A stretch of DNA of 46,781 nt, from positions 1 to 46,781 of the forward strand of contig SVEI01000016.1 of NCBI GenBank assembly GCA_015057445.1, written 5' to 3'. This stretch comes from Lachnospiraceae bacterium. Lineage in GTDB: Bacteria; Bacillota; Clostridia; Lachnospirales; Lachnospiraceae. A program made the position numbers and the translations under genes. Below the pieces are notes generated by a model. The model saw nothing but the letters and a program-made list of their open reading frames with translations. It did not search any database and was not told where the DNA came from. Of this stretch, positions 1-46,781 are shown piece after piece; positions within the stretch are counted from its first letter, which is position 1; every line of letters begins with the position of its first letter.

Positions 1-381
1 AATGCTCCTGCTAAGGAACCTGAAGTTATAGAAGAGCCTGTTGACGTGGCTCCTGCTGTTAATGACGATCCTAACAGACAGCTTACTCCTGACGAGATTG
101 CTGCTTTATTTAGTGCATCTAAGGAAGAAAGAACCGCTAAGTCAGATGATGATTTCCACAGAGATAATTTGCCAGAAGCTATGGATCAAAACCTTATAGA
201 TGCTTTACTTGGAAACCTTGAAAACGAAGAAGCTCCAACAGAGGATAAGATAATTCCATTCCCTATGAGCGAGGAACCAAAACCAGAAGAAGCTCCAATT
301 GCCGAAGAGTTTGATCCAAACAAGCAGCTAAGCGCAGATGAAATCGCTGCTCTATTCGCATCCATAAACGGAGGCAATTAA
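1..381 (+). CDS. Acidic repeat protein with DEIAALF motifs, 3' part only
   Basis: The reading frame is open from base 1 to the TAA at 379-381, so the start lies outside the window and only the last 126 residues are seen. A GTG at 46 is in frame but is just a valine inside the open frame. The segment is acidic and low-complexity, with two clear copies of a short motif: DPNRQLTPDEIAALFSAS near the beginning and DPNKQLSADEIAALFASI at the very C-terminus. A looser third, MDQNLIDALLGNL, lies between them, and acidic, proline-rich linkers separate them. The motif resembles the short N-terminal helix of FliM/FliN-type flagellar switch proteins (LSQDEIDALL), which binds CheY-P. That likeness is my recollection, not a search result. 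I do not recognise the protein and assign no function. A clear terminator follows at 409-443. Confidence 0.7.
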   Translation, partial: NAPAKEPEVIEEPVDVAPAVNDDPNRQLTPDEIAALFSASKEERTAKSDDDFHRDNLPEAMDQNLIDALLGNLENEEAPTEDKIIPFPMSEEPKPEEAPIAEEFDPNKQLSADEIAALFASINGGN

Positions 382-408
382 TATACCCATCCATAGCAAA
401 AGTTGTTT

Positions 409-443
409 GCCCAGTACATAATTTAATGTGCTGGGCTTTCTTT
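409..443 (+). terminator. Rho-independent terminator of the first gene
   Basis: GCCCAG (409-414) pairs with CTGGGC (431-436). After one unpaired base on each side, ACAT pairs with ATGT, closing a loop of AATTTA. The stem is followed by TTTCTTT (437-443). It begins 27 bases after the stop codon of the plus-strand gene. Part of it also forms the left outer arm of palindrome A. Confidence 0.8.
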
Positions 444-481
444 ATTGTACGCTTGGATAAGGAAACGTTCATAGTTTATCG

Positions 482-551
482 CCGGCCTGCCTAGGGATAA
501 AGTTTCGCTGACACTTAAAATGGTCAGCTCCACTTTACCCTGTCGCGGCCG
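482..551 (-). repeat. Palindromic core element, copy A (inverted)
   Basis: Read on the minus strand this matches copies B (832-902) and C (16002-16070) over about 70 bases. Shared blocks are an outer stem CGRCC/GGYCG, then AGGGT, then an apical hairpin with stem GCTGAC/GTCAGC around TTTTAAG, then CCCTAGGCAG. In this copy the outer stem is CGGCC/GGCCG where B and C have CGACC/GGTCG, a compensatory change that keeps pairing. The middle stem is likewise kept with other bases: TAAAG/CTTTA here, TAAAAC/GTTTTA in B. This suggests selection on a folded RNA or DNA structure. Confidence 0.8.
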
Positions 552-638
552 TATTGAACTTTATATGCGCTATATTCCTTATCCAAGCTGCTAATAAATA
601 AAATGGCACATTAAATTATGTACTGGAACAACTTTTGT

Positions 639-711
639 TATCGCCTTCGGCGATAATATTCTTCATATGAAATTAATACCTTGAATCAAGACATACATAG
701 CCGAAGGCTAT
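639..711. repeat. Pair of complementary hairpins between palindromes A and B
   Basis: TATCGCC-TTC-GGCGATA (639-655) and ATAGCC-GAA-GGCTAT (697-711) are both perfect hairpins. Their cores GCCTTCGGC and GCCGAAGGC are also complementary to each other, so the two can pair with themselves or with one another. A further palindrome, TTCATATGAA, lies at 662-671. The spacer has no gene. Function unknown. Confidence 0.55.
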
Positions 712-831
712 ATGAAAGTTGACCTGGTGTATAGCCCTGTGCGCCTTTGATACAATTTGAATATTATGAAGGGGCAGAATGATAATAAACGTATAGATGG
801 AAAATAATAGGCTGTGCCAGTTAACTTCATT

Positions 832-902
832 CCGACCGCGCCAGGGTAAAACGAAGCTGACCGTTTTAAGTGTCAGCAGAGTTTTAGCCCTAGGCAGGTC
901 GG
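832..902 (+). repeat. Palindromic core element, copy B
   Basis: The outer stem is CCGACC (832-837) with GGTCGG (897-902). The middle stem is AGGG-TAAAAC with GTTTTA-G-CCCT (one bulged base). The apical hairpin is GCTGAC/GTCAGC with a 10-base loop. It is nearly identical to copy C and lies head to head with copy A, about 280 bases away. Confidence 0.8.
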
Positions 903-967
903 CCAAGATGTTGGCTATGCACAGCCTATTTATTCTTCCATCATCAAAAGTATATTAGCCCCTTCAT

Positions 968-1003
968 AAAAAAATACCCTGGCGCATAGGACTATGCACC
1001 AGG
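968..1003 (-). terminator. Rho-independent terminator of the gdpP-rplI-dnaB transcript
   Basis: Read on the minus strand, an 11-bp stem starting CCTGGTGCAT and ending ATGCGCCAGG (978-1003), with a four-base loop, is followed by GTATTTTTTT. It begins about 18 bases past the dnaB stop codon. Confidence 0.85.
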
Positions 1004-1021
1004 ATTTCAACTTTCATAATC

Positions 1022-2380
1022 TTATCCCTCGTTGGGCTTGTAGTACTTCTCTGGGTTTGCAAACTTAGTGTACTTTCCAATCCAGCGAAGGTCTACGCTT
1101 CCTGTCTCACCACTACGGTTCTTGGCAACGATGATTTCCGCTGTCTGTGGCTTCGTTGTGGTATCAGGATTGTAGTACTCATCTCTATATATAAACATAA
1201 CCACATCCGCATCCTGCTCTATGGCACCAGACTCTCTCAAGTCAGAGAGCACTGGTTTGTGATCAGTTCTAGAATCTACTGCACGGCTAAGCTGCGAAAG
1301 CGCAATAATAGGAATCTCCAGCTCTCTTGCTAGATTCTTTAGAGATCTTGAAATATCAGAGATAAATTGCTGTCTAGACTCTATCGGACCATTATTAGAC
1401 ATAAGCTGTAAGTAGTCGATTACAATTAATCCAATACCATAGTTCTGCTTGTACATTCTCGCCAATGAACGAAGCTCTGCAATGGAAATAGAAGAATTAT
1501 CCACCATGTGAATTGGAGCTTTAACCATTACATCCATAGTTTCTCCAAGCTTATCCCAATCATCATCTGTAAGCATATGGCTAAGTTTCATGGCTTTAGA
1601 ATCCACCATAGCGTCTATAGCCATCATACGAGTTCCCAGCTGTTGCTTACTCATCTCAAGAGTATATATAAGACATGGTACATTCTTCTTAATAGCAAGA
1701 TGATGTACTATGTTAAGTACAAATGCTGTCTTACCCATAGCAGGTCTTGCCGCCACCAAAATAAGCTCTCCTGCATGCATACCAGTAAGCATATTATCCA
1801 AATCAACAAAACCTGTAGGAATTCCTGTAACATTACCCTTATTCTGAGCTGCCGCTTCCATCTCTTTGATAATAGACAGAATGACTTCCTTCATGCTTTC
1901 ATTTTTAGAACCACCTATGTGACTTTGAACAAGCTTAAATATCTTTTGCTCTGTGCCCTCTAAGATATTATCTACAGTGTTTCCACCAGCATAGCAATCC
2001 TTAGCTGTATTCTCACATAGTTTAATCAGTTTTCTCAAGGTAGAATTATTGCGGACAATCTCTGCATATTCCTTAGCTCTAACTGATGTAGGCACTGCAT
2101 TTGCAATTTCTGCGATATTTGCTGGGCTTCCCACCTCTTCAGGAACATTCTTTGACTTAAGCTTTTCTCCTAGGGTAACGAAGTCCGCAGGAACATTTTC
2201 ATTATAAAGCTCAACAATGGCCTCGAATATTATACCATACTGTGCAATATAAAAGTCATCCTTAGTAAGCAAAGGTTCAACCTGTGAAATGGCATCTGCG
2301 TCCATAAGCATTGCACCTATAACAGATTGTTCTGCCTTCTTATTATGAGGTTGTATTTTCTTAATACTATTCTCATCCAT
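1022..2380 (-). CDS. dnaB: Replicative DNA helicase DnaB
   Basis: Hexameric 5'-3' helicase that unwinds DNA at the replication fork and interacts with primase and the helicase loader in the cytoplasm. At 452 residues it has the usual DnaB length. The N-terminal DnaB domain (about 12-115, starting QPHNKKAEQSVIGAML) and a linker precede a RecA-type ATPase. The ATPase shows Walker A ARPAMGKTA, Walker B LIVIDYLQLM, the ALSQLSRAVD segment, and the late arginine-rich AKNRSGETG motif. I chose the ATG at 2378-2380 because AAAGGA lies 8 bases upstream; a TTG two codons further up would crowd that site. It is last in gdpP-rplI-dnaB, an order common in Firmicutes, and is followed by a strong terminator. 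In Bacillus the same protein is named DnaC. Confidence 0.96.
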   Translation of the reverse strand: MDENSIKKIQPHNKKAEQSVIGAMLMDADAISQVEPLLTKDDFYIAQYGIIFEAIVELYNENVPADFVTLGEKLKSKNVPEEVGSPANIAEIANAVPTSVRAKEYAEIVRNNSTLRKLIKLCENTAKDCYAGGNTVDNILEGTEQKIFKLVQSHIGGSKNESMKEVILSIIKEMEAAAQNKGNVTGIPTGFVDLDNMLTGMHAGELILVAARPAMGKTAFVLNIVHHLAIKKNVPCLIYTLEMSKQQLGTRMMAIDAMVDSKAMKLSHMLTDDDWDKLGETMDVMVKAPIHMVDNSSISIAELRSLARMYKQNYGIGLIVIDYLQLMSNNGPIESRQQFISDISRSLKNLARELEIPIIALSQLSRAVDSRTDHKPVLSDLRESGAIEQDADVVMFIYRDEYYNPDTTTKPQTAEIIVAKNRSGETGSVDLRWIGKYTKFANPEKYYKPNEG

Positions 2381-2403
2381 AATCAAAATCCTTTAAATAT
2401 TAA

Positions 2404-2853
2404 TTACTTACCTTCTACTACCTTAACATTAAACTTAGCAGTTACCTGTGTATGAAGCTTAATGTCTACAATGTGTGTTCCAAGACTCTTAATTGGCTCC
2501 TTAACAACAATTTTCTTCTTGTCAATATCATAGCCAAGTTCTTTCTTCATAGCCTCTGCGATTTCCTTTGATGAAACTGCACCGAAGGTTCTTCCACCTT
2601 CTCCAACCTTTATAGAAAGTGTAACACTTTCCTCCTTCATCTTCTCCGCCAATTCCTTAGCTGCTGCAAGCTTCTCTGCAGCCACTTTATCCTCATGTGC
2701 TTTCTTAAGCTTAAGCTCATTTAAATTCTTTGGAGTTGCCTCTAGACCAAGCTTCTTAGGAAGCACAAAATTTCTTGCGTATCCATCTGATACGTCTACT
2801 ATATCATCCTTTTTTCCAAGACTTTTTACATCCTGTAATAGTATTACTTTCAT
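2404..2853 (-). CDS. rplI: 50S ribosomal protein L9
   Basis: Binds 23S rRNA in the large subunit and helps keep the reading frame. At 149 residues it has the normal L9 length. The N-terminal domain is typical ([19 protein letters not shown], then [13 protein letters not shown]), followed by the long charged connecting helix (about 40-75) and the C-terminal rRNA-binding domain with [16 protein letters not shown]. The start codon abuts the gdpP stop codon, and its GAAGGAG site lies inside gdpP, so translation is probably coupled. dnaB follows 23 bases downstream. Confidence 0.98.
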
Positions 2854-4899
2854 TTATAGGTCTCCTTCCTTATACATTGTTTCAAGTAATTCCTTAATCT
2901 GGATTATGGCTATCTCATCTGCAGTTCCCACAAGCTGAGCTCCTGCCACATTTGCATGACCGCCACCACCTAATTTTTCCATAATTACCTGTACATTTAT
3001 ATCGTCTACTGAACGAGCACTAACATATGCGGTTCCATCCTTCTCAGTAACTACAAATGAAGCTCTGATTCCATCCACATTGAGTAAGTCGTTAGCCACC
3101 TTTGCAGCAATAACAGTTGGAGCATCTGAACCATCTGGTTTGACCCTTGATAAGGCAAATGAATCCATATAAATTTCAGCATTCATAATACCTTCAGCCA
3201 GCTGTTTAGTCTCATACATATCACTTCTAAACATCTTACGAACTCGTACAGTATCGGCACCATTTCTTCTAAGATAAGATGCGGCTTCAAAGGTTCTAAC
3301 GCCAGTCTTAGTAAGGAAATTATCTGTGTCAATCATAATTCCCGCATACATAGCATCAGCCTCCTGCTGGCGAATCTTAACCTTCTCATCTATATACTGA
3401 AGCATCTCTGCAACCATCTCACATGCTGATGATGCAAATGGTTCAATATATGAGAGAGTTGCATTCTCTATAATCTCATTAGTTTGTCTATGATGGTCAA
3501 ATACAACTACTGAATTGGTAAGGTCAAGTAATTCTTCACACTCTGTCATACTTGGCTTATTAACATCAACTACGACTACAAGTGTTGTTGGACTAACCTT
3601 ACTAATTGCATACTCACTGTTGATAATCATATCATCACCATAGAGACTATTACCCTGAAATCCTGTTACCAAAGGTCTAGTAGCAGAGGTAACTTCATTT
3701 AATACGATGTGAGCATTTTTTCCTAAGGTTTTTACAAATCGGTACACACCAACTGCCGCTCCAAATGCATCTGCATCAGGACGCTTATGACCCATAATAA
3801 GAACTGTCTCTTTACTTTCAAGAATTTCCTTAAATGCCTGAGCCTTAACTCTGGCTTTTACTCTTGTAGATTTCTCTGTTCCTGCACTCTGTCCACCGAA
3901 ATAAGAAATCTTATCACCATACTTAATTACTGCCTGATCTCCACCACGTCCTAAAGCAAGACCAATGGCAACTCTTGCATACTCGTAAGCCTGAGCAAAA
4001 TTATCCGACTCAGAACCTATACCGATACTAAGAGTGATAGGAATTTCATTTCCTACATTGATACTCTTTACTTCATTTAATATTGCAAACTTTGTATCCT
4101 TAAGCTGTGGCAGATATTTCTGCTGACAAACAAAAAGATACTTGTCATTATCTGTTTTCTTACCTATAGCATCTATGGACGCAAGATACATATTGATTCT
4201 TCTGTCAACAAGGGCTTCAACCAAGGAGTGTCTAACTTCTTCTGTGTTCTCCATAACCTCATCATAGTTGTCAATATATATAAGTCCTGCTACAAGCTTT
4301 TGATCATAGTTTTCCTGCTTATACTTCTTAAGCTCTGTAACATCATGAAGATAAAATGCAATGATTGCTTCTCCCTTAGGATCTACTATTGAATCTTCAT
4401 CCTGGAACACTTCATGAAATGTTATTCTCTTAAGTTCTGCAACATAATGCTGTCCCTCAAGCTCAAGCTCCATATTAACAGTATCCTTAGCCTTAAAAAC
4501 TTCCGTTCCTATCTGTGGGAAAAAGGCAGAAATATTCTTACGTATACGCTTCTTAGAGCCTCCACCTACCTGTTCCACAAACAGAGTATTGCCCCACAAA
4601 ATCTTCCCATCTGTGTCGAGAAGTGCATATGGAATAGCCAATTCCTTAAGGAGTTCCTTCTGAATCTGTCCCTGTTCAAAGGAAAATGATATAAGGGTTG
4701 GCATAACCGCTTTTTTGGTTACAACGTAGACCAATAACTCAACAAGAATAACCACTACCACTGCTACTGTAGCGATTACTGCACATCGTCTATCAACAAA
4801 GTATAGGGCTCCACACATAAGTATCAGGAACATAGATACAAAGATTGGAGTAATAAGATAGAACTCTATTTTCTTTCTAAGAATCTTCTCATTATTCAT
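2854..4899 (-). CDS. gdpP: Cyclic-di-AMP phosphodiesterase GdpP
   Basis: Membrane enzyme that hydrolyses c-di-AMP to pApA, controlling potassium and osmotic balance and cell-wall stress. At 681 residues it has the usual GdpP/YybT length. Two transmembrane helices (about 14-31 and 36-60) are followed by a PAS-like domain (about 80-190), then a degenerate GGDEF domain (about 200-340; the signature is replaced, typical of this family). The DHH/DHHA1 catalytic part follows: GHKRPDADAFG (near 370) and VVVDVNKPS, then FDHHRQ (near 468) and GGGHANVAGAQ (near 645) carry the metal- and substrate-binding residues. All key DHH residues appear intact. The ATG at 4899 has AGAGGAG upstream. A hairpin without a T-run separates it from valS, so it may be co-transcribed with valS. 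Confidence 0.96.
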   Translation of the reverse strand: MNNEKILRKKIEFYLITPIFVSMFLILMCGALYFVDRRCAVIATVAVVVVILVELLVYVVTKKAVMPTLISFSFEQGQIQKELLKELAIPYALLDTDGKILWGNTLFVEQVGGGSKKRIRKNISAFFPQIGTEVFKAKDTVNMELELEGQHYVAELKRITFHEVFQDEDSIVDPKGEAIIAFYLHDVTELKKYKQENYDQKLVAGLIYIDNYDEVMENTEEVRHSLVEALVDRRINMYLASIDAIGKKTDNDKYLFVCQQKYLPQLKDTKFAILNEVKSINVGNEIPITLSIGIGSESDNFAQAYEYARVAIGLALGRGGDQAVIKYGDKISYFGGQSAGTEKSTRVKARVKAQAFKEILESKETVLIMGHKRPDADAFGAAVGVYRFVKTLGKNAHIVLNEVTSATRPLVTGFQGNSLYGDDMIINSEYAISKVSPTTLVVVVDVNKPSMTECEELLDLTNSVVVFDHHRQTNEIIENATLSYIEPFASSACEMVAEMLQYIDEKVKIRQQEADAMYAGIMIDTDNFLTKTGVRTFEAASYLRRNGADTVRVRKMFRSDMYETKQLAEGIMNAEIYMDSFALSRVKPDGSDAPTVIAAKVANDLLNVDGIRASFVVTEKDGTAYVSARSVDDINVQVIMEKLGGGGHANVAGAQLVGTADEIAIIQIKELLETMYKEGDL

Positions 4900-4920
4900 G
4901 ATTATCTCCTCTATGACTCC

Positions 4921-4946
4921 AGCCGGTTATATAATAATAACCGGCT
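4921..4946 (-). other. Perfect hairpin between valS and gdpP
   Basis: AGCCGGTTAT (4921-4930) pairs exactly with ATAACCGGCT (4937-4946) around a six-base AT loop. It lies about 20 bases past the valS stop and 22 bases before the gdpP start. On the minus strand it is followed by GGAGTC rather than a T-run, so it is not a standard intrinsic terminator. It could be a processing or pausing hairpin that sets relative valS and gdpP expression. Confidence 0.6.
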
Positions 4947-4966
4947 AGCCATCAATAACTCTCTCT

Positions 4967-7609
4967 TTATGCACCTAACTGTGCTAATCTCTCTTTTACC
5001 TGCTCTAAAGTCTCAGTATACTTTTGAAGTTTAGCCTTCTCCTCTTCAACCTTAGCCGCTGGAGCCTTATCTACAAACTTTGGATTTGCAAGCATTCCTG
5101 AAGCTCTCTTTATCTCACCTTCAAGTCTTGCTTCTTCCTTCTTAAGTCTATCAATTTCTTTAGCCACATCAACAAGCTCCGCAAATGGCATATAAACCAC
5201 CGCATCGTGAAGAACTACTGAAACTGCGTCCTCTGCAATACCAGTCTTATCTTCCTGTACAATTACATTCTCTGCATATGCAAGAGTTCCAAAGAAGCTC
5301 GAACTAGCCTTAAATATATCTCTAATCTCACTCTTAGCTGATACCATATACACTGTAGCCTTTTTGCTAGGTGGTACATTCATCTCAGTTCTAATGTTAC
5401 GGATTGCGCGAACGGCATTCTTAATTACATCAACTGCGTCTTCATCTGCCTTAAAGTTAAGCTCATCACTATATACAGGCCAATCTGAAACCATAATAGA
5501 CTCTTCATCTGTAAGAGTACAGAAGATTTCCTCTGTAACAAATGGCATATATGGATGAAGAAGCTTTAATCCGTTAACAAGTACAGTCTTTAATGTGTAA
5601 AGAGCTGCTGCCTTTGTAGCGTCATCATCATTCCAAAGTCTTGGCTTCACCATCTCGATATACCAATCACAGAATTCCTCCCAGAGGAAGTTGTGAATCT
5701 TATCTGCTGCAATACCAAGCTCATACTTCTCCATGTTCTCAGTAACATCCTTAACAAGGGTGTTCATCTTAGACATAATCCATTTATCTGCAAGTGTAAG
5801 ATCTGATAACTTAACATCACTTATATCAGCCTTCTCTATGTTCATCATTATAAATCTTGAAGCATTCCAAATCTTGTTAGCAAAGTTTCGGCTTGCCTCA
5901 ATTCTCTCCCAGTAGAAACGCATATCGTTACCAGGTGCATTTCCTGTTATAAGAGTAAGTCTAAGTGCATCTGCACCGTACTTATCAATAACCTCAAGTG
6001 GGTCAATACCATTACCTAATGACTTACTCATCTTACGTCCCTGGTCATCTCTTACAAGACCATGGAATAAAACAGTGTGGAAAGGAAGTTTTCCAGTCTG
6101 CTCTATAGATGAGAATACCATTCTGATTACCCAGAAGAAAATAATATCATATCCTGTTACAAGCACATCTGTAGGGAAGAAGTAGTCGTAATCTTCTCCC
6201 ACATTTGGCCAACCAAGTGTTGAGAATGGCCAAAGTGCTGATGAGAACCAAGTATCAAGGGTATCTTCGTCCTGCTTAAGATTAGTAGACTGACACTTAG
6301 TACAAGTGCAAGGTGTCTCCTTAGATACAATAATCTCCCCACATTCCTGACAATACCATGCTGGGATTCTGTGTCCCCACCAAAGCTGTCTTGAGATACA
6401 CCAATCTCTTATATTATCAAGCCAGTTATAATATGTCTTATTCATACGCTCAGGAATAAGCTTAAGCTCACCCTTTTCTACAGCTTCCTTAGCAGGTTTA
6501 GCCATCTCTGCCATCTTTACATACCACTGTGGTTTAACAAGTGGCTCAACTGTAGTCTTACATCTATCATGAGTACCAACCATATGCTTATGTGGCACAA
6601 CCTTAACTAAAAGTCCAAGATCATCAAGATCCTTAACCATAGCCTTTCTTGCCTCGTAACGGTCCATACCCTCGTACTTACCACCAATAGCATTGATAGT
6701 GGCATCATCATTCATAATATTAATCTCTGCAAGATTATGTCTCTTACCAACCTCGAAGTCATTAGGGTCATGAGCAGGTGTAATCTTAACTGCACCTGTT
6801 CCAAACTCCTTATCTACGTAAGAATCTGCAATTACAGGAATCTCTCTATTTACAAATGGAAGCACTAAAGTCTTACCAATTATGTCCTTATATCTGTCAT
6901 CATCTGGATTAACTGCTACAGCAGTATCTCCAAGAAGAGTCTCTGGTCTTGTAGTTGCTATCTCTACAAATCTGCCTTCTTCTCCAGCCACAGGGTAATT
7001 GATATGCCAGAAGAAACCATCTTGCTCCTCGTGAATAACCTCTGCATCAGAAATAGAGGTCTGACATACAGGACACCAATTTCCTATACGTGAGCCCTTG
7101 TAAATGTAGCCCTTATCATATAACTTAGTGAATACCTCAGTAACGGCAGCATTATTGCCCTCATCCATGGTAAATCTTTCTCTATCCCAATCTGCTGATG
7201 AACCGAGCTTTTTAAGCTGGTTAACAATACGTCCGCCGTACTCATCCTTCCACTCCCAAGCTCTCTTAAGGAAGCCATCTCTTCCAAGGTCATCCTTCTC
7301 AATGCCCTGCTCTCTTAGGTGTTCGATAATCTTAACCTCTGTAGCAATAGCTGCGTGGTCAGTGCCTGGCTGCCAAAGAGCATTGTAGCCCTGCATTCTC
7401 TTAAATCTTATAAGTATATCCTGCATTGTATTATCAAGGGCATGTCCCATATGGAGCTGTCCTGTAATATTTGGTGGTGGCATAACGATAGTAAAAGGCT
7501 TCTTGCTTCTATCTACCTCCGCATGAAAATACTTGTTAGCAACCCATTTGTCATATAATCTTCCCTCTATGGCAGAAGGGTCATAGGTTTTCTCTAATTC
7601 TTTAGCCAT
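4967..7609 (-). CDS. valS: Valyl-tRNA synthetase
   Basis: Charges tRNA-Val with valine and edits mischarged threonine. At 880 residues it has the standard class I length. The HIGH motif appears as PPPNITGQLHMGH (near 44-56) and the KMSKS loop as GRKMSKSLGNG (near 522-532). The editing (CP1) domain contains TTRPETLLGDTAVAV and a later DTWFSSALWPF segment. A cysteine-rich stretch (CQECGE...CTCTKC, near 425-450) suggests a zinc ribbon. The C-terminal coiled-coil arm is present. I chose the ATG at 7609 because GGAGG sits 11 bases upstream; the in-frame TTG at 7627 overlaps that site. The leader to the upstream gene is only 60 bases, too short for a T-box, although many Firmicutes synthetase genes have one. 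Confidence 0.97.
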   Translation of the reverse strand: MAKELEKTYDPSAIEGRLYDKWVANKYFHAEVDRSKKPFTIVMPPPNITGQLHMGHALDNTMQDILIRFKRMQGYNALWQPGTDHAAIATEVKIIEHLREQGIEKDDLGRDGFLKRAWEWKDEYGGRIVNQLKKLGSSADWDRERFTMDEGNNAAVTEVFTKLYDKGYIYKGSRIGNWCPVCQTSISDAEVIHEEQDGFFWHINYPVAGEEGRFVEIATTRPETLLGDTAVAVNPDDDRYKDIIGKTLVLPFVNREIPVIADSYVDKEFGTGAVKITPAHDPNDFEVGKRHNLAEINIMNDDATINAIGGKYEGMDRYEARKAMVKDLDDLGLLVKVVPHKHMVGTHDRCKTTVEPLVKPQWYVKMAEMAKPAKEAVEKGELKLIPERMNKTYYNWLDNIRDWCISRQLWWGHRIPAWYCQECGEIIVSKETPCTCTKCQSTNLKQDEDTLDTWFSSALWPFSTLGWPNVGEDYDYFFPTDVLVTGYDIIFFWVIRMVFSSIEQTGKLPFHTVLFHGLVRDDQGRKMSKSLGNGIDPLEVIDKYGADALRLTLITGNAPGNDMRFYWERIEASRNFANKIWNASRFIMMNIEKADISDVKLSDLTLADKWIMSKMNTLVKDVTENMEKYELGIAADKIHNFLWEEFCDWYIEMVKPRLWNDDDATKAAALYTLKTVLVNGLKLLHPYMPFVTEEIFCTLTDEESIMVSDWPVYSDELNFKADEDAVDVIKNAVRAIRNIRTEMNVPPSKKATVYMVSAKSEIRDIFKASSSFFGTLAYAENVIVQEDKTGIAEDAVSVVLHDAVVYMPFAELVDVAKEIDRLKKEEARLEGEIKRASGMLANPKFVDKAPAAKVEEEKAKLQKYTETLEQVKERLAQLGA

Positions 7610-7669
7610 GATATTTAAATCCTCCAAAATCTATATAATAGGTTTTACACCTAAAATGTACTGTTTTAC

Positions 7670-9055
7670 TTACATCTTAACCTTAAATGGGGTTAAAATC
7701 TCTTTTACAAAATTTTCAAGAGCTGGATTAAGCTCCACGGAAGCTTTAATAGCAATCTTAGCATTATCACTAATTTTCTCACATGTTGCAAGCTTCTCTC
7801 TTATACTCTGACGTCTCACATTAAGACTATGTTTAATCTCAACCATCTCTCGTCTATCAATAAGTGCATTAGTCTGTTTAGGCCATACAAGTGGATCCTT
7901 AACACCTATTTGCTCTAACCTCTTAACTAACTGATCACAGTAGACTCGAAAATCATTATTTGCCTGTGAATACCTCATAGCATCTTTATTCATAATGTCA
8001 TACTGAGCCCACATATACTCTAGTTCCTTAGAAGAATGAACTCCGTATTTGTCATATATATAGTCCAAAGTACTAGTATTATTGATGTACTTTGCCTTTA
8101 CTTTATTGAGAAGAGACACTGCTCTTTTTACCTTTGCATCCGCCTCTTTTATCTCCGATTTGTAATCCACATATTTTGCATAACATAATGCAAATACAAG
8201 CATAACAACTGCGGCAATTATCATCGCCGGCATAACTACATTTGTTCTTGTAGAAAGTCCATACCAGATAACACCCATAGCTGTCACCATAAATAAAACC
8301 AGTACGGTTCCAAGAATGCCTCTTAATCTATCTATACCAACAGAACAGTCTCTTCTTCGATATTTTAAGGATTCTTTTTCTCCCTCTAGATGTCCCATAT
8401 CATTCTTAAGCATAGAATCTCTCTGTTCCATCTCATAAAGTGTCTTAATTGTATCTGGCACCTCATCCTCAAATCTGGTTAAAGTTTTATACTGTTCCAT
8501 AGTCAGAAGATTCTCCGACTGAAGGTATGTATGTCTATTTTTATCAAGCATTTCTATACGCTTGGCATTCTCTATTATCTCTGTAGCTATATCAATAGGC
8601 AGTTCTTCTATTCTCTGAATATCTGTCAGATAACTAGTCACTACCTGATATTCTTTCTTTAGGTCCTCCATATGATAGGACACATCAACAAGCTGTTCAC
8701 AGAAATCCTGAACAGCCTTAATCTCAGCATTAACAGTTTTAGTTTGACGCACCTCTTCAAGCACATCCTCATCATCCATATTAATGCTACCCTTTTTACC
8801 TGCGACGGAAGCTATCATACTTTTTAGCTTTGAGCCCCAGGTGAATTTTTTTACTGGCTTTCCATCTTGATCCTCTGCTTCATCAAGGTATTCCAAATCT
8901 TCTTCAATATCATCCTCTTCATCAGATTCAGTAGTATCTTGCTTGGTAAACCAACTTTTCTTTACCTTGACAGTTTCTTCAGCCACAAGCTGTTCTTCAT
9001 TATCTGCAGGGTCTTCCTCGTTAAGATAAGCCTTAAATTTATCAAATAAACCCAT
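7670..9055 (-). CDS. Membrane-anchored coiled-coil protein of the Hsp70-like cluster
   Basis: I do not recognise a named family. The 461 residues show a very acidic N-terminal tail (about 12-65), a long helical, coiled-coil-rich stretch (about 95-240), two transmembrane helices (about 247-268 and 274-295) separated by a very short loop, and a second charged helical region to the end. Both large parts should lie on the same, probably cytoplasmic, side, held to the membrane by the hairpin. The start overlaps the upstream stop as TAATG, so it is translationally coupled to the 277-residue gene. It is the last of four coupled genes; valS follows 60 bases later. It may anchor the other three proteins at the membrane (inference). 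Confidence 0.75.
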   Translation of the reverse strand: MGLFDKFKAYLNEEDPADNEEQLVAEETVKVKKSWFTKQDTTESDEEDDIEEDLEYLDEAEDQDGKPVKKFTWGSKLKSMIASVAGKKGSINMDDEDVLEEVRQTKTVNAEIKAVQDFCEQLVDVSYHMEDLKKEYQVVTSYLTDIQRIEELPIDIATEIIENAKRIEMLDKNRHTYLQSENLLTMEQYKTLTRFEDEVPDTIKTLYEMEQRDSMLKNDMGHLEGEKESLKYRRRDCSVGIDRLRGILGTVLVLFMVTAMGVIWYGLSTRTNVVMPAMIIAAVVMLVFALCYAKYVDYKSEIKEADAKVKRAVSLLNKVKAKYINNTSTLDYIYDKYGVHSSKELEYMWAQYDIMNKDAMRYSQANNDFRVYCDQLVKRLEQIGVKDPLVWPKQTNALIDRREMVEIKHSLNVRRQSIREKLATCEKISDNAKIAIKASVELNPALENFVKEILTPFKVKM

Positions 9056-9888
9056 TAAATCGCCTGCTCTCTAAACTCATCCTTAAGCTGTCCTAAAATT
9101 ATATCCATTCTCTTGTCGTAGTCAATCATATCCTTATTCATTCGGTTATAAATAGCCCTTTGAAGCATAGAATAAATAGTCATTTCTCTAACATCATCAT
9201 TGGCATCCCCAATTTCAAGCATAAGATTCTCAAAATTGTTGTCATCAAGCTCGTATTTTCTCATCTCTTGCTTAATGGTAATGGAATCATTTTGTGACGC
9301 AAATACCATAAAATAGCCCTTTAGAGACTCCTCGTTATTATTAAGCTCATATGCTTTAAGGAAATACGCCTTAGCATCCTCCACATCCAAATTATTGGCT
9401 GCTGCCACTGCACGGTTATGATATACATTTCCCATAAAGTTCCTGTCTAACAACTCACTTCTATTCTCTATAATGTCATCGTATATAGACGCCGCCTTAA
9501 TATATCGTCTATATCCTAAATAACCATCTGCTTTAAGCTTCTTTCTCTGGCTTGCTGAAAGCTTTCTATACTTCTGCCATGCCTCTACATAAGTTTTAAT
9601 TTCCTCAGGCTCGTAGTAATCCCCTGCATTAAGTATCTCTACAAGGAGATCCTGGGCAAATAAAGTCTTATTGGAAAGTGCCACCAACTTTGCTGCAAGC
9701 TCTGGCATTCCAATCTCATCTCTAATCCAGTCAAAAAGCTTATCCGAAAGCGAAGACTTACTTATAAGAACTGTGTTGTTGTAGATATAAAAGCACAGTT
9801 CTTCATAGTTGTTAACCTCCATCTTTGTGTTAAGAAATATGAAGGGATGGGATGCCTCTTTAGTTGTACATAAAATAACCTTTGACAT
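9055..9888 (-). CDS. TPR-like helical protein of the Hsp70-like cluster
   Basis: The 277-residue soluble protein has no signal peptide or membrane helix. The first ~60 residues look like a small alpha/beta domain (MSKVILCTTK...YEELCFYIYNNT). The rest is helical; residues about 110-195 resemble two to three tetratricopeptide repeats (GYRRYIKAASIYDDII, then VYHNRAVAAANNLDVEDAKAYFLKAYEL). TPR arrays usually bind protein partners, including Hsp70-type proteins. The start overlaps the stop of the Hsp70-like gene (TAATG) and its stop overlaps the next start in the same way, which argues for fixed stoichiometry. Function unknown. Confidence 0.75.
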   Translation of the reverse strand: MSKVILCTTKEASHPFIFLNTKMEVNNYEELCFYIYNNTVLISKSSLSDKLFDWIRDEIGMPELAAKLVALSNKTLFAQDLLVEILNAGDYYEPEEIKTYVEAWQKYRKLSASQRKKLKADGYLGYRRYIKAASIYDDIIENRSELLDRNFMGNVYHNRAVAAANNLDVEDAKAYFLKAYELNNNEESLKGYFMVFASQNDSITIKQEMRKYELDDNNFENLMLEIGDANDDVREMTIYSMLQRAIYNRMNKDMIDYDKRMDIILGQLKDEFREQAI

Positions 9889-11141
9889 TAAACCTCAAAC
9901 TCCTTGCGATAAACCTTGTTAGTTGTTGGAAAAAGTTTTCCAAAACCAACATCTTTAATAATTACAGCTCCCTTATTAGGGTTTTCAAACTCAACCTCCA
10001 AAGAGAATTTAGAAGTCTTATTAGGCCTCTTAGGAATTCCGTGAAGTTTCACAGTCTCCCTAATCTCTTTGTCACTTCTTCTACTCTTATATACCAGTGT
10101 AATACTATCTGTATCATCAAGAATCACCTTAATCATACCATGAATGTTGTACCACTGACGACCGCCGTATGCTATAGGAATAAACTCCCCATCCTCCTCG
10201 GCGCTACTAATACCTATATCAAATATTACATTTTCCTTAGTCTCAACAAAATATTTTCTGTAGAAATCCTCGTACTCTCCACCAACAGCCTTATAACAAG
10301 CTCCTTTAGTGTAAATATTCTGTCCTGCAAAAACTCGTCTACCCTGACAAAGTATATTTCTAGACTTATTCATCCATTTTTCAGAGAAGCCAAGGCCTGT
10401 TAAAAATACTGCTGAAATATAAGTTTTCTTCATCTCCTGGTCTGCGATCTTAGCAAATGTAGCATCCATAAGAAGATTATCATTTCCAAATAAAGATATA
10501 TTGAACTTTTCAGTATAATCCTCATGGGTAACAGTTATGGTCTCAGGGTCTTTACCCTTGGAAATATCTATACGATAATAATTAAGTCCATCTGCACTGT
10601 AATCAAAGAGAGCTACACTATTTACTCTGAGCTCACTGCTCTGATTAAAAATGTAGTAAAGTCCACTATCCAAATGACTAGTTATCTCCACTGATTCCTT
10701 TGGCACACCAAGCTCCTTGTAGAACTTGTCCACAACTCTAAATATATCCTTGCTATACTCAGGAATAGTAATAACTAGTTTCTTAACTGTTGCTCCTTCA
10801 TATCTGTAAAGGAAAGAATCCACATGCATCTTAAGCATACGAAGAAATAGCTGTCTATAGGTATATTTCATACCTGCAACTTCTATAACCTCCTCACTAC
10901 CGGCATTTCTGTAAAGTTCATCAAGGACAATTCCTCTCTCCTTGAATCTTGCCTCGGAGGCTTCTGATCCAACATACCAATCACCAGTTTCTTCACTGAA
11001 GAATAGGATGTTGGGCATCATGTAGGTTTCCTTATTATTCAATTGGTTAACTGTTTCAGGCTCACGCTTTATATCATTATAAAAGCTTATCTGGGTTGAA
11101 TCTTGACATAGATCCATGCCTATATAATACGCTTCTGCCAT
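9888..11141 (-). CDS. Divergent, compact Hsp70/actin-fold protein (DUF5716-like)
   Basis: The 417 residues read as a shortened, divergent Hsp70. A phosphate-1-like strand-loop is at 6-17 (YIGMDLCQDSTQ; Hsp70 has IGIDLGTTNS), KLVITIPEY at 121-129 matches the Hsp70 strand before the connecting helix, a phosphate-2-like VALFDYSADG is at 176-185, and an adenosine-motif-like VFLTGLGF at 245-252. Residues about 300-417 are beta-rich and contain GIPKRPNK followed by LEVEFENPNKGAVII, in the style of the Hsp70 substrate-binding beta domain. The glycine-rich phosphate loops are degraded, so ATP hydrolysis is doubtful. From memory it fits the Lachnospiraceae family called DUF5716. GGAGG precedes the start. 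It lies between the 1190-residue protein and the TPR-like protein. Confidence 0.65.
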   Translation of the reverse strand: MAEAYYIGMDLCQDSTQISFYNDIKREPETVNQLNNKETYMMPNILFFSEETGDWYVGSEASEARFKERGIVLDELYRNAGSEEVIEVAGMKYTYRQLFLRMLKMHVDSFLYRYEGATVKKLVITIPEYSKDIFRVVDKFYKELGVPKESVEITSHLDSGLYYIFNQSSELRVNSVALFDYSADGLNYYRIDISKGKDPETITVTHEDYTEKFNISLFGNDNLLMDATFAKIADQEMKKTYISAVFLTGLGFSEKWMNKSRNILCQGRRVFAGQNIYTKGACYKAVGGEYEDFYRKYFVETKENVIFDIGISSAEEDGEFIPIAYGGRQWYNIHGMIKVILDDTDSITLVYKSRRSDKEIRETVKLHGIPKRPNKTSKFSLEVEFENPNKGAVIIKDVGFGKLFPTTNKVYRKEFEV

Positions 11142-11151
11142 AAACTGCCTC

Positions 11152-14100
11152 CTATAAAATCTTCAAGTTCTCCTCAAAGAGATGAACTGTATTAAGGTAT
11201 ACATCAAGAGTTTCAAGGAGCTGGTTGTCCTCTCGCATCTCCTGATTAACAAGCATACTGTTGATAACCTCGAAACGACTTCTGTCCTTGCGGTTGAAGG
11301 ACTTTGTCTTAAGAGTTTCACTTTCAACCACGTAGGATGTTCCTTCTAAGTCATCCTCGATTGTGTATACCAATCGCTCACCATGGAAGATAACAAATTC
11401 CTTAACATACATACCAGGAATCATCTCATCTATACGCTCTGTTCTGTAGGCCAAGGTCTGTCTTGAGCCTGTGTCAAACGCGTACTTAACAGCAACCTGC
11501 TTACCTGGGTCACTCTTGAATATGAGGTAAGTCTTAAGGAATACATCCTGCGGAAGCTTAACAAAGCTTCTAAAGCTCTTGTAGAACGGCAGAAGTTTTC
11601 CTGCATCCATAAACTTTCCTACTGCATCACTAATCCAAACTCTCTGGTCTTCAGTATATCTGTCAAGCTTACTAAAATGTGAAAGTAATGCCATCTTAGA
11701 GATTTCATCATCAATATTACCCTTCATAATCTCTAAGTATAGACAGTCAAATATACTTCCCGGAGTCTGTGCATCTCTTATAAGATAGTTGTTTGCTGCA
11801 TATCTAAGGAATGCCTTAACAACAAGTCCTCTGCTTCGTCCTCCGTAGTAAGCTGTGAATATATCATAAATATACTCAACATTACCCATAGCAAACATCA
11901 TCTGAGCCAATGTATTCTCTGCAAGGAATGATACATCCTTAACACGATTACGAGCTGTCTTAAACAATCCGGCAAGCTCCTCAAGGTCTCCCTTGAAATT
12001 ATTGATGATGTAAACGAGTATACGCTCATTTACCTTACCCATCTTGTAAAGGTGGACACAAATTGCCATAAGGTCCTCATTTAAGAAACCATTTGAATCT
12101 GCAACACCGTAGTCCGCAAGAGAGAATAGCTCCTCTGAGTCAATCTCATCAAATCCGTAAAGCTTAACTGCCTGGAAGGCCTTATCATACAAATTCATAT
12201 CTACCATGTAGGCTATAAGAGTTCTGGCATTTGCATGATTAAGGTATTCAATATCAAGCTTTCCTAAGTACTTAGTAAGAACATCTGCATCTAAGTTCTC
12301 ATGATAGTACTCAATAATATTTAAATACGCCTGCTGCTTGTAGTCATAGGAAATCTGCTCACAGTTTACAATATCTCTAGCAGCATTAACCTCTGCAGCA
12401 TTCTTGTAGGTAAAGTCACCTAATTTTTCATAGTTGTGAAGAAGAACTCTATAATCTCTTGGGCTGTACCTACAGCAGATATCCATATAGGCCTTCTCAT
12501 CAACTATTCTCTCTAATCTGTAAGGAATAGAACCTGCGTATCTATTTCCATCACCATCTTCAAAGATAATGGAAGCTGTGTTGGAAAGAATTTCCACATA
12601 AGCCTCTCCATTAACTATAGGAACTCTTTGTTCCTTCTCTAGCTCTCTGTGAGTTACAATAACCGCTCTTACGCCCTTATTAAAGCAGACAATCTTACGT
12701 CTGAATATAATGTTTATAAGCTTTCCTGCGTAAAGTGGGCTTACTGTATCCGGATCAAGAAACTCATCATAGATTACAGTAAGGTCATCACTAACCCTAC
12801 CCTTAATAATCATATTTTCCATGAAATCCTGCATAGTTGTGCAGTATTCATGATAAACCTTTTTGTGCTGTGCCTGATTATAGATAACATTGGCATACAA
12901 GTATGCTAACTCGTTCTCAGTCAACGTATTTTTATAGTTCAGATACATCAATACAGACTGTGGAATCAAATCATATCTACTAAAATTCATACTCTTAACA
13001 AAACACTCATTAAGACCTATAAACTTCAATGATTTGTTAACTGCATCTCTATAGAAACGGTGATACTTTGTATCAAGCTTGTTAGCACCTATAAGCATAG
13101 AGCATATACTCTTTAATACCTCTGTACTCTTTGTCTTATCGTATATAGCCTCCATAATTCCGAATATCTTCACATCGAAATCCTTGAAGGAACGAGCAAG
13201 TCTGATAAATTCATCAATAACTTCATCTGAGATAAACTTATGACGAAGTCCCCATCTAATGGTTGTTGTCTCAAGTCTTCCAATCTTTCTGAAAAGAAGT
13301 GGATTGTTGTTAAGCATCTCACAAAGCTCAAGGTACATAAGTGGACTATTATATCCTGCATCAAAGAGAGCGCTAATTTCCTTGTATAAAAGAGCTTGCT
13401 CTTCGCCATATGAATCGTCCACAAACATAAGTAACCAGAAATAGAACATTTTATTTTCTTCTGTTCTGAAATGTCTCCTGATCAAATTCTTTGCCTTGGC
13501 AATAGACTCGTTGTCCTTAGATACCAATGCTTTTAGGTAAGCGTAATAGGAAGTTTCCATATTGTTCATAACAGAGTTGTCCACATCTGCCTCAATACGC
13601 ATAAACTCCTGCTTAACCTTCTCAGTCTCACCCTGCATTATATTCATATGCATAGTACCTAGACGATACATAGCGTCCTCTGGCACATATCTTGCCAAAT
13701 TATCAAATGCAAATAGAGAACTAGACACATACTCTCTAAGAAGAATTCTATCCATACGATAATCTAGATAAGCCTTGACCAATCTTATCTGGTTCTTCTT
13801 AATGAGAGAAATCTTATTGCTCTGTCTAGGATTTTTGGCAACTGGTCTGTTGTCATTTGGCTTAGACAGGTTAATATCTATCTCTATAGTCTGATATATA
13901 TTCTCAATAACAATTCTTCCGGATGTAACTCCCTCTGGTATATTTTCAGGAGAAATCAGTGCATCTAATGTAAATAAATTGCCACAGAAATCTGCATTAG
14001 TAATATTCTTTCTAGCAGGTATAATAAAATCGCATAAAGACCTGACACTTGAATTAGTGTAACCCCAAGTGTTCTTACTAATGTTTATGGATATCTTTGA

Positions 14101-14724
14101 CAATTCTGATGGCATCTCAACATTAATCTTCGCCTTTGCCACAGAAAGAGTAAGGGCACGCTTCTTGTGAACATAAACAAGGAACTCCTCTAATGCCTGA
14201 TTAACAGAGTGAGATTCCATAAGAGATCCATATATCTGCTTAATTACAGAATCCTTCTCTATAAATGTACGCTTAAAGTCGTCTCTTACGAACACCTTTG
14301 CTGCTTCATTCCAATTACTCTCAGCAAGAGATGCAAACTTAAACAAGTCATCTATTCTTTCCTCTCCTACCTTAACGCAAGGCGGAATAATTTCGATATC
14401 ATACAAAATTTTGAACTCACCACCATCAGTAATAATACTGATATGGCCCTTATAGTTCTTACCTGCCTCAAGACATGTGGCATCGAAGCTATAATTTACA
14501 TCAAAGCGTCTGCTGATGAAGGTATGATTTTCAAATCGCAGCATATATCTGCTGTCGTATACTACTGCCTTAATAATATGATCATTAGTGCTACTAACAT
14601 GAAAGCTACCTTCATACATAGTTCCGGATTCTATATTTAATTTTAGATATTCCTCTGAGATTTCCACCTTGGGTCTATCAACCAGGAATTCTCCTTTGGC
14701 GTAATGTTCTACAATACCCTTCAT
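11152..14724 (-). CDS. Large beta-sandwich/helical-repeat protein (DUF5717-like)
   Basis: The 1190-residue protein has no signal peptide or membrane helix. The order is a beta-rich domain (about 20-115), a helical linker (120-190), a second beta domain (about 205-288), a long helical superhelix of TPR/HEAT-like character (about 300-1080) interrupted by a beta insertion (around 700-760, with VPIVNGEAYVEIL), and a beta C-terminal part (about 1085-1160, with MYVKEFVIFHGERLVYTIED). Size and neighbourhood match what I recall as DUF5717 of Lachnospiraceae. I chose the ATG at 14724 because GGAGGAAAA directly precedes it; an in-frame ATG 16 codons upstream has no good site. It is first in the four-gene cluster and probably a scaffold (inference). 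Confidence 0.7.
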   Translation of the reverse strand: MKGIVEHYAKGEFLVDRPKVEISEEYLKLNIESGTMYEGSFHVSSTNDHIIKAVVYDSRYMLRFENHTFISRRFDVNYSFDATCLEAGKNYKGHISIITDGGEFKILYDIEIIPPCVKVGEERIDDLFKFASLAESNWNEAAKVFVRDDFKRTFIEKDSVIKQIYGSLMESHSVNQALEEFLVYVHKKRALTLSVAKAKINVEMPSELSKISINISKNTWGYTNSSVRSLCDFIIPARKNITNADFCGNLFTLDALISPENIPEGVTSGRIVIENIYQTIEIDINLSKPNDNRPVAKNPRQSNKISLIKKNQIRLVKAYLDYRMDRILLREYVSSSLFAFDNLARYVPEDAMYRLGTMHMNIMQGETEKVKQEFMRIEADVDNSVMNNMETSYYAYLKALVSKDNESIAKAKNLIRRHFRTEENKMFYFWLLMFVDDSYGEEQALLYKEISALFDAGYNSPLMYLELCEMLNNNPLLFRKIGRLETTTIRWGLRHKFISDEVIDEFIRLARSFKDFDVKIFGIMEAIYDKTKSTEVLKSICSMLIGANKLDTKYHRFYRDAVNKSLKFIGLNECFVKSMNFSRYDLIPQSVLMYLNYKNTLTENELAYLYANVIYNQAQHKKVYHEYCTTMQDFMENMIIKGRVSDDLTVIYDEFLDPDTVSPLYAGKLINIIFRRKIVCFNKGVRAVIVTHRELEKEQRVPIVNGEAYVEILSNTASIIFEDGDGNRYAGSIPYRLERIVDEKAYMDICCRYSPRDYRVLLHNYEKLGDFTYKNAAEVNAARDIVNCEQISYDYKQQAYLNIIEYYHENLDADVLTKYLGKLDIEYLNHANARTLIAYMVDMNLYDKAFQAVKLYGFDEIDSEELFSLADYGVADSNGFLNEDLMAICVHLYKMGKVNERILVYIINNFKGDLEELAGLFKTARNRVKDVSFLAENTLAQMMFAMGNVEYIYDIFTAYYGGRSRGLVVKAFLRYAANNYLIRDAQTPGSIFDCLYLEIMKGNIDDEISKMALLSHFSKLDRYTEDQRVWISDAVGKFMDAGKLLPFYKSFRSFVKLPQDVFLKTYLIFKSDPGKQVAVKYAFDTGSRQTLAYRTERIDEMIPGMYVKEFVIFHGERLVYTIEDDLEGTSYVVESETLKTKSFNRKDRSRFEVINSMLVNQEMREDNQLLETLDVYLNTVHLFEENLKIL

Positions 14725-14822
14725 TTTTCCTCCAGTAAAGCACAATTTTCTTCTTGATATTATAACCTGCAATGTTATAATTAAAGTATATTTTGCGCAC
14801 TATGTCTTTTATCACAAAGTAC

Positions 14823-14856
14823 ATTATAGCAAAAGATTTAGAATTTTAAAAGTCAA
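14823..14856 (-). promoter_or_regulatory. Candidate extended -10 promoter for the Hsp70-like cluster
   Basis: On the minus strand TGCTATAAT (complement of 14823-14831) is an extended -10 box. TTGACT (complement of 14851-14856) resembles a -35 box, but the 22-base spacing is too long, so the extended -10 would have to carry recognition. A second TATAAT nearer the start lacks a good -35. The 173-base divergent region 14725-14897 also feeds the plus-strand aminotransferase, for which I see no convincing boxes. Confidence 0.4.
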
Positions 14857-14897
14857 ATACGACTATTTATTTAAAATATATTTGGGGAGGACTACAA

Positions 14898-15956
14898 ATG
14901 AGCAATAATCAACTTAGAATCGAGCAATACGACACAGTTTTATACAACTCAAACCTTAATCCTATGGGAGTGCCTGAGTCAGTAAAACAAGCTTTGAAGG
15001 ATTGCGTGAACACTGTTATAAGATATCCTGAAAACTATTATCCTGCACTTAAAACTTCTATCAGTAAATATGCTGGTTGCAAGGAAGACCAGCTTATCCT
15101 AAGTAGTGGTTCTTCAGACCTACTTAGATTATTTATAAGCATACTTGCCCCTAAAAAAGCAATGGTACTTGTACCTTCATTCTCAGAGTACGAGAAGGTT
15201 CTTAACATATTTGGATGCGAAATAGTTTACTATGAGCTAGACGAGGCCAATAATTTCCAGTTCGATATAGCTGATTTTGTTGGACATTTAGATTCATCTA
15301 TAGACCTTATAATATTAGGTAATCCAAATAATCCTACATCTCAGATAATCTCAAGAGATGATATGGAAACTATGGCTGAGGTATGCAAAGAACTAGATAC
15401 ATTCCTTCTAATAGATGAAATGTATATTGAATTTGTAAACAAATATCAAGAAATTACATCCACTCCTCTTGTGGATAGCTATGACAACATTGCAGTTTTA
15501 AGAAGCACAAGTAAGTTCTTTGCAGTGCCAGGTCTAAGACTTGCCTACGCAGTTATTAGTAACAAAGAATATCTTGATGCCATCCACACCACTGCAGCTC
15601 CTAACCCAATCTCTAGCATTACTGCTGCAGTTTGTACCGAGATGCTTAAGGACAAAAAATACATCAAGGAATCATCATCCCAGATTTTCACGGAGAGAAA
15701 TCTTATCGTATCTGCTATGTCCACCAACAAGAATGTTAAGCTATACAAACCTTCAGCTAACTTTATGCTAGTTCAAATACTAAAGGATGGGGTTACAGCC
15801 GGACAGATTGCTGATCACTGTAAGCTAAAGGGTATAGTTATAAGAAACTGCGAGAATATTCGCGGACTATCTGACAAGTTCATAAGATTCTGCTTTATGA
15901 AACCTAGCCAGAATGACTTACTTGTAAATACCATATTAGAGTTGCTCAAGGATTAA
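14898..15956 (+). CDS. PLP-dependent aminotransferase, HisC/CobD-like
   Basis: A class I/II fold-type I PLP enzyme of 352 residues, the length of HisC (histidinol-phosphate aminotransferase) and CobD (threonine-phosphate decarboxylase). Visible features are NLNPMGVP near the N-terminus, the cofactor-binding SSGSSDLLR (near 74), GNPNNPTS (near 143), the DEMYIEF strand (near 171), and the lysine segment STSKFFAVPGLRLAY (near 207), where K forms the Schiff base. The lysine segment and N-terminus look more like CobD, but no cobalamin or histidine genes are near, so the substrate is open. GGGGAGG precedes the ATG. It is the only intact plus-strand gene in the window and ends at bidirectional terminator C. 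Confidence 0.8.
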   Translation: MSNNQLRIEQYDTVLYNSNLNPMGVPESVKQALKDCVNTVIRYPENYYPALKTSISKYAGCKEDQLILSSGSSDLLRLFISILAPKKAMVLVPSFSEYEKVLNIFGCEIVYYELDEANNFQFDIADFVGHLDSSIDLIILGNPNNPTSQIISRDDMETMAEVCKELDTFLLIDEMYIEFVNKYQEITSTPLVDSYDNIAVLRSTSKFFAVPGLRLAYAVISNKEYLDAIHTTAAPNPISSITAAVCTEMLKDKKYIKESSSQIFTERNLIVSAMSTNKNVKLYKPSANFMLVQILKDGVTAGQIADHCKLKGIVIRNCENIRGLSDKFIRFCFMKPSQNDLLVNTILELLKD

Positions 15957-15961
15957 ATCCA

Positions 15962-16108
15962 AACAATAAAATACGGGGCTGTGCCTGTACTCATTTCAGT
16001 ACGACCGCGCCAGGGTGAAACGAAGCTGACCGTTTTAAGTGTCAGCGGAGATTTACCCTAGGCAGGTCGGCGACTAAGTATATTGGCACAGCCCCTTATT
16101 TTATTGTT
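15962..16108. terminator. Bidirectional terminator with core copy C in its loop (palindrome C)
   Basis: A 24-base arm (15962-15985) ending GGGGCTGTGCC pairs with 16085-16108, starting GGCACAGCCCC, with one mismatch. On both strands the GC-rich stem is followed by a T-rich run, so it can terminate the plus-strand aminotransferase and the minus-strand protease. The 99-base loop holds the core element and a small hairpin, GTACT/AGTAC, at 15987-16002. The right arm overlaps the last codons of the protease gene. Confidence 0.8.
16002..16070 (+). repeat. Palindromic core element, copy C
   Basis: The outer stem is CGACC (16002-16006) with GGTCG (16065-16069). Inside are AGGGTGAAAC with GATTTACCCT (one wobble and one mismatch) and the apical hairpin GCTGAC/GTCAGC. 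It is nearly identical to copy B some 15 kb away, and both share the flanking arm GGCTGTGC. Confidence 0.8.
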
Positions 16109-19100
16109 CTATATAAGCCTTGGAATTTTGAGATTTTATTCCCTTGTAATCACTTGGCGAGTCTCCACCCTTTGGCACAAGAACTATCTGTATACCTTCT
16201 AGGCGTTTTCCATAACCTGCTGTTCCAGCAGGAGCTCCATTTTTCGTCCACCCAAGCCAACCATAGCTTTGAGCGTGAACTCTATAGTATATATCATACT
16301 TAAGATTCATCTCCCCTGTGAGATTGATGCATATTGCTTCAAGGCGTTTTGCCTCTCCACTAGTTCCACTCATCTGACCGTTCTTTTTCCAGGTTGACTG
16401 ATTGTCAAGCTGGCCCTGCCAGCCGTAAGACTGTACATGGGTTGTGTATACTATATCTCCCTTACAATCCCTATTTCGAAGTTCAATGTTGATACCTTCA
16501 AGACGTTTTGCCTTTCCACTGGTTCCTGACATCCCACCATTATATTTCCAGGCCTGCCAACCGTAGGATTGTACATGGATACGATATGCCACATTTACAT
16601 CTTCTGCTCCCGGTACAATAGGATTTGTATTGCTAGTATCAGGGTAATTTACTACCGGAGACTTTCCTTCCTTTGCTAAGAAGCTTTCTGGTCTATTAGA
16701 AGTAATTCCACCCATGTTATTCAGGATGTCTTCCCCCTTCTTAACCACAACTATCTGTATACCCTCTAACCTTTTTCCATATCCAGCTGTTCCTGCGGGA
16801 TCTCCATTTTTAGCCCAACCAAGCCAGCCATAGGTTTGAGCATGAACTCGGTAGTATACATCATAGTAATCCACATGCTTACCAGTTAGCTGAATCTTAA
16901 TAGCTTCTAACCTCTTTGCTTCACCTTCTGTGCCATTCATATCTCCATCTGCCGACCAGGGCAACCAGCCATAAGACTGACAATGGGTTGTATACTGAAT
17001 TCCAAGGTCTAGCTCTTCGCAAGTTGTAGCTGAATCTACAAATATATTTATGCCCTCTAGTCTTTTGGCCTTCCCTGAAGTTCCTGACATTGCACCATTA
17101 GACTTCCAGGTCCTTTTATCTGCCACATCACCTTCCCAACCATAGGTCTGGATATGAGTGCGATAACTTATATTAATATTAGGTGCTTCAAAAGGAATTG
17201 CTGTGTTGTCCCCAGAATCATCTCCTGTGTTGCCACCTGTATTTCCACCAGATTCACTGCCTGAACCACCACTGGCATTTCCGTCAGCGTCTTCTTCATA
17301 CTGATGTGATTTTATGGTAATCCCTGAAGTCTTATTACCGTACACCAGATAAATCATTTGGTCATATATATTTCCTGACATGGCAAGAATACCGTCCCTA
17401 GTCACCTTTGTTCCCACCATTTTCCACTTATTGTTAACTAAGGTTTTTACATACACATCTTGGGAGGTAACCTCTCCATTTTGATAAGTTATATATACTA
17501 CATCTCCATGGAAGAACATACTCATAGGAACTGCACTATTATCAGTAAATGTATTTGTTCCTAGCTGCTGCCAAGTTAACTGGCTTGCGTTTAAATCAAG
17601 ACTATAAACATGGCTACCATCATAATTCCCCTTACCATCTCCATTCTTCATTAAGTAGACAACGTCTTTATTTACTTTACTACAATAAGCATCCCCGTAT
17701 AATTCTCCACCTAACTGTTGCCACTGATTTGATGCTATGTTATATTTTTTGGCAACTATCTTGTTATCTGCAAATACATCTCTGCTTAACACCACTGGCA
17801 CACCATTATGGATGCTTATTGATGGGTTGCACAAATACTGACCACTATCTGCAAGACCATAGCTTGTATTACCACTTGAAGAATATGCTTCGCAATACAA
17901 TGAACTAGTTCCTGAGCCATATGGTGTGTTGTAAGCTATGTATATCTTTCCACCATCACAGACCACATCAAATTCATCTGCCAGATAACTTGAAGTAAAT
18001 ACTTTCTCCCATCCGTTATTATATTTATAAAGATTAACTCTGGTATTGCTATAATCTGAACAAGCTACATATATATCATTTCCTGATTTCACAATCTTGT
18101 GGTAACCACCATTTACACTAACAGAGGAGCCTATCTGATTCCAGCCATTGTCACGGTTGTAATTATATACATCAAAATAGTTTCTAGAGCCTGTTGCTGT
18201 GGCAACTGTAGAACCAGCTACCAGGTATATATTTCCATTATTATCCATACAAGAATCCAAACTAGCCAATTCACTTAATTCCTTCTCAGACTCAGTGTTC
18301 CAAAATCCACCTATAGATTCTCCACCATCACCGAAGCTTACATCAAATGTTATGGTATCTCCTGTTGCACTACCCACATTACTAATAACAATACCACTAT
18401 TGGTTCCATCAGAGTAAGTAATTGCCCCTTCGCTTAGTGTAGCTTCGTAATCCGAACTTCCGTAGCTGGTTCTGCCTGATTCAGCAGACAAGAAAGACTT
18501 TTCTATATCACCCAAACCAGCTTCATTTCCATTAGAATCATAGTAATCCCCCGGTCTAAACACATAGATTAAATCTGTGCTACCAGCCATATTTTTCTCT
18601 TGCTTAGTATTAACTCTGTATATTATAAGGCCTGAACCATACACATAATTATCATACTTCGTTGACATATATTCCTGGTCTGTATGTCTATACTCCACCA
18701 CAAAAAATTCACTATCTGAGTATTCAGTTTTTAGAATAAGTGCCTGCCTGTCTTTTGTAGTACTATCCGTTGCCGTAGGTGCATATATAGTATATCCCTT
18801 CACATCTTCCTCTATAGTAGGAATACTAAACCAACCAGTATAATATGCTCTTAGATAAGCCAATGGATACTGTAGCCTATATGTATTACTCGCCATCACA
18901 TCCCACAATCCAACAGGTGTGGCGAGACTATCAGAAGAAGCTCCCACCTTATAAAGATCTGGATATCCAAGAGTATGCATAAACTCATGAATCAGTAACC
19001 CGGACTGTTGTAGTCCTAGGTAAGCACCACTCTCAGTAACTAAATTATAGTTATTAGCCTTGAGATTACCTACATCAATAGCTCCACCCACACTTGACTT

Positions 19101-19649
19101 GTGACTTACAAACACATCGTATCCATCTTCCCCAACTGCAGTATGAGCAACCACTAAGGTAATGTTATCAATCATTCCATCATCATTTAAGTCAGCATCC
19201 TCCCTTAATAAACCTGATGCATTTAGTTGCTCTAAAACCTCTGCCAATAACACCGATGACTTATGGTCAGCATACTCAGCAGCATTTTGTGAAACTGTAA
19301 ACGGCAGAATCCTATCACTTTCTGAATCATACTGTGGAAATATATTAACCAACTGAAACTGACCATATGAAATAGTATCTAGATACTGCTTCATCCCGGT
19401 GTTTACAGATGAATTACCATCAAATAACGCTATAGTAGTCTGGAAATCTTCCATAAAACACTCTCCAACCAAACTACCAGTATGCTCACTGTGGTCTGTG
19501 TCAGCAAAATCCACGAATAAGACAACATTAGCCATGGCTTTATTTGCAGCCATGGCTTTAATGCTTCCTATGTCAGTATGACATAGTCCTACTACTGATA
19601 ATATTAAGGTAAGAAAATATGCAACTAATTTGTTTAGCTTTATCTTCAT
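16101..19649 (-). CDS. Secreted M6-family metalloprotease with six ChW repeats
   Basis: An extracellular zinc protease of 1182 residues. A signal peptide (about 1-35, charged start then LVAYFLTLILSVVGL) precedes the M6 (immune inhibitor A-type) domain. The zinc motif HEFMHTLGYPD carries H221, E222, H225 and D231, matching HExxHxxGxxD. Residues about 460-790 look like a beta-propeller-like module with repeated short strands. A glycine/serine-rich linker leads to six clostridial hydrophobic W (ChW) repeats (about 824-971 and 1016-1158), which probably bind the cell wall or ligands. The start has GGGAGG upstream, only 12 bases after the stop of a glycosyltransferase, so it appears to be the last gene of that operon. 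The substrate is unknown. Confidence 0.88.
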   Translation of the reverse strand: MKIKLNKLVAYFLTLILSVVGLCHTDIGSIKAMAANKAMANVVLFVDFADTDHSEHTGSLVGECFMEDFQTTIALFDGNSSVNTGMKQYLDTISYGQFQLVNIFPQYDSESDRILPFTVSQNAAEYADHKSSVLLAEVLEQLNASGLLREDADLNDDGMIDNITLVVAHTAVGEDGYDVFVSHKSSVGGAIDVGNLKANNYNLVTESGAYLGLQQSGLLIHEFMHTLGYPDLYKVGASSDSLATPVGLWDVMASNTYRLQYPLAYLRAYYTGWFSIPTIEEDVKGYTIYAPTATDSTTKDRQALILKTEYSDSEFFVVEYRHTDQEYMSTKYDNYVYGSGLIIYRVNTKQEKNMAGSTDLIYVFRPGDYYDSNGNEAGLGDIEKSFLSAESGRTSYGSSDYEATLSEGAITYSDGTNSGIVISNVGSATGDTITFDVSFGDGGESIGGFWNTESEKELSELASLDSCMDNNGNIYLVAGSTVATATGSRNYFDVYNYNRDNGWNQIGSSVSVNGGYHKIVKSGNDIYVACSDYSNTRVNLYKYNNGWEKVFTSSYLADEFDVVCDGGKIYIAYNTPYGSGTSSLYCEAYSSSGNTSYGLADSGQYLCNPSISIHNGVPVVLSRDVFADNKIVAKKYNIASNQWQQLGGELYGDAYCSKVNKDVVYLMKNGDGKGNYDGSHVYSLDLNASQLTWQQLGTNTFTDNSAVPMSMFFHGDVVYITYQNGEVTSQDVYVKTLVNNKWKMVGTKVTRDGILAMSGNIYDQMIYLVYGNKTSGITIKSHQYEEDADGNASGGSGSESGGNTGGNTGDDSGDNTAIPFEAPNINISYRTHIQTYGWEGDVADKRTWKSNGAMSGTSGKAKRLEGINIFVDSATTCEELDLGIQYTTHCQSYGWLPWSADGDMNGTEGEAKRLEAIKIQLTGKHVDYYDVYYRVHAQTYGWLGWAKNGDPAGTAGYGKRLEGIQIVVVKKGEDILNNMGGITSNRPESFLAKEGKSPVVNYPDTSNTNPIVPGAEDVNVAYRIHVQSYGWQAWKYNGGMSGTSGKAKRLEGINIELRNRDCKGDIVYTTHVQSYGWQGQLDNQSTWKKNGQMSGTSGEAKRLEAICINLTGEMNLKYDIYYRVHAQSYGWLGWTKNGAPAGTAGYGKRLEGIQIVLVPKGGDSPSDYKGIKSQNSKAYIEQ
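16170..17180 (-). repeat. Coding repeats: two triads of ChW modules
   Basis: The DNA encodes six ~45-residue modules of the form YRxHxQxYGW...GxxAGTxGxxKRLEGIxI. Modules 1 and 4 (SGKAKRLEGINI), 2 and 5 (GEAKRLEAI) and 3 and 6 (AGYGKRLEGIQIV) are most alike, so a three-module unit was duplicated. A ~45-residue linker separates the triads. Confidence 0.85.
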
Positions 19650-19661
19650 AGATTTTCCTCC

Positions 19662-20450
19662 CTATTTTGAATAAGTGTCGTAGGCCTTCTTATAAAATTT
19701 CATAATCAATTTGGCTATACACTTAGGCCAAAACTTCTCAAACATCATAGTATCTTCTACTATTCTTCCATTGTTATCAATAAACTCCTTGCTAGTGGCT
19801 CCATCATGGACTCTATAATAGGTAAGCGGCTTATCAATATACAAAAATCTTCCCTTCATCTTAGCCAACTTCAAAAATGTATCCCAATCAATATTAAACT
19901 TCATATCTGATGTAAAGAAACTGTCTCCTAAGACCTTCTTATTGTAAGTGACAGACGGACAGCAGATACTATTTCCCATAGAAAGGGTTAGCTTCTTTAT
20001 CCATCCCACCTTAGAGAAGGCTGGCACTCTCATAGGCTGTCTTAGCAGTCTACGAATCTTGCAGTTAATGTCGGTGGTGATTTCACCATTTTTTAGTGGC
20101 TTATAACCACTGTAATACATCAGAAAATCATCCTGATACTTCTTCTCTAATCCCTTAAAATATGTGAGATAATCTTTGTTATATTCGTCATCCTGATGAG
20201 CTATAGTCACATAATCAGTCTCTGCCTGATTATAGGCAAAATTCCAATCTTCCCTTATATCACTAGTTCCCTGTCTTACATAAAGTGGCAGTTCATATTT
20301 CTTCGCCATATTCTCTATATAATCGCAGGGCGTTGATGTACAAACTATAATGTTTGACTTTACCTTTTGCGCCAACAAAGACTTAATACATCTTTCCAAA
20401 TATTCAGATTCCTTATATGCACATACGGCAAATGTATGCTTGTCCTTCAT
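19662..20450 (-). CDS. Glycosyltransferase family 2
   Basis: A cytoplasmic or membrane-associated inverting glycosyltransferase of 262 residues, GT-A fold. HTFAVCAYKESEYLERCIKSL forms the nucleotide-binding first strand and helix, and the DxD-type metal site is HQDDEYN (near 93). A late segment, MKFNIDWDTFLKLAKM, followed by PLTYYRVHDGATS is typical of GT2 enzymes acting on surface polysaccharides. There is no membrane helix. GAGGG precedes the start; it lies 21 bases after the DUF2142-like gene and 12 bases before the protease. Donor and acceptor cannot be read from the sequence. Confidence 0.85.
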   Translation of the reverse strand: MKDKHTFAVCAYKESEYLERCIKSLLAQKVKSNIIVCTSTPCDYIENMAKKYELPLYVRQGTSDIREDWNFAYNQAETDYVTIAHQDDEYNKDYLTYFKGLEKKYQDDFLMYYSGYKPLKNGEITTDINCKIRRLLRQPMRVPAFSKVGWIKKLTLSMGNSICCPSVTYNKKVLGDSFFTSDMKFNIDWDTFLKLAKMKGRFLYIDKPLTYYRVHDGATSKEFIDNNGRIVEDTMMFEKFWPKCIAKLIMKFYKKAYDTYSK

Positions 20451-20471
20451 AGGTTAATTCCCTCTCAAAAT

Positions 20472-22388
20472 CTACGCACAAATAGTATTTAAAACATTGT
20501 ACATAGAGTGATATTCAATGAATACTAATATAGCTATAAATACTGTGTTCAGCACTCGTCTATTTAAATTAACAGTAATCTTATCCGTGTTAAGAAGCAA
20601 AAGCAATGGGTACACAATTGGTATAAAATATCTTCCCTGCACACCAGCAATCTGATTTGCCCCAACCTCTGTAAATGACAGATACATAGATGTCCACACG
20701 AAGCATATTATGACAAATGACATTGCAATTATTCCAAGCTTTGGCAAGATATCAACCTTCTTGTCATTTCTATCCAATATGGCAGCAAGGAACAAAATTA
20801 CTGGCAATAGCTCAGGATGAACAATATTCATAATCTGTCCCAATCTTCCTAATCCCTCCATACCAAATGTATAGTTGATGAAGTTAGTTTCTATAGAAGT
20901 AAGCAACAGCTTAGCATAGGCCACCGGCGCTCCAAATATGTGAGCCATCTGTCTTGCACCACTGGTATCTCCACCTCTTGAATCTCCGATGCTGGTATTG
21001 TTTGGATCCACCGCAGGAAGCATGAAGGATGCAACTAAGAGGAATGCAATAAGGAACACTCCCCCCTTCATAATATACATAGTTTTCTTATCCTTAAATC
21101 TATCCTTAGGTATCAACAACACAAGCAAAAGTAGTGGAGCGTAAATAGCCTTTATCTTACACACCAAGAACATGGAAACCGCAAATATCATATAATTCTT
21201 CCAGCTGATTTGTTCTTCCTTCTCCACAAACATTGCTATGAGATAACTCATGGAAAGCAATGCCAGTCCATTTAACATAGCGTCTCTACTGTAAGCAACA
21301 GCAGTGGACATAAGAGTTGGCATAAGGGCAATCAATGTCATAGGAACTTTGCCAATCTTACATCTTCTTATGGCAAAATATGCCAGAGCGACATAGGCTG
21401 CAAAGTTAAATATTCTTCCTAATCTGAATAAATCAGTATAATCTAGCTTAAGCAATCTTCCTATGGTAAGTCCTATTCCACTTGGAACATAACCTATATT
21501 GGCTATCTTAAACTTCTTGTGTCCTACAGTAACAGCCCCTCTGGTATCAGCATCATAGGAAATATTTTCATCAAGGAATTCATCTAACAAAAGCTTTTCT
21601 TCATATGACTGGGTAAAATTAAGTCTCCACATTAAGGCATCGTTGCTATGCTGCAAGGAATACTCATTGTAAGTAACTTCAGGCTGAAGTGTAGTCTCAT
21701 ACGCCATTCTAAAATGTATACCCTCATCCCAGGCAATCTTCTGACTTGGTACTATGGCAAAATATCCTATTCCCATACCGATAGCAACAAACAAGAACAT
21801 TCTCTCCATCTTTCCAGTGAGAAGCTTAGAGCAAAGAACAAGCATCATAACAGAAAACACAAACATAGTTACTAGGATAACTCGTCCATAATTTATCTCC
21901 GCACGATTGTCGATGTATATATGAGTAACATTAACGCCTACACCTACCCCAAGACCAGTAGCAATTTCCTCGATTACTGGGTTGTAGAGCTCGATTTTGC
22001 TGACTTCTTGTTCTATTCGATGTACAGACACATTGAAAAATGCATAGTTGTGATCTTCTGTCAGATACTGCGCACCCGTGTCTACATTTGTGGATAAGAT
22101 ATCGAATTTTGTAGACCAATTTGAATCATACTCTATTCTAACTTTATCCACATAACGGGTATCAAATTCTGCAACATAAGTTGCTCCATCCATATGATAA
22201 GCCACTTCAAACAGTCCCTGTTGTTCTTTAGGCAAACCAAGGATATCTCTGTTACAACGCACCTCAAATGCTCCTGCCACAATTACGGCCAACAACAACG
22301 AACATAATACTCTTATTACATATCCTCTAACCGTTGCATTTTCGTCATCGAAAATTTTCTTGCACAATTTTATAACCTTATCCTTCAT
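20472..22388 (-). CDS. DUF2142-like polytopic membrane protein
   Basis: The protein has 638 residues. An N-terminal helix (about 12-35) and an extracytoplasmic beta-rich region (about 40-165) precede some ten or more membrane helices. AWDEGIHFRMAYE (near 220) and GVQGRYFIPIVYPL (near 590) match what I know as DUF2142, often found in glycan clusters and thought to be GT-C-like transferases using polyprenyl-linked sugars. I chose the ATG at 22388 because GGAGGAATT directly precedes it; an upstream in-frame ATG at 22427 lies inside the preceding gene. It follows that gene by 8 bases, next to a GtrA/GtrB pair, so it may be the final transferase of that module (inference). Confidence 0.75.
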   Translation of the reverse strand: MKDKVIKLCKKIFDDENATVRGYVIRVLCSLLLAVIVAGAFEVRCNRDILGLPKEQQGLFEVAYHMDGATYVAEFDTRYVDKVRIEYDSNWSTKFDILSTNVDTGAQYLTEDHNYAFFNVSVHRIEQEVSKIELYNPVIEEIATGLGVGVGVNVTHIYIDNRAEINYGRVILVTMFVFSVMMLVLCSKLLTGKMERMFLFVAIGMGIGYFAIVPSQKIAWDEGIHFRMAYETTLQPEVTYNEYSLQHSNDALMWRLNFTQSYEEKLLLDEFLDENISYDADTRGAVTVGHKKFKIANIGYVPSGIGLTIGRLLKLDYTDLFRLGRIFNFAAYVALAYFAIRRCKIGKVPMTLIALMPTLMSTAVAYSRDAMLNGLALLSMSYLIAMFVEKEEQISWKNYMIFAVSMFLVCKIKAIYAPLLLLVLLIPKDRFKDKKTMYIMKGGVFLIAFLLVASFMLPAVDPNNTSIGDSRGGDTSGARQMAHIFGAPVAYAKLLLTSIETNFINYTFGMEGLGRLGQIMNIVHPELLPVILFLAAILDRNDKKVDILPKLGIIAMSFVIICFVWTSMYLSFTEVGANQIAGVQGRYFIPIVYPLLLLLNTDKITVNLNRRVLNTVFIAILVFIEYHSMYNVLNTICA

Positions 22389-22396
22389 AATTCCTC

Positions 22397-23764
22397 CTAT
22401 AGCTCTAATGCCATGCATTGAAGCCACGTATAATAAGTTATGAGTGGTATCATTATTCCGTAAATCCCATACTTGAATTTGCCCAATCGTTTCCAGTCAA
22501 GCTCATTAATTAGCATTGTAGTTATTCCAATAAACACAAAATACATAACAATAAATGTTCTATTAGAAGACACCCAAATAGTTGGAGAAAAAGCAACTAC
22601 CATACGTGCCCCCAAACCTGCAAAAAGTAAGCCTATAGCATATATTGACTTAGTAGTATTGCCGAAAATAATATACAAGCTGACAATAAGACATATACTT
22701 ATAGCAAATAGTAGCACTATAGCATAATATGACTGCCAACTATAATAGTTTGCCTCATCTATAGTTCCAGAGCTATGCATTCTATTAACAAATATGGCAA
22801 TATGGAGTCTCTTCTCAAGTATCTCATTACAAAAGCAACCAAAAAATCCTTGAGATAAAAATGGCACCAAACCAATTAATCTATAAAACCAGTTATTGGT
22901 TTTCATAAAGATAAGCACCGCAATTATGATGCCCATAAAAAACACTAAAAAGTTAGCAGTAAAGAAAAATTCGTAAAGGGATGATGAAAATCCCAATTCC
23001 AATTTATCCATTATTGATAATGTATTATAATCTGGGAATCTTGCAGCCGCCTCAACCTGGCTTCTATTAGAATTCCCAGGAGCTAACATGTGCAACATAA
23101 GATTGCCTACACATATTATAGTCTGCATAATAATCATAGGAGTTATCTTTTTTGATTGCACCAACAGCATTGTGGTAATTACAAATACTATGGTGAGTAT
23201 CACTGATAACTGTTCTTGATTTGAGCCATATAGAGTTGTGAAGAAAAAAACAATATAATGATACCATTTATATTTTCTTCCTTCAAAAATACTCTTGATT
23301 GTTGTACAAGACCAAAGAGAAAATGCCAATGGCCAAATATATGTCATAGTAGTTGTTATCCAACCAGCAGTAAGAGCATAATTAAATGGAAATAACATTA
23401 AAAGTCCAAACAAAATATAATTATTTTTAGTTTTATTTTCTTTTATAAAAATAAAAGACAAGGTTTTGAAAATCACAAAATAAAGGAAAATCTCAACCAC
23501 TAACCATACCTTATAATCAAGATGCAACAAGATATGTATTGGTAAATTAACCAACACCCTAGAACTCCATGAATTAAAATTATAAACCACAGAGCTAAGC
23601 TCATCCATAATAGTTGGTTTAAGTATATTTGCAATCAAATCCGCATCATCTCCTGTACACTTATAAGCAGTGTGAAATACAATAATGCAAATCATATAAA
23701 GCAGGCATGGCATATGTTCCCACTGAGCAAGGGACTTTATTTTTGTCGTTAGTTTGTCTTTCAT
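22397..23764 (-). CDS. DUF6056-like polytopic membrane protein
   Basis: The 455-residue integral membrane protein has about ten hydrophobic helices. An early extracytoplasmic loop has GDDADLIANI (near 38), with FNSWSSRVLVN after it (near 64), and a mid-protein segment reads HMLAPGNSNRSQVE (near 222). These resemble the acidic and R-containing loop plus PGN..R motif of DUF6056 proteins, which sit in O-antigen or teichoic acid loci and are suspected GT-C glycosyltransferases. AGGAGG lies inside the upstream gene 12 bases from the start. The substrate is unknown. The family call is from memory of these motifs. Confidence 0.65.
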   Translation of the reverse strand: MKDKLTTKIKSLAQWEHMPCLLYMICIIVFHTAYKCTGDDADLIANILKPTIMDELSSVVYNFNSWSSRVLVNLPIHILLHLDYKVWLVVEIFLYFVIFKTLSFIFIKENKTKNNYILFGLLMLFPFNYALTAGWITTTMTYIWPLAFSLWSCTTIKSIFEGRKYKWYHYIVFFFTTLYGSNQEQLSVILTIVFVITTMLLVQSKKITPMIIMQTIICVGNLMLHMLAPGNSNRSQVEAAARFPDYNTLSIMDKLELGFSSSLYEFFFTANFLVFFMGIIIAVLIFMKTNNWFYRLIGLVPFLSQGFFGCFCNEILEKRLHIAIFVNRMHSSGTIDEANYYSWQSYYAIVLLFAISICLIVSLYIIFGNTTKSIYAIGLLFAGLGARMVVAFSPTIWVSSNRTFIVMYFVFIGITTMLINELDWKRLGKFKYGIYGIMIPLITYYTWLQCMALEL

Positions 23765-23765
23765 A

Positions 23766-24293
23766 TTATCTTAGTCCCTCCTGTGTCAAATCATATCCAG
23801 TATCTACAAAAACTTCTCTGTTATTATTATTGTAATATAGTATAATATCGTACTGTGTATCAGATAAGGATAGCTTATCTGAAGCTACATTTGCTGAAAA
23901 CAAAGTTCTGTTATATTTACCTTCATTGTTTTGATATGTGACGATATCTGTAGCACTATCAGTCATATATGTTGGTATGTATAATCCTTTATCTGAATTC
24001 ATAGGTTTTAACACCACAGTAACATCCCAGGAGTTAATTGCTTCTCCAGGAATTTCTGCATAACATGAGTCAAACTCAATATATTTTCCCATAGATACAT
24101 CATTTATATTACAAGAAAGCTTCACATTCTCATCCAGTTTAATGATATCTGTCTCCCACACTCTAGCATCCTCCAAAGCGCTAACCATTGTAAAACAAAA
24201 TGCCAAGCAAAAAAGAACAGCTATCATAATAAACACCTGCTTTAAAGAAGGAGTGCCATCTATTTTGTTGTTGTCCATATTATTTTCACTCAT
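23766..24293 (-). CDS. Small membrane-anchored extracytoplasmic protein, unknown
   Basis: The protein has 175 residues: a polar N-terminal tail, one hydrophobic helix (about 20-40, VFIMIAVLFCLAFCF) and a beta-rich extracytoplasmic domain (about 45-175). The helix could be an uncleaved anchor. I do not recognise a family. Its architecture matches the N-terminal parts of the DUF2142-like, YfhO-type and ABC permease proteins of this locus (one helix, then a beta domain of 100-130 residues), so it may be a free-standing version. One base separates its stop from the start of the DUF6056-like gene. Confidence 0.65.
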   Translation of the reverse strand: MSENNMDNNKIDGTPSLKQVFIMIAVLFCLAFCFTMVSALEDARVWETDIIKLDENVKLSCNINDVSMGKYIEFDSCYAEIPGEAINSWDVTVVLKPMNSDKGLYIPTYMTDSATDIVTYQNNEGKYNRTLFSANVASDKLSLSDTQYDIILYYNNNNREVFVDTGYDLTQEGLR

Positions 24294-24341
24294 ATCTACA
24301 TCTCTCTTATCAAATCTTACCTGATACTATTGTACCAATCT

Positions 24342-25289
24342 CTACTTTACAATCTTATCTGCTATGATAAACCTTGGTCTCTCCTTAGTTTCCATGTAAA
24401 TCTTTCCTACATACTCACCTACTACTCCAATACTCATAATCTGGAAGCCGCCAAAGAAGCACATAAGTACCATAAGAGTTGGCCAACCTGCTACTGTATT
24501 GCCTAGGAAGTATCCTATTACCACATATATCAAAAGTAGCATACTAATTAAGAAAATCAGGAATCCAAAGGTGGTAATAAGTCTTATAGGTTTAATACTA
24601 CAAGAAGTAATTCCATCTATGGCAAATGCTATCATCTTCTTAAGTGGGTACTTAGACTCTCCCGCAAAACGCTTATCTCTCTCGTACTCCACTGTAGATG
24701 TCTTAAATCCTATCATAGGAATTATTCCTCTTAAGAAAAGGTTAACTTCCTTATAGCCCGCTAACTCCTCTATGGCACGCTTGCTCATAAGTCTATAATC
24801 AGCATGGTTATAAACTATCTCCACGCCCATCTTCTCCATAATCTTATAGAAAGCAAGAGCAGTATGTTTCTTAAAGAAAGTATCCTTCTTACGAGAACTT
24901 CTGACACCGTAAACTATCTCTGAGCCATTCTTATACTCTTCAACAAACTTGTCCAACACCTCTATGTCGTCCTGAAGGTCTGCGTCCATAGATATAACTA
25001 TATCCGCGTACTCCTTTGCAGTCATAAGACCTGCCAACAGAGCATTCTGGTGTCCTCTGTTACGAGACAGGTTTACACCGGTTACGAATTCATTTGACTT
25101 GTAAAAGTCATTTATAATCTCCCAGGTTCTATCCTTAGAGCCGTCATTAACATACATAATTCTACTTTCAGAAGAAACTACATTTCCCTTAATCATAGCA
25201 TTTAATTTGGCTGTAAGTCTTTTTGTTGTCTCTGCTAAAACCTCTTCTTCGTTATAGCATGGCACAACTATATATAATATTGGTTCCAT
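24342..25289 (-). CDS. Polyprenyl-phosphate glycosyltransferase, GtrB/CsbB type
   Basis: GT2 enzyme of 315 residues that moves a sugar from a nucleotide donor to undecaprenyl phosphate on the inner face of the membrane. YIVVPCYNEEEVL opens the GT-A fold. MYVNDGSKDRTW, NRGHQNALLAGL and MDADLQDDIEV (the metal-binding DxD-DLQ block) are standard for the GtrB/DPM1 group. Two membrane helices lie near the C-terminus (about 233-258 and 268-290), as in GtrB. GGGAGG precedes the start, 11 bases after gtrA, so the two form a pair in which GtrA is expected to flip the lipid-linked sugar. Confidence 0.88.
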   Translation of the reverse strand: MEPILYIVVPCYNEEEVLAETTKRLTAKLNAMIKGNVVSSESRIMYVNDGSKDRTWEIINDFYKSNEFVTGVNLSRNRGHQNALLAGLMTAKEYADIVISMDADLQDDIEVLDKFVEEYKNGSEIVYGVRSSRKKDTFFKKHTALAFYKIMEKMGVEIVYNHADYRLMSKRAIEELAGYKEVNLFLRGIIPMIGFKTSTVEYERDKRFAGESKYPLKKMIAFAIDGITSCSIKPIRLITTFGFLIFLISMLLLIYVVIGYFLGNTVAGWPTLMVLMCFFGGFQIMSIGVVGEYVGKIYMETKERPRFIIADKIVK

Positions 25290-25300
25290 AGTTTCCTCCC

Positions 25301-25825
25301 TTATTTCTTCTCTGTCTTAAAAGCCCAGAATTTATTGATCAAAAAGTTAACCGGCACGCTGACTACTAAGTTAAATAGCGGTGCGATAAACTCAGATATA
25401 CCAAGTACATCTATCCACAACACTAACAATACACTGCTTAAGAATAATCCCGTAAATGAATATGACACGTAAGTCTTAAGGAGAGATTTCCATATACTTC
25501 TCTTCTCATCTTCTGCCTTCACAAAAACCTTCTTGTTATTCCAGTAGAAAGACCAAAGTACACTTAGCACAAAGGATATGACCTGTGCCACAATGTAGTC
25601 AATCTTCGGAAACAACATAGCCCGCTGGAATAATAGCAAACTGACCGTATAAAGCACATATGATATAAGTGTATTACTCACTCCCACTATCCCGAAGCGT
25701 ACAAACTGCATAAGTGTTTTGAACTTGTCCTCAGATAGCTCTTTATGTGTTACTTTGCAAAATCCATTTGCAATTTTTCTCATAAGTTTTTCTATTAAGT
25801 TGTATGCTTTTTGACCTAGGTTCAT
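25301..25825 (-). CDS. GtrA-family membrane protein (lipid-linked sugar flippase type)
   Basis: The protein has 174 residues. After a soluble N-terminal helix (about 1-38) come four membrane helices with the GtrA pattern: FVRFGIVGVSNTLISYVLY, then SVLWSFYWNNKKVF, and the terminal NFLINKFWAFK. GtrA proteins are believed to flip undecaprenyl-phosphate-linked sugars outward. It is the first gene after the candidate promoter at 25882-25911 and is paired with the GtrB-like gene. A paralogue (28323-28736) shares FGIVGxSNT and NKFWAFK. The N-terminal extension before the first helix is longer than in that paralogue. Confidence 0.88.
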   Translation of the reverse strand: MNLGQKAYNLIEKLMRKIANGFCKVTHKELSEDKFKTLMQFVRFGIVGVSNTLISYVLYTVSLLLFQRAMLFPKIDYIVAQVISFVLSVLWSFYWNNKKVFVKAEDEKRSIWKSLLKTYVSYSFTGLFLSSVLLVLWIDVLGISEFIAPLFNLVVSVPVNFLINKFWAFKTEKK

Positions 25826-25881
25826 AATGTTAATATTCCCTTAATTTGTATGTTACTAGATTTTTGTACATACTTATTTGT

Positions 25882-25911
25882 ATTTTATCACAAAAATAAG
25901 GACATTGGCAA
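25882..25911 (-). promoter_or_regulatory. Candidate sigma-A promoter for the gtrA-gtrB-protease operon
   Basis: On the minus strand TTGCCA (complement of 25906-25911) and TAAAAT (complement of 25882-25887) are separated by 18 bases, each one base from consensus. It lies between the ugd terminator and the gtrA start, leaving about 50 bases of leader. Confidence 0.6.
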
Positions 25912-25926
25912 TATAGAGTAGGATAT

Positions 25927-25959
25927 AAAAGAAGCCGGAAACCATAATAAGTTTCCAGC
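25927..25959 (-). terminator. Rho-independent terminator after ugd
   Basis: On the minus strand GCTGGAAAC pairs with GTTTCCGGC (25934-25959, one G-U pair, eight-base loop) and is followed by TTCTTTT. It starts about 9 bases after the ugd stop codon and separates the two halves of the glycan locus. Confidence 0.8.
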
Positions 25960-25967
25960 TTATCTTT

Positions 25968-27134
25968 TTAATCTCTTCCATACAAATCTCTTGTATAAAC
26001 CTTATCAACAACATCCTCTATAGGTGACTCTAATCTATTGGCAACTATAACATCGGATATCTTCTTAAATTCATCTAAATCTTTTATAACCTTAGAATTA
26101 AAGAAGTTGTCATCCTTAAGAGTTGGCTCGTAGATAACTACCTCTACGCCCTCTCCCTTAATTCTCTTCATAATTCCCTGAATAGAAGACTGGCGGAAAT
26201 TATCTGAGTTTGTCTTCATGGTAAGTCTATAAATGCCTACTACCTTAGGATTTCTATCAAGGATTCGCTCTGCGATATGATCCTTACGAGTAGAGTTGGA
26301 ATCAACTATAGCCTCTATAAGGTTACTTGGAACATCACTAAAGTTTGCTCTAAGCTGCTTAGTATCCTTAGGCAAACAATATCCTCCATAACCAAAAGAT
26401 GGATTGTTATAATGAGAACCGATTCTAGGATCTAGACCTACGCCCTCAATTATCTGCTTAGTATTAAGTCCCTTCATCTCTGCATAGGTGTCAAGCTCAT
26501 TGAAATAAGCAACTCTAAGGGCAAGATAGGTATTTGCGAAAAGCTTAATAGCCTCTGCCTCTGTAAGGTCTGTGAACAAAATCGGAATGTCTTCCTTAAT
26601 CGCTCCCTCTGCAAGAAGCTCCGCAAACTTCTTTGCTCTCTCTGACTGCTCTCCAACTATAATTCTAGATGGATAAAGATTATCGTAGAGAGCTCGTCCC
26701 TCTCGGAGAAACTCTGGGGAGAAAATAATATTTTCAGTATTGAATCTTTCTCTTACAGACTTAGTATATCCTACAGGAACTGTGGACTTAATAACCATAG
26801 TTGCATCAGGATTAATCTCTAACACCTGCTTAATAACAGCCTCCACTGAACTAGTATCGAAGTAGTTCTTCTTCTCATCATAATTAGTTGGAGTTGAGAT
26901 AATAATATAATCTGCATCCCTATAAGCGTACTCGCCGTCGGTGGTGGCTTCAAGATTTAAGTCTTTGTTTGCAAGATAGTCTTCTATTTCCTTATCCATT
27001 ATAGGAGATATTTTGTTATTAATCTTATCTACTTTTTCCTGTATTACATCAACCGCTTTTACTTGATTATGTTGTGCAAGTAGAATTGCATTTGAAAGGC
27101 CTACATAGCCTGTACCTGCTACTGCGATTTTCAT
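25968..27134 (-). CDS. ugd: UDP-glucose 6-dehydrogenase
   Basis: Oxidises UDP-glucose to UDP-glucuronate with two NAD+. The 388-residue length is typical. The Rossmann motif is [10 protein letters not shown] (near 7-16). [18 protein letters not shown] and FSPEFLREG are conserved family blocks, and the catalytic cysteine lies in YGGYCLPKD (near 250). The C-terminal domain with [16 protein letters not shown] is intact. AGGAGG precedes the ATG. It is the last gene before a terminator. It could supply glucuronate for the surface polymer; a related UDP-sugar substrate is possible but less likely. Confidence 0.92.
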
Positions 27135-27209
27135 ATATATTCCTCCTAAACAACTAACCGTGTGATAACATATATTAAAACATTCAGTCCACCAATGAAG
27201 ATTATATCA

Positions 27210-28304
27210 CTAGTTAAACCCATTAATTGCCTCTATAACGTAATCCTGCTCAGAAGCTGACATACCATTATAAAGTGGAATTGACAAAACTGTATTTGCA
27301 TATTTCTCCGTAATAGGGAAGTCACCCTCTCTAAAACCAAGGTAAGAGTATGCCTCTGACAGATGTGGTGGTATAGGATAATGAATAATTGTGCCTATCT
27401 CTTTGTTGTTTAGGTACTCTATAAGTTCTTCTCTTCTATCACACTTAATTACATATTGATGCCACACTGTTGTAGCTTTATCTCTTATGGTTGGCAAAAT
27501 AATATTATTGTTATTAAGCTCTGAAGTATATCTGTTGCATATGTGTTCTCTCTCTGCGGTGAGTTCCTTTATGTGACTTAGTCTTACTCTAAGCAATCCT
27601 GCCTGCAACTCATCTAATCTAGAATTTGCGCCAACTACCTTGTTGTAGTATCTCTTTTCACTACCGTAATTACGCAATACTCTCATCTCGTCGGCAATTT
27701 TTTCGTCATCTGTAACAATTGCACCACCATCACCAAAGCCACCAACATTCTTTGATGGATAGAAAGAAAAACATCCTATATCACCAAATGTACCTGTTAT
27801 TTTGCCATCATACATAGCTCCGTGTGACTGAGCGCAATCCTCTACCACTCGAAGGTTATATTTTTTTGCTAAAGCCATAATATCGTCCATTTTAGTCGCC
27901 TGTCCATATAGATGAACAACCAAAATAGCCTTCGTTTTTTCAGTTATCTTCTCCTCTATTTTTGTGGTGTCCATATTAAAGTACTCATCTGGTTCTACAA
28001 AGACAGGAGTAGCTCCATTCATGGTAATACCCATAACGCTTGCTATGTAGGTATTTCCCTGAACCAAAACTTCATCACCTTTACCAATTCCCAGTGCTCG
28101 AAAAGCTAGCCACAAAGCATCTAATCCACTTGCCAATCCTACACAGTACTTTGCTCCAACAAATGTGGCAAACTCTTCTTCAAAAGCCTTAACCTCATTA
28201 CCTAAAACATACCATCCTGAACGAAGAACCTCTATGGCCTTTTTCTCGAATTCCTCCTGATAAAGCTCGAAGCCTCTATCTAATCTATTTGGCATTATCT
28301 TCAT
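27210..28304 (-). CDS. DegT/DnrJ/EryC1-family sugar aminotransferase (FdtB/QdtB-like)
   Basis: PLP enzyme that aminates a nucleotide-linked keto sugar. The 364-residue length is typical. VLGNEVKAFEEEFA, then ASGLDALWLAFRALG, VEDCAQSHGA and FSFYPSKNVGGFGDGGA are family hallmarks; the lysine in PSKN (near 185) carries the cofactor. NSRLDELQAG and the late YPIPPH segment are also typical. With the FdtA-like ketoisomerase in the same cluster it would give a dTDP-3-amino-3,6-dideoxyhexose (inference). I chose the ATG at 28304, which has GAGGTG about 8 bases upstream; an in-frame GTG at 28319 overlaps that site. gtrA ends 18 bases before it. Confidence 0.9.
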   Translation of the reverse strand: MKIMPNRLDRGFELYQEEFEKKAIEVLRSGWYVLGNEVKAFEEEFATFVGAKYCVGLASGLDALWLAFRALGIGKGDEVLVQGNTYIASVMGITMNGATPVFVEPDEYFNMDTTKIEEKITEKTKAILVVHLYGQATKMDDIMALAKKYNLRVVEDCAQSHGAMYDGKITGTFGDIGCFSFYPSKNVGGFGDGGAIVTDDEKIADEMRVLRNYGSEKRYYNKVVGANSRLDELQAGLLRVRLSHIKELTAEREHICNRYTSELNNNNIILPTIRDKATTVWHQYVIKCDRREELIEYLNNKEIGTIIHYPIPPHLSEAYSYLGFREGDFPITEKYANTVLSIPLYNGMSASEQDYVIEAINGFN

Positions 28305-28322
28305 GTTAGTGCACCTCACAAA

Positions 28323-28736
28323 TTACTTTTTTTCTTTAAATGCCCAAAATTTATTAAGCACAAAATTTATAGGCACTGTAATCACTAGTTTTAGCAGTGG
28401 AGCAATGTATTCTGATATACCAATCAAATCTACCAACACTACCAATAAAATTAAAGAAATCACATAGCTTCCACCATACGAGGCAAAAACCTTCATGAAA
28501 CTTTTCAGTTTACTCACATTTTCTGAAACTTTAAATACGTGTTTACTATTCCAGTAGTATGCATTAAATACACTGACAACAAATCCTATCACATTCGCTA
28601 CAATATAATTAATACCGAAAAACACCAAAATATAATATACTACTAATGAAATTATGGTATTTGACATTCCAACAATACCAAATTTGATAAATTGTATTGC
28701 GCTCTTAGCTACCTCTTTTTTTGTATCTTCTTTCAT
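28323..28736 (-). CDS. Second GtrA-family membrane protein
   Basis: The protein has 137 residues, four membrane helices and a short N-terminal tail. FGIVGMSNTIISLVVYY, NAYYWNSKHVF and NFVLNKFWAFKEK match the GtrA family and its paralogue at 25301-25825. I chose the ATG at 28736 because GGTGGAG lies about 7 bases upstream; an in-frame ATG at 28780 would start inside the carboxyltransferase gene. Its natural partner is probably the GT2 at 33048-33995, five genes upstream, since no other unpaired GtrB-type enzyme is in the locus. Confidence 0.87.
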   Translation of the reverse strand: MKEDTKKEVAKSAIQFIKFGIVGMSNTIISLVVYYILVFFGINYIVANVIGFVVSVFNAYYWNSKHVFKVSENVSKLKSFMKVFASYGGSYVISLILLVVLVDLIGISEYIAPLLKLVITVPINFVLNKFWAFKEKK

Positions 28737-28749
28737 TATATTCTCCACC

Positions 28750-30261
28750 TTATAACGGTATATTACCATGTGGGACAACATTAATTTTCTTTGTATTACT
28801 TAATATTCTTGTAATACAGTCCCTTGTATCCTTAGGAAGAATTATATCATCTATATATCCAAGCTTCGCTGCATGATATGGTGTAGAGAAATTATCTTCA
28901 TATTCTCTAATTTTCTCATTCAGTAACTCTTGATTTCCATCCACCTGTTTTTTATATAGTATCTTAACAGCGCCTTCTGCGCCCATAACCGCAACCTCTG
29001 CTGTAGGCCACGCAAAAACATAATCTGCCCCAAGCTCCTTACTACACATAGCCAGATATGAGCCACCATAAGCTTTTCTTACTAGAATGGTAATTTTCGT
29101 AACCTTAGACTCACTAAATGCATAAAGCATCTTAGCGCCGTGTCGTATTATACCCTTATCCTCTTGATCCTTTCCAGGGAAGAATCCTGGAACATCAACC
29201 AGATTTACTATAGGTATGTTGTAACAATCGCAAGTTCTTACAAACCTAGCAGCTTTATCAGATGCATTTACATCAATACATCCAGCTAAACACTTAGGCT
29301 GGTTAGCGACAATGCCAATAGGATTTCCGTTAACTCGGGCAAAACATGTAATCATATTCTGGGCATACATTTTCTGTATTTCCATAATAGATCCTTTATC
29401 AACAATTCCATTAATTACGTCATACATATCATATGGAGTTCTTGAATTCTCTGGTATGATAGTATCTAATTTCATATCAATTGTTTTTGCTACCTCTGTT
29501 TTTACATATGGCAATTCTCTGTAATTCTGTGGAAGATAATCTAAAAGATTCTTAGCATAACCAATAGCCGCCTTGTCATTAGGAGCACTCATATGGCTAA
29601 CACCACTAATAGTATCATGCATAGTAGCGCCACCTAATTCCTGAGCAGTTACTTTTTGACCTGTAACAACTTCCACAACATTTGGCCCAGTAATAAACAT
29701 ACTACTACTGTCTTGAACCATTATAATAAAATCAGTTAATGCTGGTGAATAGGATGCTCCACCTGCACACGGTCCCATAATAATAGATATCTGTGGGATA
29801 ATACCTGACGACTTTACGTTATTAAAGAAAGTAACACCATAACCAGACAAGGCTCCAACACCTTCTTGAATTCTTGCTCCACCAGAATCATACATTCCAA
29901 CAATGGGAACCATAAGCTCTAAAGCTTTGTTCTGAATATCGATAATCTTCTTGGCATGCATCTCACCCAATGTTCCACCGAAGGCGGTAAAATCCTGTGC
30001 AAAAGCACATACAGTTCTACCATTTACCTTACCATATCCAGTTACTACACCATCACCATCTGGATGCTTTTCACCTACACCAAAATCATTACAACGGTGC
30101 TGTATAAATACATTAGTTTCAACAAAAGTATTCTTGTCAAACAAAAGTTCTAATCGTTCTTTTGCAGAGAGTTTATTCTTCTTGTGCTGTTTTTCTTTCT
30201 TAAGCTCTTCCTCCTGCATAACTGCATTTCTTTTTTGAAGGACTCTTTCTAATTTACTCAT
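28750..30261 (-). CDS. Biotin-dependent acyl-CoA carboxyltransferase subunit (PccB/MmdA type)
   Basis: The 503 residues form both crotonase-fold halves of a beta carboxyltransferase. The first has FAQDFTAFGGTLGEMHA, GMYDSGGARIQEGV and IMGPCAGGASYSPALTDF, where the backbone binds acyl-CoA; the second has VPGFFPGKDQE, RKAYGGSYLAM and AWPTAEVAVMGAEGAV, which binds biotin. The family includes propionyl-CoA carboxylase and methylmalonyl-CoA decarboxylase/transcarboxylase subunits, so propionyl/methylmalonyl-CoA is the likeliest substrate. No biotin carboxylase, biotin carrier or membrane decarboxylase subunit is in the window, so it must borrow partners or work in a different way. It overlaps the upstream CitE-like gene by 8 bases. 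Such a gene inside a glycan locus is unusual. Confidence 0.88.
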   Translation of the reverse strand: MSKLERVLQKRNAVMQEEELKKEKQHKKNKLSAKERLELLFDKNTFVETNVFIQHRCNDFGVGEKHPDGDGVVTGYGKVNGRTVCAFAQDFTAFGGTLGEMHAKKIIDIQNKALELMVPIVGMYDSGGARIQEGVGALSGYGVTFFNNVKSSGIIPQISIIMGPCAGGASYSPALTDFIIMVQDSSSMFITGPNVVEVVTGQKVTAQELGGATMHDTISGVSHMSAPNDKAAIGYAKNLLDYLPQNYRELPYVKTEVAKTIDMKLDTIIPENSRTPYDMYDVINGIVDKGSIMEIQKMYAQNMITCFARVNGNPIGIVANQPKCLAGCIDVNASDKAARFVRTCDCYNIPIVNLVDVPGFFPGKDQEDKGIIRHGAKMLYAFSESKVTKITILVRKAYGGSYLAMCSKELGADYVFAWPTAEVAVMGAEGAVKILYKKQVDGNQELLNEKIREYEDNFSTPYHAAKLGYIDDIILPKDTRDCITRILSNTKKINVVPHGNIPL

Positions 30262-31057
30262 CCAAACAACCCTTTCTTTTTGCTTCTAACTTCTTCTTAT
30301 AATACTCAATATGTGGTCTCTCATATATTCGGTCATTCATATATAACACACCACTATCACACTCATTATATTTCTTAATTATTTCCTCTATTAAGTTATA
30401 ATCCAAGTCATCATATACTTCTCTAAGCAAATCAACTTGTGAAGGATGTATCAACATTTTGCCATCAAATCCCAGTTTCTTAGAAGAAATTGCTGCATTC
30501 TTAAATCCTTCATTATTATGTACATCTGTATACACCGTATCGTAAATCATCTTACCATATGCCTTAGCATAAGTCACCAGCCTACTTTTAGCATATAGTA
30601 GGCTGGTTTCTTCATTTGCACACTCACTAATGGATGAATAATCCTCTGCGCCAAAAGCTATGGCAGTTATTCTCTGATCTGCAATGTATTTATCTACATT
30701 AACAACTCCCATAGGAGTTTCTATCAAACCAATAATATCTTTACTGCATATGGCTGGTATATCATCCGCGCTTTCAAGCTTAGGAAATACGAAACCACGT
30801 ACATTAAAATCCTGCAGCTTAGAGATTTCATATTCAGCCCTGTCAAAATTTAGTCTTACATAGATATTAATACGATTATCATAATTACTCAAAAATTCTA
30901 TGCAATGTGTTAGAGCTGCCTCCTTATCCTCTTGGGCAACCGAATCCTCTAGGTCTATAATAATAGCCTCTGCATCCATTTTTTCTATTTTCTTCAAATA
31001 TTTGTCATAGGAAGGAACAAATAACAGTCCTCTAGCTACGCAATTATTGCTTATCAT
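30254..31057 (-). CDS. CitE-like HpcH/HpaI-family lyase, second copy
   Basis: A TIM-barrel protein of 267 residues from the citrate lyase beta/malyl-CoA lyase group, a little shorter than usual. RGLLFVPSYDKYL, AIIIDLEDSV, VRLNFDR (substrate-binding arginine), LIETPMGV (metal-binding glutamate), AFGAEDYSS (metal-binding aspartate) and MLIHPSQV are the expected blocks in order. Known relatives split or join acyl-CoA and glyoxylate or oxaloacetate. Its start lies inside the end of the other CitE-like gene (14-base overlap). The two are only moderately similar, so they may catalyse different steps or form a heteromer. Confidence 0.85.
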   Translation of the reverse strand: MISNNCVARGLLFVPSYDKYLKKIEKMDAEAIIIDLEDSVAQEDKEAALTHCIEFLSNYDNRINIYVRLNFDRAEYEISKLQDFNVRGFVFPKLESADDIPAICSKDIIGLIETPMGVVNVDKYIADQRITAIAFGAEDYSSISECANEETSLLYAKSRLVTYAKAYGKMIYDTVYTDVHNNEGFKNAAISSKKLGFDGKMLIHPSQVDLLREVYDDLDYNLIEEIIKKYNECDSGVLYMNDRIYERPHIEYYKKKLEAKRKGCLDE

Positions 31058-31931
31058 ACTTCTTTGCTAACTCCACTATCTCTAATACTTTCTCTGCACG
31101 TTTTCTCATAGGTGGTCCTATCATCTTTCCATTTAGCATGGCAACACCAGAACCTGCCTTTGATGATTCTTTAATAGCCTCAACAATGGCCATAGATTTT
31201 TCTATCTCTTCTGGCTCAGGCATAAAACACTCATTTGCATATGAAATCTGCTTTGGATGAATCAACTGCATACCAGCAAATCCCATCTCGAAAGATATCT
31301 TTTCTTCCTTTACAAAGCCATCCATATTATCAAGCGCAAGATATGGTGTATCAATTGGTAATACACCTGCCGCACGGGCTGCAAGGGCTATACTTGCTCT
31401 TGGATAGTCAAAAGAACGTGGTGGTTCCTTATGAAGACCTTCTAAGTCATTCAAGAAATCTTCTCCTCCAAAGCATACTGCTATAGTTCTCTTACTTGCC
31501 TTGGCAATATTATACACATTCATAACAGCAGATGTTGTCTCAATAAGTGGCAGGAACTTAAAATGTCCATCGCAAATTCCCATCTCATGCTCATGCTGGG
31601 TAATTAATTTGTCATAAAATACCATATCCTCATCTGTATATATCTTGGTAAGGATAAATCCATTAATATCCGGATGTAATACATGCTTTAAATCCTCAAA
31701 AAGCATGTTACTCTCAATAGGATTAAGTCTAACAAACACCATACGATCCTTAAATGCACCTGTCTCAATATACTCTTTTAGTATAACTCTGGCATCTGCC
31801 TTAAACTCGGCAGGAACCGCGTCTTCCAAATCTATTAATAATGCATCTGCATTACAATTAAGTGCGCTGTCTATAAATTTTTTTCTATAGGCAGGAACGT
31901 ACAACATACTTCTAAGCAAATAATCTCTCAT
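31044..31931 (-). CDS. CitE-like HpcH/HpaI-family lyase, first copy
   Basis: The protein has 295 residues with the citrate lyase beta/malyl-CoA lyase fold. RSMLYVPAYRKKF, ALLIDLEDAVP, VFVRLNPIES, LIETTSAVMN, CFGGEDFLNDL and QLIHPKQI are in the family order, with the arginine, glutamate and aspartate ligands present. No citrate lyase alpha (CitF), gamma (CitD) or CitC gene is near, so a citrate lyase role is unlikely; a malyl-CoA or beta-methylmalyl-CoA lyase-type reaction fits the MaoC neighbour better (inference). I chose the ATG at 31931, with AAGGA about 10 bases upstream; an in-frame TTG lies two codons earlier. It follows the acyltransferase by 7 bases. Confidence 0.86.
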   Translation of the reverse strand: MRDYLLRSMLYVPAYRKKFIDSALNCNADALLIDLEDAVPAEFKADARVILKEYIETGAFKDRMVFVRLNPIESNMLFEDLKHVLHPDINGFILTKIYTDEDMVFYDKLITQHEHEMGICDGHFKFLPLIETTSAVMNVYNIAKASKRTIAVCFGGEDFLNDLEGLHKEPPRSFDYPRASIALAARAAGVLPIDTPYLALDNMDGFVKEEKISFEMGFAGMQLIHPKQISYANECFMPEPEEIEKSMAIVEAIKESSKAGSGVAMLNGKMIGPPMRKRAEKVLEIVELAKKYDKQ

Positions 31932-31938
31932 ACACAAA

Positions 31939-32601
31939 TTATCCTTTCATTCTTAATACTTTGGCAGGATTTCCAACCACAATACTGTTTTCTGGAACAT
32001 CCTTAACTACTACAGCACCAGCACCTACTAAGCTATAGTCACCAATTACTACCTTCTCCTTTATAGTTGCATTACTTCCAATGTGAACACTTTTTCCTAC
32101 ATGAACCCAGGAACCTACAGTCGCATTTGTAGCAATGTGCGTAAACTCATCTACGAAGGTGTCGTGTCCAACAAAAGAATTTCCTAACAATATACAATTG
32201 TGCGAAATAACGGAATCTGGACTTACTTGAGATAAAGGAGCCATAATTGTTCCATATCCTATCTCACTGTAATCCCATGGAACCACTGCTGTTGGATCTA
32301 TGGCTGTGTAATATCTATCCTCTGGTATACCAAGCTTGGAAATCTTCTCATAAACTTCTTTTTCTCTCTGCATACCACCAAAAGCAAGAACAAAGTAATA
32401 ATCTGGATCAGCAAGATATTTTGGAATATCATCTGAAGTTCCTATTACCTTGATTTTCTTTTTTGTTCCAACCTCTGTTCCTACCTCAATTACATCATTT
32501 AAAAATCCAACAACCTCTGCGTCACCTATTCTATCTATAACAGAAGAAGCTATCATGCCTATTCCATTTCCACCTAGAACAATTACCTTTTTTTTACTCA
32601 T
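31939..32601 (-). CDS. Sugar O/N-acyltransferase, NeuD/PglD family
   Basis: Transfers an acyl group from acyl-CoA to a sugar amine or hydroxyl. The 220 residues are a Rossmann-like N-terminal domain (VIVLGGNGIGMIASSV, about 5-85) that in PglD binds the nucleotide sugar, then a left-handed beta-helix of hexapeptide repeats (about 105-215). The presumed catalytic histidine lies in FVGHDTFVDEFTHI, as in PglD. The end, VPENSIVVGNPAKVLR, is standard. GGAGG precedes the start, which overlaps MaoC by 8 bases. With the adjacent acyl-CoA enzymes and the DegT aminotransferase it is the natural candidate for putting an unusual acyl chain on an amino sugar. Confidence 0.88.
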   Translation of the reverse strand: MSKKKVIVLGGNGIGMIASSVIDRIGDAEVVGFLNDVIEVGTEVGTKKKIKVIGTSDDIPKYLADPDYYFVLAFGGMQREKEVYEKISKLGIPEDRYYTAIDPTAVVPWDYSEIGYGTIMAPLSQVSPDSVISHNCILLGNSFVGHDTFVDEFTHIATNATVGSWVHVGKSVHIGSNATIKEKVVIGDYSLVGAGAVVVKDVPENSIVVGNPAKVLRMKG

Positions 32602-33061
32602 AATAGGCCTCCTTCTTCATCAAAACATTTCTTCTAAATCGAATAACCATCTCACCCTTCTGATTAAAGCCTCTTGTCTCAACATATATAATTCCTCTGT
32701 CAGGCTTTGACTTAGATTCTCTGCAAGAAAGAATTTCTGTCTCTGCATAAAGAGTATCTCCTACAAATACTGGCTTCAAATGTTCTACATTCTCATAACC
32801 CAAATTAGCTATAGCATTACCACTGATGTCTGTTACAGTAAATCCAACAACTAAAGAGAATACCAAGGTACCTACTACGAGTATCTGACCATGCTGATTC
32901 TTACTAGCATAATCCGCATTAGTATGAACTGGATGTGGATTCATAGTTAACAATGAGAATAAATTGTTATCACTTTCAAATATAGTCTTTGAAAACTGAT
33001 GCTTTATTATCTCGCCTTCCTTATACTCCTCATAATAATGTCCCATTCTATTTGCTTCCAT
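32594..33061 (-). CDS. MaoC-family hydratase, mesaconyl-CoA hydratase-like
   Basis: Hot-dog-fold enoyl-CoA hydratase of 155 residues. LLTMNPHPVHTNADYA carries the hydratase-2 type active-site region. VVGFTVTDISGNAIANLGY, PVFVGDTLYAETE, CRESKSKPDRGI and VIRFRRNVLM match, from memory, the mesaconyl-CoA hydratase-like subgroup more than R-specific enoyl-CoA hydratases of fatty acid storage. Two ATGs are possible: 33067 and 33061. AGGAG lies 3 and 9 bases upstream of these respectively, so I prefer 33061. It overlaps the GT2 gene by 14 bases and the acyltransferase by 8, so it belongs to this coupled unit. Confidence 0.86.
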   Translation of the reverse strand: MEANRMGHYYEEYKEGEIIKHQFSKTIFESDNNLFSLLTMNPHPVHTNADYASKNQHGQILVVGTLVFSLVVGFTVTDISGNAIANLGYENVEHLKPVFVGDTLYAETEILSCRESKSKPDRGIIYVETRGFNQKGEMVIRFRRNVLMKKEAYYE

Positions 33062-33995
33062 CTTCATCTTCTCCTTTTCCTTTTACTTCATCAAATATAT
33101 ACAGCGGTCTATTTCTGGATGCATCAAATATTCTCCAAATGTATTCGCCCAACACGCCAAGAGTTACCATTATCAATCCAAATGAGAATAGAATTAAAAT
33201 CATCATGGATGACCATCCCATTACTACTATTTTGCCAGCAAGTTTACTTATTAATACATAAAGTGCCCATATTATTGCTGTTACAAAAAAGGCAACTCCA
33301 GTAAATTCCATAAATCTTATAGGTACATAAGAAAAGCCTATTAATGAGTCAATGGATAACTTAATTTTTTTCTTTAAAGTCCAGCGTGACTTTCCTTCTT
33401 TTCTTTCTAATCTAACATATTCCACTATATCGTGTTTAAAGCCTGTCCACAATACTTGTAGTGTAATAGCGGAATTTTTCTCATCCATCAGTTGCAAAAC
33501 TTCCAACACAGACCTATCCATAAGACATATATCAAAGCCCTTTGGTGGCATATTTGATAAGGCAAATTTCCTTACTAACCAATAATACATATTGGCTGCT
33601 GCCTGCTTTGATTTTTTCTCCTGTCTTGCTTTCCTTACTCCTAGTACAACCTTATTGCCACTTTTCCAGCTTTTGTACATATCCACAATCAAAGATGCCG
33701 GTTCCTGAAGATCTGCAGCTTTAGAAACTACGCAATCTCCTGTTGCCAAGCTGAATCCTGCCATTACAGCTGCATGAGACCCAAAATTTCTAGATAATCT
33801 GGCAATTTTGATTTTATCATTCTTGGCCGCAAGCTCATTGAGCTTTTCCCAAGAATTGTCACCCGAACCATCATCTACCATAATTATTTCATAGTCGTCG
33901 ATGTTGGGAATTATTTCCTCCATAAAGCTATTATATAATCTGTCTAAAGACTCAGCATTATAATATACTGGTACAATAATTGATAATTTTGGCAT
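33048..33995 (-). CDS. Polyprenyl-phosphate glycosyltransferase, GtrB type, first copy
   Basis: GT2 enzyme of 315 residues. MPKLSIIVPVYYNAESL opens the fold. MVDDGSGDNSW, RNFGSHAAVMAGF and SKAADLQEP follow; the usual DADLQDP block is changed to KAADLQEP, so the first metal aspartate seems to be replaced. Two C-terminal membrane helices (about 230-255 and 265-290) match GtrB. I chose the ATG at 33995 because GGAGG lies 8 bases upstream; an ATG two codons earlier is too close to it. It precedes the acyl-CoA block directly, so it may load the acylated amino sugar on undecaprenyl phosphate. Probable partner: GtrA at 28323-28736. Confidence 0.86.
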   Translation of the reverse strand: MPKLSIIVPVYYNAESLDRLYNSFMEEIIPNIDDYEIIMVDDGSGDNSWEKLNELAAKNDKIKIARLSRNFGSHAAVMAGFSLATGDCVVSKAADLQEPASLIVDMYKSWKSGNKVVLGVRKARQEKKSKQAAANMYYWLVRKFALSNMPPKGFDICLMDRSVLEVLQLMDEKNSAITLQVLWTGFKHDIVEYVRLERKEGKSRWTLKKKIKLSIDSLIGFSYVPIRFMEFTGVAFFVTAIIWALYVLISKLAGKIVVMGWSSMMILILFSFGLIMVTLGVLGEYIWRIFDASRNRPLYIFDEVKGKGEDEDGSK

Positions 33996-34039
33996 TATCA
34001 TAACCTCCAAATGTTGAATTTACATTATGTTAAATAATC

Positions 34040-34447
34040 TTATGAATTAACTTCTTTAACAAACTCTTCGTAATCTCTTATATATTCTGAAGCATCATAA
34101 TGCTCACTGGCCAAAACCAGCAGTACAGAATCATCGCTAAAATCATACATATCTTTCCAGACCATATTAGGTAAATATATTCCAGTATGTGGTCTGTTTA
34201 AAGTAAAAACTGCTTCATTACCCTTGCCATCCATAACCTTTACCTTGCTATGTCCGGCTACATTTATTAATACAAACTCACTTCTTCTATTGGCATGTTG
34301 CCCTCTAACAACATCCTTATCTGAGCCGTATATATAGAAAATTCGCTTAATGTCAAATGGTACATCCTTCATACCTTCTACAACCACTAGTCTTCCTCTT
34401 TCGTCTCCACGCTGTGTGAAATCTAGCATTTTTACATTCTTATCCAT
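34040..34447 (-). CDS. Cupin-type sugar 3,4-ketoisomerase, FdtA/QdtA/WxcM-like
   Basis: The 135-residue single cupin resembles dTDP-4-keto-6-deoxyglucose 3,4-ketoisomerases. DERGRLVVVEG, FDIKRIFYIYG, VRGQHANRRSEFVLINV, TGIYLPNMVWKDMYDFS and the end YIRDYEEFV are in the family order. The usual active-site pair is RGxHAH; here the second histidine is asparagine (HAN), so the direction or even the activity could differ, although I recall HAN variants in related bacteria. It needs the RmlB product, and rmlA/rmlB are not in the window. Together with the DegT aminotransferase it points to a 3-amino-3,6-dideoxyhexose. AAGGAG precedes the start. Confidence 0.83.
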   Translation of the reverse strand: MDKNVKMLDFTQRGDERGRLVVVEGMKDVPFDIKRIFYIYGSDKDVVRGQHANRRSEFVLINVAGHSKVKVMDGKGNEAVFTLNRPHTGIYLPNMVWKDMYDFSDDSVLLVLASEHYDASEYIRDYEEFVKEVNS

Positions 34448-34467
34448 AGTAACACTCCTTTATAACT

Positions 34468-37371
34468 TCATTGTTTAACTGTATTCTTTTTAACAATTAT
34501 AACAATCACTATTAAATAAATAATTGTACTTACTATGCTTATCCACATAGCTACCATATAATCTGTACATATATATTCAATGTTTACATTATGCTGTCCT
34601 TCAGGCAATTCAACACCCATTAGTCCACCATTTATCTTATTTAATTGAACAACCTGACCATCCACACTTGCACGCCAATGTTTATCATAAATAAGTGGCA
34701 CGCATAGCATAGCCTTACTTCCTGTGTCGTTTATTACTGTTGCCGTATATACATCATCTTCTAGTTTTACATTGGATATATTTGTATCTATTAAACTCTC
34801 TCTACCTGATTTGGCTAATCGCTGTAATGTGTTCTCATCTACGCTAACCTCTGTATATTCTAATTCTTCATTTTCCGAATAGAACCCTAACATCAACGCC
34901 GCAGAACGATCATCAATTGTCTCTAAAGCAAGGAAATCATCAGCGTCTAGCTTATTTGAATATAGATATCCAAAAGGCAATGCTTTTAAATCCTCATATA
35001 CGTAAAATCCCGACCCTGAAAAAACTTTTTTGTAATACATATTGTTAGCCTGCTCACTCTTAGATATAAGATATTTTACAGACAATAGCTGATTAACATA
35101 CCTGTCTTTATATGAAACAAGTATATAATTTGGATGTCCAAAGCTAAACGGAATATTAAGTACATTCATAGTTTCTATCAATTCATTAGAGTGGGTTGAT
35201 GAATATGAAGATACACCATTATACCCTTGGGCGCTAGCATCATTGTAAAACTGAGACATATAGGTTTTATTAATCCTATATAAACTACTATCTACCAAAT
35301 TAAGCTTATCTACCACATATTCTGTTCCATCATTGTAATAACTCAAATTGTATAAAGATTTATCAATGGCCTTACGTTGATTTATAACATCATAATTCAT
35401 TACAACCTGTTCTATGCAGACAAAACCTAACACACACATCACAACAATTTTGTAATTGTATGTTTTCTTAATGGTTAAGAGAATCAAAATCACGTTTACT
35501 GCCACCCAAAATATAATCAACTTAGTTAATACATCTGAGTCCATTTTTAGCTTAGGCGCAAATTCTTTTCCGAGAAGATTTAACAGTAAAATCCAAACTA
35601 CAATGAAAGTGTCAGAAATGACCAAAGTTTTATATAAAATTTTATTTTCTTTTTTCTCTATATTATTCCATAACTTCTCTAAAAAACAACCTATAATCAA
35701 AATTATACCAACATTAAAAACCAAAGTCCATCTCAATGTTATTGCCTGGAACTGTATCAATTTACTAGCTAATGGAATCATAACTCCAATAATGCATGTT
35801 AAGAAAAACAACAATACTCTCTTATGATATTTGTTAATAATCAAATAAACGCATGCTATAACAAACAATACACTGGCATAATTTATTGACATTTCATAAT
35901 AATTAAATGTTCCCGTGTAATCATTTCCTCTGCCCCAAAAATCAGTTGATAAAATTCTTCCTAGGAACACCAGCAAGTAATCTATTGTACGTGGTTCCAA
36001 CATTTCTAGCCATGACACCTTCAATGAGCTAGTCCTACTGCTCTGCAAAAAGCTGGCAAGCGCTGGGTAAAGCATGATAGCGCTAATAAAGATTGCTACA
36101 AGCTCCAACACACCAAGTAGAACCACTAATTTAACTATATTTTTTAGTCCAAGTTTCTTATGAATCCCTCGGATAACCAGATATACTATACTAAACACAC
36201 CTATTATATAGGTAAAATAATAACTGCTTCCAGTTAATAAAGCTAAAGGTATAACCATAAACACCAAGCTTTTATCCTTGTCAATTAGCTTTTCTAGGAA
36301 AAATAGTATAGCTGTAAAATAGGCATAAGCTGTAGCAAACCAATAATGCTGTCCCCATAATATAAACCACCCACTGAAAGTCCATAATATGGTACACACA
36401 AGTATGGTTTCTCTTCTAGAAAACATCTTTTTAAAATATGCCCAGGCAAACCCTGATATCCATATAATCTTCAGATATAGAGCCACTAACACTGCCTTTG
36501 TCGGCTCAATTATAAAGAAAATCCAATCAAAAGGATTTGTAAATCTTATAATACCATCACTAACAAATTCTCCCAAACCTTTTTGGAGAGTATATCCAAA
36601 ATTTTCAAACTCATTAACAAACCCTAGACTAAGCAGAAATCTTGGCCAATATGAATCAATAGTATCTCTGCCTATGTCACTATAAATATATACAAAGTCT
36701 CCTCGTATAAACTTTCCATATAAAATACAGAACATTGCAGTTACTATAGTCCAAATTATTAGAAGATCAACATTTTTACCTTTCTTAAGTAAATCACAAT
36801 AAAATTTTCTTATAAGGAGAATAGCAACCATCAATACCAATATTGCTATAACATTACTAAAAGAAAATAACGCAAAGATAACATTGGAATAATTCTCTTC
36901 TACCACGTTTAATGAAAAAAACGGAACCGTTTCCTCCATTTTAGGCATTACATCAATTCTAATAAACTTTATATCTTCTTCTGGTAAATCGAATATTATG
37001 GAATCATCACCTTTAAATGCATTAATCAAAAAACTATCATCCTGAGTAAAATAGCATTTATCATCAGAGTAAAATATTTCTATTGTAACATTCTGATCCA
37101 ATTTTTCTTCAAATGATATACAACCATTCCATAATGTAAATTCCTGGTCTAATGAAAATACAATAAATCCATCATTACCAGTAACCTGATAACTTCCATT
37201 ACTTTCCACAATTTGATTACTCATATAAAACTTGGCATTTTTAGAATCATCATAATCAAACAGAGTATATGGACTAATTTTAACCGTATTTATGCTAACT
37301 AATGTTATAACTAGTGCATACACCAAAATCCATATAAAGTATGTCATTTTCTGGTTTTTATTCGAAGTCAT
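34468..37371 (-). CDS. YfhO-family polytopic membrane protein
   Basis: The protein has 967 residues. One helix (about 9-27) leads to an extracytoplasmic beta domain (about 30-160), then about a dozen membrane helices (to about 670), then a large extracytoplasmic C-terminal part with YDKHWRASVDG and LPEGQHNVNIEY near the end, and a last helix (about 935-960). SDIGRDTIDSYWPR in an early loop and the W..SVDG..V.L..G.H pattern are typical of YfhO proteins, GT-C-like enzymes thought to add polyprenyl-linked sugars to cell-wall polymers (in Bacillus and Listeria to lipoteichoic acid). The N-terminal beta domain is additional to the usual YfhO core as I know it. GAGGAC precedes the start. Confidence 0.82.
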   Translation of the reverse strand: MTSNKNQKMTYFIWILVYALVITLVSINTVKISPYTLFDYDDSKNAKFYMSNQIVESNGSYQVTGNDGFIVFSLDQEFTLWNGCISFEEKLDQNVTIEIFYSDDKCYFTQDDSFLINAFKGDDSIIFDLPEEDIKFIRIDVMPKMEETVPFFSLNVVEENYSNVIFALFSFSNVIAILVLMVAILLIRKFYCDLLKKGKNVDLLIIWTIVTAMFCILYGKFIRGDFVYIYSDIGRDTIDSYWPRFLLSLGFVNEFENFGYTLQKGLGEFVSDGIIRFTNPFDWIFFIIEPTKAVLVALYLKIIWISGFAWAYFKKMFSRRETILVCTILWTFSGWFILWGQHYWFATAYAYFTAILFFLEKLIDKDKSLVFMVIPLALLTGSSYYFTYIIGVFSIVYLVIRGIHKKLGLKNIVKLVVLLGVLELVAIFISAIMLYPALASFLQSSRTSSLKVSWLEMLEPRTIDYLLVFLGRILSTDFWGRGNDYTGTFNYYEMSINYASVLFVIACVYLIINKYHKRVLLFFLTCIIGVMIPLASKLIQFQAITLRWTLVFNVGIILIIGCFLEKLWNNIEKKENKILYKTLVISDTFIVVWILLLNLLGKEFAPKLKMDSDVLTKLIIFWVAVNVILILLTIKKTYNYKIVVMCVLGFVCIEQVVMNYDVINQRKAIDKSLYNLSYYNDGTEYVVDKLNLVDSSLYRINKTYMSQFYNDASAQGYNGVSSYSSTHSNELIETMNVLNIPFSFGHPNYILVSYKDRYVNQLLSVKYLISKSEQANNMYYKKVFSGSGFYVYEDLKALPFGYLYSNKLDADDFLALETIDDRSAALMLGFYSENEELEYTEVSVDENTLQRLAKSGRESLIDTNISNVKLEDDVYTATVINDTGSKAMLCVPLIYDKHWRASVDGQVVQLNKINGGLMGVELPEGQHNVNIEYICTDYMVAMWISIVSTIIYLIVIVIIVKKNTVKQ

Positions 37372-37431
37372 GTTAAGTCCTCATCTCCTAGAGTTACAAT
37401 CCATATCTTATGAATTTATACTGGAATAATT

Positions 37432-40400
37432 CTATTTGCTATCAACCTTCAAAACTGAAATATCTTCTATGTTCACCTTGGCTCTAAACTGTTCTGGTAA
37501 TTGACTCTCAAAACCACACCTTAGCACATTAGGCAAATGTGAATACTTTTGTGCTATATCTATCCTCTCATGTCTTAACACATCTACAGCATATTTCTGA
37601 CCATCAATCTCGTATGACACATAATATCTGTCTGTATCATTTTCCATACTACTTGGATTAATAGCCCAGCCTTTTATCTTACCAGTTTCCTTATCGTAGG
37701 AGTCTATATGATAATTAAGAACAGTATAGCTTTCTTTTGATTCATTTAATCTGTGCATCCTATAGTCAACCGCACTTAATACCGCTTCTCTTGACAGTCT
37801 CTTCACTGACTGTTCTGTCCAGCATAGCTTTTTCTTTTTTATCCACGGAAGAGTTATCATAATTCCTATCTTATAATCTGTCTCACATATATTTAGGTCC
37901 TTGTAGTCTATATCACAAGTAAAACCAGTAACACAGGCATTGTTTCCTAGGGCATTAGCTACGTCCTGTCGGAATTGCTTGTCAGTTTCAAAGTAAATAC
38001 ACTTATTGTAGTTATCTCTTAATACCAATTCTACCTTACAACGGTTACTTATAAAATCTAGCTTCCAGAAGAACCATCCGGTTATCTTTAAACGGGTAGA
38101 ATTATCTATATTGTCAATGACCGCAGTGAAACTTGACTCTAATGATGGTTTCCAGTGCAAACGTCCTAATCTCTTGTTACTTGCATCTCCAGCGTTATTA
38201 ATAGAAAAATCTATTCCGTTGGTTACCAAGTTAATATTATAGAAAGGATCAACCCCCTCTAACTTAGGGTGTTTATCATACAATCTTTTTCTCTCGGTTA
38301 GAAGTCTCTGCTTCTTAGCTTCGTCTATGTCGTCAGAACCCCTGCTTGCAGATTCATGATGATACATCGTTACATCATTTCTTAATACATTGTAATATCC
38401 CGCCTCATATAATTTAAAACACAAATCCACATCATTATATCCAACGGTAAGTTCCTCGTCAAAACCATCAACTTCATCAAACTTTTCCTTTGATACTACA
38501 AGACAAGCTGCTGTAACTGCAAGGAAATTATAATCCATCCTATTTCTTCCAAAATAGTATATAGGAGAGTCACTAAAGCCTATGAAACTGTGGGATGGAC
38601 CTATTTTAAGGTTTGTAACTCCTGCATGCTGGATTGTATTTGACCCAGGATAAAACAACTTTGCTCCTACTGCTCCCACATACGGAACTGATGCATGTCC
38701 TACCATCCTACTTAGCCATTCTGCATTTGTTATCTCTATATCATCATTTAAAAACAGTAGATACTTACCCGTAGCAAGACTAGCGCCTATATTACACATT
38801 TTAGAAAAGTTAAATGTCATTTTCTCATAATGGTATATGATTCCATTCTTATCTACATATTCTGATATAAGCTTCTTATTCTCATCACCACTACCATTGT
38901 CTACCACAATTATCTCGTAATTAGTGTACTTGGTATATTTCTTAATTGATTTTAAGCACTGAAACAAAAGCTTAGTATTGTCTTTAGACGGAATAATAAT
39001 ACTAACCTTGTCATTATCTATATTTTCATATACCACTCGGTACTGGTACATATCTCCTACATACTCTATAGTACCCTTTAATCCACGTCTCTCTAAGGCC
39101 TCCTCCTTGGCTTTTTTTATAGCCTCGAACACATACGGCTTAGCCTCTGGATTTGATGCTATGGATTCTCCTCTTTCTCTCCAATAGTATAATACCTTTG
39201 GAATGTGACCTACTCTCTTGTTATCAGACTGCTCCATAAATCTTAATGTAAAATCATAATCCTGAGTTCCATTAAACTCCGAACGCAATCCTCCAACTTT
39301 CTTAACCAATTCCGTTCTGTATATTGCCAAGTGATTTGTATACATCAATGACATAAATGTATCAGGAGACCAATCTGGCTTAAAGAATGGTGAATGTCTT
39401 CGTTTTCCATCCTCAGAAAGCTTATCTTCATCACTATAAATAAAATCTAATTCTTTGTTGTCATTTAATTTTCTGGCAAATTCATATAACGCATTAGGCG
39501 CGATTACATCATCACAGTCCATAAAAGCAATAAATTCACCTTTGGCTCTTTCAATTCCGTCGTTAGTTGCTTTAGATATATGACCGTTCTTACTTCTATA
39601 GTGAACGTTTATCTTATCTAGCTTCTCATATTTTTGAAGGGTTGTTTTTACATTTTTCCATGTGGAGCAATCATCTACCAACCACAACTCCCAATTGGTA
39701 TAAGTCTGTCCTATAATAGAATCTATGCATGCTTCTAGTTGTTCATCTATAACATTATAAACAGGCACAACAAAAGTGAACAATGGATTATACTCTAGCT
39801 TTGTCACAGAGTATATATCTTGTTCATTGCGTTCTATCCACTTTTTGTAGGCGTCCACACTTGGTGCGCTTGCCTTTCTTGGGATTATTTTTCGTACAAC
39901 CTTCTTAACACCTTTTATTATCCTGGACTTTAGAGAACTATTATTAAGTACAGCCCCTTTATCCCGTTGAAGTCTGTTCTTGAGTTCCTCTTCTATGTCG
40001 TCCCTTTTAAGCAAGCCCTGTAACCAATAAATCTCTATATTTGGATACTTTTCATAAGTTGCAACATCCAACTTGGCTACATATTTCACTAAACCTTCTT
40101 GATTGACAAAACCATCCACATTCTTCAAATCACCTATAGTTTTAGCCTCTTCCATCGTTGGCTTATTTATAAGTCTAATTATGCCAGCTATGGCATTATT
40201 AGTGGATATATCTATGTTATACTTGCTTGTGAAATCAAATGTTAGATTAACAAAATCTGTTACACCTTGGCAGATTTTGTGCTTGTAGCTGTTATCTATA
40301 CCTGTTTTTTCGAATACAATTCCATTCTCATCATACAGATACACGGACTCCTCTGGTGAACCAAAAAACAGTTCAAATAAAACTATTGCATCCTTAACTT

Positions 40401-41808
40401 TATCCTGTATCCATCTATTGTTGTCACAATCAAATAAATATGTGTCGTACTTTTTATCTCTAAGCTGATTTCTGCTCTTCTTAGTATCCATGATTCCAAC
40501 ATACAAGAAATGATTCTGCTTATCATATCCAGTACATTTCAAAAATCTATCTAACAAATACTGAGAGCTTCCATTCCATCCGCAGTCAAACACTACAGAA
40601 TCTTCATCATAAAATCCCATACTCTGGAAATATTTCTTGGCATTTGCTCTTTCTTGGTCACACTTTTGCAAAAAATCTTTCTCGTTGATGACGTACAGTT
40701 TTTTTACCTTCTGAATGTCTGACATAGTTTTTACTACATATTCAAGATTAGGTATTCCTGCTTCATGTAAATTTTTCCCACAAGCATCTGTCACACCAAG
40801 ATAGCCTAATACTTCTCTAACGGTCTGTCCCAAAGTAAATGGTGGCAATATCTCAAGAGCTGCCTCATCTACCTTATCTATTCCTGCAAGCAATAATGCA
40901 CGTCTAGACATGTAAAGATACTGAGAATCATATTCCTCATCATCCTTAAATATATTGTGCAGATTATATCCATCGCGTGCCAGAAAATATACCTTTCTAC
41001 AGCCTATATCCTTAGTCTTCTCTCTAAACCATCTACTTAGACCAAGATATAGTGGCCCGCCCACATAAACTCCTAGATTATACCAGAAATCATTTTCCTT
41101 CAACAAAACCTCGGCCGCTCCCATATCTACGGCAGATACGTTTGTTGGTTTCACCTCATCCGACAACCTTCTAGCAACATATTGCACTGCATTAAGACCG
41201 AATTTTTTGGCATTATCAATGTCTGACACAACATTGTCACCTATGTGAACTATATCCTGTGCCTCCACTTTTTCTTCTTTGCATACCAATCTAAATATAT
41301 CTCCATTATATTTTGTTGCATGCACATCAGATGATATATATATACTATCGTAATCGTCATACCCACATTTTGTAAGTATATCTACCATCTGCTCTTTGGT
41401 CAGATACATATCACTGGTAATGATAACCTTCTTTCCTGACTCTTTGGCATATCGATAGATGTCATACATCTCATCGTTCCTAACAAGGCAATCAAGTTCC
41501 ATCTGAACTTCTGTATTCATCACATCATTCCAGTTAATGTCTGCCTTATCATTATCACTTATATACTCATAGATATGATTCATATCAGCATGTGGTATCC
41601 CCAGTTCACGCTCCACCTTTTGACTTGCACTCATTTGATACTCGTGACGCTTTTTTTCAAATCCCATAATACCATACTGTCGTCCAACCACATCGAATAC
41701 AGTCTCCGGAGTGTTGACTATTCTTTTTATCAATGTATCAAAGACATCAAATGAAACCACTTTTGACTCATCTATTTTATTTTTCATTTCTTCAAACTGG
41801 TTAATCAT
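37432..41808 (-). CDS. Giant HAD/double-GT2 fusion protein of glycan assembly
   Basis: The soluble 1458-residue protein has several domains in a row. A HAD-type phosphatase-like domain (about 15-215) shows VVSFDVFDTLI, VIITSDMYLT and HIGDNVVSDI; a helical/alpha-beta region (about 230-640) has VYFLARDGYNL and VFDCGWNGSSQYLL. The first GT2 domain (about 676-905) has FTFVVPVYNV and FMDCDD, and the second (about 933-1155) has SIIIPSKDNT and FLNDDIEI. The C-terminal part (about 1224-1458) has two beta domains, each with a GW motif, an RQDVA or RIDIA motif and a GF motif. HAD plus GT2 proteins of this kind occur in capsule and teichoic acid loci. GGAGGAATT precedes the start. Both GT2 sites look intact, so it may add two sugars in turn. 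Confidence 0.85.
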   Translation of the reverse strand: MINQFEEMKNKIDESKVVSFDVFDTLIKRIVNTPETVFDVVGRQYGIMGFEKKRHEYQMSASQKVERELGIPHADMNHIYEYISDNDKADINWNDVMNTEVQMELDCLVRNDEMYDIYRYAKESGKKVIITSDMYLTKEQMVDILTKCGYDDYDSIYISSDVHATKYNGDIFRLVCKEEKVEAQDIVHIGDNVVSDIDNAKKFGLNAVQYVARRLSDEVKPTNVSAVDMGAAEVLLKENDFWYNLGVYVGGPLYLGLSRWFREKTKDIGCRKVYFLARDGYNLHNIFKDDEEYDSQYLYMSRRALLLAGIDKVDEAALEILPPFTLGQTVREVLGYLGVTDACGKNLHEAGIPNLEYVVKTMSDIQKVKKLYVINEKDFLQKCDQERANAKKYFQSMGFYDEDSVVFDCGWNGSSQYLLDRFLKCTGYDKQNHFLYVGIMDTKKSRNQLRDKKYDTYLFDCDNNRWIQDKVKDAIVLFELFFGSPEESVYLYDENGIVFEKTGIDNSYKHKICQGVTDFVNLTFDFTSKYNIDISTNNAIAGIIRLINKPTMEEAKTIGDLKNVDGFVNQEGLVKYVAKLDVATYEKYPNIEIYWLQGLLKRDDIEEELKNRLQRDKGAVLNNSSLKSRIIKGVKKVVRKIIPRKASAPSVDAYKKWIERNEQDIYSVTKLEYNPLFTFVVPVYNVIDEQLEACIDSIIGQTYTNWELWLVDDCSTWKNVKTTLQKYEKLDKINVHYRSKNGHISKATNDGIERAKGEFIAFMDCDDVIAPNALYEFARKLNDNKELDFIYSDEDKLSEDGKRRHSPFFKPDWSPDTFMSLMYTNHLAIYRTELVKKVGGLRSEFNGTQDYDFTLRFMEQSDNKRVGHIPKVLYYWRERGESIASNPEAKPYVFEAIKKAKEEALERRGLKGTIEYVGDMYQYRVVYENIDNDKVSIIIPSKDNTKLLFQCLKSIKKYTKYTNYEIIVVDNGSGDENKKLISEYVDKNGIIYHYEKMTFNFSKMCNIGASLATGKYLLFLNDDIEITNAEWLSRMVGHASVPYVGAVGAKLFYPGSNTIQHAGVTNLKIGPSHSFIGFSDSPIYYFGRNRMDYNFLAVTAACLVVSKEKFDEVDGFDEELTVGYNDVDLCFKLYEAGYYNVLRNDVTMYHHESASRGSDDIDEAKKQRLLTERKRLYDKHPKLEGVDPFYNINLVTNGIDFSINNAGDASNKRLGRLHWKPSLESSFTAVIDNIDNSTRLKITGWFFWKLDFISNRCKVELVLRDNYNKCIYFETDKQFRQDVANALGNNACVTGFTCDIDYKDLNICETDYKIGIMITLPWIKKKKLCWTEQSVKRLSREAVLSAVDYRMHRLNESKESYTVLNYHIDSYDKETGKIKGWAINPSSMENDTDRYYVSYEIDGQKYAVDVLRHERIDIAQKYSHLPNVLRCGFESQLPEQFRAKVNIEDISVLKVDSK

Positions 41809-41819
41809 AATTCCTCCGT

Positions 41820-43055
41820 CTAATCAACATTCTTCCATGTATGATTTAATACCACTATTCCTTCTGCGATATAGTCCATATTTACAATAAATGTTTTTAT
41901 CTTTGTCTTGTAATCTATCTGCACTGTGGCAGTACTATCAAAAAGTGCTACATCAAAATAGTATTCTCCACCTGTCAGATTAAAACAGCTATAATTCAGC
42001 TCAACTTCGTTGTAGCCCTTCTTCCATGATATTTTCATAGAATCAAGTAGCGTATTAACTCCACAAATATATTCGTTATCTATGGTTCTTATAGCTACTC
42101 CTAACACAGGATTTTCAATACTTTCATCACCTACATAGTATCCTACCCTGACCTTCACATTAGCTCCGTGTTGGATATCTTGGATTACATTGCCCTTCTC
42201 GTCGATTATGTTGATGCTGTCTATCTCAGCTATATCAATATTTTCCAGCAATTTGGTCTCCGCATCCTTCTTGCTCTTAATTCTCTCATCCTGTCTTGCA
42301 TAGTAATCCTCTATAGAAAGCTCACTTTTTAAGAAATCCATATACCTATCAGTAACGTCTGCAGTATCACCATCCATTATGAGTTTTCCCTGATTCAACC
42401 ATATGGTTCTATTACAAAATCTCTTTATGGCGTTAATATCATGGCTTACAAAAAGTACTGTTTTCCCAGCCTCCATAAACTCAATAAACTTGTCCATACA
42501 TTTTAGCTGAAATCTTGTATCTCCAACAGCTAAGGCTTCGTCTACTATCAAGATGTCTGGATTTACATTTATGGCCACAGCAAATGCCAATCTAACAAAC
42601 ATACCACTTGAATAAGTTTTAACCGGCTGATTAATATGCTCTCCTATATCAGCAAACTCAAGGATGTCTTTCATCTTAGATTCAATTTCTGACTTAGAAA
42701 CGTTCATTATGGTTGCATTGAGGTATATATTCTCTATACCTGTATACTCCATATTAAAACCTGCACCAAGCTCAAGCAATGCAGAAATTTTACCATCTAC
42801 ATTCACATTACCTGATGTTTGATTCAATACTCCTGTAAGAATCTTGAGAATTGTAGACTTTCCAGAACCATTTCTTCCTATAATTCCCACAGTTTCCCCT
42901 TCAGCAATGCTAAAGGATACGTCATCTAAAGCATTAAATTCACTAAAAAGCTTCTTCTTAGAAAGTCCAAGAGCTTCTTTAAGCCTGTCAGAATTTTTGC
43001 TGTACATCTTATATGTTTTTGTAATATTTGATAAATCTATTACTGTTTTTGCCAT
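41820..43055 (-). CDS. wzt: Polysaccharide ABC exporter ATPase, Wzt/TagH type
   Basis: ATPase that powers export of a lipid-linked polysaccharide or teichoic acid. Of its 411 residues about 1-240 are the nucleotide-binding domain: Walker A GRNGSGKST, ALLELGAGF, signature YSSGMFVRLAFA, Walker B ILIVDEALAVGD and the switch histidine in LFVSHD. The C-terminal 150 residues form a beta-rich domain (SINIIDEKGNVIQDIQHGA onward) like the Wzt C-terminal module that recognises the capped end of the glycan. This module suggests a modified or methylated end that signals export, in keeping with the adjacent methyltransferase. It starts 12 bases after that gene; the permease is one gene further upstream. 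Confidence 0.9.
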   Translation of the reverse strand: MAKTVIDLSNITKTYKMYSKNSDRLKEALGLSKKKLFSEFNALDDVSFSIAEGETVGIIGRNGSGKSTILKILTGVLNQTSGNVNVDGKISALLELGAGFNMEYTGIENIYLNATIMNVSKSEIESKMKDILEFADIGEHINQPVKTYSSGMFVRLAFAVAINVNPDILIVDEALAVGDTRFQLKCMDKFIEFMEAGKTVLFVSHDINAIKRFCNRTIWLNQGKLIMDGDTADVTDRYMDFLKSELSIEDYYARQDERIKSKKDAETKLLENIDIAEIDSINIIDEKGNVIQDIQHGANVKVRVGYYVGDESIENPVLGVAIRTIDNEYICGVNTLLDSMKISWKKGYNEVELNYSCFNLTGGEYYFDVALFDSTATVQIDYKTKIKTFIVNMDYIAEGIVVLNHTWKNVD

Positions 43056-43067
43056 ATCTTCACCATG

Positions 43068-44495
43068 TTACGATCTTCTTAATATTTTTGTATATCTCCA
43101 GCTTCTTGAGCGATATACACCTTCTAATGCCTGATCTTTCTGCTCGTAAGCATATTTCATTTCTTCATACCTTTGCTCTGCAAGCAATATTTCTTTTTTT
43201 GCAGCTTCAAGTTGAGCGCTCAAAGAATCTATCTTTTCTTCCATAAGTAGTTTCTCTGACTTATTATCATCCAGTATTTCCTTTAATGAGTTTATCTCAT
43301 GACTAAGTACCTGTATCCTCTCGTCTACAAGATGGTGTCTTATCTCCTCCACTTTCGCATTATATTCCGATTCATCTAAATACAGATATCCAGCCTTTTT
43401 AGTAGCTTCAACTATAGACTTAATCTGTTTACTATCTATAGATATATACTCCACAACCACTTCTATGGTTTCTACTTTTCCATCTCCCTGTAATTCCAAT
43501 TCAATGGCTGGGTCTTCAGTAAGGAATACATAAACTCCATTGTTATTCATAGTGGCATTGCTTCCAACTACTTTTACGGTGGTATTACCTTCCTTAGAGT
43601 TGACTTTTATCTCTGGAATTGACACTACGCAAGACTTATTTATTGGATCTAATCGGAATTTCCTTCCGTCGCCAACCTTATCAAATATAAAACGATTAGC
43701 TCCATGTACTTCAGATATAAATCTTTTTACAGAGTTTTCTTCTTCCCAGTTATCACCCCTAAATAACTGGATATAAAAGTCATGACTACTCTTTACAATA
43801 AGATTTTCCTCTTTTTCAAGCTGTTCTACACTTCTTCTCAATGTGTAAACAAATTGATACACCTCACCGTAGTCTCTTGTCTGCCAGTAGGTCTTATCCA
43901 TGGCAACCACATCATCTACACTATTTACTATTTCACACTTTCCTACCTTACAATAAGTTGCATTCCTAGTTTCAACAGCCAACCCAGCTCTAAGTATCAT
44001 ATTTTCTAAGGATTGCTTTGTAAACATATGAATATGAGTGTTATCTAATAGACCTACAGGATTATACTCAAATTTGTTGTTAAACAAATCAATTAGTACT
44101 GCATTATGCGCCAGGTTAGGTACGGAAAGAATAATGGTTCCTTCTTGCTTTAAAAGGTGCTTAGCTTGTATCAATACCTCTTCTGGATTTCTCAAATGCT
44201 CCAATATATCTGCAAAGATAATATAGTCAAATTTTATCTCTCTATATCTTTCCAACCACTCAAAGCTCTCCGCGTCGCCAACCACAAGATCCTCTCCGTA
44301 GTTTAACGCCTCCTTACCAGCTTCTTCATCAAGCTCTACCAAATAAACCTTACATCCCAAATCTTCTTTGAGCTTTTTAGTCAATCTACCATTTGCTGGT
44401 CCAAATTCTAGAACAACAGAGTTTTTCTTTATCTGCTCAAAAATTATAGTTAAAGAATTTTCATTAACCATATCAAAATCAAAATCATATTTCAT
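43068..44495 (-). CDS. SAM methyltransferase with beta domain and coiled-coil tail
   Basis: The 475 residues start with a class I SAM-dependent methyltransferase (about 15-190). VLEFGPANGRLTKKL is the SAM-binding motif I, YLVELDEEAG the ribose-binding acidic strand, and FDYIIFADILEHL motif IV; LSVPNLAHNAVL is also typical. A middle part (about 250-380) is beta-rich, and residues about 390-450 form a strong coiled coil ending SRSWRYTKILRRS, a tail often seen on polysaccharide glycosyltransferases. It lies between the ABC permease and ATPase, so it may methylate or cap the chain end that the ATPase beta domain reads, as in WbdD-type systems (inference). AGGAGAGGAA precedes the start. Confidence 0.85.
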   Translation of the reverse strand: MKYDFDFDMVNENSLTIIFEQIKKNSVVLEFGPANGRLTKKLKEDLGCKVYLVELDEEAGKEALNYGEDLVVGDAESFEWLERYREIKFDYIIFADILEHLRNPEEVLIQAKHLLKQEGTIILSVPNLAHNAVLIDLFNNKFEYNPVGLLDNTHIHMFTKQSLENMILRAGLAVETRNATYCKVGKCEIVNSVDDVVAMDKTYWQTRDYGEVYQFVYTLRRSVEQLEKEENLIVKSSHDFYIQLFRGDNWEEENSVKRFISEVHGANRFIFDKVGDGRKFRLDPINKSCVVSIPEIKVNSKEGNTTVKVVGSNATMNNNGVYVFLTEDPAIELELQGDGKVETIEVVVEYISIDSKQIKSIVEATKKAGYLYLDESEYNAKVEEIRHHLVDERIQVLSHEINSLKEILDDNKSEKLLMEEKIDSLSAQLEAAKKEILLAEQRYEEMKYAYEQKDQALEGVYRSRSWRYTKILRRS

Positions 44496-44516
44496 AGAAT
44501 GTAACCTTTCCTCTCC

Positions 44517-45905
44517 TTACAGCACATCTGCAAAATGTACTCTAAGCTTTCTAAACACTAAAACTCCAGCTCCAAATATCAAAACAACCACTATCCAAAA
44601 ATAACATGTCCATATTGGCTTATCCCAGAACCAAACTTTGCCTAGCAATGCATCTCTAAATCCATCAACAATATAATACATTGGATTTAATTTAAATATC
44701 ACTTGGAGTCCTGGTGATAAAACTGTGGCCGAATCCCACATTATAGGAGTGACCCACATACCAACCTGCAACACAATATTAATAATCTGTACCAAATCCT
44801 TGAAAAAACCTACAACTGCTGATGTGATGTAAGATAATCCTAAAACCAAAATAAATGTACAGAATATATAATATATCAACTGCAATGAGTACAAATCTGG
44901 TGTGTACCCATATATCCAACACATTATTATTACAAATCCAACAAAGAACAAATGAACAAATATAGATGATATAACCTTTACTACAGGTAATATCTCTATC
45001 TTAAATACCACTTTTTTAACCAAATAATTATACTCTACCAAAGCATTTGTAGCTCCATTTAATGCCTCCGAGAAGAAGAACCAAGGTACCAGACCTGCCA
45101 TTAACCAGAGTATAAATGGATAATCACACATTCTTCCTGCTCTAAGTCCGATTTCAAACACAAACCAGTAAACAACAACTGTAACAACTGGCTGTACAAA
45201 TGCCCATATTATTCCCAAATATGAACCTACAAACTTTGTTTTAAAGTCATTCTTTGATAGGTTCCACGCCAAATTTCTATCATGATATATCTCTATAGGA
45301 AGATAAACCAATCTACGAAGATGCTTCAACCCGAATAATACTACTAAATCAATAATTACACAGAATATTATGTCCAATACAAAACTAACTTTATCTGCAG
45401 ATTTTGTAAACTCATCTAAAACAGCCTCGTTATCCATCAAGAATAACAAATAAGGATCATTACCCTCGGTAGCTATTAACACCTTGTCATCCTTTACTTC
45501 TAGGCTGGCTATTCCATTTGTTGAGATCATATTGTCCAACAATGGTAGTCCCAATTCCACAGTACCAAATAATGACTTGTAATAAAAATCATATATTATA
45601 ACATTGCTTGCGCTATTACCCAAATCAAGTCGCAAATATTTATCCTGCAACGTTACTGTATACTCTATCTGTTCTCTAGAATTTACTTCTTCGTACGAAA
45701 CTCCAACGGATTGCTCTTCACTAAAGATTTCTTCTTCTGAATAATACAGCTTGTAGGTGTCCGCATAATCTGATTGAAGCTCAACACCAAAAGTAATGTT
45801 TTGACCACTTGAAGTTTCCACTCTAACAGTTTTGAATATTAAAATGTTCAATAGTATTGTTGCAAAAACGCACACACATATAGCTATCAGCTTTTTCTTG
45901 CTCAT
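44517..45905 (-). CDS. Polysaccharide ABC exporter permease with extra N-terminal domain, Wzm/TagG type
   Basis: The protein has 462 residues, about 200 more than a usual Wzm/TagG. The extra part is a helix (about 6-25), an extracytoplasmic beta-rich domain (about 30-165) and a second helix (about 172-192). From about 200 the usual ABC-2 permease follows: AWNLSKNDFKTKFVGSYLG, then IIWAFVQPVVTVVVYWFVF, GLVPWFFFSEAL and LNPMYYIVDGFRDALLG, with six membrane helices. It forms the exporter with the ATPase at 41820-43055. AGGAG precedes the start and rfbC ends 32 bases upstream. The added domain may contact the exported glycan outside the cell (inference). Confidence 0.88.
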   Translation of the reverse strand: MSKKKLIAICVCVFATILLNILIFKTVRVETSSGQNITFGVELQSDYADTYKLYYSEEEIFSEEQSVGVSYEEVNSREQIEYTVTLQDKYLRLDLGNSASNVIIYDFYYKSLFGTVELGLPLLDNMISTNGIASLEVKDDKVLIATEGNDPYLLFLMDNEAVLDEFTKSADKVSFVLDIIFCVIIDLVVLFGLKHLRRLVYLPIEIYHDRNLAWNLSKNDFKTKFVGSYLGIIWAFVQPVVTVVVYWFVFEIGLRAGRMCDYPFILWLMAGLVPWFFFSEALNGATNALVEYNYLVKKVVFKIEILPVVKVISSIFVHLFFVGFVIIMCWIYGYTPDLYSLQLIYYIFCTFILVLGLSYITSAVVGFFKDLVQIINIVLQVGMWVTPIMWDSATVLSPGLQVIFKLNPMYYIVDGFRDALLGKVWFWDKPIWTCYFWIVVVLIFGAGVLVFRKLRVHFADVL

Positions 45906-45937
45906 AACATATCTCCTAAGGTGTATCTACTACACCA

Positions 45938-46513
45938 TTACTTTCTAAAATCTTTAATTCCATTCCACTTCTGATCTTTGTCAGAAATTGTCAAATCTGC
46001 CTTGGTCATACCTTCTGGCATAGGCCACTTTACACCAATTTCAGGATCGTCCCAGAAAAGTCCACCCTCGTCATTAGCATGGTAGAAATCTGTACACTTA
46101 TAACAGAACTCTGCACTCTCAGATAAAACGATAAAACCATGTGCAAAATTCTTAGGAATAAAGAACTGCTTTTTATTCTCTGCTGAAAGGTGTACACCAT
46201 ACCACTGACCATATGTTGGAGATCCCTCTCTAAGATCTACTGCCACATCAAACACTTCTCCACTTACAACTCTTACAAGCTTATCCTGTGGATAATTAAT
46301 CTGAAAGTGTAATCCTCTAAGCACTCCCTTCTTTGAGCTTGACTGGTTATCCTGTACAAACTGACAATCTATTCCTGCAGCAGCAAAATCATTATAGTTA
46401 TAGGATTCCATAAAATATCCTCTTTCATCGCCAAATACTGAAGGTGTAATAACTTTTAATCCCTCTATTTCACAAGTCTCAACCGTAATTTTTCCATACT
46501 TTTCAATTGACAT
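45938..46513 (-). CDS. rfbC: dTDP-4-dehydrorhamnose 3,5-epimerase
   Basis: Third step of dTDP-L-rhamnose synthesis: epimerises dTDP-4-keto-6-deoxyglucose at C3 and C5. The 191 residues are close to the usual 180-190. VFGDERGYFMESYN, VLRGLHFQ (catalytic histidine), VFDVAVDLREGSPTYG, KNFAHGF and CYKCTDFYH (catalytic tyrosine region) are all present, so it should be active. I chose the ATG at 46513 because AGGAGG lies 9 bases upstream; an in-frame ATG at 46540 precedes that site. It is the first gene after the promoter at 46574-46602. rmlA, rmlB and rmlD are not in the window. Its substrate is the same intermediate that the FdtA-like ketoisomerase uses. Confidence 0.93.
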   Translation of the reverse strand: MSIEKYGKITVETCEIEGLKVITPSVFGDERGYFMESYNYNDFAAAGIDCQFVQDNQSSSKKGVLRGLHFQINYPQDKLVRVVSGEVFDVAVDLREGSPTYGQWYGVHLSAENKKQFFIPKNFAHGFIVLSESAEFCYKCTDFYHANDEGGLFWDDPEIGVKWPMPEGMTKADLTISDKDQKWNGIKDFRK

Positions 46514-46573
46514 TCCAACAGTCCTCCTATAAATTTGCATAATTATCCATATTAGATTACATAATTACTAGTT

Positions 46574-46602
46574 ATTATACTATAGTATACAAGAAAAAGC
46601 AA
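46574..46602 (-). promoter_or_regulatory. Sigma-A-type promoter of the glycan locus
   Basis: On the minus strand TTGCTT (complement of 46597-46602) and a perfect TATAAT (complement of 46574-46579) are exactly 17 bases apart. Transcription would begin about 54 bases before the rfbC start. The leader shows no hairpin that I can recognise. It can serve all the genes down to the ugd terminator at 25927-25959. Confidence 0.75.
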
Positions 46603-46657
46603 TTTTTATTGCGTTGCTTTACTATGTATTTAATATAAAACGAGGGGTATCAACTGT

Positions 46658-46705
46658 ACCGACCCCCAAAAGTTAGACCAAAGAATCTAACGATTGGAGG
46701 TCGGT
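46658..46705 (+). promoter_or_regulatory. Hairpin over the transposase ribosome binding site
   Basis: ACCGACC (46658-46664) pairs with GGTCGGT (46699-46705), and inside it GTTAGA (46672-46677) pairs with TCTAAC (46686-46691). The outer right arm overlaps the GGAGG at 46696-46700. RNA entering from an outside promoter would hide this site, a known way for insertion sequences to limit transposase made by read-through (inference for this element). Confidence 0.55.
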
Positions 46706-46711
46706 ATTTTT

Positions 46712-46781
46712 ATGGCTAAATATAGCTATGAATTTAAGAAAAAAGTTATCATGTCCTATCTCAATGGAGAAGGTGGTTATA
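46712..46781 (+). CDS. IS3-family transposase OrfA, 5' part only
   Basis: The first 23 codons are seen before the window ends. MAKYSYEFKKKVIMSYLNG matches the start of IS150-type OrfA proteins, whose helix-turn-helix binds the IS ends. GGAGG at 46696-46700 lies 11 bases upstream. Whether the gene is intact cannot be told. Confidence 0.8.
   Translation, partial: MAKYSYEFKKKVIMSYLNGEGGY

Follow-up and report, generated by a model that had tools for sequence, protein, structure and literature searches.

On contig SVEI01000016.1 of a Lachnospiraceae bacterium (assembly GCA_015057445.1; the whole stretch of 46,781 nt is referred to as the window) five genes for acyl-CoA enzymes and an N-acyltransferase lie inside an amino-sugar glycan locus. 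Since the same core is found beside different amino-sugar genes in other bacteria, its likely product is an unusual acyl group for attachment to an amino sugar, judging from sequence comparison. We lean towards regarding the core as a portable cassette for acyl-CoA construction that serves different amino sugars.

The core genes MaoC, NeuD, CitE1, CitE2 and PccB occupy positions 28750-33067 of the minus strand between GtrB and GtrA, and all ten genes of the region are open reading frames on this strand. The run begins with an FdtA/QdtA-type dTDP-4-keto-6-deoxyhexose 3,4-ketoisomerase (34040..34447; PF05523, 3.3e-45) and a GtrB-like GT2 undecaprenyl-phosphate sugar transferase (33048..34010; PF00535). 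These are followed by a RipB/Ich-like single-hotdog MaoC hydratase (32594..33067; PF01575, 1e-18), a sugar N-acyltransferase of the NeuD/PglD/VioB family (31939..32601), the CitE-like lyase/synthase CitE1 (31044..31937), the divergent CitE-like protein CitE2 (30254..31057; PF03328, 5.6e-29) and a PccB/MmdA-type biotin-dependent carboxyltransferase (28750..30261; PF01039, 2e-176). A GtrA-like membrane protein (28323..28781; PF04138, 8.5e-27), a QdtB-like nucleotide-sugar aminotransferase of the DegT family (27210..28319; PF01041, 1.1e-113; QdtB structure 3frk, 6.8e-121) and the UDP-glucose 6-dehydrogenase Ugd (25968..27134; TIGR03026, 353 bits, above cut-off) complete the region.

Counted from the listed ORF starts, 29 bp separate FdtA from GtrB, GtrB overlaps MaoC by 20 bp, MaoC overlaps NeuD by 8 bp, 1 bp lies between NeuD and CitE1, and the following genes overlap by 14 bp (CitE1-CitE2), 8 bp (CitE2-PccB) and 32 bp (PccB-GtrA). 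GtrA and DegT are 3 bp apart; Ugd, 75 bp from DegT, is not clearly a member of the block. The listed starts of GtrB, GtrA and DegT are probably too early because an in-frame ATG is present slightly further inside each gene: GtrB probably starts 15 nt later, and with the likely internal GtrA start at 28736 the distance between PccB and GtrA becomes 13 bp. The gene set and tight packing, with gaps under 15 bases, that had been proposed from the sequence alone are thus confirmed, as the frames are open, the families match and neighboring core genes overlap or are 1 bp apart. All ten products match named families in a Pfam profile search and most do so in NCBIfam, where FdtA and GtrA gave no match and GtrB reached 193 bits with PgfS and 150 bits with an ArnC-like model, both below cut-off. 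Neither search detected a CoA transferase, an acyl-CoA dehydrogenase or a biotin carboxylase among the ten ORFs. A large YfhO-type membrane protein (34468..37371, minus strand; PF09586, 2.1e-51) is encoded 20 bp upstream of FdtA and is a candidate for the final sugar transfer. RmlC (45938..46540, minus strand; TIGR01221, 250.5 bits, cut-off 155.75) points to dTDP-4-keto-6-deoxyglucose metabolism in the locus.

The core recurs in all four loci of the close CitE1 family, window included, which speaks against a chance arrangement. A flagellin locus of the same genus (G031/L015) carries all five genes in changed order, Allobacillus salarius (L013) four of the five, and a locus in a metagenome-assembled genome (MAG; L014, genome G750) only MaoC-CitE1-NeuD. 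PccB is absent from two of the four loci and CitE2 from one, so the five genes do not form one obligate pathway; PccB and CitE2 are accessory. Identity to the window copy is 62%, 65% and 63% for CitE1 and 71%, 72% and 57% for MaoC (flagellin locus, Allobacillus and MAG, respectively) and only 28%, 31% and 37% for NeuD, indicating that the acyl makers are retained while the acceptor-facing enzyme varies. The CitE1 gene overlaps that of CitE2 in the window and the flagellin locus and lies next to it in Allobacillus; NeuD overlaps or adjoins the block in three of the four glycan contexts, with varying gene orders. As a control, ordinary citE loci from relatives were inspected: citF adjoins CitE in 19 of 19, and within the approximately 3.9 kb examined none contained MaoC, NeuD or DegT. 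The suggested tie between the block and amino-sugar genes is supported: NeuD and sugar aminotransferases accompany the block in all four loci, and the check proposed with the sequence-only reading, a loss of conservation with the sugar genes in relatives, did not refute it, although the sugar genes themselves change.

In the window the acceptor is likely a 3-amino-3,6-dideoxyhexose, as predicted from FdtA (PF05523, 153.5 bits, cut-off 23; best PDB relatives an FdtA-domain protein, QdtA and FdtA) and from DegT, whose best solved relative is QdtB with 407 bits. This part of the sequence-only reading can be kept for the window, but the block stands beside other amino-sugar genes elsewhere and is consequently not tied to a 3-amino sugar. 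In the flagellin locus PseG-PseC-PseF lie directly upstream, PseF overlapping CitE1 by 14 bp, and PseB, PseI and PseH are located on the same contig; all six Pse proteins score above cut-off. With PseH present, pseudaminic acid synthesis does not require NeuD, and a second, DesI-like aminotransferase (L011, 599-1714) is separated from NeuD by about 4.4 kb and four ORFs, one of them on the opposite strand, so that any acceptor named for this genome is a guess. Allobacillus encodes RmlA and RmlB above cut-off and a DesI-like aminotransferase below it. The MAG locus encodes two aminotransferases with PseC as best model, below cut-off, and a TviB-like dehydrogenase marginally below cut-off.

MaoC had been compared to mesaconyl-CoA hydratase. 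The best NCBIfam model is instead RipB_Ich (NF038241, 147.5 bits, E 3.6e-43, below the cut-off of 340), the mesaconyl-CoA hydratase model giving E 1.4e-17, while the best solved relative, the beta-methylmalyl-CoA dehydratase 8hgn (1.1e-31), does agree with the comparison. MaoC thus resembles the RipB/Ich hydratases in sequence without being an equivalog; Asn43 and His48 are invariant in the five aligned sequences. NeuD of the window exceeds the TIGR03570 cut-off of 160.8 with 164.7 bits, the copies from Allobacillus (160.3), the MAG (153.1) and the flagellin locus (137.9) fall below it, and VioB (7txp, 3.6e-28) is the best PDB relative. Acetyl-CoA is the usual donor of NeuD-family enzymes.

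PccB contains a carboxyl transferase domain (PF01039, 587.9 bits, cut-off 22.3) and scores 699 bits against TIGR01117 (mmdA), below the cut-off of 998.8. It is sister to the block PccB of the flagellin-locus genome (support 100/98), and of 119 other sampled genomes of the family, 8 carry a block-type copy (E<=1e-100), including one partial copy and one interrupted by an in-frame stop. We compared PccB and methylmalonyl-CoA mutase in three genomes, a set without Allobacillus. The MAG genome has two mutases and two PccBs elsewhere and no block PccB; in the window genome (G000) and G031 neither a mutase nor another close PccB was matched, absences which are soft given that these assemblies are 82.4% and 91% complete.

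The barrel residues D36, E38, D39, R70, E133 and D160 (CitE1 numbering), comprising the Glu/Asp Mg ligands, the substrate Arg, the paired Asp and the Glu-Asp motif, are present in 4/4 CitE1 and 3/3 CitE2 sequences. The lid position differs: the alignment shows Gly in every CitE1 (Gly274 in the window) and Glu in every CitE2 (Glu246), compared to Asp in 31 of 33 other aligned relatives. The lid Asp is described as catalytic, swapped onto the neighboring subunit of a trimer and needed by the accepted mechanism, the named exception being a malyl-CoA thioesterase cluster with Glu (PMC3832036). CitE2 shares this Glu, with E246 equivalents in 3/3 sequences, and diverges at about the rate of NeuD. 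A structural model of CitE1 matched malyl-CoA lyases and CLYBL best, over the full length including the lid; fold and all barrel active-site residues are common to both, at 24-29% identity and with Asp in the lid of these matches. Assignment as citrate lyase beta subunit was rejected (TIGR01588, 216.6 for CitE1 and 114.3 for CitE2, cut-off 443.4; no adjoining citF), with citF unmatched in the window (Pfam, NCBIfam), in L011 of G031 and in the Allobacillus and MAG loci, as was the itaconate lyase RipC/Ccl (NF038242, 140.5 and 101.2, cut-off 375). Since CitE1 lacks the lid Asp of the malyl-CoA/beta-methylmalyl-CoA lyase mechanism, propionyl-CoA plus glyoxylate chemistry cannot be assumed.

We know of no report on the chemistry of a CitE with a Gly lid. 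Gly is also found in the five CitE-MaoC-GNAT clusters examined on actinomycete plasmids (L064/L068, L079-L082), whose CitEs form a lineage separate from CitE1, which suggests convergence. Like the window, these clusters place a CitE with a Gly lid in the same gene run as MaoC and an N-acyltransferase; the latter is, however, a GNAT with an SCP2 domain (two of five scanned) instead of NeuD, and the surroundings resemble secondary metabolism. Each cluster has one annotated CitE in the stretch examined. A speculative and rather unlikely extension would make the Gly-lid CitEs a convergent class of synthases that generate the enolate through loss of CO2 from malonyl- or methylmalonyl-CoA (from PccB) rather than by deprotonating an acyl-CoA, and add it to a 2-oxo acid; together with MaoC this would yield a methyl-branched hydroxy- or ene-dicarboxylyl-CoA for transfer by NeuD to surface sugars or by GNAT to actinomycete amino compounds. 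The replacement of Asp by Gly at a position described as conserved across the superfamily, in two separate, biosynthetic-looking lineages, offers a direct lead to CitE chemistry.

From these comparisons we infer the individual catalytic steps and their direction, the acyl group and the acceptor. The best candidates for the acyl group are of the hydroxy- or ene-dicarboxylyl type (malyl, citramalyl, mesaconyl or a methyl-branched relative). CitE1 would condense a short acyl-CoA with a 2-oxo acid of the glyoxylate/pyruvate class to a 3-hydroxy-dicarboxylyl-CoA, which MaoC would dehydrate, or rehydrate with fixed stereochemistry, and NeuD would transfer the acyl group to the amino group of a nucleotide-activated amino sugar, in the window a dTDP-3-amino-3,6-dideoxyhexose produced by FdtA together with the QdtB-like DegT. 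PccB may supply or remove a methylmalonyl-CoA-type precursor in genomes without another source, its biotin carrier being encoded elsewhere, and CitE2 may act as accessory partner or editing thioesterase. GtrB would load the finished sugar onto undecaprenyl phosphate, GtrA would pass it across the membrane, and a glycosyltransferase of the membrane, for instance the YfhO protein, would attach it to the glycan.

Several variants of this scheme have to be weighed. The malyl-, citramalyl- or beta-methylmalyl-CoA made by CitE1 may itself be the substrate for transfer, MaoC setting or correcting stereochemistry, to give a hydroxy-dicarboxylyl amide comparable to the 4-malyl amides of marine polysaccharides. 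Diaminouronic acids bearing N-malyl groups (4-D-malyl, L-malyl) have been reported, as has malic acid in amide linkage in Flavobacterium psychrophilum (PMC3210612), the acyl carbonyl of the 4-malyl form corresponds to that expected from a malyl-CoA lyase, and the MAG locus adjoins what looks by eye like a diaminouronic-acid gene set; MaoC is nevertheless kept in all four loci, suggesting that a dehydration/hydration step is needed, and we consider direct transfer a real, if tentative, possibility. It is possible, though doubtful, that CitE1 and CitE2 assemble into a mixed oligomer, with a Glu lid supplied by CitE2 covering the active site of CitE1 and standing in for the missing Asp, so that ordinary malyl/citramalyl-type chemistry can proceed. 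Lid swapping in the trimer (PMC3832036), the overlapping or adjoining genes and the complete set of metal and Arg residues in both barrels are in line with such a partnership, whereas the MAG has a Gly CitE1 with no CitE2 found in its genome assembly and the actinomycete clusters show a single annotated CitE each.

The acyl group could also be 3-hydroxy-3-methylbutyryl, which anthrose carries. A leucine-type cluster would then run in reverse from acetyl-CoA and acetoacetate via HMG-CoA (CitE), 3-methylglutaconyl-CoA (MaoC) and 3-methylcrotonyl-CoA (decarboxylation by PccB), followed by rehydration. A Haloarcula plasmid combines CoA ester lyase, MaoC and acyl-CoA carboxylase, and locus L019 has PccB-, MaoC- and CitE-like genes, both catabolic-looking; Rv2498c has lyase activity on both (R)-HMG-CoA and (S)-citramalyl-CoA (PMC6689899), and the group has been reported on Qui4N of a Shewanella polysaccharide (PMC3210612). 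The window PccB, however, favors propionyl-CoA carboxylases (569 bits) over methylcrotonyl-CoA carboxylases (about 222 bits), and two loci have no PccB, which leaves this route unlikely. It is very improbable that the block is a catabolic acyl-CoA hitchhiker in glycan loci with NeuD adding acetyl only: MaoC is commonly near a CitE-like lyase outside glycan loci, an annotated MaoC adjoining the lyase or lying one gene off in six of eight annotated non-citrate-lyase plasmid loci (L058, L061, L062, L064, L065 and L067; not L063 and L066), but the four glycan contexts with NeuD overlapping or adjoining in three, the differing gene orders, the lack of citF, and a ten-ORF region in the window devoid of CoA transferase and acyl-CoA dehydrogenase argue against it.

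Among known systems, the itaconate/leucine lyase clusters (Ict-Ich-Ccl, RipABC, Rv2498c region) share MaoC and a CitE-like lyase with the block, some also a carboxyltransferase, but are catabolic, unlike the proposed biosynthetic block; to our knowledge they contain neither NeuD nor sugar genes. The L019 and L058 lyases retain the lid Asp, and an Azospirillum lyase beside MaoC has Glu. In the anthrose operon of Bacillus anthracis an acyl-CoA enzyme (enoyl-CoA hydratase) likewise serves one sugar substituent; we know of no CitE or PccB in that operon. By analogy, the closest precedent is the viosamine island of Pseudomonas syringae pv. tabaci (vioA, vioB, vioT, vioM, vioS, vioR, acp), where dedicated acyl-making genes accompany a transferase of the VioB type and a sugar aminotransferase, and flagellin ends up carrying an amino sugar with an N-acyl group other than acetyl (PMC3927599). 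Its acyl group is described as the work of a 3-oxoacyl-ACP synthase III together with a reductase and ACP, compared to CitE, MaoC and PccB with CoA in the block; VioS, VioR and ACP were not found among the ten ORFs by Pfam or NCBIfam. The kind of gene set, taken before as unfamiliar beyond an anthrose-like precedent, is thus known, with other acyl genes. For many of the unusual N-acyl groups found on bacterial amino sugars the structures are known, but we know of no described route. A short cassette moving between sugar pathways would give genetic access to N-acyl groups of the dicarboxylic and branched kinds and allow their prediction from sequence.

The ten genes running on the minus strand from FdtA (34447) to Ugd (25968) were assigned by Pfam to FdtA, GT2, MaoC, hexapeptide/PglD_N transferase, twice HpcH/HpaI, carboxyltransferase, GtrA, DegT and UDP-glucose dehydrogenase, and NCBIfam refines the assignment of eight of the ten. 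Going by the listed ORF starts, the genes from GtrB to DegT overlap their neighbors or are separated by no more than 3 bp. Upstream of the block, which comprises MaoC, NeuD, CitE1, CitE2 and PccB (28750–33067), the window carries genes for a YfhO-type membrane protein, a large GT2, a Wzt-like ABC protein, a methyltransferase, an ABC-2 permease and RmlC. Judging from these families the window would represent a locus for a surface glycan that includes a side-branch set using undecaprenyl phosphate. A second pair of GtrA and GtrB-like GT2 adjoins the block downstream (24342–25825), presumably for another side-branch sugar, and 16101–19649 encodes an 1182-aa protein carrying repeated ChW (clostridial hydrophobic W) domains. 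Among solved structures FdtA matches FdtA/QdtA enzymes (best E 6.7e-34), the nearest solved relative of the DegT protein is QdtB (6.8e-121), a 3-aminotransferase, and that of the window NeuD is VioB (3.6e-28). Because these matches coincide with RmlC in the locus, the acceptor in the window is likely a dTDP-3-amino-3,6-dideoxyhexose, either epimer being possible.

Block-type CitE1 proved to be rare and patchy in distribution. Searching 99 relatives with CitE1 matched seven genomes including its own, and the sole strong match besides the latter was found in G031, a genome of the same genus (2.7e-124; best matches of the other genomes 2.7e-46 or weaker). Across 84,980 species genomes we detected seven loci, a lower bound since the scan used two exact and narrow peptide patterns. 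Three of them are close (63–66%): L013 from Allobacillus salarius, L014 from the metagenome-assembled genome G750, and L015 from Lachnospiraceae RGIG8543, which was treated as the same locus as the G031 contig and counted once. A profile search detected block-type CitE1 in two out of 37 genomes of the genus. In the family, class and phylum samples, which overlap and all contain the window's own genome, it was present in 1/397, 1/291 and 1/398 genomes, respectively, the window's own genome being the one detected every time. The remaining CitE matches of the family (six) and class (nine) samples reached at most 221 bits compared to 583, and all 15 lay beside citF. No relatives of CitE2 were detected in the scan of viral contigs, and tblastn of plasmids with CitE1 and CitE2 gave no record of at least 60% identity.

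The order of the genes differs between the four loci. MaoC-NeuD-CitE1-CitE2-PccB is found in the window, CitE1-CitE2-PccB-MaoC-NeuD in G031, MaoC-CitE1-CitE2-RmlB-(one gene)-NeuD in L013 and MaoC-CitE1-NeuD in L014. The G031 contig is a flagellin locus, encoding flagellin (PF00669, PF00700), FlgK and FlgL over cut-off and a FliD-like protein below cut-off. PseB, PseI, PseH, PseC, PseG and PseF are all present over their cut-offs: PseG-PseC-PseF lead directly into the block, with PseF and CitE1 overlapping by 14 bp, and PseB, PseI and PseH are located more than 10 kb away. NeuD is not needed there as pseudaminic N-acyltransferase, because PseH is present over cut-off, which makes this role improbable for it. 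About 4.4 kb past NeuD, with four intervening ORFs of which one is on the opposite strand, follows a DesI-like aminotransferase (below cut-off). On the same flagellin contig (L011, 14979–17241) a LuxC acyl-CoA reductase and a LuxE acyl-protein synthetase are encoded, possibly for a second acyl or aldehyde modification. In L013, by eye a capsule locus, RmlA and RmlB score over cut-off, and a DesI-like aminotransferase falls short of its cut-off. NeuD of this locus is directly followed by genes for a PALP-fold PLP enzyme and a PylC-like ATP-grasp protein (14794–16772), which could add an amino acid to the acyl group. In L014 PseC is the best model for two aminotransferases, below cut-off, and a TviB-like dehydrogenase narrowly misses its cut-off; by eye the genes there resemble a diaminouronic-type set, and a fusion of 697 aa at 5126–7219 joins a sugar epimerase/dehydratase-like domain to a DegT aminotransferase domain.

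We compared the block with ordinary CitE loci of relatives (L003–L005, L008 and L028–L042; L006 and L007 were left out as weak matches with E 2.6e-4 and 6.2e-4, and L005 does not enter the lid count or the trees). CitF lay beside CitE in all 19 control loci. MaoC, NeuD and DegT occurred in none of the 19 within about 3.9 kb, a comparison affected for NeuD and MaoC by unequal flanks: the distance from CitE1 to NeuD is about 3.2 kb (L013) and 2.8 kb (G031), somewhat more than the control flank could reveal, and that from CitE1 to MaoC is 2.3 kb (G031). With citF missing, scores under cut-off and a Gly at the lid, the position normally held by the catalytic Asp, an ordinary citrate lyase was ruled out for the block CitE. 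Among annotated plasmid lyases outside citrate-lyase operons MaoC is adjacent or one gene away in 6/8, in Haloarcula together with an acyl-CoA carboxylase. CitE near MaoC is thus not unusual by itself; the block is distinguished by its NeuD, sugar genes and lid.

Identity to the window copy in the other three loci is 62, 65 and 63% for CitE1, 71, 72 and 57% for MaoC and 28, 31 and 37% for NeuD. A common acyl group placed on different amino sugars would yield such a pattern, with the acyl makers alike and the transferase and sugar genes changing. However, CitE2 (38 and 40%) diverges at a rate similar to that of NeuD, and PccB occurs in two loci only (54% identity between window and G031).

These two PccBs are sisters (100/98) in a tree calculated without the Haloarcula row and without L076, which has an in-frame stop. 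A methylcrotonyl-type enzyme was ruled out by its weaker score compared to propionyl-CoA carboxylases (about 222 versus 569 bits). Among the 119 other family genomes sampled, eight contain a PccB this close (E<=1e-100). The source genome of the window, which is one entire contig, comprises 2.68 Mb and is 82.4% complete; we found no other close PccB copy in it. The nearest relative (36%) belongs to an operon on contig C117 (L025, 5480–10977) that by eye resembles oxaloacetate decarboxylase, and the only biotin-carrier domain found in the genome is a free biotin carrier protein of the same operon, likely the partner of the block PccB. Methylmalonyl-CoA mutase (PF01642) gave no match in this genome or in G031. 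The genomes with a block PccB therefore lack the usual methylmalonyl-CoA enzymes, whereas G750, without a block PccB, has two PF01642 mutases and two PccBs elsewhere in its genome. This pattern across three incomplete genomes suggests methylmalonyl-CoA or propionyl-CoA as an input of the pathway.

The Gly lid is not unique to the block, as it also occurs in a Streptomyces plasmid protein. The latter matched 26 plasmid records, and in the five loci examined, picked from the best matches, we found a CitE-MaoC-GNAT run and a Gly-lid CitE in 5/5; both GNATs scanned carry GNAT and SCP2 domains. The actinomycete proteins form a clade (100/99) separate from block CitE1. A single origin of all Gly-lid CitEs was rejected by the AU test (p 0.011), which is to be read with caution as the group was defined after seeing a tree and branches are long. 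Gly at the lid appears to have originated twice, in both cases beside MaoC and an N-acyltransferase, and may be a signature of CitEs making an acyl group destined for transfer.

Four of the actinomycete clusters (L068 17938–26344, L079 6001–12744, L080 5941–12684, L082 5998–12762) also contain aminoglycoside-phosphotransferase-like, Ldh-family, LLM flavin and Gfo/Idh genes and look like a secondary-metabolite family. In L081 (2003–8567) genes for fumarylacetoacetate hydrolase, acetaldehyde dehydrogenase, 4-hydroxy-2-oxovalerate aldolase, KSIII and ACP precede CitE-MaoC-GNAT. The accessible parts of the open literature searched held nothing direct on these clusters. In Campylobacterales (L016–L018, about 8300–10861) a CitE-like domain is fused behind a protein that by eye resembles an acyl-CoA ligase, with the metal Asp and adjacent acidic residues replaced.

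Taken as a whole, the comparison of the loci indicates that the block probably builds an acyl-CoA for NeuD. The two enzyme types concerned, RipB/Ich or beta-methylmalyl-CoA-dehydratase for the window MaoC and malyl/citramalyl for CitE, both handle CoA esters that carry a second carboxylate. We give about even odds to a hydroxy- or ene-dicarboxylyl of C4–C6 as the acyl group. How the Gly-lid CitE would work allows different readings. It might generate an enolate by decarboxylating malonyl- or methylmalonyl-CoA supplied by PccB and add it to a 2-oxo acid, which would account jointly for the Gly lid and PccB; to our knowledge such a CitE has no precedent, and we consider this quite improbable. 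A hetero-oligomer in which the Glu lid of CitE2 closes the active site of CitE1 would explain why CitE2 is there but fails to account for G750, and appears doubtful.

Dedicated acyl genes within an amino-sugar locus are known for anthrose. The viosamine island offers another such case (PMC3927599), and the gene set of the block differs from both. Malyl amides occur in bacterial polysaccharides according to PMC3210612, and the product class therefore has a precedent. The accessible parts of the open literature searched held no description of this gene combination in a glycan locus.
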